Assembly (NCBI GenBank): GCA_947561395.2
Contig: OX387184.1
Coordinates: 19,865,687-19,929,686, forward strand
DNA: 64,000 bases
Source: Buxus sempervirens
Lineage: Eukaryota > Streptophyta > Magnoliopsida > Buxales > Buxaceae
Reading direction: 5' to 3'
Every line of letters starts with the position of its first letter. The stretch's first letter is position 1. Under the pieces are notes generated by a model. It ran no database searches. It had not been told where the DNA came from and was given only the letters and a program-made list of their open reading frames with translations. The position numbers and the translations under genes are program-made. Shown here piece after piece: positions 1 through 64,000 of this stretch.

Positions 1-1726
1 AGGCTCAAGCTACCAAGGTAAAGCTTTATTTAGCTTTCTAGTGTTCTCTTTACATTTTCCAACTCCCAACTTCTACCTTTCTGTAGTGTAAGGCCTGGTT
101 GATTGTTTTGAAGCCCCAAACCTCTTCCAAAGTACCTGGGAATTCTCTCTAGCCGTAAAACGTGAAGAGAGAGCCTTGAGAAAAGGAAGATGGAATGGAT
201 CCTTTAGGCTAGAACTTACCTTGAATGATTTGCATGTTATTTCTATATGCTGATTATTTGTGCTATTTGAATCTGGAGAAATCAACATGATCCATGCTCT
301 CAATAGCAATGGATTTTAATTTTCTCCTAGATATGTGTTTTTACCAATATCACACATTTTTTCACTGTTTTGCATCAAATAGGCTAGATCTTGGATTCTC
401 CATGCTTAATATGGAAAATCTGAGATCTCTAGCCTTAGAGTGAATTTCTAGGACTTCATGAGTTGCTTTTCATTATTTCAAGTTATTTTGGTCGAATCCA
501 CTTGCACACATGCACTGGTTTCACACTTTTACTCAAGGTTTTTCAAAACAGGGCAGCATCTGTGGCCTGTCTTAGAATGCTCATAACTTCATTCTCCGGA
601 TGAATTTTTGAGTGATTCCAAAGACATGTGATAGATGAGTATGTATAGTTTATATCTGGAAAATTTTGTTTACTTTTATGAAGCCAATTTTTGACACCAT
701 CTGTTCAAAGTCTGTAAGTCAGTTCAGCCCAGATTGCTAAACTTGCCGCTTTGATGGTGCACCACTTGCTCAGTTTTAATCCATTTTGAGTGATTTCAGT
801 TTCTGAGTTTTCCTTAAGAAGTCTATTTTCATTTCCAACTGGTTTCAGCAGATTTTGATTTGATTTGAGGCCTGTGTGCTTGATGGACTCAGAGCTGCTT
901 GCTGGCATAGTCCAGAGCTAATCTGTGGTCCTCTAGGCCTGTTCGAGAGAGCACACAAGCCACATCCGAATAGAGTTTGGTGTGAGACTTATTTCTTTGG
1001 AAAGATGGCACCACATACTTCTTCCATGCAAATTTTTCATGGATTTTTATTGAGCCAAACTCCACGAATAAGACTTTGAAAATGCCTACTCACCACTTTT
1101 TCCGAGTTATAACAGCAGATTTCAGATGTGGATTTCTCTCTCATTTTAAATCGGATTGAGCTGAATTTTTTACTGTATACCCTACTATATGCCAGTTTTC
1201 AAACGGCTTTAATTTCAATGAATTTGGATTTAAATTGAGTGAGTTATGGTTAATCGAAGCTTTCAAGTTCTCATAATCTGATTTTTCCAGATTTACCTTG
1301 AATTGGTTTTGCTTCAAATTTTACTTGGATTTTCCTTCACTCATGAAGTTCTAAAGTGATATATCCATGAGGAGAGTCTAAAACTCATTGGACTACTCAT
1401 GTGGAATAATCACTTACATTTTGCTTACTTTTAAGCAACCTTTGTCTATTTTGATTAGCAAACAATCCTTAGCATAAGCAAGCATATGGCAACCGTCTTA
1501 GACGGATGAGTGGGGGTGCCTAACACCTTCCCCCACTCATAAATAATTCCCCTTACCTAATCTCTGGATTTTTCCTTGTCTTAGAGCTACTTTGGCTCTA
1601 TTTGGCTTCTATGAACCCTTTGGTATCCATTCACACCTTAACTTGGATGGTGGCGACTCTTTATTTCAATCGATCCCCATGTGACGATATCGGAAGTCAT
1701 CTTAGGTGACATTTCCATGTCTCACA
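1..1726 (+). mobile_element. Tat-like (Ty3/gypsy) LTR, copy a, 5' part outside window
   Basis: Non-coding. It ends in CCATGTCTCACA, the same terminus as the other five copies in the window. Near the end it has the motif GGGTGCCTAACACCTTCCCC (about 1514-1533) and TGGCGACTCT (about 1650); I remember both as common in LTRs of the Tat/Ogre lineage. The leader motif AGCCGTAAAACGTGAAGAGA is at 151-170. The U3 start lies left of the window, so the 5' TSD cannot be checked; the 3' one would be CTTAA at 1727-1731. No gag-pol follows, so it is either solo or the 3' LTR of an element outside the window. Confidence 0.8.
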
Positions 1727-4439
1727 CTTAATAAATCGGAACCTGAAATGTTCATGGATTTGGCTTACATATCATTTCAAAAAGCAGTAAAAATATGGAG
1801 ATCAATCTCAATCTTGCAAGCCATGCATTCTTGAAAACCCCCAACTTTTAGTGAGGAATGTGCCAGTTTTAAGCTCAGTAACACTATTTCTTTAACACTT
1901 GCAGAAATTTTGGATTTTCCCAGCAACAATAACTATAGAAGATGTATGGTGTATGGGGCACATAAAACAAAACCATGATTCACAAGAAAGAAAAACTAAA
2001 GAAGAGAGAATTTATGGACATACCTGGCACTAATAGCACATGTAATCGTATATGCAATCCCCACACCTAAAGTGCGAGAATAGAAGAACATGAAGTCAAA
2101 ACCCCATTTTCAGGAAGCTAACATTGCCCAAATAAATGTAAAAGATTACAAGAGAACAGAAAAATGGAATTGTGTTCTACAACTCTACTAGTGACGATTA
2201 TGAGCATATTAACATTGCCCAAATAAATGTAAAAGATTACAGATAATAGAAACCTGAAGCGCTTCAGTTCTTCTGATAGAAACTCTCCCACCAGTCAGAA
2301 TCAAAACAACTCAGTTACCACTGTCAACACCAACAAACAGATACCACATAAAACTCCACATAAGCATTAATTAGCGTGAGTTTATTGAATTATTGCTATC
2401 TGTAAGAACAAGAACAATAAGAATATGCCTATCCTAACTAGTGCGCGTCAATGGCACAATCTTTTCTCTAATTGTTTTACATGATCTAGGGAGGCAATAG
2501 ATTGTCCCTGTGTTGTGGTGCACATTCAAGATGAGATGATTGTTTATCAAATGGGTTCTGATTCAAGTAAGTTCAATGAATGGATAAGCCTTTTCCCTAC
2601 CCTGACGTGTGCATTTGTGAATTTGTCTCCAAAGTCTCTGAAAAAGTTGCCTAAAGAGGTTAACCTACCACCAAATAACACGCCCACTTGCAATTAATTA
2701 ACTACTCCAATTACAGTCACAAAAGGATGTTTCTACAACTTGTCGGTCACAAGTCAAATCTTACAAAGTGAGCCAAAACCAACAGGCTTAATCTTATCTT
2801 GATTACTCCACCTGAGGGTACACAAACATTTTTGCTGAGTTTCCAGCAAAAATCTTGAAAAGATACTGTGATTACAAAGCATAAAAAAACTTGAAAAGAA
2901 CATCCATATTTGCCATGGTATCTGCCTAAAAAAACTTGAAAAGAACGGTTTCACCTTGCCATGGTTCTATATTTCTATGGAACATAAGAATCAAAACAAC
3001 TCAGTTACCACTGTTAACACCAACAAACAGATACCACTGTTGAAAAATTTGCCAAAAAAACTCAGTTACCACTGTTAACACCAACAAAGTAGACTACTAT
3101 TTGTTGTAATACAATAGCCTCAGGTCATAGACTATACCTTCCCGCTTGAGTCATTTAACAATTCAACCATTGGAAGCTATTCAAGAAGAATACCAAATTA
3201 GAAGTAAACAAAAAATTCCACAAGTGCAAACAAAAAATATCTATACTAAATGCTTTGAAAATGAACTCAAAACAGTTTCATTGCTGAAAATGACACCAGA
3301 AAACTGATCAGTTCAGTTTCGGGTTTGATTGTACACATGTCAGTTAAGTGCAAAGACATATTTTATTAGCAGGGAATGAAAGAATTGTAGTTATAGACAT
3401 CAAGTCAATGATGCATGGGCATTTAAGCAGCACTAGCAAGATTAATTTGAGGTTAAGAAATACTGGTAAAATAGTTCAGAGGACGTAGATAACACCAATT
3501 GCTAAAGTTAAGTTGCTCACAGCATAAGGGCAATATGTGCAAACATTCAATCAGATAAATTTTAATCAAGAACTTTACAGAAAGGAAGCACGGTAAAGAT
3601 AATAGCTGTAGTATATTCACAGGAATTACAGAGAAGAAATACACAATTAGCCACATAAAAATCATGCAAAAAAGACACGTACATACCACAATGGAAAAGG
3701 CAAACCCATCATAGCAATAATCGGAAACTTTCCGAACTACAAATCGAAACCCTTAAGGTGCAAGGAATAACCAAATTTCTGATCTCCCAACAACTTTCAC
3801 CTTTTATAATCAAATCACAAAGGAAAAGCATGCCAAATAATTTTTCTGAAATAAAAAAAATGCTTAAAGATGATCTTATTTGTTGGGCAAATGCAGTATT
3901 GATCTAACCATTTCCATTTTTAATGCATTACAGGAGGATTCAAGGAGATTAATGGATAGTGAAGAAAAGAGACATGGGAAAGAAGAGAGAACATATCCGT
4001 TTAGAGCTCTCAGGGACGATGACCAAATCGACGATCTCTGGATTTGTAGCTTTTGCCCTAACCACCACCATACACCTACCTCTTCCTCCAATCAATCTAT
4101 TTTTGGATTTATAGCTTCTGCCCTAAGTACCACCGTACGCCTCCCTCTTCCTCCAATCAATCGAGTTTTGGATTTACAGAAGGCAGGGAAGATGGCGCTA
4201 AAAGTCGATTAGGGCAAATGCAGTATTAATCTCGCAAAAGGGAATCGAAGACAAAGATTAGGGCGAGAGAAATGGAGAGAAGATTCGGCAGGGAAGATGT
4301 CGAAAGAGAGATTAGGGCGAGAGAAATGGTTTTCGCGAGACAGATCAGGGCGGAAGAAGAAATGGTTTTCGCGAGACGGAAGAAGAGACAGATCGGGGAA
4401 AGAGGGAGAAGACGGAGATCGGGTTATTTGCGTGACTTT
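1727..4439. other. gene-less stretch with local repeats, perhaps decayed CACTA interior
   Basis: No reading frame here looks like a known protein. Short repeats are visible: AACATTGCCCAAATAAATG occurs near 2122 and again near 2210, and a block around CTCAGTTACCACTGT recurs near 2310, 2998 and 3061. The last 600 bases become purine-rich and repeat GGGCAAATGCAGTATT (about 3887 and 4213). Read on the minus strand this tail resembles the pyrimidine-rich leader of the CACTA-like element at 47.6 kb, so the stretch may be CACTA sequence cut by the LTR on its left. That is inference. Confidence 0.4.
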
Positions 4440-4513
4440 TAGCAGCGGTCATTAAAAGACCGCTGCTAAAAGTCTACTAAACCCCCGCCGCTAATGCCAT
4501 GTTTTTTGTAGTG
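4440..4513 (-). mobile_element. CACTA-type transposon terminus (one end only)
   Basis: On the minus strand this starts CACTACAAAAAACATGG, the signature of the CACTA (CMC/EnSpm) superfamily. Subterminal inverted motifs follow: AGCAGCGGTC and GACCGCTGCT face each other at 4441-4470. No partner end starting CACTACAAAA is visible to the left, so the element is truncated or its other end lies beyond the LTR at 1-1726. Confidence 0.65.
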
Positions 4514-4828
4514 ATTGGTCTAAATTTGAGCGGTCAAGATAAGGCTTTCCTGGTATTTTTGGGGATCTAATTGGGTTGTCGGTCCAGAACCCACGCCTAA
4601 TCAATGCCATAGAATTTGCTGTTTCATGTTTAACTATGTTGGGCTTGTAGGGTGCCCAATAAACAATAATGTATAATAATACAACCCATATAAAAAGTGT
4701 AACATTTGTTTCAGTGAGAGATGACCTTTAATTCCAAGATGTAGGGTTTTGAACTTTTTTTTTTCTTTTTAATAATCAATTCCCCAAACCAAGATGTAGG
4801 GTTAAGGCATGACCACCAAAAACGTAGG
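4514..4828. other. intergenic, nothing recognised
   Basis: About 315 bases of AT-rich sequence between the CACTA terminus and the next LTR. I see no gene or clear repeat structure. Confidence 0.5.
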
Positions 4829-5644
4829 TTTGGTGTAAAATCCCGAAATTTTAATAATATTAAAATTTTGTTTTAGGGAAATACTAATTTATTTAATTGA
4901 TGGGAAAGTCTAGAAAGAGAGATTGAGCGGTCGAACCGGCATTCTCGGGCGAATCCTGGTGGAAGTTCTAATTAAAAAAAATAGAAACATTAATTAGATT
5001 TTTATTTATAGGTTTAGGGTGGAAACTATTTAAGGGCAATATGGGAATTTCAGGAATCTTGATTTGTGTATACTTCATGTAAGAATATAGTTTAGCTTAA
5101 ATAATTATTGTTGAGAATATTTTATTAGAATTGAGTTATAGTATGGGTAATATTGTGTTTGAGAAGGTATTATTTTGATCAAGTATCGATGAGTGGTTGG
5201 TGTAGGAGATATGGTGGTGGAGCATTGCATAGGATCATAAGAGAAAATCAAAAGTTTTGTAACGTAAGGAAGTTGAAGTTGCTGATCGTCTCAACAGCTC
5301 TCTCTCCAAGAGTTTCTAACCAGTTTAACTTGGGAGAAGGCCAAACGGATGAAACTCAAATCTGAGAATTTAGAAAGAGTGGAGAGTTTTGTTGGAGAAG
5401 AAAGAGGAAGTCGTCCATTGCTGTTGGAGCAAGAAAACGTCCAGTTCAGATTGGCTGTTGGAGATTCTAGACGTGAGGATCATCCAAAGGAGTTGCTATG
5501 TTGTTGAAGACGAAAACAAGAGGCAAGTAGTTCTTCCAAAACCTTGCATTGTGTTGTTAAATTTCGGATTTTCCAGATTTGATGAAAACAGAGATTTACA
5601 GAAATTTGTTAGAAGAATATTGTTGATCTGAGTTTTATCCTTTG

Positions 5645-5653
5645 TATAAATAG
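5645..5653 (+). promoter_or_regulatory. TATA box of the Tekay-like LTR
   Basis: TATAAATAG lies 0.8 kb into the LTR, the only good TATA box in the expected orientation. Confidence 0.55.
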
Positions 5654-6639
5654 ATAAAATTCGTATGGGATATTTGAGTTGTTTGGTTGGTTTCCTCAAC
5701 ATGTGATAATGATTTGGTTAAAGTAGTGTGGTTTAGTTCTGAAGAAAACATGTTTTACCAATAGTTTTGAGTTAATGGCCAATGCAGAATTGTGATGAAA
5801 ACATGCAGCTGTTTGGTGTTTGGAGTTAAACCTGGTTCCAGCATATTCATCTTGTTCTAGTGAAGTTATAGAAGATAAAAATGTCAATAAAAGAAAGATG
5901 TATTTGGTGCCAACCTCAGATGTTTCAAGTTAACATTCATACCATTTCTTTTAGGAAACCATACGGCTGTTGGTGGGTTGAGTTTTTTTTTCTGCTCATA
6001 ATGGACGTTTGGAATCCATGGGTCATTTCAGTCAATGAGAATTCTGAACTATGCAAGTAGCACTTTCTGAAATTTTCTGAATTCATGTGAGCATATAGAA
6101 ACTGTAAATTTTAGTAGATGAAATGATCTTATAAAATCTGAGTTGTGATCATCTATAGAGTGGACGAAATGTTGTTATTTTTCTGTACCTGGAAAGGGTG
6201 ATTGAACCATGTTCTAACTTAAGTCTAATTAGATTAAAAAAAAAAAACGAAATGGTTCAGATGTGTTATTAAGAGGTTCATTATCATGTTAGAAATGTTT
6301 AATATACATTCTTCCATTTCTGCCAATTCAGATTTTTACCATGTTAGAATGTATATGGCGTCTGATTTATTTAGTTGAAGTAAGTTAAGTTCATTTCTAT
6401 TGCAATGCTACAGGTAGCATCTTCTGATTATTTATTTGAGTGAATTAAATTGAAGAGGTTATGAAGATGCTCACAAAGAACTTTTAGGAAAATTTTCGTA
6501 CCATTTCAGGTTCTTAAGTTAGTTCAGGTTATTAAGTTAGTTCAGGTTGGAATTCTTGTTTCAGCTTAGTAATTTAGTTCAGATTTTGAGACACGAACTG
6601 AAGGTTCTTAGAGCTTTGTTCTAGCTTCTATTTATCTTG

Positions 6640-6830
6640 TTCCAAGCCTATTAATCCTGTTCAGGTGCTAAGACACGATCTGAAGGTTGTAGATTCTGGG
6701 TTTTAAACTTTCTTGTGAGGAAACTTTCTTGTGAGGCCTTAGAACAGTAGAGGAAACTTTCAGGTGCTGAGACACGATCTGAACAGTAGAGGAAACTTTC
6801 TTGTGAGGCTTTAGAACCTGTGATGAAGTA
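6640..6830 (+). repeat. tandem repeats inside Tekay-like LTR
   Basis: Variants of GAGACACGATCTGAA and of GAGGAAACTTTCTTGTGAGG recur two to three times each, downstream of the putative TATA box. Confidence 0.6.
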
Positions 6831-7631
6831 GAAGTAGTTGTTGTTAGAAGTGTGCACGGAGGTACAAATCTAGTGGCAAGCTCACCTTATTCCCATTATA
6901 TACAGCAGCAGTAGTGTTATTCTTTAAGAGAAGAGGAAAGTTCTAGTTTTGAGAAATCCAAGGTTGCTGTTGGTCCATTAGCAAGTAATAATTTTCTGGT
7001 CGGTATTCGGTCCAGCAAGAGGGAAGAGTGTTGAAGAGATCTTGATTCTAAGAACATAAGTCTGGTATAGAGAGATTTAAATTCTTTTTCCACTTCTGAA
7101 GTTTTTCTAAATATTATTATGAGCTGAGAATTTAGGTTAGATTTCTTATGGAAATTTGTGATTAAAGTGGCTAGTTTATGACACAAATTAGGGCAACCTA
7201 TTGTTGGTTATTTTTGAGCTAATTTCTGTGTTCCAGCTTTATATATAACTGATTTCTATTTTAACATGAATGGTATTTTGTTATGGGTTCTTTAAAGAAG
7301 CACTGGTTTCCATATTTTTGGAATTAAGTAATTAAAATGGATTGTATAACATACTACTGAATTCTTTTTGCGGAAAAGTTTAGACCTTCATCAGATTGTA
7401 CCCAATTCTTATACACTTTTACTGTTGGATGGGTTAATGAGTATTTGATACTGAATTTTGCTATTGTTATCTATAAATTTGCTTATCTTATTATAAGCAT
7501 TGTTTTCCGCTAAATTTGCACTGTGATTGGTAATTTTGTCGGAGTATCAGGGCGAGACTTAGTGTGGATCCACAGTCTAGTTGTAGTGAATTTGTATATT
7601 TTGTTTGGATTTAAGTCTGGGGTTCCTTCAT

Positions 7632-7735
7632 GCGTTTCCTCCATGATGGAGAGGCCTTCCATGAGGGAAGGGCTGCAGCAACTCCGTTTCCACCATGATG
7701 GTGAGGTCACTTGAGTTTTTCCGCCATGAGGGCGA
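7632..7735 (+). repeat. array of four short palindromes in LTR 3' part
   Basis: Four units, each a small inverted repeat: CCTCCATGATGGAGAGG, CCTTCCATGAGGGAAGG, CCACCATGATGGTGAGG and CCGCCATGAGGGCGACG. The stem bases change together while the CATGA core stays. The opposite-strand copy of this LTR has the same array at about 14896-15000. Confidence 0.75.
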
Positions 7736-8311
7736 CGATATTGGATGTTTGAGCTGTTGCAGTGTTAGACTGGATTGTTTGGAACTCTAGTGCTTAGCCA
7801 CACAAAATAGACAAACTTCACGAGTCCCACCTTACTTTGTGGTTTGATATTGTTTTGCCGGATTAGTCGGATTAATCGATTTATCGTGGTTAATCGTTGG
7901 GTATGTTTTTAATCGTGCATGTTTTAAAATTTAAATTAAATATATTTGAGCATGCACATGCTACTTGCTGAGATAGTCGTATCTCATTCTGTTTGTTTTG
8001 TTTTCAGATTTCAGAGAGGACGATACTGGCTGGTTTTATGCTTGGTTCAGGTGAGTTGGGGATTTTAGTTGACTTCGTATATATATTATTGTTTAATTCA
8101 TGTTTTCCTTCACTCTGATAGCGATCCTGTGTGGAAAGCTAACACCTTGGGATGCGAGTTACGGTTTATTTCACGTAACCCGGATTCGGGGCGTTACATT
8201 TGGGGATAGCCCCTCCAAACCTGTTTTGAACCCTTCTTTATCCATTTTGTATACAATAACCCTAGGCAAGGTATTTTATGAACTGCTTCCTTCCTATTGA
8301 GATGTGGTCCA

Positions 8312-8782
8312 TGTTAGGGTTGCTCCTTTGGTGGAGCAGTGATTTTATAAACTTTCTTGGGTTTGAAATTAGAAGGTTGCTATATTTGATGTTTTGGAAA
8401 CTTTCTTGGAGAAATTAGAAGGTTTCTATATAAAGTTGCTTGAACATGTGGTTATAAATAAGAGTGTGGGCCGGGATCTCTTGAAAGGCAGAGACCAGTA
8501 GAAAGAGAGAGAGAAAAATTTTGGGCTCTTGGGAATTAAGAATAAGGTGTACAAGGGTTCTAGGTTTGGGTTTAATTCTGAGAGGTTTTGTTTTCTTGTA
8601 CAGGTATTACTCTCAAGTAATTAAAGAGCGGGTTATTTTCTCCGTGGACATAAGCAGGTTCTTGCCGAACCACATATATTTTCTCTTGCTTACTTTTATT
8701 GTTTTTCTAGTGGATGTGGGTATAATATAAGTTGGATTTACGTATTCATACTTACGGTGATCCTGGGGCGAAAATTCCAACA
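8312..8782 (+). mobile_element. Copia-like solo LTR, 471 bp
   Basis: It starts TGTTAGGGTTGC and ends AATTCCAACA, with a perfect 5-bp TSD GTCCA (8307-8311 and 8783-8787). The TGTT...AACA ends and short length suggest Ty1/copia. No internal region is present. Confidence 0.8.
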
Positions 8783-8823
8783 GTCCAAAGACCATGTGCC
8801 TAGCTTACCAAATAGTAAAACAA

Positions 8824-9178
8824 AACTGTAAGGACCCAACCCAGCAAGATATCATCCGCTTTAGGCCTAAGCCCGCACGGTTTTGTCCCCAAAAAACACC
8901 TCACTAGGCTAAATGTTCTTCCTAACTCTTACAATCATGAGCCCGCCCTTGTTGGTCCAATCATCTCCCATAGGCAACGCTAGAACCCACACTGGCCACG
9001 TATTACTGGACTTGGAACTAGCTCTGATATTATTGGCAATGGTCCAACCTAACGAGGTATTGTCTACTTTAAGCCTAAGCCCACACAATTTTGTCCCCAA
9101 AAGATGCCTCACTAGGTTAAGTTTTTTCCTGACTTTTATAACTTACCGAGCTTTAATCCATTTCCAATCAATGTAGGA
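8824..9178. repeat. unclassified dispersed plant repeat with internal duplication
   Basis: Two related halves of about 100 bp, near 8832 and 9040, share CCTAAGCCC...CACACAATTTTGTCCCCAAAA-like sequence and CCTCACTAGG. The unit resembles a block I remember as common in many plant genomes, including the phrase AGCTCTGATA near 9019. I cannot name its class, and no TSD was found. Confidence 0.5.
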
Positions 9179-9637
9179 TCGGGATGTGAAAAAAGAGAGA
9201 GGAAAATACCAACAATTTAAACTTAAACCATTGGATTACAGCTCATTTACAAAATCCAGCTAGATTTCTACCCATTTGAATTCAAATCATAGTAAGAAAT
9301 TTTACTAGCAAATTCATATCTTTCAATAAATCAAAATTTTCTTCAATAGTTGGTCTAATTGGGTCTGCATTCTTAGATGAAGAATATAGTTTTGTACATT
9401 AATGAATCAGCATCAAAAGGAACTTCCTCTGGTCCTCAAGAAAACGAACTTTGTTTATATTTGAGTCACCATCACATTTCTGGATGTCTCTTAAGTAGAC
9501 ATCAATCTAATGGGCATTTTTAGATCAATTGTAAACATAGTCGACGACAAATTAATATTCGTTTGATATAATTTCTTATTCTAATTATATATATGGAGGC
9601 CGGCAAAATAAATTCTGTTTCGTCATTCCCATCTTAT
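9179..9637. other. intergenic, nothing recognised
   Basis: AT-rich sequence without a supported gene or repeat boundary. Confidence 0.5.
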
Positions 9638-9654
9638 CCAGAACCATACTCGTC

Positions 9655-10885
9655 TTTTTTTTTTTTTTTGATGAACTAGCAGGCTATGCACTTTCATTAA
9701 TAATTAAAGATATTACAAGAGCATTGGCCATTAGCCAGTATACCACAAAAACCAAACAAAAACAATAAAAGGAAAGGAAGATCCAGGATACCATGGGATC
9801 GATAAACCCAAACCAAACTGTTGCAAATCTTGATGAAATGTCAGATCTGTTGCCGAAGCAACATAAAACCACCTGAATAGGGGTAGAATCTGACGAAGGG
9901 TCCGTGTACAAACGGATTAGAGATCCCAATAAAAGGGATAAAACCACCACCGTCAAAGACGGGATGCGAGGTGGGAGAGTAATCGGGAAACCGATACTCA
10001 TCCCGGTAAAGACATGCAACAGGTGGAGGGTTTGAAAGACGCCCTGAAAACCAGCATCTCCCTTCAACAAGTCCTTCCAACTTAAACAACCAAAAACACA
10101 GAGAAACAAAGACACACTAGAGCTGAATCCACCGACATGGAGCTGCACCAGCAAAACCATCCATATCCCAGGGCTGAAAAAACCCACAAAAAACCAACGA
10201 CAAACACTCCCAATATAACTGGTGCGACCAGCAACTAACAAAAGTAAACCAACGGAAAGGAAGAACACGGGGGTTGCATTATCTGAAGATCCACCAACGC
10301 TTAAATATCTGCAACCCCCTTCTTTATCCCCATCAGGGTCGTCCGTGTCTTCTTCCATCTCTGCAGCCATACTCGAAGGATTCAAACTGACCACCAAATT
10401 TGAACGAACAATAGTCCGGCAAAAAACCTTGTTGCAGATGGCTTTGTCCTTCTTGTGCTTGTCTATTACCCGCAACGAAACACTTCAAAAGAACTACCAC
10501 GCTCCACCAGAAAGGGGAAGGAATCACAACCAAACAAAGGAAAAAAAATGACGAGACGTACTCAGAGGAAAAGAGCAAGGAGAGGAGGCGAGATGGAGTC
10601 TTAGGCGAAAACTAGCAGGTTTTGAGAGAAACAAAAAACCAGCCAAAAAAACCAGGAAGAACGGCCTGCAAGACGGAGGAATGACCCAAAACCGCCAAGC
10701 AAAACCACTAGATACAGTGGTTTGCCAAGGGAAAGAAGGAAATCAACGTCTCTTCGGCGGTAAAACCAAAGCCCTGACAACCGAATAGTTCCTAAAATAC
10801 CCAGAAGAAACCGCCCAAAAGATCTTCTCCAAATTCTCCAATCGCCCTAAAAAAGTCGGACGGTCACTGGTCCACACACGCCCCC
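9655..10885 (-). mobile_element. non-LTR retroelement (short LINE-like, probably non-autonomous)
   Basis: A 17-bp perfect TSD, CCAGAACCATACTCGTC, flanks the element (9638-9654 and 10886-10902). A T-run at 9655-9669 is its poly(A) tail read on the minus strand. On its sense strand it starts GGGGGGCGTGTGTGG, is very T-rich, and has a 263-codon frame (10475 down to 9684) whose hydrophobic product resembles no reverse transcriptase, endonuclease or RNase H I know. This frame is probably chance reading of T-rich sequence. Copying by the machinery of another LINE is the likely explanation for the TSD and tail. Confidence 0.8.
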
Positions 10886-10902
10886 CCAGAACCATACTCG
10901 TC

Positions 10903-11278
10903 AGTTAAGTCTTCTGTGTGTTTCTCCATCAAGTGTTTATTACACTCACCTGAAACATTAATTACACTAAGTATTTTTTTAATCAAAGAGAATTGCGTCA
11001 ACTTAAGGTTTTATTAAACGGGCTGCGAGCCGGCCTTTGCAACTGCTGGCAACACTAAAAGTTAAGATATATCAATCACCTTACTTAGAAGTCAGTCAAA
11101 TTCTATAGCAAGAAACCTGTGCCGGCCAAATTCTTTTCTGATCTTGAATTTTGTTTTTTTTTTTTTTTTTGGGTAAAATAAAACTGGTATTTGAAGATAT
11201 AAACGTGAAAAATAGATAGATTATGATGAAATATTTAATTATAAAATTAAATAAAGAAGGATAGTTCATGGGGATGGG
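10903..11278. other. intergenic, nothing recognised
   Basis: Contains a run of about 17 T near 11155. No gene is supported. The last 8 bases are the TSD of the next element. Confidence 0.45.
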
Positions 11279-11507
11279 CAGTGGCGGAGCCATGTTATAG
11301 CTAAGGAGGGCAATTGTCCCCCTGAACTTTTATTTTTTAATTAAAAATATATTTTTTTTCTATATGTTTTAATTGAAATTTATGTTTTGCCCTTCTGAAA
11401 TATCTGATTTGCCCCTCCCAACTCATTGAAATTTCTGTATTTTATGAGAAATGTTAATTGAAAATTTTTTTTGCCCCCTCAGATTTGGAGTCTTTGTTCC
11501 ACCACTG
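11279..11507. mobile_element. hAT-type MITE, 229 bp
   Basis: Imperfect terminal inverted repeats: CAGTGGCGGAGCCA on the left; the right end reads CAGTGGTGGAACAA on the other strand. A perfect 8-bp TSD GGGATGGG flanks it (11271-11278 and 11508-11515). The 8-bp TSD is the hAT hallmark. Non-coding. Confidence 0.85.
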
Positions 11508-11515
11508 GGGATGGG

Positions 11516-12054
11516 TCTCTATGAATTGTATTTTATCCAAACAGAGAGACCTTGAATTGGACCATATATATATGCTCTTCGAATTTTATTTTAACTTGGA
11601 TTAATATATTTGCATTCAAAACATGGATTTAATTTTAATGCTTTGTAATTTTGTTAGACAAGTGTATTCTTGTACGGACTAAGATATTAATATAATAGTG
11701 CTGGATTTTATCAAGGAGTTTGAGCTGGACCATTTGACCATCAAGTCTGAATTCAAGTAGTGTTAGCCGGCCTGAGAAATGCTGAGCGTCATTGGAGATT
11801 TTCGCAAGGCAAATGATTTGGAAGTGCCCTCGTGTCCCCGTGAAAACATATATACAAGGAGAAACTTCACATATCCCAATTAAGGTCCCAAGCTTTATAT
11901 ACAAGGACAACATATTTGCTTCGTGGCAAAAATTTCCTGCCCTTCAAAACTTAAAAAATTAACATACAACCGTATTATACGTTGCAAACAAAGCTTTTCT
12001 ATGTTGCGTATGCTTCTGTAGTATTTACGGGTACATATGTGCCTCAAAACCTAA
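11516..12054. other. intergenic, nothing recognised
   Basis: No supported gene. The 92-codon minus-strand frame at 11635-11913 has no recognisable domain. Confidence 0.45.
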
Positions 12055-12142
12055 AAGGCTGTTTGATATAACTTTTCAAAGTACAAAAGTTAAAAAATTC
12101 TATTTTAAAAAGTAACTTTTAAAAGTTATACCAAACAACCTC
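12055..12142. mobile_element. small foldback MITE, about 88 bp
   Basis: Ends AAAAGGCTGTTTGATATAAC and GTTATACCAAACAACCTC are inverted repeats around an A/T-rich middle with ACTTTT/AAAAGT motifs. No convincing TSD could be set. Confidence 0.55.
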
Positions 12143-13013
12143 TAACTAATCAATAATTCTATAATGACAAACTCCTGGCGTGGACCAGACGAAGAGGAAC
12201 CTTGATGGCGACGGAGTTTACAGTTGGCCAAGTTTGTCTTTAAATCCATGCACGATAAGTGACATCACGGGAGAGTGAGGCGGATGGAGCAGTGTTTTGT
12301 ATGTTTCTTTATATCTCATTCTACCATGCAAGTATCCAAGGGCCTTATTTGTCGGCAAAGTTAAGGTTTTCTTGCTTGACAAGAAAAACTCTAAATCCCT
12401 TTGTTTCTTTAATGAAAGATTTTCATCATTTTCGCCTCTGGACATTGTAAGATACTGTTAGGATCAAGCATTTATTATTAGACTAATAATTTAAGTTTGT
12501 TAAAACACAACTTTATTTCTTTATACCATTAGTAGGATGCTGGACTTTAACTCAACACCCCCCAATAGAATTTGTGTCTATGTTTGATTGTCATGTGGCT
12601 TGACGTCCTATGTCCACCCTTATCTTCAAACCTAAGTAGCTTTCCTATTGGTTAAATACAGCAAGAAGGAGAAGATATATGAATAGTGTCGGAGAGGAAC
12701 ATACATTGATTAGGCTATCATTTGCTAACCACTGAACAATATATCTGTTAAAAAAATTAAAATAGTCATACAAGCAAAGGGGTTTGTTTCTCTATTTAAT
12801 TACTGGGTTTGTATATTAAGAGAGAACGGAAAAACTATGAATACTTCTATATTTACGTTACCCACTTCAACTGCATTATATATATAGAGAGAGATAGAGA
12901 GAGAGGCAAAAGTGATGAGCATTATAACAATGAAACAGTAAGATAAACCATTGTGCTATAACACCGGCATACGGATATAGAGTGAGCAGCAGAAGTTGCT
13001 TAAGGAAGAAAAC
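12143..13013. other. intergenic, likely 3' flank of the small gene
   Basis: AT-rich sequence with a GAGAGATAGAGAGAGAG microsatellite near 12887. I see no coding sequence. Confidence 0.4.
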
Positions 13014-13208
13014 TTAAAATGCTAGCATAGAAATAACTGCGTCATGGCCACTGCAACAAACGAAACGGATGCTGGAACGGGTCAGAAGCTTCAGATTTTT
13101 GAAGAAACAGGCAAATATCTTGCGCTTAATGCCTCCTCTAGCTGGAGGAGCTACAAAGCTCCTCTTGCTTTTCTTCCTGGACGCTGGTTGGGGCGAAGGT
13201 GATTCCAT
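13014..13208 (-). CDS. small basic protein with APPARGGIKRKIF motif (64 aa), function unknown
   Basis: A 64-codon single-exon frame starting at ATG 13208. The N-terminal third is rich in Ser, Pro and Lys (SPSPQPASRKKSKRS), followed by APPARGGIKRKIFACFFKNL at about residues 20-39 and a short hydrophobic tail. The same core appears in the frame at 37443-37631 (PPRRGQIKRRIFGCLVKK), which argues that both code for protein. I remember short plant proteins with a PPRRGQIK motif and no known function; I could not check this. A (GA)n tract lies about 130 bp upstream of the start. No signal peptide or organelle motif is obvious. Regulation and splicing are unknown, and an upstream exon cannot be excluded. 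Confidence 0.55.
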   Translation of the reverse strand: MESPSPQPASRKKSKRSFVAPPARGGIKRKIFACFFKNLKLLTRSSIRFVCCSGHDAVISMLAF

Positions 13209-13339
13209 ATGTTCGTGTTTCGGGGCTGAAAAAATGGAGATTTTAGAGGTTTATGAAAGGATTGACGAGGAGGCCAGAGAAAGGAACGAAGATGTTTGAA
13301 TGAAGATATCTGGGGTTCTTGATGGTAGTTTATATGCAC

Positions 13340-13360
13340 GAGAGAGAGAGAGAGAGAGGG
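13340..13360. repeat. (GA)n microsatellite upstream of small gene
   Basis: About ten GA units. Read on the gene's strand this is a (CT)n tract, a common feature of plant 5' leaders. Confidence 0.8.
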
Positions 13361-14284
13361 AGGGGGAAGTCAGTCAAATCTAGTTTTTATCTTTCAAGGG
13401 TATTAATATATTGAGATGATGTGATCATCAAATTTTCATAGTTTGTACGATGAGATCAAGAGAGAGAGAGATAAGTCAGTCAAGTCTTGTTCTTACCGTC
13501 GTGGCTTAGATGGTTTCACTAAATTTAGTTCTTGGACTGATCATCCATCCTCTGATTCATTTGATAAGAGGCATGTGATTCCTTCTACCGTTAGTTTTAC
13601 GTGTGGGCAAGGTTAATTAATTAGCTGGACTTATTGAGTATCTAAGAATATTCAAAAGAAAGATAATAATTTTAAATTATCTGTATTGATTAGAAGAAAA
13701 GATCCAATGGTTCAAGATGGTGGCTGCTAATTAATGCGCAAAGACCATTACTAATTAACTTGATGAGAAAAATTATAGCCAACTAAACAGATCAACGCAT
13801 GAAACAACCAAGAAATTAAAAAAGAAAAAAGAAAAAAAAAAAGGAAAGGAAAAACATCCTTGAACACTATAAGAAGGTATTATGAGCCGAGAAAACTCAT
13901 GGGCTAACAATAGAAATATGAATATCTTGTCTTCCATCATTGATTTCTTGAATGTCTAGCTATAGAGACTAAAATGACCCAATTCATATCCTTTTCATTT
14001 TTCACCTCCAAGTCTTAACCTTGAGCTTGTTCTAGTTTCAGCAGCTATTAAAAGAAAAAGCTATGGAGCTTCCACATATATATATATATATGGCTTGGTG
14101 AGGAGGTATTACGATCAAATCCCTTGCATGCAAGGTGAGTCCTAAGGACTGAACCCAAGACTGCCTATATGGACCGTTGAACTTTCATGGTGATATAATG
14201 ATAGTCCAATCCCTCGACTAAGGCAGGGATGATTGGTAGTTATGGCTCAATCTGAACATTGCGTAGTAGAAAGGAAGCCATTAT
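13361..14284. other. intergenic, possible promoter side of the small gene
   Basis: Phrases like AGTCAGTCAAATCTAGTTTT recur (about 13367 and 13472), and an (AT)n tract is near 14079. Nothing else is supported. Confidence 0.4.
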
Positions 14285-14306
14285 GGTCCTGTGAGACATG
14301 GATTCG

Positions 14307-17300
14307 TGTAACGCCCCGGATCCGGGTTACGTAAAATAACCGTAACTCGTACCCGAAGGTTAATTAAAAATCCACAGGATCAACAGAGTAAGGGAAAACA
14401 TGAAATAAAATAATATAAAGATTCAAATGCATGACATCAAGGTTCACTAATTTCCCCAAAACACTATTCAAAAGTAATACAATGTTCATAATAAAACTCA
14501 CTAGAGTAAGTAAAACCAACTACTAAGATCTACTCAATAAAATAATCCTCCTCACGATACTCCGGATAGTCCACCGGATTATCAACCCCCACGGTATCGC
14601 CCTCGCCTAAATCTGAAAACAAAACAAAACAGTGAGATACGACGATCTCAGCAAGTAGCAATGCATGCAAAAAATACAGTTATAATAGTTCTAAAACATG
14701 CACAAGTTATAATCACTTAAGTTACGATTAACCTCGGTTAATCCGACTAATCTCGGAAAAACATCGTCAATTACAATTTCGGAACACATTATATATTAGG
14801 ACTCGTGAAGTTTGTCTATTTTGTGTGGCTAAGCACTAGAGTTCCAGACAATCCAGTCTAACACTGCAACAGCTCGAACATCCAATATCGTCGCCCTCAT
14901 GGCGGAAAAACTCAAGTGACCTCACCATCATGGTGGAAACGGAGTTGCTGCAGCGCTTCCCTCATGGAAGGCCTCTCCATCATGGAGGAAACGCACGAAG
15001 GAACTCCAGACTTAAATCCAAACAAAACATACAAATTCCACCTACAACTAGACTGTGGATCCACACTAAGTCTCGTCCTTAATATTTTGATAAAAATTCT
15101 CATATACTGTGCAAATTTAACATAAAACCATGCTTCTAATGAAAGAAGACATTTTATAATTAATAATACCAATTTGTCGATTCACATAATCACTAAACTC
15201 ATCCATCATTAAAAATTTACAGCAATTGGTACATACCTTAGAAACACTTACAATTTCATCAAATGGAATCAAATGAACATATGAAGAATCCAGAATCAAA
15301 AACATTTCAGATCTTAATTAAAGTTCAGCAATATCAATATAAGGTTAAATCAGTTCCTTAATTCCTAAATAACTATTCCTCTTAGATTTGAAGTTCAATT
15401 CTGATAACACTTTACTAATTAAGTCTAACATTTTGATATCATATATGCTGGTCATAATAAAAGTCCAGATGAAGTAGTACATAGGTTTGACACAAAATAA
15501 GCTCAAAGGAGTCTCCCTATATGCTGCAGAAAATGAAATCTTGAACTTTCTATCATCTTTCTTAACCACCCTTTAATTAACGTGATAACTAATTTTCCAT
15601 TAGTTTCATAACAGTAGCTGTAGAAAATTCATAACCTCCCTTTAGTATGACTCATCCCAACATTCATCTTGACTCATAGTATAACATGACCTCCTTAGGA
15701 TTCTAACAACCTTACATATTAGTTCTTATATTTCAACTTCTGAACCACTTCCAATCCTTTAAAAACAATTGTCCAGAAAATTCAGAAATGGAAAAAGAAT
15801 TTAACTATATCAATAACCACAACAAGAGTACACCAATAGTATCTGCCGAATCCTATACTTGCATTTACTATCTTTAACCACCACAAGACTTTCAAAATCT
15901 GATTTATCCAATAGAAATCCTAAAATTTATTTCACCAAAGTTTTCCCATGATTTCTGAAGTGATAAACTATTTTGATCAATTCATTTAAACAGGTGTTAG
16001 TGTTAGAGGTTTGAAGTATCACAATGTTAAAATACAAACAGCAGCACCTTACCCTTAACTTTGCACTGGTGCTGACCTGCAGAACTTGGCGCCAGTTAAG
16101 TTCAATATTACCTCTTTGCTGAAATTAAAATCCATCCAAATTACCCACTGGTGGGTTCCTCCATATACATTTGATTTTCAGAAAATTACTCAAGGTTCCT
16201 ACAACCCCTTACTGGTGTTTATGGAGTTTTTACTAAAAAGGTTTAAAGGATAGAAACCTTACATTCTTAACTCCACAACAGCAGCCGCCCACTTCTGTAG
16301 GTTCATTTAGAACAAAATTACTAAGCTAGAACAAGGCTTCACTCCAACTAAAAGGCTGCACCATACACCTAAATTGGTGCTGGGAAATGACCTCACCAGG
16401 TCAGCAACCCTTGGCACCAGGTTAGACCACCCAAGAGGTAACTAGTGCTGACCTCCCAACTGAATATCTAGTGCTTCAGCACTTGGCGCCAGGTTAGACA
16501 AACTGAATATCTAGTTTTTTTATTTCAGTACTTGGCGCCAGGTTAGACCACCCAACTGAATAACTAGTGCTGACCTCCCAAGAGGTCAACAGCACTTGGC
16601 GCACCTTGCTATCTTTCCTTGCTCAAACGGATTCTCCACCTGTGGCTAATTCCCATTTTAAAAAAAACTGAACCTTAACTCCCATTCGAACCACTTCTAA
16701 TATTTTGAAAAACTTCTAAATAATACAATCACACTGATTTGAGTTCAAACTAACTAAGACTAACCAAACTTATAGATCAGACAGCCCTCAAGATTTTTTC
16801 TTAATTCAGATTTTTCTTCAACCTGCTGCTATTGCTAACTATCAATTGATTCCCAGATTTATTCAATGTTTAACAGATGGAAACCTTATGTTTTTAATTC
16901 CCAACAGCAGCCGCCCACTACTGTAGGTTCATTAGGACAAAATTACTAAGTTGGAACAAAGCTTCATTCAACCCAAACACCCATAAGTTTTCCTCAAAAC
17001 TTCTGCATTGTTTAACTTAAGGTTGCTGGTAAATATTTTCTTAAGAAGTGAACCACATCACTTCAACCAAGCCATTATCACATGATGGAAACAAACCAAC
17101 AACTCAAATATTTCCATACGAAATTTTTCTAATTAGACAAAAGATAAAAAAAAAAACTCAGATCAACATTATCCTACGAACAGATTTCTGTAAATCTCTG
17201 GTTTCTTCAAATCTGGAAATTTGAAATTGAACAACACAATGCAAATAAAGGTTTTGGAAGGTGCTACTCGCCTCTTGATTCCCTCTTCACCAAAACAGCA

Positions 17301-17897
17301 ACTCAATGGATGATCTTCACGTCTAGCATCTCCAAACAGCAACTCTGAACTGAACGTCTCTTGCTCCAACAGCAATGGACGACCTCCTCTCTACAAAGCC
17401 AAGGTTTCCTTCTTCTTCTCCAAGCAATCCTCTCCACTCACCTCAACTCTCAGATCTACTTTCCATCTGATTTGCCTTCTCCGACTTTGTAACTGTTGGT
17501 AACGCCCGGAGATAAAGCATATGATACGTTCAGCAACCAGCAAACAAAACCATACGTTTTTTTTTTTAAAAACTGTTTGCATGCTATTTTTTGATCAAGT
17601 GTGGTGCCTTACCACCATATCACCTACACCAACAACCTATTCTCTTTTAATACTTTGATTTATCAAATTTTAAATGAAATATTTGTACCACTAATATTTA
17701 ACAAAATTATTACATATTACTTATTGAATATTAAAAATTGTATCCTAACTTGACTTACCTTAGTTTAGCTAAATCCAACCTTTAAGAAATTTACCAACTT
17801 GCCCTTGTGCATTGATCACCTGAAAGTCCACCACATAAAGAAATAATTTATATTAATTATTTCTCAAAATAAATACCAAAAATTTCGGGGTTTTACA
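14307..17897 (-). mobile_element. Tekay/Del-like solo LTR nested in copy b
   Basis: Ends TGTAACGCCCCGG and CGGGGTTTTACA, with a perfect 5-bp TSD ATTCG (14302-14306 and 17898-17902). It is the reverse-orientation relative of 4834-8198 and shares the CATGATGG palindromes (about 14896-15000). The expected TATA position, near 17130 on the minus strand, is not preserved. No internal coding region. Confidence 0.9.
16360..16612. repeat. tandem/inverted repeat block inside LTR
   Basis: The phrase CTTGGCGCCAGGTTAGAC occurs twice, and related forms (CTTGGCACCAGGTTAGAC, CTTGGCGCACC) occur twice more. They alternate with CTAGTGCTGACCTCCCAA, giving AGTGCTGA/TCAGCACT inverted pairs. Confidence 0.7.
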
Positions 17898-19709
17898 ATT
17901 CGTCATCTCCGATGACTTCCGTTTATCGTCACGCGGGGATCGATAAAATGTTAAGAGTCGCCACCATCCATTTTAAGGTGTGAATGGACACCAAAGGGTT
18001 CATAGATGTCAAATAGAGCCAAAGTAGCTCTAATACAAGGAAAATCCAGAGATTGGGTACGGGGAATTATTTATGAGCAGGGGAAGGTGTTAGGCACCCC
18101 CGCTCATCCGTCTAAGACGGTTACCACATGCTTGCTTATACTTTAAATCATTTGTTAGTAAAATAAACAAAGTGGTGCTTGACAAGCACAATGTGTGTGA
18201 CCCTTCCACATGAGAAATCTAATGAACTTAGACTCTCTTCGTGGATCTATCACTTTTAAAACTTCATGAGTGAAGAAAAATCAAAGTAAAAATGATGAAA
18301 ATCAAGCTAAGGCGAATATGGAGAAATTAGGTCAAAAAAGCTTGAAAGCTTTGATTAACCCTAACTTACTAAATTTAAATCCAAATCAAATGAAACCAAA
18401 ACCATCTGAAAACTGGTATATATTAAAATATACGGTAGAAAATTCAGCTCGATCCGATTCAAAACTAGAGAGAAATCCACATCCGAAATCTGCTGTTATA
18501 ACTCAGAAAAAGTGTCAAGTAGGCATTTTCAAAGCTCTATTCGTGGAGTTTGGCTCAATAAAAATCCATGAAAATTGGTATGGAGGAAGTATGTAGGGCC
18601 ATCTTTCCAAAGAAAAAGACCTCACACCAATCTCTATCCGGATGTGACTTGTGTGCTCTCTTGAACAGGCCTAGAAGACCACAGATGAGCTCTGGACTAT
18701 GCCAGCGAGCACTTCTGAGTCAACTGAGCACCCAAGACACAAAACAGATTGAAATCTGCTGAAACCAGTTGGAAATGAAAATAGACTTCTCAAAGAAAAC
18801 TCAGAAACTGGAATCGTAGGAAACGGATTAAAACCGAGCAAATAGTGCACCATCAAAGCGGCAAGTTCAGCAATCTGGGCTGAACTGTCTTACAAACTTT
18901 GAAGAGATGGTGTCAAAAATTGGCTACATGGAAGTGGACGAAAATTTCCAGATATTAAATAGACTTTCCAATCTATCACATGTCTTTGGAATCACTCAAA
19001 AATTCATCCGGAGGATGAAGTTATAAGCATTCCAAGACAGGCTACAGATCTGTCCTGTTTTTGAATAACTTTGAATAAGAAGCCAAAATCAGTGTATGTG
19101 TGCAAGTGGATTCGACCAAAACAATTTAAAATCATGAAAAACAACTCATGAACTTCTAAAAACTCATTCTAAGGCCAATGATCTCAGATTTTCCATATTT
19201 ACATGGAAATCCAAGATCTAGCCTATTTTGATAAAAAAAAAGTGGAAAGTGGGTGCAAAGATGTGGAAAATCACATTTCTATGAGAAAGTTGGAATCCAT
19301 GGCTATTGAGAGCATGGATTCACATCTTCTCCAAATGCAAAAATGATCAGAGAAGCATTCAAGGGCTCAAAATAACCATATAGCATGCTTGCACATCATT
19401 TGAGGGTTCTAAACCTAGAGGATCCATTCCACCTTCCTTTTCCCCAGGCTCTCTCTTCACGTTTTACGGCTAGAGAGGATTCCCAGGTACTTTAGAAGGG
19501 GTTTGGGGCTACAAACAACATCAAAGCCTTACACTACAGAAAGGTAGAAGATGAGAGATTGCTAGAATGTAAAGAGGAAGCAATAAATCAAAATGGGCTT
19601 TACCTTAGTAGCTTGAGCAGTTGAGTAGCCAATCCAGCAGAGGTTCTCCTTCTTCTTTGCAGAGCTTCTAAGCTTCAGATTGTCAGCCATTTGCAAGAGG
19701 AGGACCTCT

Positions 19710-19719
19710 CTATTTATAG
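19710..19719 (-). promoter_or_regulatory. TATA box of Tat-like LTR copy b
   Basis: CTATAAATAG on the minus strand. The same box lies at the same place in copies c, d, e and f. Confidence 0.65.
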
Positions 19720-19917
19720 GCCAAGCCAAGGGTAGAAGAGTCCCAAGGGTAGGCCTAAAAGGCCTTCTAGATTATTCCAATTCTCCTCCAAGGCTTGAAT
19801 TGGAGTAATTCAGCAAGTTTCGGAGGGTGAAATAGGGAGTTCAAGTCCCTAAGAGAGAGGTAATATGCGTAAATAAGGCTCAGAGATCGAGCCATTTCGC
19901 AAAGCCTCGAAACAGCC

Positions 19918-20187
19918 AAAACCGTATACACAGTACGGTTTCTACAGAACCGCCACTTAAAGTGCGGTTCATGTATAAATTTGACCAAACCGCATATACA
20001 GGGCGGTTCAAATCAGTTCTGCTTTAATTGAGTGCTGTCCACGCGGCTTAACGGCCGAAGCTTCGCGAAGCCACGTGGCCGCCAGCGCAACAAGCCTTGA
20101 TGTGAACCGTGCTGTGTGTGCGGTTGCAACCGCACATACAGAGCGGTTGAGACCGGATTATAAAAAAACGCATACACAGTGCGGTTG
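19918..20187 (-). repeat. U3 array of GCGGTT-type palindromes (six units)
   Basis: Six units of about 20-24 bp with inverted ends such as AACCGCATATACAGGGCGGTT and GAACCGCCACTTAAAGTGCGG. Two adjoin each other near 20104-20149. The centre usually reads ATACAG or similar, while the stems keep ACCG and CGGT. Confidence 0.85.
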
Positions 20188-20304
20188 GCACTGATTTTGA
20201 AAGTTTTTGAAAGTTTGACACATGTCAAGGCTCAAATAAGACCTTTGGAGCCCTTCTTAGTTAATCTCTTATATTGGGGTGCAATTTGGGGTGTCTACAG
20301 GTCC

Positions 20305-20490
20305 ACCCAATGGGTCAGCCACGCTAGTAGCCTCATTCATTTTCACTTACCAATAAAAAGAAGTTATTAAAAAGAAAAACAAACAAACAAACAAAAGGAC
20401 AAAATCACAAGTGGGTAATATGATGTGTTAATAGCAGGATTTCAAAAAAAAAATCCCCCTCTAGAACAAGTAGACCTCCCCTCTTTCATT

Positions 20491-20552
<62 letters not shown>

Positions 20553-21087
20553 AATCTACAATTATTCTACAATTTGTCTTATTTCATGTTTTCGAGGCTG
20601 GTCGATTTGGATCTGAAGACTGAAACACTCTAATTTAAGCATCAATTTGTTTTTTGTCATTGTCCCAGTTAATCTATTTTATAAAACCAACCCATTGTTG
20701 TCTACCTAACATTTTATACCCAAAACACCCTTTAATTTTTTCCCAATTTACTCCGATGCCAAGGTTTGTTACTGCCACGTGTATGAGTATCATAACTAAC
20801 TACCCATATAACATTCTATTGTCAAAAGGCCCTTCTTTGTTTCTAATTCTTTTTCTAGTCACGCATTCCCTAGTCTTGGTAATAACCAATATTCTGATAT
20901 ACATATTTTGCAGTGACAAAATAAAGGAGTTCAAGCCACAAGTAGCATTATAACACGGTCATGATATCTACTCTAAATTCATGGATAAGTTCGATTAATT
21001 TTATGTCTCTCTTATTATGTTTTTGTGGGTTGAAAACACCACACCAGCAACTCCTCTATTTCCATGTCCAGAAATGGAAGCAAATGC
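20305..21087. other. intergenic, contains a long (CT)n tract
   Basis: No supported gene. The (CT)n tract is listed separately. The 99-codon frame at 20654-20953 has no recognisable domain. Confidence 0.5.
20496..20551. repeat. (CT)28 microsatellite
   Basis: An uninterrupted run of about 28 CT units, likely length-polymorphic. Confidence 0.95.
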
Positions 21088-23162
21088 CCTACATTTAGGG
21101 GTGCAACTCGGTTCGGTTCGGTCCGGGTTGATGCCAACCCAAGACCAAACCGACATTACATATAATGAACTCAAAACCGAACCGAACCGAATTAAAAACC
21201 GAAAACCTAAAACCGAAAACCGAACCGATATTAAATAAAATAACTGAAACCCAAACCGAACCGAACCGACTTACATGAGATCAGTTCGGTTCGGTTCGGG
21301 TCGGGTCGCGTTATACCTAACCTATTTTCCATTACACAATGCTCATTTTTCATCTCCAAATCCTATTTGGACCAAAAAAGTCCTTACATAACTACAATCC
21401 AATTGATACTTGATACACAAAAAAATCCTTACATAACTACAATCCTTACATAACTACAATCCAGTTGATACACAAAAAAACATAACCAAAATAACACATA
21501 AACATTCCAATTGCTCCCATGAAATCTGCGAAGGCAATTAGTGCACCAATGCACAATGCACACAGCCACACACCACCAAAGGCAGCAGCTTGAATATACA
21601 ATACCTGTAAAGGAAATTCAGCAGAAGACAAAGTAGATTACATTAGTAACTCAAGGTATACAGATGAAGGAAGAGAGTGCAATTTTCCCCCTTTTCTGCA
21701 GCAGGATTACTCCTCTTTAGTTTGAGGTATACAACAGTTTTCATTACAAATTATACAAACAATACAACACAGATTTCAACATAAAGAAAGATACTTCAGT
21801 TATATTGGATGGGACTAGACATAATCCTAACACACTAATCTTACCACAGATTAAAGCTAATTTGATAACCGCAGTGGGGTTTGTCTCATTCAAACTTTTT
21901 TCTTTCTCATTTCTTCAAATCTTTGAACAAGGAACAGTTCGATGGCTTTTGCTGCAGGACAGTGTATTTCACATAATTACTTCCTCCAATGACTATCACA
22001 CCCCAAATCGATTTCCAACACATAAACATGATTTGAGTGTGAAGGGAGTCATACACATCAGAATATTTTTTTAAAGAGAGTCCTTTGATTTGATTTCCAA
22101 ACAAGTATAGCAGAAGTGTTATACAAAATTTGAAATAAAGTAATTTTTTTTTCCTTTTGGGAAACAAGTATTAAACTGAAATCCAAAAAAATAAATACAA
22201 AACTGATACAAGGATCAAAATCCAGGATCTAAGAGAAGAACTACCAGAAGTCTAAACAACTATTAAATTACAAGATTTGCAATGGAAACTGATAAAGTAA
22301 AAGTATATACATATGCGTATGCTACACTTGCACATATGGACAGACAGAGAGAGAAATGAAAGGAGGTCCCATGTCTCACCAGCTTTAGAATCCTGGTGAG
22401 AAGTGGGTTTTTCTGCTACATAAGAGGATTATGAGGGAAAATCAGGTCATCCAACGGACAAAGGATTCTACAGATAGGCCACAGAAAACAATTTATATGA
22501 TGTCTTCCTTTAGATCGAAGTACATATGCCATGTGGTAAAAGTGCCACTTTATTCTTGTGTGAAGTTATGCCAAGACTAGAATGCATGATAAAGTTTACT
22601 TTTTGGTTGCAACCAAAAAGTAAACTTTACAAATAGTTTACACGAGAGAAGACATCATATAAACAGAAAAGAGGATGGACACGAGAGAAAGGCTAAACCA
22701 AATAGTAGTTTTACAAAATATCAGCTTAGTTTATTTGTGAGATTTGTTTCTACAAACAACTTGTGTTTCTAAAGATTGGTTGGCCTAAAACCACCAAGTC
22801 TAAACCCATGTTTTCTAGAAGACACATGGACATCAGCCAATTTAAACAAAAGAAAGGTTCCTTTTCTTCAATCATTGCACACATGTAAATATATGAGTGT
22901 CTAAGAAATCCTGTATAATGAAGAGGAGCTAAAAAGATGAGCAGCTCTATGTTAATTAAAAGCATAGATGTACATGAAGAATATGAAACTCATTCAATTC
23001 CAAAATACTAAACCAACTAATATTGCAGAAAGCAACATAAAGATGTATTAAGAGTCTCAAAACCAGGATCATGATGAACAAATACCTAAAATAAACTAGA
23101 ATCTTAAAAATCTATTTACCTCAAGTACACAGTGTCACAACCACGCAACACATACTAGTATC

Positions 23163-25337
23163 CTAAAGAGATCCAGCAGCGGTGCCAGGTTCGTCGGTTA
23201 TGACTGCAAATGTTAAAAAAAATTGAATTAGCATCATATTCAGAAATAATAATAATTCAACAAGCATGTAATAGATATTAGATATTAAGAAAACATTTAA
23301 ATTACTTGATTCAGCTTCCTCAAGCTCTGCTAGGTTTTCCTCGATCTCAATCGGGATAGGAGAAGCCCGTAACCAATCTTGTGCACAAATCAAGCACTCC
23401 ACAAGTTTAGGTGTCAATGAGCTACGAAACTGATCAAGTACACGGCCTCTTGTACTGAATGCTGACTCTGAAGCTACTGTCGATACAGGAATTGCTAGAA
23501 CATCACGTGCTATGTGAGAAAGCACCCGAAATTTGGAATTGTTCAACTTCCACCAACACAAAATATCAAAATTAGAGTCATCTTTTTCAACACTCTCCTC
23601 CAAATATCTATCCAATTCAGATTTGGACTGAATTGTCTCTTCTTCTTCCAAATGTTTCCAGAACTCATCTTGAATACTCTTAATTTGGATGCATGAATCA
23701 GGGGGAGGTTGCTCAACTTCCATTTCATTAACATTTTGGCTTACATTGCTTGAAGAAACATTTGATGTAGAATCAAGTACTTGATAATGCCTAAATAGAC
23801 GGTCCATTGCTTCCCTCACTTTTGTAGTAAATTCCACTGCCTTCTCAACTGGGTAAACTCTTGAATAACAAAACTTCACATACTTTAACTTATATCTGGG
23901 GTCCAAAACCACTGCAATCAATAGCATCATATTCACTTTATCAATGTTTCCCCAATACTTATCAAATTTTTCTCTCATCTTCTTTGCCATATCACACAAA
24001 CAAGGATCATCACTGTTGGACCATTGAATTAAAAGACTTTCAATTCCACAAACTTCATGAAAATAAACATTAGAAGTTACATACAATGATCCTGACAAAC
24101 GCTTTGTAGCCTCATAAAAATTTTTAAGAAATTTGCATAAAACCTTTGCCTTTTCCCAATCTAATTCACTTGGGGGCCCATTCTTCAACTCTGTCAAAAA
24201 ATGTACATCATCCTCTTCAAGACGCTCAAAAGCCTTTTGAAATTTTAATGCTGCTTCCAACATAAAGAATGTTGAATTCCATCTTGTTGGAACATCCAAA
24301 CACAAAAGACTGTTAGATGCAATTTTTTCATTTTCAACACACCTTTTAAATTGTTGTTGTCTTCTTGGTGAACTCCTTACATATCTCACAGCCCCACGAA
24401 TTCGAGATACAGAGGTTTTCACCTCATTTATCCCATCTTTTACAATCAAGTTCAATATGTGAGCACAACACCTTATATGAAAATATTCACCATCCAAAAT
24501 TAGACCATTCTTCTTAGAAAACCTTCTTTTAAAACTTCAAACAGCTACATCATTAGATGATGCATTGTCGACAGTAAGAGTGCATAATTTTTCTATGTCC
24601 CGCCCTATCAAACACAACTCAACAGCTTTCCCAATGTCTTCTCCACTGTGGCTTGCAACTATACAAAAGTTGATTATTCTTTTTTGTAGCTTCCAATCCT
24701 TGTCAATAAAGTGTGCCGTGAGACACATATATGAAAGATTTTGTATTGACGTCCACAAATCTGTGGTCAAGCACACTCTATGATTACCCTTTACTAAAGA
24801 ATCTTTCAACCTCCATTTTTCTGTCATGTATAACTCCAAACAATCTTTTGTGACAGTAGTACATGACATTAGATTAAATTTAGGTTGCATGACATTACAA
24901 AAATCACGGAAACCTTCACGCTCTACGAACCTAAAAGGCAATTCATCAACAATCACCATCCTCACAAGAGCTTTTCGACACAAATCTTGATCAAATTTCC
25001 AAGTGGTAATAACACTCTCTCCTTCTTGTCCTAATGATGCAAATTTCAAAAGCCTTTGACTTTTCTCTTTCACATTATACGGGTATTTTGGACACTTTTC
25101 TAGATGCTTACAGAGAGTGCTAGTTCCATTAACACTAGAGCATGCATAATCATTAAGACAATAATTACACTTTGCCCTTTCAGATTTCCCCCCATCTTCC
25201 TTTTTCAACTTGGTGAAATGTTCCCAAACTACGGACCGTCCCTTATAGGGTCTTTTTACATTTGTTTCTATCTTTGATGCTTCTGTAGTTGCTTCAATAC
25301 TATCATCATTAGCCATACTCTCACTCATGCTTGACAT
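23163..25337 (-). pseudogene. hAT transposase (BED zinc finger, RICESLEEPER-like) with one in-frame stop
   Basis: One frame of about 725 codons, broken only by a TGA at 24537-24539. Seen in order: a BED-type zinc finger near residues 25-80 (VWEHFTKLKK, then C-x2-C in AKCNYC and H-x4-C in LCKHLEKC); the hAT core with TTDLWTS, TVDNASSND and, beyond the stop, CCAHILNLIVKDG; and the C-terminal hAT dimerisation region (CWWKLNNSKFRVLSHIARDV, VSTVASESAFS). The family catalyses cut-and-paste transposition in the nucleus. ATG 25337 (MSSMSES) is chosen over 25379 because the added residues look like leader. After about codon 680 the frame runs into a likely intron with acceptor ATTTGCAG near 23199, so the true C-terminus may differ. 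Its position inside the TIRs fits its role. The element cannot make full transposase unless the stop is read through. Confidence 0.9.
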
Positions 25338-27355
25338 ATACGATCTAATCAAGTTAAAAATAAAATAAATATCAAACAAACAAACATTTCAAATGAAGAA
25401 AAAAATAATTTGAGCAAACAGTTCAGCAAATCTGAGTATGTGATATTTAAGCTCAAAGAAATGGGAAAGATTAGCCAAAAATGTGCAAGTGTATATAATT
25501 TTAATAATACAAATGTGCAAAATTATGATATTTCTGTATATGATACAACCTTTGCAATAAAACACCAATTTAACATATCCTTAATTCCTTATCATAAAGC
25601 AAAGAGGTTATAGGTCCCCAATTCTTGCATCTAGTACAAGAAATAAAGCTGAATAAACAACTCTTTGAAGACAAGAAGAAACTTAAAGGGCAAATCATGT
25701 TGCACAGCCACCCCCAAAAACATGTATGGAATTCTCAAGTTACCATGTAAAATCATGCTGCACAGCTAGTTATTTAGGGGGGAAACAAAGTCAAATTAAT
25801 AATAATACGAAGTCAATAAGCGCATAATAATAATGCAGAGATGCCAATGTTGTGACAATCTACATAATCAAGAATATATGCTTTTTAAGATGTAAAAGAT
25901 AAATCACCAGGTACTATTCACACCTGTGATCAGAGATGAGCTTTTCAGTTTTTGATGTGGAGGTGGCAAGAGATTCTGACAAAACCTTCAATTTTTTGAC
26001 CTGCATGTCAATCAAACAGAACATATCAATGAAAAAATTTAATGAAACCTGGTGAGATTCACACACACTCACATAAACACGTATTTCAATTAAACAGGAC
26101 AAATCAATAACAATTATTTGGCTTTCAAAGCTGGGCGCTTAGGTAACATTTCTGTTTAAGTTAGCATCAATACAATTAGCAATTGACTTCCTTGTCTGGT
26201 TAAGGGAAAAAACATATAGCATGTGGATGTATATAAAGAGAGGGGTCTAGCCCTTCATGATGGGTTGTCACCTTTGAATTGAATATTATATTGAAAAGAG
26301 ACAAAATGTAAAAATTCCGGTCATAAAATATGGATGTGCAGCTTCAGGACAAAGTGCAAAAGTGTTCTTACAGTTTATTCTCTGCTGTTGATGCTGCTTC
26401 TATTAAAAACAAATAACGACTAACAAGAACTGTCATGTGTCTTCTGGCTTTACTCACAACAATCTTGCTACTGTTTTAAATTTTTTCTGTTTTCTTTCTA
26501 CAACTAATGCAAATTCTTACAAGCTTTATCAAACTGTTGATTTATTGCAGATACAACAAGCTTTCTTTTGATATTAACCATGCACTAAAATTTGGTATCA
26601 AAGAGATGAAAAGATAGAGAAGAAAAACAATAAGTAACACTTACATGAAGGACAAAACCACCCCCAAAATAAAATTATGGTGAGTGACACTTTCGGTCAA
26701 AGTGCTGTTGCCTAAAGACTCGTAAGACTTCCAAGTTTTTTGAAAGAATATCCTCTCTTTTATTTTATTTTTTCTTTTTCTTTTTAAATTTGTTCTCGGG
26801 CAACGAAGCAAATCAGAAACCCTATTCAAGACAAAATCTTCCATGGGTGGGTGGTGAAGATTAGGAACCTATATAAAGGTGGACCCCAATAGCTAGCAAG
26901 AAGATGCACATGAATGAGAAGTAGAAAATGGCGTGAATCAGAATGGACACACTACTAGTCTGGAAATTTCTGAACTCAATAAATCGGTTATGACTTGGAA
27001 CCTGAAACAGCAATCCCGACGTGAACAAAATGAAGAGCACCACCGACACGAATACTAGACCCTAGTCCGACATTCTTTCTTTTCTCTCTCCTCTCTCTAC
27101 TCTCTCTGTATCTCTTTCCAAGAGAGGATACAGGTCAGATAAACAAGTGATTAGGTCGATTACAAGCACTTAGTAGAAACAAGGAAAAGAAGCAGCGAGA
27201 TGAGTGAAACTGAAGTCTATCTTCGAGAAGATCGGAAGCCGTTTAATCAACACCAAATAAATTGGAGAAAACGCAGAAATTAGGAGAAAGATACAAGAAG
27301 AAATGGATTTGAGGAGAGGAGAACAAGAAGGAAGCAAAGGGAAAATAGGAATTAC

Positions 27356-27480
27356 CTGAAGCGAATGTACACTTGAACGAGGAGTCGACGGTCGGCGGCC
27401 AACAATGAATCCAGGGCTGCAACTCGACAAAGGCAAATGGGGTTTAGGGTTTGAAATGTTGTTGATGAACAAATGGTATG
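27356..27480 (-). other. probable untranslated first exon of hAT transposase gene
   Basis: Lies just downstream of the TATA-like box and ends in a good splice donor, TTCAG|GTAAT (boundary 27356/27355 on the minus strand). The 100-codon frame starting at 27472 has no recognisable domain. A leader intron reaching to about 25.4 kb would connect it to the transposase frame. This is inference from signals only. Confidence 0.4.
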
Positions 27481-27487
27481 AATCGTA

Positions 27488-27497
27488 TTATATATAA
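27488..27497 (-). promoter_or_regulatory. TATA-like box of hAT transposase gene
   Basis: TTATATATAA, just inside the right subterminal repeats and upstream of the probable first exon. Confidence 0.5.
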
Positions 27498-29789
27498 GAG
27501 GGGGGTGAGGTTGTAATTTGTTTAAACTTTAAAGGTTAACTTATATAAGTTTTAATATTATATATAATAAATCGGTTCGGTTCGGTCTAGCTAATTACCT
27601 TAATTCGGTTCGGTTCGGTTTAACCGAACCGATTTAATTCGGGTTAGGTTTTTTAGGACCAAAACCGAACCGAACTGTAAAAAAAACCGAACCGAACCGA
27701 ACCAAACCGAATTCGATTTGGTTCGGGTCGGTTTCGGTTTTACCCGGCCCGAGTTGCAGCCCTACCTACATTTACTTCTTGAACTCTAGTACGGATTATC
27801 CAACCTCCTTGGTAGGTAAGTTCTATGTTGTCTCTCTTTAAAGATAAACATCATGGACGGTAAGAGATAAACATCATGAACACTTAAGTAATGGAAAAAG
27901 CCTATGGATTAGGATTGGAGGATAAATCTTTTATCAACTTTTAGCTTCCACCTTGTGAGACATGGAAATGTCATCTCAACTGACCTCCGATATCGTCACG
28001 CGGGGATCGATAAATGTAAAGAGTCGCCACCATCCATCTTAAGGTGTGAATGGGCACCAAAGGGTTCATAAAAGCCAAATAGAGCTAAAGTAGCTCTAAG
28101 ATAAGGAAAAATCCAGAGATTAGGTAAGGGGAATTATTTATGAGCAGGGGAAGGTATTAGGCACCCCCACTCATCTGTCTAAGACGGTTGCCACATGCTT
28201 GTTCATGCTAAGGATTGTTTGCTAATCAAAAATGACAAGGGTTGCTTAAAAGTAAGCCAAATGTAAATGATTATTTCACATGAGTAGTCCAATAAATATG
28301 AACTCTCTCCATGGATATATCACCTCTTAGAACTTTATGAGTGAATAAAAATCAAGGTGAAAATTGAAACAAAACCAATTCAAGGTAAATCTGGAAAAAT
28401 CAGATTATGAGAACTTGAAAGCTTCGATTAACCATAACTCACTCAATTTAAATCCAAATCCAATGAAACCAAAGCCATTTGAAAACTGGTATATAGTAGA
28501 GTATACAGTAAAAAATTCAGCTCAATCCGACTTAAAATGAGAGAGAAATCTACATCTGAAATCTGCTGTTTATAACTTAGAAAAAGCGATGAGTAGGCAT
28601 TTTCAAAGTCCTATTCGTGGAGTTTGGCTCAATAAAAATCCATGAAAATTGGTATGGAGGAAGTATGTGGTGCCATCTTTCCAAAGAAATAAGCCTCACC
28701 CCAAACTCTATCCGGATGTGGCTTATGTGCTCTCTTGAACAAGCCTAGAAGACCACAGATTAGCTCTGGACTGTGCCAGCGAGCAGCTCTGAGTCAATCT
28801 AGCACACAAGCCTCAAATCAAATCGAAATCTGCTGAAACCAGTTGGAAATGAAAATAGACTTCTTAAGGAAAACTCAGAAACTGGAATCACTCAAAACAG
28901 ATTAAAATTGAGCAAATGGTACACCATCAAAGCAGCAAGTTCAGCAATCTGGGCTGAACTGACTTACAGACTTTGAACAGATGGTGTCAAATATTGGCTT
29001 AATAAAAACAAACGAAATTTCCCAGATATAAACTAGACATGCTCATCTATCACATGTCTTTGGAATCACTCAAAAATTCATCCGGAGGATGAAGTTATAA
29101 GCATTCTAAGACAGGCCACAGATGCTGCCCTGTTTTGAAGATTTTGGAGAAGAAAGCCAAACTAGTGCATGTGTGCAAGTGAATTCAACCAAAATAATCT
29201 TGAAATCATGAAAAACAACTCATGAAGTTCTAAAAGTTCATTCTAAGGCCTGGGATATCAAAGTTTCCATATTGAACATGGAAAGTCCAAGATCTAGCCT
29301 ATTTGAAGAAAATAGTGAAAAGTGTGTGAAGAGGTGTGGAAAATCTCATTTCTAGGAGAAGGTTGGAATCCATTGCTATTGAGAACATGGATTTGTGCAT
29401 CTTCTCCATAGATAAATAGAAAAACAGATCAGAGAAGCAACCATAGGTTCAAAATAACCAATAAACATGCTCTTCATCATATGTAGGTTCTAAGCCTAAA
29501 GGGTCCATTCCACCTTCCTTTTCCCAAGGCTCTCTCTTCACGTTTTACGGCTAGAGAGGATTCCCAGGTACTTTGGAAGAGGTTTGGGGCTTGCAAACAA
29601 TCACACACTGGCTTTACACTACAGAAAGGTAGAAGTGGAGAGTTGAATGTAAAGAGGAAACAAGAAAATCAAATGGAGCTTTACCTTTGGTAGCTTGAAC
29701 ACTTGAGGCAGCAATCCAGCAGAGTTTTCCCTCTTCTTCCAGAGCTTCCAAGCTTCAAATTATCAACCATTTGCAAGAGGAGGACCCCT

Positions 29790-29799
29790 CTATTTATAG
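29790..29799 (-). promoter_or_regulatory. TATA box of Tat-like LTR copy c
   Basis: CTATAAATAG on the minus strand, in the same context as copy b (CTCTATTTATAGG on plus). Confidence 0.65.
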
Positions 29800-29997
29800 G
29801 CAAATCCAAGGGTAGAAGAGTCCCAAGGGTAGGCCAAAAAAGCCTTCTAGATTATTCCAATTCTCCTTAAAGGCTTGAATTGGAGTAATTTAGCAAGTTT
29901 CGGAGGGTCAAATAGGGAGTTCAAGTCCTTAAGAGAAAGGTAATATGCGTAAATAAGGCTCAGAAATCGAGCCATTTCGCAAATCCCCGAAATAGTC

Positions 29998-30266
29998 AAA
30001 ACCTTATACTCAGTGCGGTTTCAACAGAACCGTCACTCTAATACGGTTTCCATGCAAATTCAACCAAACCGCACATACAGGGCGGTTCAATTCAGTTACG
30101 CTCGTCATGATTGCTGTCGACGTATCTCAACGGCCGAAGCTTCCGGAAGCCACGTGGCAACTCACGTAACAAGCATGAATATCAACCGTGCTGTGTGTGC
30201 GGTTGCAACCGTACATACAGGGCGGTTCAGACCAAATTAACCAAAACCGCACATGCAGTACGGTTA
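29998..30266 (-). repeat. U3 array of GCGGTT-type palindromes
   Basis: Six units matching those in copy b, for example AACCGCACATACAGGGCGGTT and AACCGCACATGCAGTACGGTT, at the same spacing. Confidence 0.85.
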
Positions 30267-30308
30267 GCACCTTTTTGGTTGGTTTTGAGCCTTAGCTGCA
30301 CAGGCTAG

Positions 30309-30374
30309 GCTTATTTACATGTAATATTGTTTAAGTAAATGTCCATTTACTTAAGATATTACATGTAAATAAGC
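30309..30374. repeat. 66-bp near-perfect hairpin
   Basis: Left arm GCTTATTTACATGTAATATT and right arm ATATTACATGTAAATAAGC continue through TTTAAGTAAATG / CATTTACTTAA. The arms are about 31-33 nt with a 2-nt loop. A C-run of 12 follows shortly after. Confidence 0.9.
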
Positions 30375-30879
30375 AAACACCCCCCCCCCCCATTTGAATC
30401 CATTAAAAATATTTCCATACCCAAATTCCAAGTGAATAAAAAGTCAACTTTCCAATTCCAAGCTAAATTCCGGTTTTTCAGGTCCGGTAAAAAGATTCAA
30501 CATGTTAATACCAAGGTATTCGTCAAGATTAAAAATCTCAAAAAAAATTCATTTATGCAATAACATTGCTAAAAACCTAATTACCGGGAAAAATTATCTT
30601 CAAATCTTGCTTTAAAAAATATTTCATTTTCTGGGGTCAAAAGTCAACAAAATTCAACCCAAAAAAGTTTGACTTTGCATAAAAGATTGAATTCGGGCCT
30701 TTTCCTTTGCGGCTTTGGATTCAAATGGGTTAAGGATCTCAAACCCAATGCTAAGAATTGAAAAATATAATAAAATATTTCTCTCCTTCAAGATTTATCA
30801 AAAATCGTGCAATTTTTGGGTGTCTACACACCTCTGATCCCAATCATATGTATTTGTCGTTAATTAATTATTCATGAAA

Positions 30880-31536
30880 GGTCAAATTGGTTTTTAGTGG
30901 TGGTTTTTAAAAATAATTTAGATTCAGTCATCAATCTTTCGTTATTAGAAATTAGAGATACTTTTGTAAAATAATTGACAACAAGTGTTATTTTTACCGT
31001 TGACAAAGACTTTATTCCAAAAATACCCTTAACAGACTAACAAACCTCTTTAAATACTTGTAAGTTATAACCTTTACTACATGGGCCTTGCGGGTAGGTT
31101 CATGTTTGAACCCAAGATGTCTAGGTGGATTAATGTTAAGTATATATTTTAACCCACTAGGGTTGTCTGGTTGGTAAGGGGAGAACCAAGGGTTATATGA
31201 ACTGTATAAACCCATACGTCTTAGGTTCAAACCTCCTTCTGGTGTTCTCTAACTTAAACGATACTTGGGCCTTGCGGGTTGGTTCATTTATTTAGGGATA
31301 CTCTTTCTCTAGAGTGGGTCTAATTAAGGCGCTGCCAAGGGTTGGCTCCCGCCTTACAAAAAAAATTTATAATTATTATTATTATTGAAGATATATAACG
31401 GGATTGATCTCATGAATAGTAAAATGACAATTGTTATGAATTATTTGAAAAAGGTATCGTTAATTGTCAATTACAAAGAATTGGATGACTAAATCTGAAT
31501 TATGTTTAAAAAGTACCACTAAAAACCAATTTTCCC
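30880..31536. mobile_element. MULE-type element with long inverted repeats, carrying a SINE-like insert
   Basis: The two ends are inverted over roughly 150 bp: ATTGGTTTTTAGTGG on the left and CCACTAAAAACCAAT on the right, with continuing similarity inward. Flanks TTCATGAAA (30871-30879) and TTCATTGAAA (31537-31546) look like a 9-bp TSD with one inserted base, as for Mutator-like elements. No transposase; the middle holds the SINE-like sequence. Confidence 0.75.
31151..31361 (+). mobile_element. tRNA-derived SINE-like sequence
   Basis: An A-box-like TTGTCTGGTTGGTAAGG (about 31163) is followed about 60 bp later by a B-box-like AGGTTCAAACC (about 31222), then a body with GGGCCTTGCGGGTTGGTTC and an A-rich end (about 31357). 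GGGCCTTGCGGGTAGGTTC also occurs just upstream (31082), so the exact start and TSD are unclear. Confidence 0.5.
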
Positions 31537-31546
31537 TTCATTGAAA

Positions 31547-32251
31547 CAACTATTTAAACAAGTGCTGTGTAGACAATTGAGCTAAAACCTAAGTGGAACT
31601 CTAGTACAAAACCTTCTAGACTAGACCGTCTGTCCAAGTATACGGAATACTTGAGTGTGCCATTGAAAAATAGTGAAAGATAATATTTGAGGAAGGATGC
31701 TTAATTCTATATGCAGTGAAATTAACTCTACGAAATTAAAGAAAACTTCTAATTATTGAATGGAAAAGTTAAAAGTAAAACCAAATGTCAACTCATGCAT
31801 TGCATATAGATCCATGTAAAGAAGATTGATAAATGATAATTACAATAATGGCTTTTGTTAAGGGATTTAAAGTGCACAAGCGATGCATCTAAAAAGAAAG
31901 AAAAATTGGTTAGCACCCCTATCAATGTGTCTTTGCACCACATGATTGATTTATGAAGCATATCCATAAAAAATAATTTACAGAAATAATTTCCTGCTGG
32001 AAGAACTTCACTCCTTTAGTAACTAATTTCCCTTCTTTTTTTTCTTTCTTCCCTTGTGAGGTGGCAGATCAAACGCCTTTGGTTTTAAAAGAAACGATAA
32101 GGTCATGTATTTATTGGCTTTAAAGAGCACCAACTTATTTATTATTATTATTTTCTTAGCAAAAAGGAAACAAAAGGTTAAAATAGAACCAATCTACAAT
32201 TATACGAGTATGGTCCCTGCTACGTGGTTCGACATTCTCTCAACTTTTCTC
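31547..32251. other. intergenic, nothing recognised
   Basis: AT-rich; no supported coding sequence or repeat ends. Confidence 0.5.
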
Positions 32252-32418
32252 CTAGTAGTTAGGGGTGCAACTCGGTCTGGTTAAAACCGAACCCAAATCG
32301 ACTTCGATTCGGTTTTGTAAACACCCCAAATTGCACTACAGAATGAAAAAGTAATAAAAACATGTAATTAGAGCTTAAAACAGGTCAAAAATGCATAAAA
32401 ATTGACTAAGCAGGCTTT

Positions 32419-32439
32419 GCCCGTATTTCATTCACGGGC
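32419..32439 (+). repeat. single U3 palindrome in copy d
   Basis: GCCCGTATTTC...CACGGGC, one inverted repeat of about 21 bp, in the U3 position where the other copies have arrays. Confidence 0.6.
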
Positions 32440-32667
32440 CGGTCGCGCCCGAGATCGCTCTACGGTCACTAAAGACTCGTGCGAGTTTTATTCTTCTCTC
32501 GATTTCCGAGCTTTATCTTTAGTCCAATATATCTTTAAATGAGCGAATTACGTCTTTTATTCGCTGAAGCCACCTTGGTTGACTATGGATGGGCATTATC
32601 TCTATCTTTCACTCTATCTTAAGGATCAGGATATATCCTTCTAGACCAACCTTGCCCCTGTGCTTGC

Positions 32668-32677
32668 CTATAAATAG
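32668..32677 (+). promoter_or_regulatory. TATA box of Tat-like LTR copy d
   Basis: CTATAAATAG, 353 bases into the LTR. Confidence 0.65.
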
Positions 32678-34771
32678 AGGTGAGATTCTCAAGCTAAGGG
32701 CCACAAAAATTTGAAGTCTAAGAAACTCCAAGAGAAGAGAGGAATCCCTGCTGCCTTGTTTGCTCAATCCAGGTAAGTCGCTTTTCCCTTTTATTTTATG
32801 TCTTCAATTCTAGAAGTAATAAGATCATCTCTATTGCTGTAGAATAAGGTCATCTTTTGTATCTAGTATTCCTAAACTTGCCTCCAAGTACCTCAAAAGT
32901 CTCTCTAGCTGTAAAACGTAAAGAGAGAGCTAGGGGAAAAGAGAACAGGTGGATCCCTAGAATAGAACCCCATATCTGTTTTTCTCCTTTTTTTTATAGA
33001 ATAAAGCCTTTGATTGTGTTTGTGTAACCAAACCTATCTCCAAGTACCTTAAGAATCATCTCTAGCCGTAAAACGTAAAGAGAGAGCTAGGGGAAAAGAG
33101 AACAGGTGGATCCGTAGGGTAGACCCCCATGTGCTCTAATCTGTGAGATGTGGCTGCTTTAAATATCTTGATCATGTTTTAATGCTTTTTATGATGAATA
33201 TGAATGAATAACATGAATCCATGATGTTTATAGCATGAGTTCCCTGCCTTTTTCTAAAATTTGGATTTTCCACACTTTTGCACCTACAGCACTGTTTTCG
33301 TGATTTTTGTGGTTTTAGGCTAAGATCTTGGATTTATCATGATCAATATGGTAAATCTGAATCCAAAAGCCTGAAAATAAATTCTAGGGTTTCATGATGT
33401 TTTTAAATCGTTTTTCATGTTTGAGAGAAAACCCTACGGTCTAAATTCTCTCATTTTGGTGTTCTTCATCAACGTGGGTATTTTTGGTTTTGATTTTCAG
33501 ATTTAATGTGATATTTGGGCTCTACCTATGTCCTAGACTATTCAAGTTCAATTTTGAAATATTTTATAAAAATCATATTTTTCTAGAATTTGACTTGAAG
33601 CCAGATTTTTGGATTTTCACTTTAAATTGATTTTATCTCAATTTTATTTTGATCATGAAACCCTAGGAATTGTATGATCATATTTGAAAGTTCTGGATCA
33701 ATCAGACTATTCATATGAAAAAACCATATATTTTTGTCTTCTTTTTGTGATTTTCCTGATTTTTATAGCAAGCTTTTTTCTTTAATTTAACATGAACAAT
33801 ACCTGGCAACCACCTTGTGTGGATGAATAGGGGTGCCTAACACCTTCCCCTGTTCATAACCTAATCCCCTTACCCATCTCTGGTTGTTTTTTTTAGGAGG
33901 GTTATTTTTACCCTAAAATTGCCTTTTGTGTTTATTTAATATTTTGGTGTCCATTCACACCTAAATTGAATGGTGGCGACTCTTTGTTTTATTTAATCCC
34001 GTGTGATGATAGAGGAAGTCAAAAGGAAGATTGATTTTTTCCCATGTCTCACAGGTTTGGTTCGGTTTTTATAGTGGTTCAATTCGGTTCGATTTTGGTC
34101 CAAAAATCCCTAAACTAGACTAGTTCAACTCAATTTTGGGTTGGATGTTCGGTTGAACAGAACTGAACCGAATTCATATATTTGCCTAAACTAAACCAAA
34201 CCGAATTTATATATATTATAACATATAATCTATATTATATATTTGTATATAATATAATATATGTTATACTTTGAAAATTTAATTTTAACTTTAAGGATAT
34301 TACAAAAAATACCCTTGTTTGAATACAAAAATGTATCGGTCTAACCCAAACCATATTTATCTCATGTAATTCGGTTTGGTTTTCAATTCAGGTCGGTTCG
34401 GTTATGTTTCACTACAAATATTTTCGGTTTGGTCTTGGGTTGACCTCAACCAGAATCGAATCGACCCTAGTTGCACCCCTACTAGTAGTTGCCACTTATA
34501 AAAGGGGATAAAAGAGTATGCAACATTGGCTCCTGCTGTTGGTGTGGGGGATGCTTTGAAATGGAGCATCCCACTGCTAGTATTTTTCAATTCTTATAAA
34601 AGATTTATATGGGGTGCACATAGGCAAAACTATCCTTCACATAGAAGCATCCCCATTACAACAACACGAACCAATAAAGCCCAAAATTGAGGGTTTGACA
34701 TCTACAATTTCTTATTGCACTAGTTGATGCTACCATTGGAGAATCTCACGGTAAGTATTTATTTTTTTCAA

Positions 34772-35294
34772 GTGGGCCCCACACAAAGATTTAGAATAGT
34801 GGAAAACACTCACTCATCATATGCAATTCTTGCCTCAATTTCAGACTGCTACACGACTAGTTTTTTCATTTTTTATAAGTGTTTTGTGTAAGACCCAATT
34901 AGAAAAACACTACCTGTGGGATGCTCCACGTGAAAGAGTCCCACCAGTCTGCAATTCAGGCAAGAATTGCAGACGATTTCTGTGAGATGCTCCACATGAT
35001 AGCATCTTACAGGACTGTATCATTTACAGAAAAGATCCATGTACATCCTTACACCAACGCATATAAGTGTGGGGCCAACCAAGTAAATATTAATTTAGTG
35101 GGCTCCACACTTGTCTATTCTCTATATATAAAGAAAAGCGTCCCCTTAAGAAGCAGGCCAACTATTATGTTCTACTTTCCCGAACTGCCCTTACCCTTGA
35201 TTGTTATACTTCGTAAATAGGAATTATAGTTATACCAATATCAATTCATTGCCCTTACCCTTGATTGTTATACTTCATAATGCCCTTATACTTG
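34772..35294. repeat. dispersed repeat family R1, copy A (left part)
   Basis: Shares long stretches with 60466-60951 and 63794-64000: GGGCCCCACACAAAGATTTA, CATCTTACAGGACTGTATCA, TATAAGTGTGGGG and TCTCTATATATAAAG. It resumes after the hAT element at 36057 and runs to about 36190. Non-coding; class unknown. Confidence 0.75.
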
Positions 35295-35302
35295 ATTGTT
35301 AA

Positions 35303-36048
35303 TAGAGTTGTAAGTAGGGCGGGTTGGGTCATGCTATGTTAAGTTCGGGCTCAACTCAGTCTAAGATTCACTAGCCCAAACTCGCCATTTGCCTGCCCTA
35401 ACCCAAACCCAACCCAAACATGATTATTTGAGTTCAAGCTAGGTTTGGGTTGGCCCAAACAAAATGTAAATTTTTTAATTTTTCTTTTATTTTTTTTATA
35501 TGAATACAAATGTTGCAATATCATTAATTGAAATCATTTATTAACAAATAACAGCCTCTTAATTGGTCTCTTGGATTTGGAAAAAAAAACTTAATTAATT
35601 TATATCTTAAAAAATTATTTTTAACATAATAAGCAAATCACATGCTCGTTGTATTTGTAGTTTCACAATTATTGTTGCCGAAGATGTGCACCCAAATATC
35701 ATATTCATTGTAGCATATATGTATTTATTTGAGATAAATTCATAAATTTGTTATTACATGTTACTAATTTATATTTTATAGTAGATTACATAACTTCAAA
35801 AACAACGTAAAAGAAAAGAAAAAACAACAATAGCACATATACATAATAATATTAACTTAAATATATGTATGAAAGTATGCACATCTCAGTTCAATTTCGG
35901 GCTTTTCGGGTTGTATAATATGAACCCTAACAAAACCTAAACTCAATTTCGAGCTAGAAATGAAACCCAGCCCAAACTCAATGCTTAGTTCGGGCTCTTA
36001 TTTGGGTTGGGCAGGTTTCGAGCGGTGAGGGTTAGATTTACAACTCTA
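35303..36048. mobile_element. non-autonomous hAT element, 746 bp
   Basis: TIRs TAGAGTTGTAAGT (left) and TAGAGTTGTAAAT (right, other strand), with flanks ATTGTTAA (35295-35302) and ATTGTTAT (36049-36056), an 8-bp TSD with one mismatch. Subterminal GGGTTGGG-like motifs occur at both ends in opposite orientation. AT-rich, non-coding middle. Confidence 0.85.
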
Positions 36049-36056
36049 ATTGTTAT

Positions 36057-36190
36057 GCTTCATTAATAAATGAGTATAATAGTCATAATAATCTCAATTC
36101 ATTTAAAATTAAGTAGTTGTAAAAATGTTGCCTCCCACTTCTTCCCTTACCTTTTCTGGACATCCCTTCCATTTCTACGTATGTGCTCTA
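36057..36190. repeat. R1 family, copy A (right part)
   Basis: GCATAATAGTCAT-like sequence, CTTCCCTTAC and CATCCCTTCC match the right part of copy B (63290-63400). Confidence 0.6.
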
Positions 36191-37442
36191 CTGGGTGTGC
36201 ATAAGCTAGTGTGTGTTATTGAATGGCATAAAAGAGATCTTTGCTGTAGGCCATACAGTTCTCATCTCACGTCCAAAGCGGTAATCAATGCGGTTAGAAA
36301 ATGGCGAAGATTTCAACCCCAAAATTGGACACAAGATAAAAAGAGTCACCCGTTCACTGTGCGCCGCCCGCCAATGCCAATACACGAGGTATGTGGCGAG
36401 AAGAGAAACAAGTCACCAGTCAACCGATGTCTTGTGTCGCCGCACTGCACTGTTTTGGGGTTTCTCTTTATGATGTCAGTTTAGTTGCAGTCCGAAACGT
36501 GGAAACAGAAGTAATGAGAACACAAGGATTATAAAAAGCGCCGAAAAGCAGCCGCCATTAGCGAGACGCACAATCGTCCTCGTTCGATTGACGGACGGAC
36601 TCCAATTGACTAGCTCTCGTTTGCTGCTCATTTCCCAGCATGCGAAGGTGTAAACATCTCTAGGCCTTGTCATCGTCACCTGGATACCACTTTACTCAAA
36701 GCTGCTCGTTTTGAGAATACCGTATATAGAAATCGCTGCGATAAGTCGCTCTGATGTGTCCAGGGCACCAACAGATAACGCTTTTTTTTCCCGGTTAAGG
36801 CTGTGCTGGTTTTAGGGTTCAATGTGACTTTGGGGGTTTTTAGATTCATCGCTGATTACATGTTACTTCACACGTACGTGTATAGGTCGCATCACGTGGT
36901 CGAAGCTGCCGGAGACATTGCCGGATGTTGCTGTGAAGTCGGATTCCAATTATTCTTAACACTGTTGGGAATCCCAAAACCGGTTGAGATATTGCATTTG
37001 GGCTCGTTGATATGCATATATAGCTGCACTTTCATTTATTAGATTAAGCTTTTAGAGTCAATGGTAGTTTAACATAATATCAGAACGGGAGATTTTTTGT
37101 TTAATTAAATATCTCTCACGCACGGTAGCTTAAGCTTTTAGATCCAACTGTCATTTAACAGAATCGTCAACACAATTCCCCCAAATCGAAGAGAATTCAT
37201 TCAAATGCATACGTCATTCTATAATAAAATAGAGTATAACATGAAATGAGCATAATATATACTGCATCAGCATTATAACATCAGATCCAGCACGGTTAAT
37301 TACTCACAATACCACAAGTGGTGCATTTGTCATTAACTAAACAATGATGAACAGCAGCTTGACGACAAGAGATCAAGTAGCATAGCATCAGTAACACAAA
37401 TTTTAGAACTATGAGGGGGTCTTTGCGGTTGGAAAGAGCGAA
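36191..37442. other. intergenic, less AT-rich, no supported gene
   Basis: Richer in G+C than its neighbours. Frames at 36125-36484 (119 codons) and 36803-37042 show no known domain. Near 37041-37165 AGCTTTTAGA and TTTAACA-like phrases recur. It probably includes the 3' flank of the gene at 37443. Confidence 0.4.
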
Positions 37443-37631
37443 CTAACTGAGCAGCGTTTTAATGCCGATGGCCATCTTCTTTACTAAACACCCGAATATC
37501 CTCCGCTTGATTTGGCCTCTACGGGGAGGTAATTGTGAGGCTAAAGTGCTTTCCATCTTTCTAAGCGCCGGCGTTTTTGGCTGAGGCGACTCGGACATCC
37601 CAGATCCACCGGACTGCTCCATCTCCGCCAT
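37443..37631 (-). CDS. small basic protein with PPRRGQIKRRIF motif (62 aa), function unknown
   Basis: The frame opens at 37739, but I choose the internal ATG at 37631 (MAEMEQ): the sequence before it is Ser/Pro/Leu-rich and looks like leader. The protein is acidic and Gly/Ser-rich first, then SPQPKTPALRKMEST, then PPRRGQIKRRIFGCLVKK near residues 35-52, then a short hydrophobic tail ending KTLLS. It shares its core and general layout with the 64-residue frame at 13014-13208. I remember unnamed plant proteins with this motif; role unknown. A LINE is inserted about 310 bp upstream of the start. Single exon as seen; no localisation signal is clear. Confidence 0.6.
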   Translation of the reverse strand: MAEMEQSGGSGMSESPQPKTPALRKMESTLASQLPPRRGQIKRRIFGCLVKKMAIGIKTLLS

Positions 37632-37946
37632 GATGACAAGAGTTTCAGAAAGAGAAGCAGGAGAGGTGGAGACCAAGGGCGAAGACAAAATTGGAAAACC
37701 AGAACCAAAATACAAGTGCACACTTCGAGTTGCGTCCACGTATGCTTATAATAGCTGAACAAACACTAAAGCAGGAAGTTACGTTGCAATTTCGCGTGGG
37801 CGGCGGCAGATTGTGGGCCCCCAACAGCTTAATACGCGTTGCTTTGTGATTGGGTTGAGCCCGGAAGACTTTGGTGTCAGACCTTTATGGTTCATGCCTT
37901 GTGGGATTCCGGCGATGGTCGATTTACTCATTCCAATCCACGCAGG
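37632..37946 (-). promoter_or_regulatory. presumed 5' leader and proximal promoter of the small gene
   Basis: About 315 bp between the chosen start codon and the LINE. ATTATAAGCA on the minus strand near 37745 could serve as TATA box. This is weak evidence. Confidence 0.3.
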
Positions 37947-38230
37947 CTAAAGATCACCCCTGACTTGTAGCCTGAGATCTCTGTCTAATGGCAGGCTAAA
38001 ACTTCAGCCCCTTCCACTTCCCTAGGTCTTGGAGTTGCTGCTTGTTTTCTGCCGCCTCTGCCTTTTAGTGCCTTTTCCTGGTTTGTTGTCTCTGGTGTGG
38101 GTCTCCGGGTTTTTCTTTCTTCCCAACTTGTTCTCTTTTTGCCTTGTGATTCGCCTTTCGCCTTTGGCAGCCCCCTTTTGTCTTGTTGTGCTTCGATTTC
38201 GGCGTGTTTCCTCTGTGCCCTTCTGGTCCC

Positions 38231-39831
38231 ATGGAAGATCTATCAAAAAAACTCAAGAATCTCATCATCCCCCTAGACCACACATCACCTTTAAACCCTC
38301 CGCAACTGATAGAGCCAGGGCTGATAGTAAATGGGGCGCCATACTCATCTGCGAAGTCCCGGGAACACAACTTCATGTAAATACTCTGAAAAATTTCGCA
38401 GCTAGAGTTTGGAAGCCCATTGAAATTGTCTCAATAACCCAAATCTCTGAAAGCCGATTTATCATAAACTTCAAGAACAAACAAGACCGAACGACCATCA
38501 CTGCGGCCCAGCCTTGGACTATTAATGGCCAACTTATGCGATTCAAAGAGATTGAAGATGACAAGGAAGCCACCACTGCGAGACCAGACTCCATCACTCT
38601 TTGGCTTCAGATCCACAACTTGCCTCTTAAGTACAAGGAGAGATCCATCATTCAGCAAATGATGCTTCACATTGGCAAGGTCTGGGAAATAGATTGCAAT
38701 GGCGAAACCTTGGATAGCTTCCCCACTGCTCGTATCACTCTTCCGATCTCCAAACCCATTCCGTCTGGCTTATTCTTTGAAGAGGATTCTGGTACCAAGG
38801 TTTGGATTGAGTTCAGATACGAAAACCTCCCCACTATCTGCTATTCTTGTGGGCTTCTTGATCATGACCTTGTCGTTTGTGATAATCCCTTCCTGTCTGA
38901 GAGCTTGGATGGTGAAGATGCTAGCAGTGAGAGATTCTATGGGCCTTCTATCTCTACTCTGCCGATGAGGAGGAGAAACCCCCTGCTCAGGGTCATCCCC
39001 AAGCTCCCTGTCCATGAGGAAAGGTTCTCGGAGGTGGTGACCTCGGAGACGTGTCTCAGGGAGAGGAACTCGGCTCTGGACATCGTTTCGGCGAGTCAAC
39101 TCGGATCGGTGTCAGGCCAACGTTCAAGAGACTCCTCGAGCCCATCCCCGATGGCATCATCTTGCAGAGAGCCGTTGATCTCCTCGTCCAGCGATCCGAT
39201 ATCCTCCTCTAACCCGATGACCTCCCCCGACCCAAAGAGCCCCTCCAACTCGTCCTTTCATGAATTTTGGGTCAATCTTAACCCAGTCCACAACCCATTT
39301 ACCCACGACCCTAATCCTTTGCATTTTAAACCAAACCAAACTTCCAGCTTTCCTAAGCCCATTTTTTATCAAGCTAAACCACTAGGCCCAAACAGTGCAA
39401 CCCACCCTCTCGATGCTGCCCCCCAAATGAAAATCTTCTCTTTCGGAGCCCAGCTATCCAACCCCAACGCTCCTCTCCTGAGTCAAGCCAACCAAACCCA
39501 CCTCACCCTAAGCCTCATTTCTGATAGAATGAAAGTTGACCAGCCCAACCCATTTAGGAGGCGAACCAGAGATACTAAAAATAGTCCAAGACAAACTCAT
39601 ATGGGCATCATTGAGGCAGGATCAAGCAAAGGCAAAACTACAAGACTTTCTGGGAAGGGGAAGGAGGTCTGCACATCTAGTAAACGAAGAAGAACAGAAG
39701 AGCTCGACTGCTACAGTCAGTGTTTTCCTCACAGTGATAACAGCCCTCGGTTCAGTGCTGGTATTCATATTGAAAGTGATAAAAGTCTTAAGGGGCCCCC
39801 TTGGCCCGAAGGTTCATCACGAATGTTCTAG
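38231..39831 (+). pseudogene. LINE ORF1, nucleic-acid binding protein (DUF4283 and zinc knuckle)
   Basis: The likely start is ATG 38231 (MEDLSKKLKN), in a different frame from the main body, so one frameshift lies near 38300-38340. The body has a DUF4283-like region (TLKNFAARVWKP through INGQLMRFKEIED, about 38380-38560), LPLKYKERS, and a zinc knuckle (C-x2-C-x4-H-x4-C: CYSCGLLDHDLVVC, about 38840-38882). A Ser/Pro/Asn-rich tail follows with a basic stretch (SSKRRRTEE, about 39680). In plant L1 elements this protein binds the element RNA and forms the RNP. The frame also runs upstream to 38029 through T-rich leader, which I do not take as coding. Confidence 0.85.
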
Positions 39832-42800
39832 CCTGGAATTGTCGAGGGATCGGGCAACCCTCGACAAAGCAGTATTTAAGGTTCCTCTGTAGGAACCTTA
39901 AGCCCAACATGGTCCTTCTGTCTGAGACCATGGCATCTGATAGGAGTTCGGAAAAAAACATCAGGCGATTCGGATTCAAAAAATTTTTCTAGGTTGCATC
40001 CAGAGGCCTCTCTGGGGGATTCTGGATTCTTTGGGACGCTAGTCTTGCGGTGGAGGTCATTTTCCATGACACTTGGCTAGTCCACCTTCTGCTCAATAAG
40101 GACTCTTCAAGGGAAACCAGTGTTACATTCATTCATGCGGGTCACACAGCTGTGGTTCAAAGACACCAATGGAATCAAATCAGATCAATAGCTGAACATC
40201 AACATTGCCCATGGCTCCTCCTTGGCGACTTCAATATAGTTATGAGCCAGAGTGAAAAGCAAGGAGGTAAAAATTACAAGGTATGGTAGGCCAACCAACT
40301 TCGGGATCTCATCTCTGACTGTCAACTTCTTGGTCTTCACCCTAAAGGCCTCAAATTTACTTGGGACAATGGAAGAGCGGGTAATGGTAGAATAAGGGAA
40401 AGGCTTGATCGCGCCTTCAGCAACCATGAATGGTTCCTCAAATTCCCGAATTCTATCATTACTCAGGAGCCTATCCTGGGATCTGACCACAGTCCTTCCC
40501 TCATCCAAACTAACCCGATCAATCAAAAAATTCAAAAACCATTCAGATTTGAATTTTTTTGGATGGAGGAGAAAGACTGTGAAAATTTAATAGACCAGGA
40601 ATGGAGAAACGGCATTGATAAATTCTGGAACTTAACAGATCGGTTTGACTACCTGGGAAACAAGCTGACCCAGTGGAATAGGAAAGCCATTGGAAATCTG
40701 CATGCTAAAGCCTCCAATCTCTTCCATGAGCTCAAGGCCCTCCAAGTCTCCCTTGAAAACCACAATGATCATGACCTTAAAACCAGGGAGCAAAAACTCA
40801 GAAGAGATTATTTTCATGTTCTAATCCAACAAGAGACCCTATGGGCTCAGAAATCCCGCATAAGCTGGCTGACTGAAGGTGATTTAAATACTAAATTTTT
40901 CCATATCTCCACTCTCAATATGAGACAAAGAAACAAAATCACCTCTGTTAAGGATGAAAATAATCATGCTTTCTCTGATCAAAAAAACATTGAAAAGTGC
41001 TTTGTTGAATACTTCACTAATATCTTCCATGAGAGTAACCAGAACAGGGAGATACAGCAAACGGGACTGATGGAGGCCATGGTCAATGAAGATGATAATC
41101 ATCAGCTCCTCAGACCTGTGACAGATGAAGAAATCCTCCTTACTGTGAATGGAATGGGCTTAAGGAAAAGCCCAGGCCCTGATGGTTTCCAAGGGCTGTT
41201 CTACCAAAGATATTGGGACATTGAGGGTCCCCAAATTTGCAGCATGGTAAGGGAATTTTTTAGATTTGGAATTCTTGATAGTGGTGTCAACCATACCTCA
41301 TAACCCTCATCCCCAAAGTTGAGCAACCCATCAGAACCTCTGAATTTATGCCCATCAGTTTGTGTAACTTTAGTTACAAAATTATTTCCAGGATAATGGT
41401 TAACCGTATGAGACCTATCATGGGGAAAATCATCTCCCCAAACCAAAGTGCCTTTCTTGCCAAAAGATCGATACATGACAACATTATCCTTGCCCAAGAA
41501 ATCATGCATTATATCAGGGGGAGAAAAAAAGGTAATAGGGGGAGCTTTGCCTTAAAAGTTGATTTGTCAAAAGCCTACGACAGACTTAGATGGGATCTTA
41601 TTCATAAGGTCCTTAAAGAGGCGGGGTTCTCTCACCATTGGACATACCTGATCATGAAATGTGTATCAACAGTTACTTATTCTATCCTTGTTAATGGGAT
41701 TCCTTCGGGTCACATCATCCCTTCTAGAGGCATTCGGCAGGGGGACCCTTTGTCCCCCTACCTTTTCATTTTAACTCAACATGTCCTCTCCAAGGCTTTA
41801 CTCGATGCTGAAACGAATGGCTCAATCCATGGAGTAAAAATCAGTAGCAGAAGTCCCCATATCACTCACCTGATGTTCGCTGACGATCTTCTCATCTTCG
41901 GAAAAGCTACTCAAAGGGAAGGTATGTTTATGCTTAGAACTCTTCACAATTTTTGCTCCTTGGCGGGCCATGAGATTAACCTAGGAAAAACTGAGCTTAT
42001 TGTTAGCCCCTCCATCAAGGGCAGATGTCGTGGGATAATAAGTAGGACCTTTGGAGTTAAGGCCAAAATCAAATTTCAGAAATACCTTGGCATTCCCCTT
42101 GCCGATGGTAGAATGACAAATGAGCTCTTTGCTGATGTTTGTTCTAGAATAAGTGCCAGACTGGCTTCTTGGAAAGCCAATCTTCTATCCCAAGCTGGAA
42201 AAGCCACCCTGATCAACTCAGTGATCATGGGAATGCCCCTCCATATCATGTCTTGCACAAAGCTCCCCTTTAAAACCACAAACTTTATTGAAAAAGAATC
42301 CAGGTCTTTCTTTTGGGCTCAGCCTAAAAAAGCCAAGACTTTGCACACCATAAGCTGGGACCATAAGCTGGGATAAACTGTGTAAACTTGTTAATGCTGG
42401 AGGGCTCAATTTCAAAAATTTACGGGTGTTCAATGAAGCACTCCATGCTAAAAAGGGTTGGGAGCTTTTGGCAAATGTGGAGAGCTTCTGGACTAGGTTC
42501 TTCAAGACCAAATACTTTAATGGTACCTCTTTTTTGGAAAGCTCTTCTAAAAATGCAGATTCTCGGATTTGGAAGCATCTCAACAGCACAAAGGATCTAA
42601 TAAAAAAAGGTCAAGGTTGGAACATTGCTAATGGCAGATCCATTGACATTGAAGATAATAGCTGGATCCCTAGCGCCCTTATGGATACTAGGCCCAACAG
42701 GAATGCATTGCCTCATGTTATATCCGTTGCTGACCTCCTCTCCCAGGAAACCAGACAATGGAAACTGGAATTGCTGAACCAACTCTAGAACCCAGACATA

Positions 42801-43937
42801 GTCAATATCATCAAAACGGTTCATGTTAGTCACAACAATCCAAAGGATGTTCCCATCTGGAAACACGACAGAAGGGGTGATTTCTCTGTCGCCTCTGCTT
42901 ATAGAATAGCAACGTCGAGTGATGATCATCTTACTAACAGGTGGTGGAAGAGAATTTGGAGGATCAAAGTACCTCAGAAGATCCGAATGTTTGTTTGGAA
43001 ATTAATGCAAGGAGGTATCACCACCAGTGATGTTCTACATAAGAGGCTGCAACTCCTTCCATATGATTGTGTCCTCTACGGCGAAACAAACGAAACTGCC
43101 CTCCATCTGTTTACTGAGTGTGATTTCTCTCGGGCCATCTACTTTGCCGGTGCTGGAGGCAGGCTTGACTCTCTCCAGACACAAGAAAACTGCAAGGAAT
43201 GGTGGTTTGAAAGGGTCAAAGAAAACCGGGAGGAGCCATTAAGGCTAGCCGATCTGGTTAATCTTTGCTGGATTGCATGGAGAGCACGAAATCAGGTAAT
43301 CTTTGAGGGATCTAAACCAAACCTTACACTAAGTATATCTTCTTTTCTGTCTCTACAGGAGGATTCAAAGAAGATGATGAAAACCAAGCAGAGGACAAAG
43401 TCAGCTGAGGAGATCATAGTGAAATGGATGCGCCCCAAGGAAGGATGTACCAAACTTAATGTAGACGGAGCTTCAAGGGGTAACCCAGGCAAGGCAGCAT
43501 ATGGCATTATTTTGAGAGGGGACGAGGGGCAATTCATGGCAGCAATGGCGCACTCATTTGGCAACACCACAGCAATTGTAGCAGAAGCCTTCGCTATCCT
43601 CGAAGGGCTTAAGCTTGCCCAAGCAAGGAATATCCAAAAGATTGAAGTTGAAAGTGACTCCAAGAGCATCGTGCAATTCATGAACAACGAGTGCCTTGAC
43701 GTCCCATGGTCTGTCGCCAATATTGTCCAAGAGGCAAAGTATCTGTGTAGGGGATTCCAAGTCATTTCTTTTACTCACATCTTCAGAGAAGCAAACTCCG
43801 TAGCTGATGCATTAGCAAATTTTGCCCTGGATGACTACTCTTGTGTTTGGATTGATCACCCCCCTTCTTTTATTGGTCCTCTTCTCTCTTCGGACTATTT
43901 GGGAGGGGCTTATGTAAGATGTTCCAGGAGACTTTAA
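39801..43937 (+). pseudogene. LINE ORF2 polyprotein: endonuclease, RT, zf-RVT, RNase H; broken
   Basis: Endonuclease: AWNCRGIG (39828), LLSETM (about 39912), GDFN (40224-40235), SDHSP (about 40482). Reverse transcriptase: KSPGPDGF (about 41168), VDLSKAYDR (about 41560), RGIRQGDPLSPYLF (about 41727) and catalytic FADDL (41876-41890). A zf-RVT-like segment lies near 42987-43130 (FVWKLMQGG, ALHLFTECDFS). RNase H: DGASRGNPG (43464), AEAFAILEG, ESDSKSIV, ANSVADALA (to about 43820). Breaks: stops at 39990, 40287 and 42786; a one-base loss near 41295; and a frameshift at a duplicated CCATAAGCTGGGA (about 42350-42375). The family nicks target DNA and reverse-transcribes the element RNA there. Plant L1 elements with a C-terminal RNase H form a known subgroup. 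Confidence 0.92.
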
Positions 43938-44935
43938 ATTGGGTCGATGAGTTTTTCTTACCAAAAAAAAAAAAATCCACGCAGGGTGACGGCCGAAAGA
44001 GACACGACATTCACATGAACCGCGTTCACGTAAGACTAGGAAAGGACCCGATTTCGGCGGCCTCGGTCGTGGTCGTATCCACACCATTAAGTGACATGAC
44101 CTGACAATTTTTTGTTTTTTTTTGTAAGAATTGGATGGTGCTACCGTATAAAGAATGGCTCCGGATCCTCTGTGTAGCATTTCTCTGTGAAGCATTTTCT
44201 TCTTCTGTGCAACACAATCAAACGACCACATCACCGTAGGAACGAAGATGATTCACGAAAATGTTGTGACATGGCCTTCATCACCGGTTCTAAAGGTCAA
44301 TTACGGGCTATCAAATATGGGGGTACCCCCATGTTTGTCTGAGGTACCCCGTATTTGACAGAGATACCCCATTATTAAGATCGGGTACCCCATGTTTGCC
44401 TGAGGTACCCCAGTATTTGATAGAAGTGTAGACATTAAAATTTTGGTGTCATCAAGTCAAAAAGTTGACCAAGTCAAATAATTGACTTTGGTAAATGAGA
44501 TCAAATTCAAGGCCAGGGCTTAACCAAACAAATAAGCCCCAGTTAAACAAATTGATGGTTCGACCCGTTTATGAAATATGGGTCAAGATAAACATCTTAC
44601 AAATCCAACCCATTAACTACAAATGGGCCCCACAAAGCAAGATATGGGTTATATTTGTTACTAAAACAGAATAAATAAGTCTTTTGGTAACAAAGCTGTG
44701 ACAACACAAAAAAGGAAAGTCACAACCCCACAAATGGCAGAAGTAATCTAAAATGCCAAAATCAAAGCAAATGAATCTCTCAGTATGGCATGCTTCATTA
44801 AATTCAAATTGCTGCCAAATGAGATGCACCCTCATAAGGAAATTAGCAATCAAAAGAGATCCTCGTATTATGGCAAGTGTTTATAACATTTGTCTATAAA
44901 TAGAGGACCTCAATGAGAAGAAAGGAGAGATTGGA

Positions 44936-45117
44936 ACAAGCTCTAGAAGACTTGCCTAAAGCTTGGGGAAACTCTACAGAAATCAAAAGGCAAATTCAAG
45001 CTATAGAAGTTCTGCCTAAAGCTTGTAGAAACTCTGCAGAAATCAAGAGACACTTTTCAAGCTCTAGAAGACTTGCTTAAAGCTTGGGAAAACTCTGCAG
45101 AAATTCAAAGGCTTGAA
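44936..45117 (+). repeat. tandem array 1 in LTR leader, three units of about 62 bp
   Basis: Units run CAAGCTCTAGAAGACTTGCC, then TAAAGCTTGGG..AACTCT, then GCAGAAATCAA. The three copies differ by scattered substitutions. Confidence 0.85.
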
Positions 45118-45235
45118 GAAATTCATTCAAATCTACATCAAATCCATATTGTTTTCTCTTTCTCTTACCCATATTTTGAGAAAAGAGAAGACAAATCAAA
45201 ACCACAAAAAAAGAAGATCATTCTACAACTACATT

Positions 45236-45420
45236 TGGTTCGAGATCAAGCCCTGCAGCACCGAATCGAAGATCGAAGTTTGGTTCAAGATCAAGCCCCG
45301 CAGCCCCCGAATCGAAGATTGAAGTTTGGTTCGAGATCAAGCTCTTTCAGCCCTGGAATTGAATATTGAAGTTTCATTCAAGATCAAGCTCATGTAGCCC
45401 TTGGATCAAGACCCATTAAG
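45236..45420 (+). repeat. tandem array 2 in LTR leader, about four units of 55 bp
   Basis: Units contain TGGTTCGAGATCAAGCCC, then GCAGC.CC.GAATCGAAGAT, then TGAAGTTTGG. The fourth unit is incomplete and diverged. Confidence 0.8.
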
Positions 45421-45967
45421 GAGATCGAATCAGAGGAGAAATTACAAAGATTGTACCCATTTTCTTCATTTTAATACAAATTGTTATTTGTTACATTTTT
45501 CTTGTCTTTTATTTTAGACACGAAAATTTGTGTTAACAAGAAGTACCCCATTATTAAGTTCTAAAGGTCAATTAGGGGCTATCAAATATGGGGGTACCCC
45601 CATGTTTGCCTGAGGTACCCCGTATTTGACCGAGGTGCCCCATTGTTAAGATCGGGTACCCACATGTTTGCCTGAGGTATCCCATATTTGATAGCCTTCA
45701 TTTAATTTGGACCGTTAGATTGTGCTGCACAGAGAAGGCGTTTGCTTCACAGAGAATCTGCTACATAGAGGATCAGTTGCCATAAAGAATCTCACGATTA
45801 TTATTTTCAAATAAGTCTATCCGAAAATTTTACAAATATTAGAAACAATAATCATAAGATTCTTCACATTACACCACCTCCAACCAATAACGGAAACCAA
45901 TGCAAGCAGAAATTTCTAGTGTTTTCAACGGATTTAAATCATCTATCGACAGTAAAGTGCTCGTCCA

Positions 45968-46065
45968 TAACTCACCAATGATTGCCACGCGGACAATCAC
46001 CCTTAATAAATGAATAATTTGACTCATTCATTAATTAATGATTGCCATGTGGCAATCACCGGTGA
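45968..46065. mobile_element. 98-bp foldback MITE
   Basis: Inverted arms CACCAATGATTGCCACG and TGGCAATCACCGGTG, with further complementarity toward the A/T-rich centre. It is flanked by an 11-bp perfect direct repeat GTGCTCGTCCA (45957-45967 and 46066-46076). Confidence 0.75.
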
Positions 46066-46076
46066 GTGCTCGTCCA

Positions 46077-47562
46077 CGATTTATTTGAACCCAATTCAAA
46101 CCCCTGTTACATGCTTCATGTTTATAATTTTATAACCCAATCTATTATTTAAAATGGGTGATTGATGGATTAATTTGAATTTTAATTGATGATTTGATTA
46201 ATGAGAAATAAATACTAATGCTTCTTACTTTTATAGAATTCAATTCTCAATTGGATTAGGGTAAAGTGAGAGAATCCTTCCTATGTGTGATGCACACGAA
46301 GTTAAATACAGGATTCAAGACTGGATGTGAGTTTTACCAAATTCATCAAAGATATCTAGATTAAATTCGGGTATGTGAATATTCTATTTTATTTTAATTA
46401 TATGCATTCAAGTAATTGTGTATATCAAAGAAATTGAGAATATTTATGAAAATTTTGATCTAGAATTCTGCAAAAAAAAAAATATATGTAAACAGATCTG
46501 GAAAGTTAATGAAAAACTAAAATGTTGCGTCGGAACGTTTTTAAAATAGACATGGTTTTCCTTCACTGAATGTATTTTACAATCTTTCAAGTGATTAAAA
46601 TGAAAATTGATAGTTTTTGTTTATGCAATAAACCTGCTCAAGAGTTTCTGATTGATATTTTTGCAGTTCTTGAGTCATTATGAGATCTACAACTCAGCCT
46701 GTTCTACTTCCATGTATGATCTACCCTCATTAACTTATCTTCTTCGGCCGAATGTTCTCAGATCGGCATGGTTTACTCAAAAACCAGTCAAGCACTACAT
46801 TATGTTAGAACTCAATTTCTTACTTAGATGGCTGCTCAATAGGGTCCCTTGTATTTGCCACCTAGCCCTCTGTAAGTGAATTAGGGATCTGCACTACCCA
46901 ACGAGACCAACTTCAAACAAACAAAACAAAAATAGAAAGAGAAACAATAGGCCCCACCTTCATTCTTCTCTGAAAATTCAACCATGAAATTTATTTAGTC
47001 ATGCTTCAAAATTCCTCACAAAACCTGTGGCACATAACTAGTTACAGAACCTGATTACATCATGCAAGACAAACTTCTACAGTTAGCTCTTTGCCCGTTT
47101 CAACACTCAGATGATTCTTTTCTTTTCATAGCTAATCACAAGTAAAATGTGATACATATTTGGAATTGTTTTCTTCCCAATAATCAAAACAACATTTTCT
47201 TTGTTTTCTGCTGCTCTGGTTCTAAAAGTAGAAAAAAGACATGCCTGAAGAAGTTGACAAAGTAAAGGCATAGAACGGAGTAGCAAAAATGACAAATATT
47301 GATTAAGATTAAGATAAATATAAATACAATATTTAAGCAGAAGAAATTTTCTATATCATGTGATAATACCAACATAACCATAAACCTCAAGAACACAATA
47401 TTGTACCTCCAAGGCATTGAAACATACTTTTCTCTACAATAACAAACTCATTATGTTTTTGTGAGGTAGCCCTAGCAGGCTTCACTAACATGGGCTGATT
47501 TTTTGTAAAGGATTCACATCAACACACTAAATTACCAACAGACTCATGCATCATTCATCAGA
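46077..47562. other. intergenic, nothing recognised
   Basis: About 1.5 kb of AT-rich sequence. Short frames (46652-46879, 47107-47295) show no known domain. Confidence 0.5.
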
Positions 47563-47565
47563 GAA

Positions 47566-49640
47566 CACTACAAAATTTCGGGTGTATTAGAGGCGAGTTT
47601 TACCGGCGTTTTATAAAAACCGCCGGTAATAATATATACAAGGGCGCTCCTGACTCGAGCGCCCCAAAAACCCGGGTGGGTTAGAAAAGTCTTAGATATT
47701 AATGGCGTTTATTCATGTAAGCGCCATTAATTGTTTTAAGTGGCCACCGCTAATAGGTGGAAACCCTTATGCCCTTTCGCCCTTCGCCCTTCGCCCTTCT
47801 CTTCCATTCTTCCATTGCATTTCTCCCTCTGCCATTTTCATCTCTGCCCCTTTTCTTCCATTGCATTTCTGCCTCTGCCGTTTTCATCTCTCCCGAGCGG
47901 CTTTGCATTTTTCTCTTAGCCGTTTTCTTTTCTCTCAAGGAGTTGCAACGAAGGAGAACACTCTCTTTGTGAGGTTAGAGGAATTTTAAGCCCTAATTTT
48001 TGGTTCCTTTTTTGTTTTTTAAGGGATCTGAACGATTTTCATCATTTCTGGCTGTTCAATGTGTTCGTGCTTGATCAAATGTTGTTTTATTTCGTTTAAT
48101 CAATGTTTTTTTTTTGTTTTATTTCTAGTTCGGATTCTGTTCTCAACGGTTCCATGGAGGAGCAATTAAGCAATCAAGGTTAGGACACCGGACGGATCTT
48201 TCTCTAAATATTTTGAATCACTCAGAGGCCTCAATTCAAGCTTTGAAAGGTAAGGATTTCCCTTTACCCTTCCCAAGTAGAAGTTAACAAGCTCTTGTAT
48301 GTCTATTATCATTTTCCAGAGGAGTACGAAGAATTGAACCATAGAGAAATGTAACCCTTACGAGGTAGTCCTAATCCTTGATTGTAGTCAAGTTATAACA
48401 CCATTTGTTCCCCAGACCTGCTCCAAAAACCCGAGCTCTTGTATGTCTATTATCATTTTTTATAGGCACAGATATGTCTTGGCATAGTCCTTCATTGTGG
48501 AACAAGTCAAAATCTGAAGTCCAATTTATCTTGGTAAGGGGATCAGTAATGTTTGATGGAGCACAACATTGTAAGCTCACAAAGCCTGCAAGAAATTGAT
48601 TAAAATTGCAATTGAGATCTAGATCTAGATCTAGATCTCTACAATCTTTAAATTTACACATTATGATTTCATTCTCTGCATCTTGGCTGTTTGTAAGAAA
48701 AATGCTTAAGTGGATCTATATGAAGATTGGCTGTTTGTCAAACTTTGTTTGGATTCTTACCTTTTATAATGATCTCTATGTTTGGACTTTTAATTTAAGT
48801 TGTGTTTGCTAGTCTGTTTATATTCTGATACAAAATGTCTGATTGTCATAGAGGTAATGATATTAATTGAGAATTTTCTTTGTAGATATGGTTTGAATTG
48901 TCATTAGATTGGTTACTTTCAAGACCTTGTTATGGGTTATCGTGAGTGTGCTTGAATCCATTGAGGAATTTTTTTGCATTTTTGTGGGGATTTTATCTGG
49001 AGGAGTCATTATTCATTTCTAGCTATTTGCTTGCTTTACCATGTGTTGGGCATTTGACAAAATTTTGCCATGCTTTCAGGAAGTGTTGCTTATTAAAACC
49101 CAGAGACGCTCAATGTAGGCCTTGGGGATTACTCCTTTCTCAAGGCAAGGGATGGTAGTGGGGCGGGTTAGACGGATAACACACCCCAACTTGATGTCTA
49201 GTGTTTGGTATTAGGTTAGGGGCAAATTTGGGTCTAGTCCAACCCACCCCACCCCACCCCTTTCATCCTATGTTTAAGTTATAACTTTTTTATATGTTTC
49301 ATATAAATAAATCCTTTTCATATGTTTAGCGTTTTGGTACCTCGAACCCATCCTGTTGCCATTCATGCTTTCTCCAAAAGTTTTGGTGATGATGGGACGT
49401 TTCATGGGAAGGGAGCACCCACAACGGTCAAAAAAAATTTTTTTTTAAAATACACAATTTTAAAACCGCCGGTAATAGTCTAACACAGCAATGACAAACA
49501 GCGGCGATTGGCACCACTAAATGTATTTTTTTTACTGGCGCTTGTAAAAACGCCACTAAAAGCGCTGCAGATACAATCTGCGACGCTCGATTTAATGGCA
49601 GTTGGGCAAACGCCAGTAATATAATTACCGGCGGTTTTTT
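47566..49640 (+). mobile_element. CACTA-like non-autonomous element, right end uncertain
   Basis: The left end reads CACTACAAAATTTCGGGTG, followed by palindromic subterminal motifs (TTTTACCGGCGTTTTATAAA, ACCGCCGGTAAT). The right side (49460-49635) repeats ACCGCCGGTAAT, GGCGCTTGTAAAAACGCC and TTACCGGCGGTTTT, but does not finish in the expected TTTTGTAGTG. The middle has a duplicated pyrimidine-rich leader (CTTCCATTGCATTTCT.CCTC, about 47800-47890) and no transposase domain. Confidence 0.6.
48613..48638. repeat. (AGATCT)n short palindromic repeat
   Basis: Four consecutive GATCTA units. Confidence 0.8.
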
Positions 49641-50549
49641 ATTTTCACAAGGCAGACCTATTCAGTACTTTGGTAGTTCAATCATTGATACAGATCTGAA
49701 GCTCACTCCAGCTAAGCTAGAGATGATCGAGGTTTTCGTTTTTTTTGCTACTATCTCCAAGTGCCTCAGAAAAGAAAATTTCCATCAATGATTTTGTTTT
49801 TTATTTTTTCTTAATTTAAGATATGCTTGATTTTTTTTTCGTCTTCTTGTTTAAATATATGCTTGTGCTCTGTTCATGAAATCAATCGACATAATGTGCA
49901 TGGGCATCACACTAAATACTATAACGGGATATAAAGAAACTATTTGGGCTATTTCTATGTAAAGCCAAAAAGTACTTGTAAACACCAATGCAAACAATCC
50001 TGCATGCCTTCTGTGGCTCTAATACTATAACGGGATATGTGCCCCTCATCTCTCAGTTGAGATACAGCAGTAATATCCAAGATTTTAACTTTAGTGCCCT
50101 TCACAGCACCCTCAATAACATGGTCATTGGATCCATCTTGCCAAACCTCACTCCCTCCAGCCAATGGAAAGGTGTTATCGCGGCTACCCCCGGTGTTCCA
50201 ATCTCCATTGACAAAATGCCGAGGTGAAATAGTCCTGAAGAAAGCCTTGAGTTGGGGAAGCAGAGGAAGCTGTGAATCAAACCACTTGGCAACACTGTGA
50301 ACTGTAAAGTTCTTGGCATTCCCAATCTCTGCAAGTTTCTTATCTTCGTTGGGCATGTCATTCACATGCATCACCCATCTATTAGCTCTTAGTTTTCCTC
50401 TGTTCCAGTGATGTCCTGTATTAAGAACCAAGACATTAAACCTGTGAAGGTACTGTCTCAAAAAGCCCGCTGGACGGTCATGATGCATAGCATACTCAGT
50501 GTATGGATTTGTCATGTTCAAGGGCTCCAAGTTGCAGAGGGTGGCAGAC

Positions 50550-51618
50550 TGTTTACACCCGCCGTAGCCTGGCGGTTGAATTGAATTTTATGTGGCTACA
50601 AGTCCCCTTAAATAGGGAAGTGGGTCCATTAAGAAACCCCATTACGTGAAAGGTTGGCTACAAGATAGAACTCTCTAAAAGAACATGGGAAGTGGGGTCC
50701 CCCACTTTCTAAAAACGTGGGTGGTTTGTAAGGTGGGGTTCAACTTCCTAAAAGTGGGTCGTTGGGAGACTTTGTGGTCAAGCAAAACGGATAATAAATA
50801 GGGACCTACAGACAAGGGAAAGGGATCCCTCGATCAACACACAACTACACTAGCTATTCCAGTCTCCTCAGACCTCTTATTCGGTCTTCTCAGACCACCC
50901 TACTCTCATGCTATCTTCATAGAATGAAATATTATATCCTCCTGTTGCTTCCTATCACAACAACACATAAAGATCCCCCTTACTCCTAGACAAGGCTAAG
51001 AAGGTACACCCTACTCCAATCATAGCTAGGTACGATCTTAAGATACGCCCTCCTCTGATCGCTAGGTACGATCTTGCTTAACCCTTCAAGCAAGGCTAAG
51101 GGCAGTCACGATGTGCACCCCGGAACTAGTAATCTTCAAGGCGGCCCCCGATCTCTTCTCTCTATACTACCGATCACGGCTATAGGGAAACAGAAGGCAG
51201 GTACCGAGATTTTATTGGTCTTCTTTTTACTTTTTTATTGATTCTCATCACCACCCATCCTTGAAATGGCCATCACCCCACACGGCCCATCCATCCTTGA
51301 AACGGCCGTCATCCCAAACGACCCTCAATTTCTGCAGATTCTACATCAAACGGTCAACACCAACGTGGCCGTCATCAATATTGCCATAAAATTGGGGGAA
51401 GAACCTTGGAGGATGAACCCCAACCCTCTTAGCAATCGCCGGATCAGAAGTCTTCCAATCTATAGGCGACCGGGTCATATCTAAACCGCAACCCGTCTAA
51501 TTTTGCATACGAACGACGTCGGGATCAAAAGTTTCCGACTCCTTCCTTGCATCGGCACAAATGCTGGCACGCCCGCACACTCACACGTCCCTAAGCCAAG
51601 CCGGAAATGATGGCAACA
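50550..51618 (+). mobile_element. solo LTR, 1.07 kb, inside the TBL pseudogene
   Basis: Ends TGTTTACACCCGCC and GATGGCAACA, with a perfect TSD CAGAC (50545-50549 and 51619-51623). Removing it joins the TBL frame exactly, which confirms both borders. TAATAAATAGGG near 50790 could be its TATA box. TGTT...AACA ends suggest Copia; not certain. Confidence 0.9.
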
Positions 51619-53632
51619 CAGACTAATAACAAAGTACTGTGGTATTAGCGCTTGGGAACCAATAAGTCCAACCATTAGGATGAATAGCGCCACGAGCTTT
51701 GACAAGACCGTACTCTCTTTGTGAGACACGGGAAAAAATCACCGGAATGATCATCCTTCCGTCAACAAGCGGGGCTCAATGTAAAAATTGGGAGAGTCGC
51801 CACCATTCATAGTTTTGGGGTGTGAATGGACACCAAAGAGTTCAAAAATAAGCAAAAAGGGTTAAAAAGCAAATTCTAGAGTAAAAAAAACCCTACTTGA
51901 AAATCAAATCCAGAGATGGGTAAGGGGATTAGATTATGAACGGGGGAAGGTGTTAGGCACCCCCATTCACCCACACAAGGTGGTTGCCAAGTGTTTGTTC
52001 ATGCTAAAAGGATAAGAAAGCTTGCTAAAAATCATTAAAAACATTGGAAAAGAATTAAGCCAATGTGTGATATTTTCACATGAGGAATCCAAATGGACTC
52101 TAGATCCTCTTTTATGTCAATATCACTTCTGGAATATCAACAAAAATAGAAATCCAAAGCAAAAGTTGGACAAAACCAAGTTGAGGTAAATCCGGGAAAT
52201 TTGGTGAAAAGCAATGCCATTTGTATTGAAATCATTCAAAATCAATTTTAAATTGAATCAAACCAAATCCATTTGAAAGATCTTGGTAAATAAGAGACTC
52301 ATGCAAAATTTCAAGTCAATCCGGTTGAAATCCTAGGAGTTATGCTCCTTTAAAGTTGCTGCAGGGGATGATTAAAAGTAGCAAGTAGGCAACTTTGGAA
52401 AATCACCTAGAAAAATCTACTCCATAGAAATCCGTGAAATTTGGTGTCAATGAAATCTGTATGGCCATCTTTCAAAAGAAACTAGCCTCATACAAAAATT
52501 CATTCGGATGTGCCTTGGGTGACTTCCCGAACAGGCCCCGAGGATCACAGATTGACCCAGAAAAGTGCTGTTGAGCAATTCTGAGTAAATCTGCTCTCCA
52601 CGACACAATTTAAATCAAAAAATTATGAAATCAATTGGATTTAAAAATAGACTCATAAAGGAGTGCCCAGAAACAAAAATCACTCGAATCGGATTTAAAC
52701 GAACACATGGCGCTCCGTCGAAGTGACAAGTTCTGTATTTGAACCTGAACTGTCCAATCAACTTCGACAAAGAGGTGTCAAAAATCCGCTTGATAGAAAT
52801 TAATGAAATTTGATGGACATAAACTAGACAGCCTCACATTTCCCATGGTTCTAGAATCACTTCAAAATTCATCCGGACGATGAAGTTATGAGTGTCCGAA
52901 GTAAGGGTACAGTTGCTGTCAAGTTAAGCCCTTTTTGGAGAAAAACAATTCAAAATTGTGACAAAGTGTGTGCAATTCGTGCAAGATGAATACAAAACCT
53001 TTAAAAACCTTTTAAAAACATTCCAGAATTGATTGAGGCCATTTATTTCAGATTTATCACAATAAATGCAATAAACCCAACATATGAGCATATCCCGCCA
53101 AAATCATGTTATGTATGTGCAAGTGTGAAAAACCATACAAGATCAATACAACAACATAGCATGCATACATATTCATCAAAATAAGGTTCTAAAACAGCCT
53201 AGGGTTCCGTTCCATTATCGTTTCCCTTTGTTCTCTCTCCCCGTTAAACACGGTTCTTCAAGATAATCAAGGGTACTTTGAATATGAAACGGTTTACAAT
53301 CAATCAAAAGGCTTTATGCTACATAGGTTCTAGCACTATGGTCAATCCCTAGTCTTGTTTCTCCTAGATCCCGCCTTCACGTTTTACGGCTAGGAGGAGT
53401 CTCGAGATACTTTGAGCCGGGGAAGGATTTTCACACATATAGAAGGCCTTATTCTACAGAAAGGTAGAAGAAGAGATCTAGATCTAGAAATGTAAAGACA
53501 AAAATTAAAAGAGGTTTGAGGCTTACCTGGGTTCTGGAAGCACTTCCGCAGCGGTTTCCCTCTTCTCTTGGAGCTCTTCTTGGCGAGAATTCAAAACAAG
53601 AGTTAATGGCCATTTGCTTAAGGAGGAGCCTC

Positions 53633-53642
53633 CTATTTATAG
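53633..53642 (-). promoter_or_regulatory. TATA box of Tat-like LTR copy e
   Basis: CTATAAATAG on the minus strand. Confidence 0.65.
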
Positions 53643-53807
53643 GCAAAGGCTAGGGTTAGGGTTGGTGAGAATGGTAGACACAACATAAGGTCTATAGCCC
53701 ACCAACCTTAACCCTAAGGCTATTTCCGAGATTTCCCTTCATTTAATGAAGGACATGATGGTAAAAGATGAAATCTCTCGGAAAACCCTAATTTTGAGCA
53801 AAACTAA

Positions 53808-53973
53808 TGTATCCGGCATATCAGGCCGGATACAAAAAGGTCTTAATGTATCCGGCATATAATGCCGGATATACTAAGGATTGCTTGTATCCAGTATGTT
53901 GACTATGTTCCACCGGATACAAAGGAAAATACTTGTATCCGGCCTGAGTTGCCGAATACAAGGAAAAAAGCCT
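53808..53973 (-). repeat. U3 array of GTATCCGG-type palindromes (four units)
   Basis: Units of about 25 bp such as GTATCCGGCATATCAGGCCG followed by GATAC. The third unit is longer and diverged, and the fourth has GCCGAATAC. Confidence 0.85.
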
Positions 53974-54000
53974 TTTTTCCGAATTTTAACGCAGGCAATA

Positions 54001-54083
54001 CTTATTTACATGTAATATCGTTTAAATAAATGTCCTCGTATTTTTTAATCTCCATTTACTTAAGATATTACATGTAAATAAGC
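54001..54083. repeat. hairpin related to 30309-30374
   Basis: Arms CTTATTTACATGTAATATC and GATATTACATGTAAATAAG with a loop about 20 bases longer than in copy c. Confidence 0.85.
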
Positions 54084-56609
54084 AAACACCCCCCCCCCAA
54101 ATTGAATCCATTAAAAATAGTTCCATACCCAAATTCCAAGTGAATAAAAAGTCAACTTTCCAGTTCTAGGCAAAATTCCGATTTTTCAGGTCTGGAAAAA
54201 AGGTTCAATATGTTAAAACCAAGGTATTCGCTAAGATTTAAAATCTCAAAAAATTCTTTTATGCAATAACATGGCTAAAAACCTGATTACCGGGAAAAAT
54301 TATCTTGAAATCTGGCTTTAAAAAATATTTCATTTTCTGGGGTCAAAAGTCAACAAAATTCAACCGAAAAAAGTTTGACTTTGCACAAAAGATTGAATTC
54401 GGGCCTTTTCCTTTTCCGTTTTGGATTCAAATGGGTTAAGTATCTCAAACCCAATGCAAAGAACTGAAAATTCCAATAAAATATTTCTCTCCTTCAAGAT
54501 TTATCAAAAATCATGCAATTTTGGGGTGTCTACGCTCTTCCCACATCTTCAACCTCTGGACTCTCTGCACCACCTGTGATCATAAACATGAGGGATTGGA
54601 ATTGTTATCTTCCCAAGGAGTCTCTTGTAAATGCAACAGTCAGTCTTGTCATGCATTCTGTAATTCATAATCAAAACTTAGAGCAGCATACATCATCAGA
54701 ACAGTCCCAGTTTTGGCAAATTAAGAATGAATATTTAACACACAAAAAAGCTTTATAAATTCTTTTACACAGCTGTCAGCTCTATCAATTCCAAAAACAA
54801 AATAAGGTCAAAAAAAAAAGAAAAGAAAAGAAAATGAGATAGCGAGAGAGAGAGAGAGATTGTAAAAGATGTTGCCTTTCCAAGAATGCTGCCCCTCAAA
54901 TTCTGGCATCTTACAAATTTCAGGCTGCCATCTGAACCCCTCATAGGAAAAATCCATTCGTTGGGTTAATTCTACATGCCCACATTTCTGATAACCATCG
55001 CTTGCATCCAAATCCTGAATATAACGAACTATTCGTATCTACAACCCATCTACCTTTGGCATAATTACAAACTGCAATGGTGGTTAAAAAAAAAAAAGAA
55101 ATCAAAAAACCTTAAAGTACACATCAAATTTCTGCTAAACAAGCTGCAGAAGAACGAGTCAGATTTCTAGTAGCTAAAAACTTACCAACTTACCATCAAG
55201 ACAACAAAATTGCTAAATTTCAGTACCAAAAAATCAGTGACAATTTTTTATCAAATGGCCCCATGTAATGACCTAAAAATCTCTATTTGAGTTTTGACCA
55301 AGTCAAATAATTGACCAGTCAAAGTCTTTTCATTTTAGACTTTTGATTGATGCCAAACACACAATTTCCTACCTGCACATACACCGAATCCCAACTCCTC
55401 ATTAAACCCTAACTCATCATAACACGTCACTCCCTCCCTCTTTTATATATATATTATTTTTCTTTTCTCTTAGCCGCCCCACATACCCTCTCTCACGTCT
55501 AACCCTCTCCTTCATCTCACTTACTTCTTTTTTCTCTCACATCTCCTTGTATCCTTACCTCCTTGATTTATTGTTCTTGGGATTAAGAGAAAGAAGGAAA
55601 AAGACAAAGGAGGGGATGGATATAATTCCAAGGCTTCAACAAGTAAGTGGGATTAATACTTCTCATATGATTCTATGCATTGTTCTCCTTAATATTTAAG
55701 CTATAAATCTATGTTTGTTGACTGATGTGTGAAATTTCAGATACATCGTTGATTTGATAATGAACTCATGAAAAGAAGCACATGATTTATGCCCTTTTTA
55801 TATTTGCTTCCCTATTGAAGAGATCTATATATGTGAAGATGATAGAGAGCACGATTATCCATGATTTATTGCATACGTTGTCTTATAATGTTTGTTTGAT
55901 GTGATAATGATTAATTTACTCATTTTTAGTGCTTGGATTCCTGTTCTTACTTATGAATTATGCCTTACTTTATGGGAATGTTCAGATTTGATTATGAGGT
56001 GTGCAAGGTTTGATCTTCATGAATATGTTTAAAATCTTGGGTTGTTAGTTTTCTGAAGTAGATGTATTATAATTAGATTTATTTGTGTGGCAATGAGTCA
56101 TGGCATCATGTTTTCTTTTGTGGTATGGTTCTATTCATCACATGATCAAGGCATCTCATCTTATCATGATGATGGTGTGTTTAAAACGTATGTGAGAGAG
56201 ACAAGGAAAAGGAAAAAAGAATTAAAAGGTTCTTGTTTTGTCTTTTGTGAGGAGTGAGAACGAATGAGAGGGAGAGAAAAAGAATGGGGTTGTCTATTTT
56301 TCTTTATCTTTCTTTTAGGTGAGATAGAAGAGAGAGAACGTAAGGTGGAAAGGTGAGAAAGAGAGAGAAAGGAGGAGATGGGGTTGTCTATTTTGTCTTT
56401 TAGTTGAGGTAGAAGAAAGAGAGAAGGAGATGGGGTTATTTCATGTATCATAGCATAACAATGTGTGCGTACACCCTATTATTGTTTATATATTTGAAAT
56501 TTTATGAATTTGTGCAATGTTTAATAATTATTGAATTTAAATCAAAGCATGACATGTTGAGTTGGTAGTTTAAATGAAACATGATTATATGGATATGATT
56601 ACTGCTAGT

Positions 56610-56845
56610 ATCTTAATACTAGTTTAGTACCTAGCACCAAGTGTTGTTGGGAGATGTAATGTTTGTACTGCTGGCACAAGTTGCTAGTTCAATACCCGGC
56701 ATTTTGAGATGTCTGGGATGATGATTAAATTGTACTACTAGCTTTTGCTAGTTCAATACCCGGTGTGTGATTAATCACTGGGATGATTGTGACGCGATTA
56801 TACTGCTAGTGACAAGGGTTCACTAGTCTAGTATCGAATATGAAA
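56610..56845 (+). repeat. tandem CTAGT..AGTACCC repeats in LTR (left block)
   Basis: About four units of 60-70 bp built on CTGCTAG...CTAGTTCAATACCCGG and GGGATGAT. About two more units follow the nested element at 59590-59720 (AGTTCAGTACCCAGTGAGGG). Confidence 0.8.
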
Positions 56846-57378
56846 ACTGGCAAACATCTATATGGTGGTACTTCTAATTGTGAGGCCACACACTAGTTAA
56901 GGCCTCGTTTGGCTTTCATTTTAGGAATTCATTCCAAGCCTTGGAACTCATTCCAAGCCTTGGAATGAATTCTGATACCAAAATGAGTGTTTGGTAAGGC
57001 ATGCAAGAACTCATTCTATAAGAATGAAAATGAGAAAACCCCTGATTTTCAGAAACGGCTTCAACCCCGTTTTTGGATTTGGGAATGGGTTTTAAGTTTT
57101 ATGCGGTGGCAAACTTGTAATTATTGGTAACTTTAAGCAATAGCATAAAATGTAAATATGACTATTGAGCCTTCTCACCTTTAATAAAAGGCTTTCCAAT
57201 CGTTGAAGAAGAGGAAACTATTCCTCTTCTTCTTCGTTGCTGCTACTCTGGTTATTGAAGGGGAAAACGAGGGTTTCTACTATTTTGAAAGGGGGAGAAC
57301 AACAGACACGTACCTCTCCATCTCTCCCCCCATCTCTGTTTCTGATCCCTTCATCTGCCGTACAAACCCTTCTCTTCC

Positions 57379-57582
57379 ATGTCTCCTATTCTTCTGTTTC
57401 TGCGTCTGTTTCTGTTGAGCTTCGAGGCTACATCTGTTCCTGTGGGATCTCGTTCGATTCTTCGAGCTATCAACGGTCCTGATCCTCCTGATGCCGCCGT
57501 TGATTTGAACAACACCAATTTTGATTTTGTTCTCAGAGAGTCGCCGGCTTTGTTCGCCACCGTTTAAATTTTCGCTAATTGG
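57379..57582 (+). pseudogene. captured first exon of quiescin-sulfhydryl oxidase (QSOX)
   Basis: ATG 57379 opens a signal peptide (MSPILLFLRLFLLSFEATS), then VGSRSILRAIN and VDLNNTNFDFVLRESPALFA. This matches the N-terminus of plant QSOX as I remember it: signal peptide, SRSILR, then VxLNxTNFDxVL before the thioredoxin domain. QSOX makes disulphides in secreted proteins. A TAA at 57565-57567 replaces the expected Glu codon, and FANW follows in frame; the usual CPAC active site is absent because the fragment ends at W. The 180 bases before the ATG may be QSOX leader or promoter. Confidence 0.8.
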
Positions 57583-57935
57583 TGAGTTAATCTAGATCCA
57601 AACCTTCTGGTATCTATGTAACTTTTTGAAATGTTTATGATATTTGGTTTTCGAATAGCTTGTCCGATTAGAAATCTTCGAATTACTTACACATGTTCTT
57701 ATGATTTTTGCATTAGTGACTGGTTTCAGTGACACTTTTGAAAATTTTCTGCAAATGAATTTTAGTTCTGAAAATTTTGGAAATTTGTTTCGAAAACAAG
57801 AGCTTCTTTGTGTTTCATATCCATTCGGTTCATCTGTTTCAATCTTATTCTTGTGTTCTGAAGCTTTATTATTGTAGGTTTTATTTACGATATTTTGTTC
57901 TCTCTTGTTTAGCAAACTCTGTTGGCTTGTTTCAG

Positions 57936-58004
57936 ATGATGGGGTATATTTCATTAGTTCGTGAAGTGGCATTATTTGCAGCTGTTACATCTGCGGTCCA
58001 AAAT
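57936..58004 (+). other. possible captured exon of unknown gene (23 codons)
   Basis: A clean open stretch between a good acceptor (TTGTTTCAG) and donor (GTGAGT), coding MMGYISLVREVALFAAVTSA plus VQN. The length is a multiple of three. I do not recognise the source gene. Confidence 0.4.
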
Positions 58005-58967
58005 GTGAGTTTAGTTTACTGCTTGGTATATTTTGATCTTGTCATGCCCTTAGTTCTATTTTGATGATAGCTTTGTTTATTATTTTAATTTAATAGACTT
58101 GTTAGATGCACTTTGCAGCCCCTGGAGATTGTTTTAGTGGCTGTACATTCATGCTTCTGCGTTTTTGTGTTCGTCTTTTAAGAATGTGTACAATATGTTA
58201 ATATTTTTTAAAGTATTAGATGTTTTGATAAATTACCATAACTGTGAAACTGTTTAGTAAAATTCCTTCCGTTTGGTGTTTATCAAATCTGTTCCACTGA
58301 TTTTTTATCGCTTCTAGTTTGATACCATGCTTTCATTGACTTTAAAGGACCAACTAACGGTGCATAATGTTCTATCTGTTATAATCTCTGAGTTCCTGCA
58401 TTTATTGATCCTACAGTGTATTATTTTCTGTTGTCATTCTACTTCAATAATTTGAATATCATGTGAAGATCTGCATTGGCTCAACCTGGGTAACCCTCCC
58501 ACTATTCCTCTTATGCTGGGCACTTTCAATTCAGTGAAATATAATTGGCTCCTTGGTTTCTGTATGTGCAAATTAATCAGATTAAAGTGAATACCTTCTG
58601 GGATTTAATCCACCTCCATTAACGGTGAAGCTCGTGAAGGCTTCCAATTTTAGTTTGAAAGATACTTTCTATGGTCAAGAACCAAGTACAATGTAGACTC
58701 TCTTTTTTTTATTTTGACCAAGTAGTTATAGATTGCCTAAGATGAGATTCTACCTTCATTGAGATGATCCTTTAACTTGTCAATGCAGATGCATGTTGAA
58801 GCAAAAGGGGAAGCCTCATACCATCTTCCATTTGTCTGTGTAGTGGGGTACACAACTCCATTCCTTTTGTGTTGGCCTTGAGGTTAGTCTTAGATTTTAG
58901 TCATGAAGATGGGTTTGGTTTTTGGAACTTTCTCAAGTCTCATACCATCTTCCATTTGTCTGTGCAG

Positions 58968-59150
58968 GGCTCACCTGATCTGAAGGCTCAAGTCTCAGAG
59001 CAAGCACTCCTATGTTCCTTGTGTCGCACAAGATAAAGTCGCTCGGAGTGAAGATGGTCATCTCCGGTGAATGTTCTGATGAGATATTTGGTGGGTACTT
59101 GTACTTCCACAAGGCACCAAACAAAGAAGAGTTCCACTGTAAGACGTGTT
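58968..59150 (+). pseudogene. captured asparagine synthetase exon fragment, internally deleted
   Basis: After an intron end (TGTGCAG, 58961-58967) it codes GSPDLKA. Sequence coding the next stretch is missing, and it resumes at [40 protein letters not shown] and [11 protein letters not shown]. Plant glutamine-dependent asparagine synthetase has GSPDLKAA and later [40 protein letters not shown] in its ATP-dependent synthetase domain (from memory). The change GEGSDE to GECSDE hits a conserved glycine. The two parts are in different frames, so it cannot make that domain. Plus strand, same as the QSOX piece. Confidence 0.92.
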
Positions 59151-60465
59151 ACTTCCACATGGATGTGATAGGACTTTGTGACTTTACTGATAGTTGCTAT
59201 CATTATGTGTTTTAAATTAATAGACATAATTAGCAAACCCATCCTTTATTTTGTTTTTGTTTTTCATTTCTTAGGTGTTTCAAGTTTTATCTTTCAAGGA
59301 TCAACCAATTTCTTATAATTATTCATGGAAAAAGAAAAAAAAAGGGAAAAACAAATTTCATGGAACTCATTTTATTACTTGTTAACCAAACAGTTTTCTA
59401 GGTGAAAATTCATTCTGCTACGTGCTAACCAAACGCAATTAGAAAGACTTCAAAATTGATTCGCAAAATGCGTTTTAAGAACTCATTCTCGGAATGAGTT
59501 TTAAGAACTCATTCTCGGAATGAGTTCCTAATCCGGAATGAAAGCCAAACGAGGCCTAAGTAATCTGCCAGGGACGTTCTATTGGGAGTGTATTTACTGC
59601 TAGTCTATATTAGTTCAGTACCCAGTGAGGGACGCCCACTGGAAGAGGATATTAAGATGATTTGTACTGTTAGCAGACATTATGCTAATTCAGTACCCAG
59701 CGTGACCTTGATGTCTACTGGAATGTGATGATGGTTATTCTTTCTTTACGTTAGGTTATTTATTTCTGTTATTTATATTTCTGCAAGGTGTATGTCTATA
59801 AAAATTCACAAGTAAGTATTTCTAACTCTTTAGATCAAAGTTTAATTATTTGATGTTAATCATGTTTAATTTATTATTCTTATATTAGAATGCATGATCC
59901 CTTATGTGGAATATTGTTAATATTAATGTAAATATGTTATGAATTAAACTTAAGAAAATTTTGCATGCTTAAGGTTAATAATATTAAATATCTATTTGGT
60001 GTATATATATTATTTAAATAAGGAATATTATGCATATTTTCATACAAGGTGTATTAGCCTCACTTACTGGGTTTCTTTGAGACTCACCCCTTATATTTTC
60101 ACAGGAAACCTGCAATCCTGAGATAATGAAATGTAGTGACAAGATGGTGATTGGAATAATGAACATGTTGTTGAGATGTTATTGCTTTGGCAAGAATCTT
60201 TGAATTGATGTATTTTATGAACCATTAGGGCTCAAGATTGTAACTGGATGTATTTGGATAAACCATGGTTCGGGCTGGTTCAATTTTGATTTTGATTTGT
60301 TATATTGGTTTAATTTCCGTTGTAACTCTGAGTGTAGAAATATTAAATGAAATTTTCAAGTATTTATTAGTAAATAAACATATTTTGGGATTCGCTTACG
60401 AGCAAGGTTATGCTCGGTCCTACTCATGCATAGTAAGTCGTGAGGTGAGGATTTAGGGCTTGACA

Positions 60466-60951
60466 CCCCACACCAAAGATTTAGAATAATGAAAAACACT
60501 TACTCATTGTATGATATTCTTGCTTGAATTTCATATGGCTATTTAAGTGGGATTCTTTCACATGTAGCATCCCACGACTAGTTTTTTCACTTTTTATAAG
60601 TGTTTTGTATGGGGCCCAATTAGAAAAAACACTACCCGTGCATGGGATGCTCCATGTGGAAGCGTCCCACCAGTTTGCAATTCAGGCAAGAATTGCGGAA
60701 TATTTCTGTGAGATGCTCCATATGACAGCATCTTACAAGATTGTATCATTTACAAAAAAGACCCATGTCCATCCTTACGCCAAGGCATATAAGTGTGGGG
60801 CCCACCAGTGAATATTCTGTGGACGTCACACTTGTCTATTCTCTATATATAAAGAGAAGCGTCCAACTACGAAGCATGGGAACTATTATGTTCTACTTTC
60901 CCAAACTACCCTTACCCTTGATTGTTATATTTCATACATATGCATAATAGT
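60466..60951. repeat. R1 family, copy B (left part)
   Basis: Matches 34772-35260 over most of its length. It starts at the LTR TSD, and its preceding bases (ATGGCCCCA) are at 55255-55263. The right part resumes at 63247 after the Tat-like LTR. Confidence 0.75.
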
Positions 60952-62844
60952 CATACTGTGAGACATGGGAAAATCACCGGAATGATCATCCCTCCGTCAA
61001 CACACGGGCTCATCGCAAAAATGGGAGAGTCGTCACCATTCATGATTTTGGGGTGAGAATGGACACCAAAGGATCAAAAATAAGCAAAAAAGAGACAAAA
61101 GAAACATTCTAGGATAAAAACAATCCTACTTGAAAATCACATCCAGAGATGGGTAAGGGGATTAGATTATGAACAGGGGAAGGTGTTAGGCACCCCCATT
61201 CATCCACGCAAAGTGGTTGCCAAGTGTATGTTCATGCAAAAAAAATAGAAAGCTTGCTAAAATCATAGAAAACCTTAAAAAGGACTAATGTATGATATTT
61301 TCACATGAAGATCTAAATGGATTTTAGATCCTCTCTTATGTCAATATCATTTCTGGAATATCTCAAAAGATGGAAATCAAAGCACAAGTTATTCAAAAAC
61401 CAAGTTAAATCAAATCCGGAAAATTCAGTAAAAAGTATGCCATTTGTCTTGAAATCATTCAAATCTAATTCTAAATTGAACCAAACCAAATTCATTTGAA
61501 AGATTAGGGTAAATAAGAGTCTCATGCAAAATTTCACTTCATTCCGATGAAAATCATAGGAGTTATGCTCCTTTGAAGTTGCTGCTGGGGATTTTTAAAA
61601 GTGATAAGTGGGCAACTTTGGAAAATTGCATAGGAAAATCCACTCCATGAAAATCCACGACATTTGGTGTGATTGAAGTCTGTATGGTCATCTTTCAAAA
61701 GAAACTAGCCTCATACAAAAATCCCTTCGGATGTGCCTTGGGTGGTCTCCCGAACAGACCCCGAAGATCACAGATTCACCCAGAAAAATGCCATTGAGCA
61801 GTTCTGAGTAAATCGGCTACCAATAATTCAAATGGAATCCAAAAATTATAAAACTAACTGGATTTCAAAATAGACTCATAAAGGAATACTCAGAAACAAA
61901 AATCACTTGAATCGGACTTAAAACGAACACATGGCGCTCCGTCGAAGTGACAAGTTCTGTATTTGAACCTGAACTGTCCACTTAACTTCAACAGAGAGGT
62001 GTCAAAAATCCGTTCGATGGAAATTCATGAAATTTGGTGGACATAAACTAGACAGCCTCACCTTTCCCATGGTTCTGGAATCGCTCCAAAATTCATCCGG
62101 ACGATGAAGTTATGAGCATCCGAAGTAAGGGTACAGGTGCTGTCCAGTTAGGCCACTCTTGAAGAAAATCCAATCTGAAAAAGTGATAAAGTGTGTGTGA
62201 TTCGTGTGAGATGAATCCAAAACTTTTGAAAATCACTTGAAAACACTCCAGAATTGATTGAGGCCATTTATTTGAGATTTATCACAATAAATGTAATAAA
62301 CCCCAAATATGAGCCTATCCCGCCAAAAGAGTGTAATATGTGTGCAAGAGTGAAAAACCAAGCAAGATTAATACAACAACATATCATGCATATAGATTCA
62401 ACCTGATAGGTTCTAGCATAGCCTAGGGTTCCGTTCCATTATCGTTTCCCTCTGTTCTCTCTCCCCGTTAAACACGGTTCTTCGAGATAATCAAAGGTAC
62501 TTTGATTATAGAACGGTTTTCAATCATTCAAAAGCCTTATGCTACATGGATTCTAGCACTAGGGTCAATCCCCAGTCTCGTTTCTCCTAGATCCCGCCTT
62601 CACGTTTTACGGCTAGGGGGAGTCTTGAGATACTTTGAGCCGGGGAAGGATTTCCACACACAAAAAGAGGCTTTATTCTACAGAAAGGTAGAAGAAGAGA
62701 TCTAGATCTAATAAATTAAATACAGAAAATAAATGAGAGTTGAGGCTTACCTGGGGTTCTGGAAGCAATCCGGCAGCGGTTCCCTTCTTCACTCGGAGTT
62801 CTTCGATCTCCAAAAACTTGGTCATTTGCTTGAGGAGGAGCCTC

Positions 62845-62854
62845 CTATTTATAG
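62845..62854 (-). promoter_or_regulatory. TATA box of Tat-like LTR copy f
   Basis: CTATAAATAG on the minus strand. Confidence 0.65.
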
Positions 62855-63008
62855 GCAAAGGCTAGGGTTGTTGGTAGACACAACTTAATGTCTAGAACCC
62901 CCCAACCTTAACCCTAAGGCTGTTTCCGAGATTTCCCCTCATTTAATGAGGGACATGATGGTAAAAAGTGATTTCTCTCGGAAAACCCTAATTTTTGAGC
63001 AAAACTAA

Positions 63009-63152
63009 TGTATCCGGCATCTCAGGCCGGATACACTAGAGCTTTAATGTATCCGGCATATGATACCGGATACACTAAAGGTTCCTTGTATCCGGCACTT
63101 GAGACCGGATACAAAGGAAACTACTTGTATCCGGCCTGAGTTGCCAGATACA
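63009..63152 (-). repeat. U3 array of GTATCCGG-type palindromes (four units)
   Basis: Four 25-bp units with arms GTATCCGG and CCGGATAC. Their centres all differ (for example CATCTCAGG, CATATGATA, CACTTGAGA), and the last has CCAGATAC. Confidence 0.9.
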
Positions 63153-63246
63153 GGTAAAATTTTGTTTTCTCCAAATTTTGTGCTGGCTTTCAAGGAGATG
63201 ATGATTTTTGATGATTATTTGTACAATTTGGGATGTCTACACATAC

Positions 63247-63440
63247 CAATATCAATTCATTGCCCTTACCCTTGATTGTTATACTTCATAAATTGGCATA
63301 ATAGTCATCCAATGTCAATTTATTTAAAACTTAAACTATTGCAAAACTGTTCCTCTTGCCTCTTCCCTTACTATCCATAGACATCTCTTCCCTTTCTACA
63401 ACATGCAATACGCACGTGCACGTATTTGTGTATCTTAGAG
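63247..63440. repeat. R1 family, copy B (right part)
   Basis: CCAATATCAATTCATTGCCC, CCTTGATTGTTATACTTCAT and GCATAATAGTCAT match 35236-35290 and 36070-36100. It ends near GCACGTGCACGT. Confidence 0.65.
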
Positions 63441-63793
63441 GTCATTTGGTAACAATTTTTTTAAAAACAATTTAAGAACAAAAATTTTTTCAAATTGTTT
63501 TTTTTTTTTGAAAATAATTGACAAAAAACGTATTTGGTAACAATTAAGTCAAAATCAATTACAACTTTAAAAATCAATAAAAATGCGTTTGGTAACTAAT
63601 TAAGAACTGATTTTGCTTATATTGACTTACATAACATGATGCATAAAGCCTAGAGATGACAACGGTTAGGTTTTAAGAAAAACCAAAACTGAAACGAATC
63701 TATTAAAACAAATTCAAAAATTAGGTTTCATTTAGTTTAGTTTGTTGGTTCAAAATTTAGGTTTCGTTTACTATAAGTATTTCCTTTCTAGTA
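63441..63793. other. AT-rich stretch with repeated GTTTGGTAAC phrases
   Basis: TTTGGTAACAATT and TTTGGTAACTAATT-like phrases occur three times (63445-63600). No gene. They may be remnants of a MITE, but no ends could be set. Confidence 0.4.
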
Positions 63794-64000
63794 GGCCCCA
63801 CACAAAAGATTTAGAATAATGAAAGAAAAACAAATTACTGTGAAATGTTCCACATGACAGCATCTTACAGGATTGTATCATTTACAGAAAAGACCCATGT
63901 ACATCCTTAAGCCAAGGCATATAAGTGTGGGGCCCACCAGTGAATATTTTGTGGGCGTCACACCTGTCTATTCTCTATATATAAAGAGAAGCGTCCCCTT
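63794..64000. repeat. R1 family, copy C (runs out of window)
   Basis: GGCCCCACACAAAAGATTTA, GACAGCATCTTACAGG and TCTCTATATATAAAGAGAAG match copies A and B. About 260 bases of the other copies (between the first two phrases) are missing here. Confidence 0.7.

Follow-up and report, generated by a model that had tools for sequence, protein, structure and literature searches.

The window analysed here, a 64,000-nucleotide stretch of Buxus sempervirens DNA (contig C4, positions 19865687-19929686, in a genome of 676.5 Mb and 247 contigs), contains a non-autonomous PIF/Harbinger (Tourist-like) element of 2,656 bp at 56901-59556. Perfect 20-bp inverted ends and a TAA duplication had been reported there by a first-pass annotation made from the sequence letters; the two terminal inverted repeats (TIRs) indeed match base for base, and TAA lies on both sides (Table 1). 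Three perfect 20-mer inverted pairs no more than 6 kb apart were found in the window, two being registers of the element's own TIRs, and only the element's pair is bordered by a TTA/TAA duplication. Twenty dinucleotide shuffles of the window produced no perfect 20-mer inverted pair. TAA/TTA is described as the Tourist signature (PMC10004981), and most, though by no means every one, of the annotated PIF elements of maize and rice carry such a duplication (PMC8903248). Eighteen stop-to-stop frames reach 48 aa or more; Pfam searches of 10 of them and of four chosen pieces detected no transposase inside the element. Rfam and tRNA scans gave no matches, nor did a scan of viral contigs for the element's TIR. 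A minus-strand open frame of 130 codons was rejected as a gene, as 50 of 500 shuffles reach that length and it has no Pfam match. LINE, hAT and PC-esterase sequences are also present in the window and, like the QSOX and ASN genes described below, would suit a flowering plant.

Table 1. Features of the element and its borders, in window positions.
Feature	Positions	Strand	Evidence
Left TAA target-site duplication	56898..56900	none	flank read directly
Left TIR, 20 bp	56901..56920	+	20/20 vs right TIR; no equivalent in shuffles
Left arm, transposon's own	56901..57337	+	91-99% to nine other left-arm matches in genome
CTCT microhomology at arm/QSOX joint	57334..57337	+	joint overlap scoring
QSOX 5' leader, exon 1 (57379-57581) and start of intron 1	57334..57750	+	93% to C10 QSOX gene
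Stretch matched at locus A, without TIRs	57334..58166	+	97.4% to C1:43.63 Mb
In-frame TAA stop	57565..57567	+	GAA in QSOX gene; common to four copies and locus A
Third piece	57823..58715	+	81% overall (blocks 83-90%) to C1:15.55 Mb
'Exon-like' piece of the first-pass annotation	57936..58004	+	not supported as exon
Fourth piece, 109-bp multicopy repeat	58713..58821	+	98% to C4:49.68 Mb
Extra ASN intron end, 33 bp	58811..58843	+	equals ASN gene 6685-6717; GCAG joint to mid-exon ASN
ASN exon piece WGTQLHSFCVGLE	58842..58882	+	E. coli AsnB and source-gene matches
Kept ASN intron, 85 bp, GT-AG	58883..58967	+	source-gene comparison
Start of next ASN exon, GSPDLKA	58968..58988	+	E. coli AsnB and source-gene matches
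Filler CTCAAGTCTCA at internal ASN deletion joint	58987..58997	+	second occurrence 58932-58942
ASN piece RASTPMFL...NKEEFH	58995..59152	+	94% to ASN gene 6970-7127
10-bp filler TACTTCCACA at right joint	59150..59159	+	second occurrence 59102-59111, 48 bp upstream
Right arm, transposon's own	59159..59556	+	23 other right-arm matches in genome
Right TIR, 20 bp	59537..59556	-	20/20 vs left TIR
Right TAA target-site duplication	59557..59559	none	flank read directly

The transposon's own DNA makes up the first 437-443 and the last 398 bases of the element, and a subterminal palindrome lies within the left arm (56925-56972). Besides the cargo copies described below, at least nine left-arm and at least 23 right-arm matches were found in the genome, with 40 of 825 candidates scored. 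Eight arm-bearing loci were fetched, of which six (L016-L020 and L023, but not L021 and L022) were read over their whole length. L018 (5.5 kb) contains a DDE_Tnp_4 transposase domain (Pfam, 1.9e-12) together with a Myb/SANT domain (Myb_DNA-bind_3, Pfam, 2.3e-24), L019 (6.0 kb) contains DDE_Tnp_4 (Pfam, 4e-13), and in L020 the match to DDE_Tnp_4 stays under the curated cut-off. Target duplications were read in five of the six (all save L016) as TAA, TAA, TGA, TTA and TCA, the last being our own reading with its first base changed. Arms held in common with these transposase-bearing relatives, together with the TIRs and target duplications, place the element in the PIF family, as had been proposed, and it would be mobilised in trans by the transposase of such full-length relatives. 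It is a Pack-TYPE element, with no transposase inside, host fragments whose source genes were located, and several copies.

The host-derived cargo begins with a piece of QSOX, and the first exon reported earlier is present. The piece was matched to C10:34719275-34719693, in a gene whose exon 1 reads ...FAIVEFFANW and whose later frames include CPACRNYK, HYEKVARLFNG and HYEKVARLFNGPDAVHPG. Further along the same strand of C10, both halves of an Erv1/Alr domain were detected (2.4e-9 and 1.4e-7), and one of them matches QSOX1 structures (1.7e-11). QSOX proteins are defined by a Trx domain and an Erv domain (PMC3616962), and the Erv1/Alr halves confirm the predicted source gene as QSOX. Searched alone against PDB and Pfam, the element's exon gave no supporting match (a PDI-like protein at E 1.5 only). 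Its in-frame stop, which was missing from the first-pass annotation, leaves an open frame of 62 codons.

The second gene represented is asparagine synthetase (ASN), recognised by Pfam PF00733 (3.4e-13) and by E. coli AsnB (2.1e-27). Its source gene lies at C1:70.02 Mb, where the coding pieces run from MCGILA to FSDGVGYSWIDG. Positions 58842-58992 correspond to C1:70024258-70024409 (96%), and 58995-59152 to C1:70023874-70024031. A loss of 226 bp of gene sequence separates these matches and the frame is shifted, and the conserved glycine at AsnB position 349 (1ct9, E. coli numbering) is cysteine in the element. The extra 33-bp intron end is single-copy in the ASN gene, where WGTQ lies within an exon and has no intron directly upstream. 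The earlier description of an ASN exon fragment with its intron acceptor was therefore right as to the gene and wrong as to a single fragment, since two exon pieces surround the 85-bp intron and a third ASN piece follows. Other parts of that description were borne out: introns are kept (the ASN intron and the start of QSOX intron 1), as in capture at the DNA level; the pieces of QSOX and ASN share one orientation; and neither is a spurious match, both having source genes in this genome.

The remainder of the cargo is less readily assigned. The relative of the third piece lies at C1:15551709-15552600, where no gene was recognised. An exon-like segment had been proposed within this piece. Its putative acceptor reads CAG in the window copy only, CGG in the three other copies and TGG at the TIR-less locus described below (locus A), and the C1:15.55 Mb relative (81-90%) lacks about 36 bp of the segment; because the acceptor is private to the window copy and the relative lacks these bases, the segment is not supported as an exon. 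The 109-bp repeat that forms the fourth piece occurs in 9 of the 16 match rows of the genome search. Positions 57751-57822 were matched at locus A, with no other source.

The genome search suggested by the first-pass annotation returned both donor genes and also further copies of the cargo. ASN-bearing cargo is present at at least four loci, namely the window, C15:10.72 Mb, C1:14.16 Mb and C12 (4 of the 16 match rows, with 15 of 15 candidates scored). The C15 copy is full length, the C1:14.16 Mb copy lacks its right end from element position 2245, and the C12 copy is interrupted at element positions 1824-1829, where some 62 kb of other DNA separates its two parts and a 6-bp duplication is present. 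All three copies with both ends have matching target duplications (window TAA, C15 TAA, C12 TGA), and substitution differences among the four range from 1.0 to 1.9%. Each of the four carries the same TAA stop, 33-bp copy, ASN filler and glycine change, and the left joint is likewise shared; the ASN/right-arm joint is present in each of the three copies that reach that far. Given the same stop and internal joints at four loci, the copies go back to one capture that was then amplified. Small trees resolved the branching among the copies weakly, with a support of 0.195 at one node.

Part of the cargo also occurs without TIRs. At locus A, C1:43629752-43630583 aligns with element positions 434-1266 and comprises a QSOX pseudo-exon and the third piece, followed by ASN 3' exons. 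The pseudo-exon carries the same TAA stop plus a further 2-bp loss. On the left, locus A continues for 27 bp of QSOX leader beyond the point at which the element switches to its transposon arm; on the right, homology to the ASN gene extends from 7139 to 7877 (87%), with recognisable exons. Element positions 1267-2252, including the ASN exons carried by the element, are absent, and an intact full QSOX-ASN chimera without TIRs was not seen at this locus. BLAST (E 1e-4) detected no PIF arm in 29.9 kb around locus A, with at least 11 kb on each side, and no inverted repeat of at least 16 bp was found between positions 6300-11320 and 12900-18000 of the locus A sequence (two A/T-rich ones appeared at 14 bp). 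On these two results a decayed element with a PIF end was rejected. In view of the additional QSOX leader, the ASN homology at 7139-7877 and the failure to find a PIF arm, we take locus A for a chimeric QSOX/third piece/ASN pseudogene. Nor does it derive from the element, because its QSOX leader reaches further and its ASN exons lie past those in the element. In the QSOX stretch (element positions 444-845, gapped columns and columns varying among copies left out), 20 sites distinguish locus A together with the four copies from the gene, while 3 are particular to the copies and 2 to locus A.

The ASN sequence of the element ends at gene position 7127 and that of locus A starts at 7139, only 12 bp away. 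For a gene of several kb, we roughly estimate the chance of such closeness at below 1%, which suggests that a common ancestor held both ASN parts and that locus A would later have lost the middle. Since locus A has part of the cargo without TIRs, extra leader and further ASN exons, the chimera is probably older than the capture, and the transposon probably took up a ready-made fusion. Multi-gene capture, as originally claimed, is thus supported in part: pieces of several genes are carried, but assembly by the transposon itself appears doubtful, because QSOX, the third piece and ASN are already joined at a place without TIRs. The first-pass annotation had named a QSOX-ASN arrangement without TIRs as evidence against capture; locus A largely provides it, though not fully, because the ASN exons carried by the element are missing there.

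The joints between the pieces were examined for short overlaps. Four joints with an overlap (2-4 bp) were scored, leaving out the third piece/repeat joint (a T run) and the right-arm joint; the joint between QSOX and the third piece could not be placed. The chance of an overlap at least as long was 0.021 for CTCT at the arm/QSOX joint, 0.022 for GCAG between the ASN intron end and ASN mid-exon (read in the C1:14.16 Mb copy), 0.062 for TCA at the filler/ASN joint and 0.18 for CT at the repeat/ASN joint; overlaps of 2-3 bp are singly not significant. By script, the locus A joint had no exact overlap (2-bp insert), and the other ASN filler joint had none with a non-unique anchor (1-2 bp by eye). 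Three stretches, 33, about 9-11 and 10 bp long, duplicate ASN sequence close by. Of these, the 11-mer filler at the deletion within ASN is found again 55 bp upstream but is absent elsewhere in the window. The cargo holds two near repeats of at least 11 bp, and 14 of 500 shuffles reach at least that many. The short overlaps at the four scored joints, together with the three copied stretches, make it likely that template-switching repair built the joints.

We consider it probable that a non-autonomous PIF/Harbinger Pack element took up a pre-existing chimera and was then amplified, and we infer the following order of events. Template-switching repair would have produced a host chimeric pseudogene from a disabled QSOX 5' end, the third piece and part of an ASN copy. 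DNA of this chimeric locus, or of a sister of it, would then have ended up between PIF arms by way of short overlaps and copied fillers, after which the transposase of full-length relatives would have moved the element to at least four loci. It may also be that QSOX and the third piece came from a place resembling locus A and that the other pieces joined later. Locus A could also be read as the scar of the capture, with a complementary gap left when repair synthesis or excision around a PIF insertion in the QSOX-ASN chimera moved its middle into the element, because the element's ASN stops at 7127 and that of locus A resumes at 7139; we regard this reading as quite unlikely.

Other routes to the same structure were weighed. 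Two PIF insertions flanking the chimeric locus might have been co-mobilised with loss of their inner ends, following the Catoni/Gisby model of Pack-CACTA, which is also invoked for Pack-PIF (PMC8903248). Such a route fits the capture of one contiguous locus and is possible but doubtful: no interior inverted repeat of at least 12 bp was found between about 57001-57900 and 58801-59460 (inner ends may be deleted), and the right joint has a filler copied from ASN, which speaks for repair synthesis. Serial capture by the PIF element, which would have taken each of QSOX, third piece, repeat and ASN from a separate locus and left locus A as a by-product, is unlikely. Four different sources do lie within one element, and stepwise capture of two genes is described for maize Pack-PIF #18 (PMC8903248), but locus A has QSOX leader absent from the element, already joins QSOX with the third piece and has ASN exons beyond the element's, and the arm joint is identical in all four copies.

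A Helitron, MULE or CACTA nested in a Tourist MITE would be a very improbable agent of the capture. A hairpin followed by CTAA-T at 59528, with a second such site at 56972, superficially resembles a Helitron end, but both hairpins belong to the subterminal repeats of the PIF arms, the zones scanned contain no inner inverted repeat of at least 12 bp, and the left arm is joined directly to the QSOX leader; nested capture was rejected on these grounds. We find it scarcely credible that the chimera is expressed with a useful product, such as a short secreted peptide derived from the signal sequence of QSOX. The QSOX leader, a signal-peptide-like exon and the 62-codon open frame would allow it, yet the same stop occurs at the pseudogene locus A, the ASN frame is shifted and the conserved glycine is lost. 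A useful chimeric reading frame is not supported in view of the stop at 57565, the frame shift and Gly349Cys (E. coli AsnB numbering).

Rice Pack-MULEs resemble the element in having gene fragments captured between TIRs, and differ in being members of the Mutator superfamily, whose TIRs and target duplications are longer. Among PIF elements, those of grapevine Pifvine-3 carry transduplicated gene exons and introns (PMC2528002), and the maize Zm-Pack-PIF cluster #18 holds fragments of two genes in one element (PMC8903248). The phenomenon is therefore known and the present element is an added case. The likeness to Zm-Pack-PIF #18 extends to PIF TIRs, target duplications that are mostly TTA/TAA there, and amplification; the maize elements are grass elements of about 0.5 kb with 163 bp and 58 bp of cargo (PMC8903248), whereas the cargo of the present element amounts to about 1.8 kb, includes an intron and has a TIR-less relative that was located in the genome. 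In Pifvine-3 the capture adjoins the transposase region, as we read that account (PMC2528002), whereas the present element is non-autonomous. Animal Pack-TIRs, for which gap-filling/FoSTeST is described, share breakpoint microhomology, template switching and subsequent amplification by transposition; they are animal elements, the main text of that study does not use the words PIF or Harbinger, and it leaves plants open (PMC8277862). We found no publication on capture of QSOX or ASN by a Harbinger element in a literature search run without QSOX as a term, and a text search of papers for the element's peptides and TIR returned nothing related.

The way in which plant DNA transposons gain gene pieces is a matter of debate. 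According to a review of 2026, an undiscovered alternative mechanism of acquisition may exist (PMC13317346), and the animal study names gap-filling/FoSTeST in plant Pack-MULEs as worth exploring (PMC8277862). In the present case a single genome allows both source genes, a cargo relative that lacks TIRs and several of the joints to be followed at the level of single bases, which makes the element an instructive test case. If the scar reading of locus A were true, the donor scar and the captured product would both be preserved, and template-switching repair would be a capture route for a plant PIF element. The element also carries a warning, in that apparent 'multi-gene capture' can be the capture of a single, already chimeric locus.

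Two of the cargo-bearing copies outside the window have altered structures. The C12 copy (C12:12.989-13.052 Mb) was interrupted by ~62 kb of inserted DNA, which begins with TGTAACGCCCCG and is accompanied by a 6-bp duplication, AGTTAT. In the copy at C1:14.16 Mb, homology to the element extended only to position 2244, just short (by a few bases) of the joint between the asparagine synthetase piece and the right arm, and unrelated DNA followed. Its missing right end may reflect either loss or an older form of the element.

The 109-bp repeat in the cargo (window 58713-58821) was also found at other loci on C4, C1, C9, C11, and C6. At C4:49.68 Mb, it was flanked by cytochrome P450-like frames, one of which matched p450 at 5.9e-31. 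Other coding sequence and long repeats in the window are listed in the table. The closest pairs of long repeats showed 82-88% likeness, and one pair bracketed the element. They may be the LTRs of an old retroelement, but we detected no clear primer site.

Other features of the window and a peroxidase-bearing family member
Feature	Position	Length	Details
LINE-type element	window 38026-43937		RVT_1, zf-RVT, RNase H
hAT transposase	window 23163-25388		two frames
PC-esterase gene piece	window 49955-50587		
Long repeats	window 51720-53987, 60957-63179; also 17902-20191, 27970-30270, 5-1726	~1.7-2.3 kb	
PIF-family element L017	L017:922-3461 (C22:27.285 Mb)	2.54 kb	TGA duplication

Three loci with arms of the same PIF family (L018, L019, and L020) are probable full-length relatives of the window element. 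Each contained a DDE_Tnp_4 match, that in L020 falling below the cut-off, and L018 also contained a Myb/SANT frame. Within the L017 element, we identified a peroxidase piece (PF00141, 4.3e-23), presumably of class III, in a 205-codon open frame that starts within the transposon arm. The PIF family of the window element may capture genes repeatedly.
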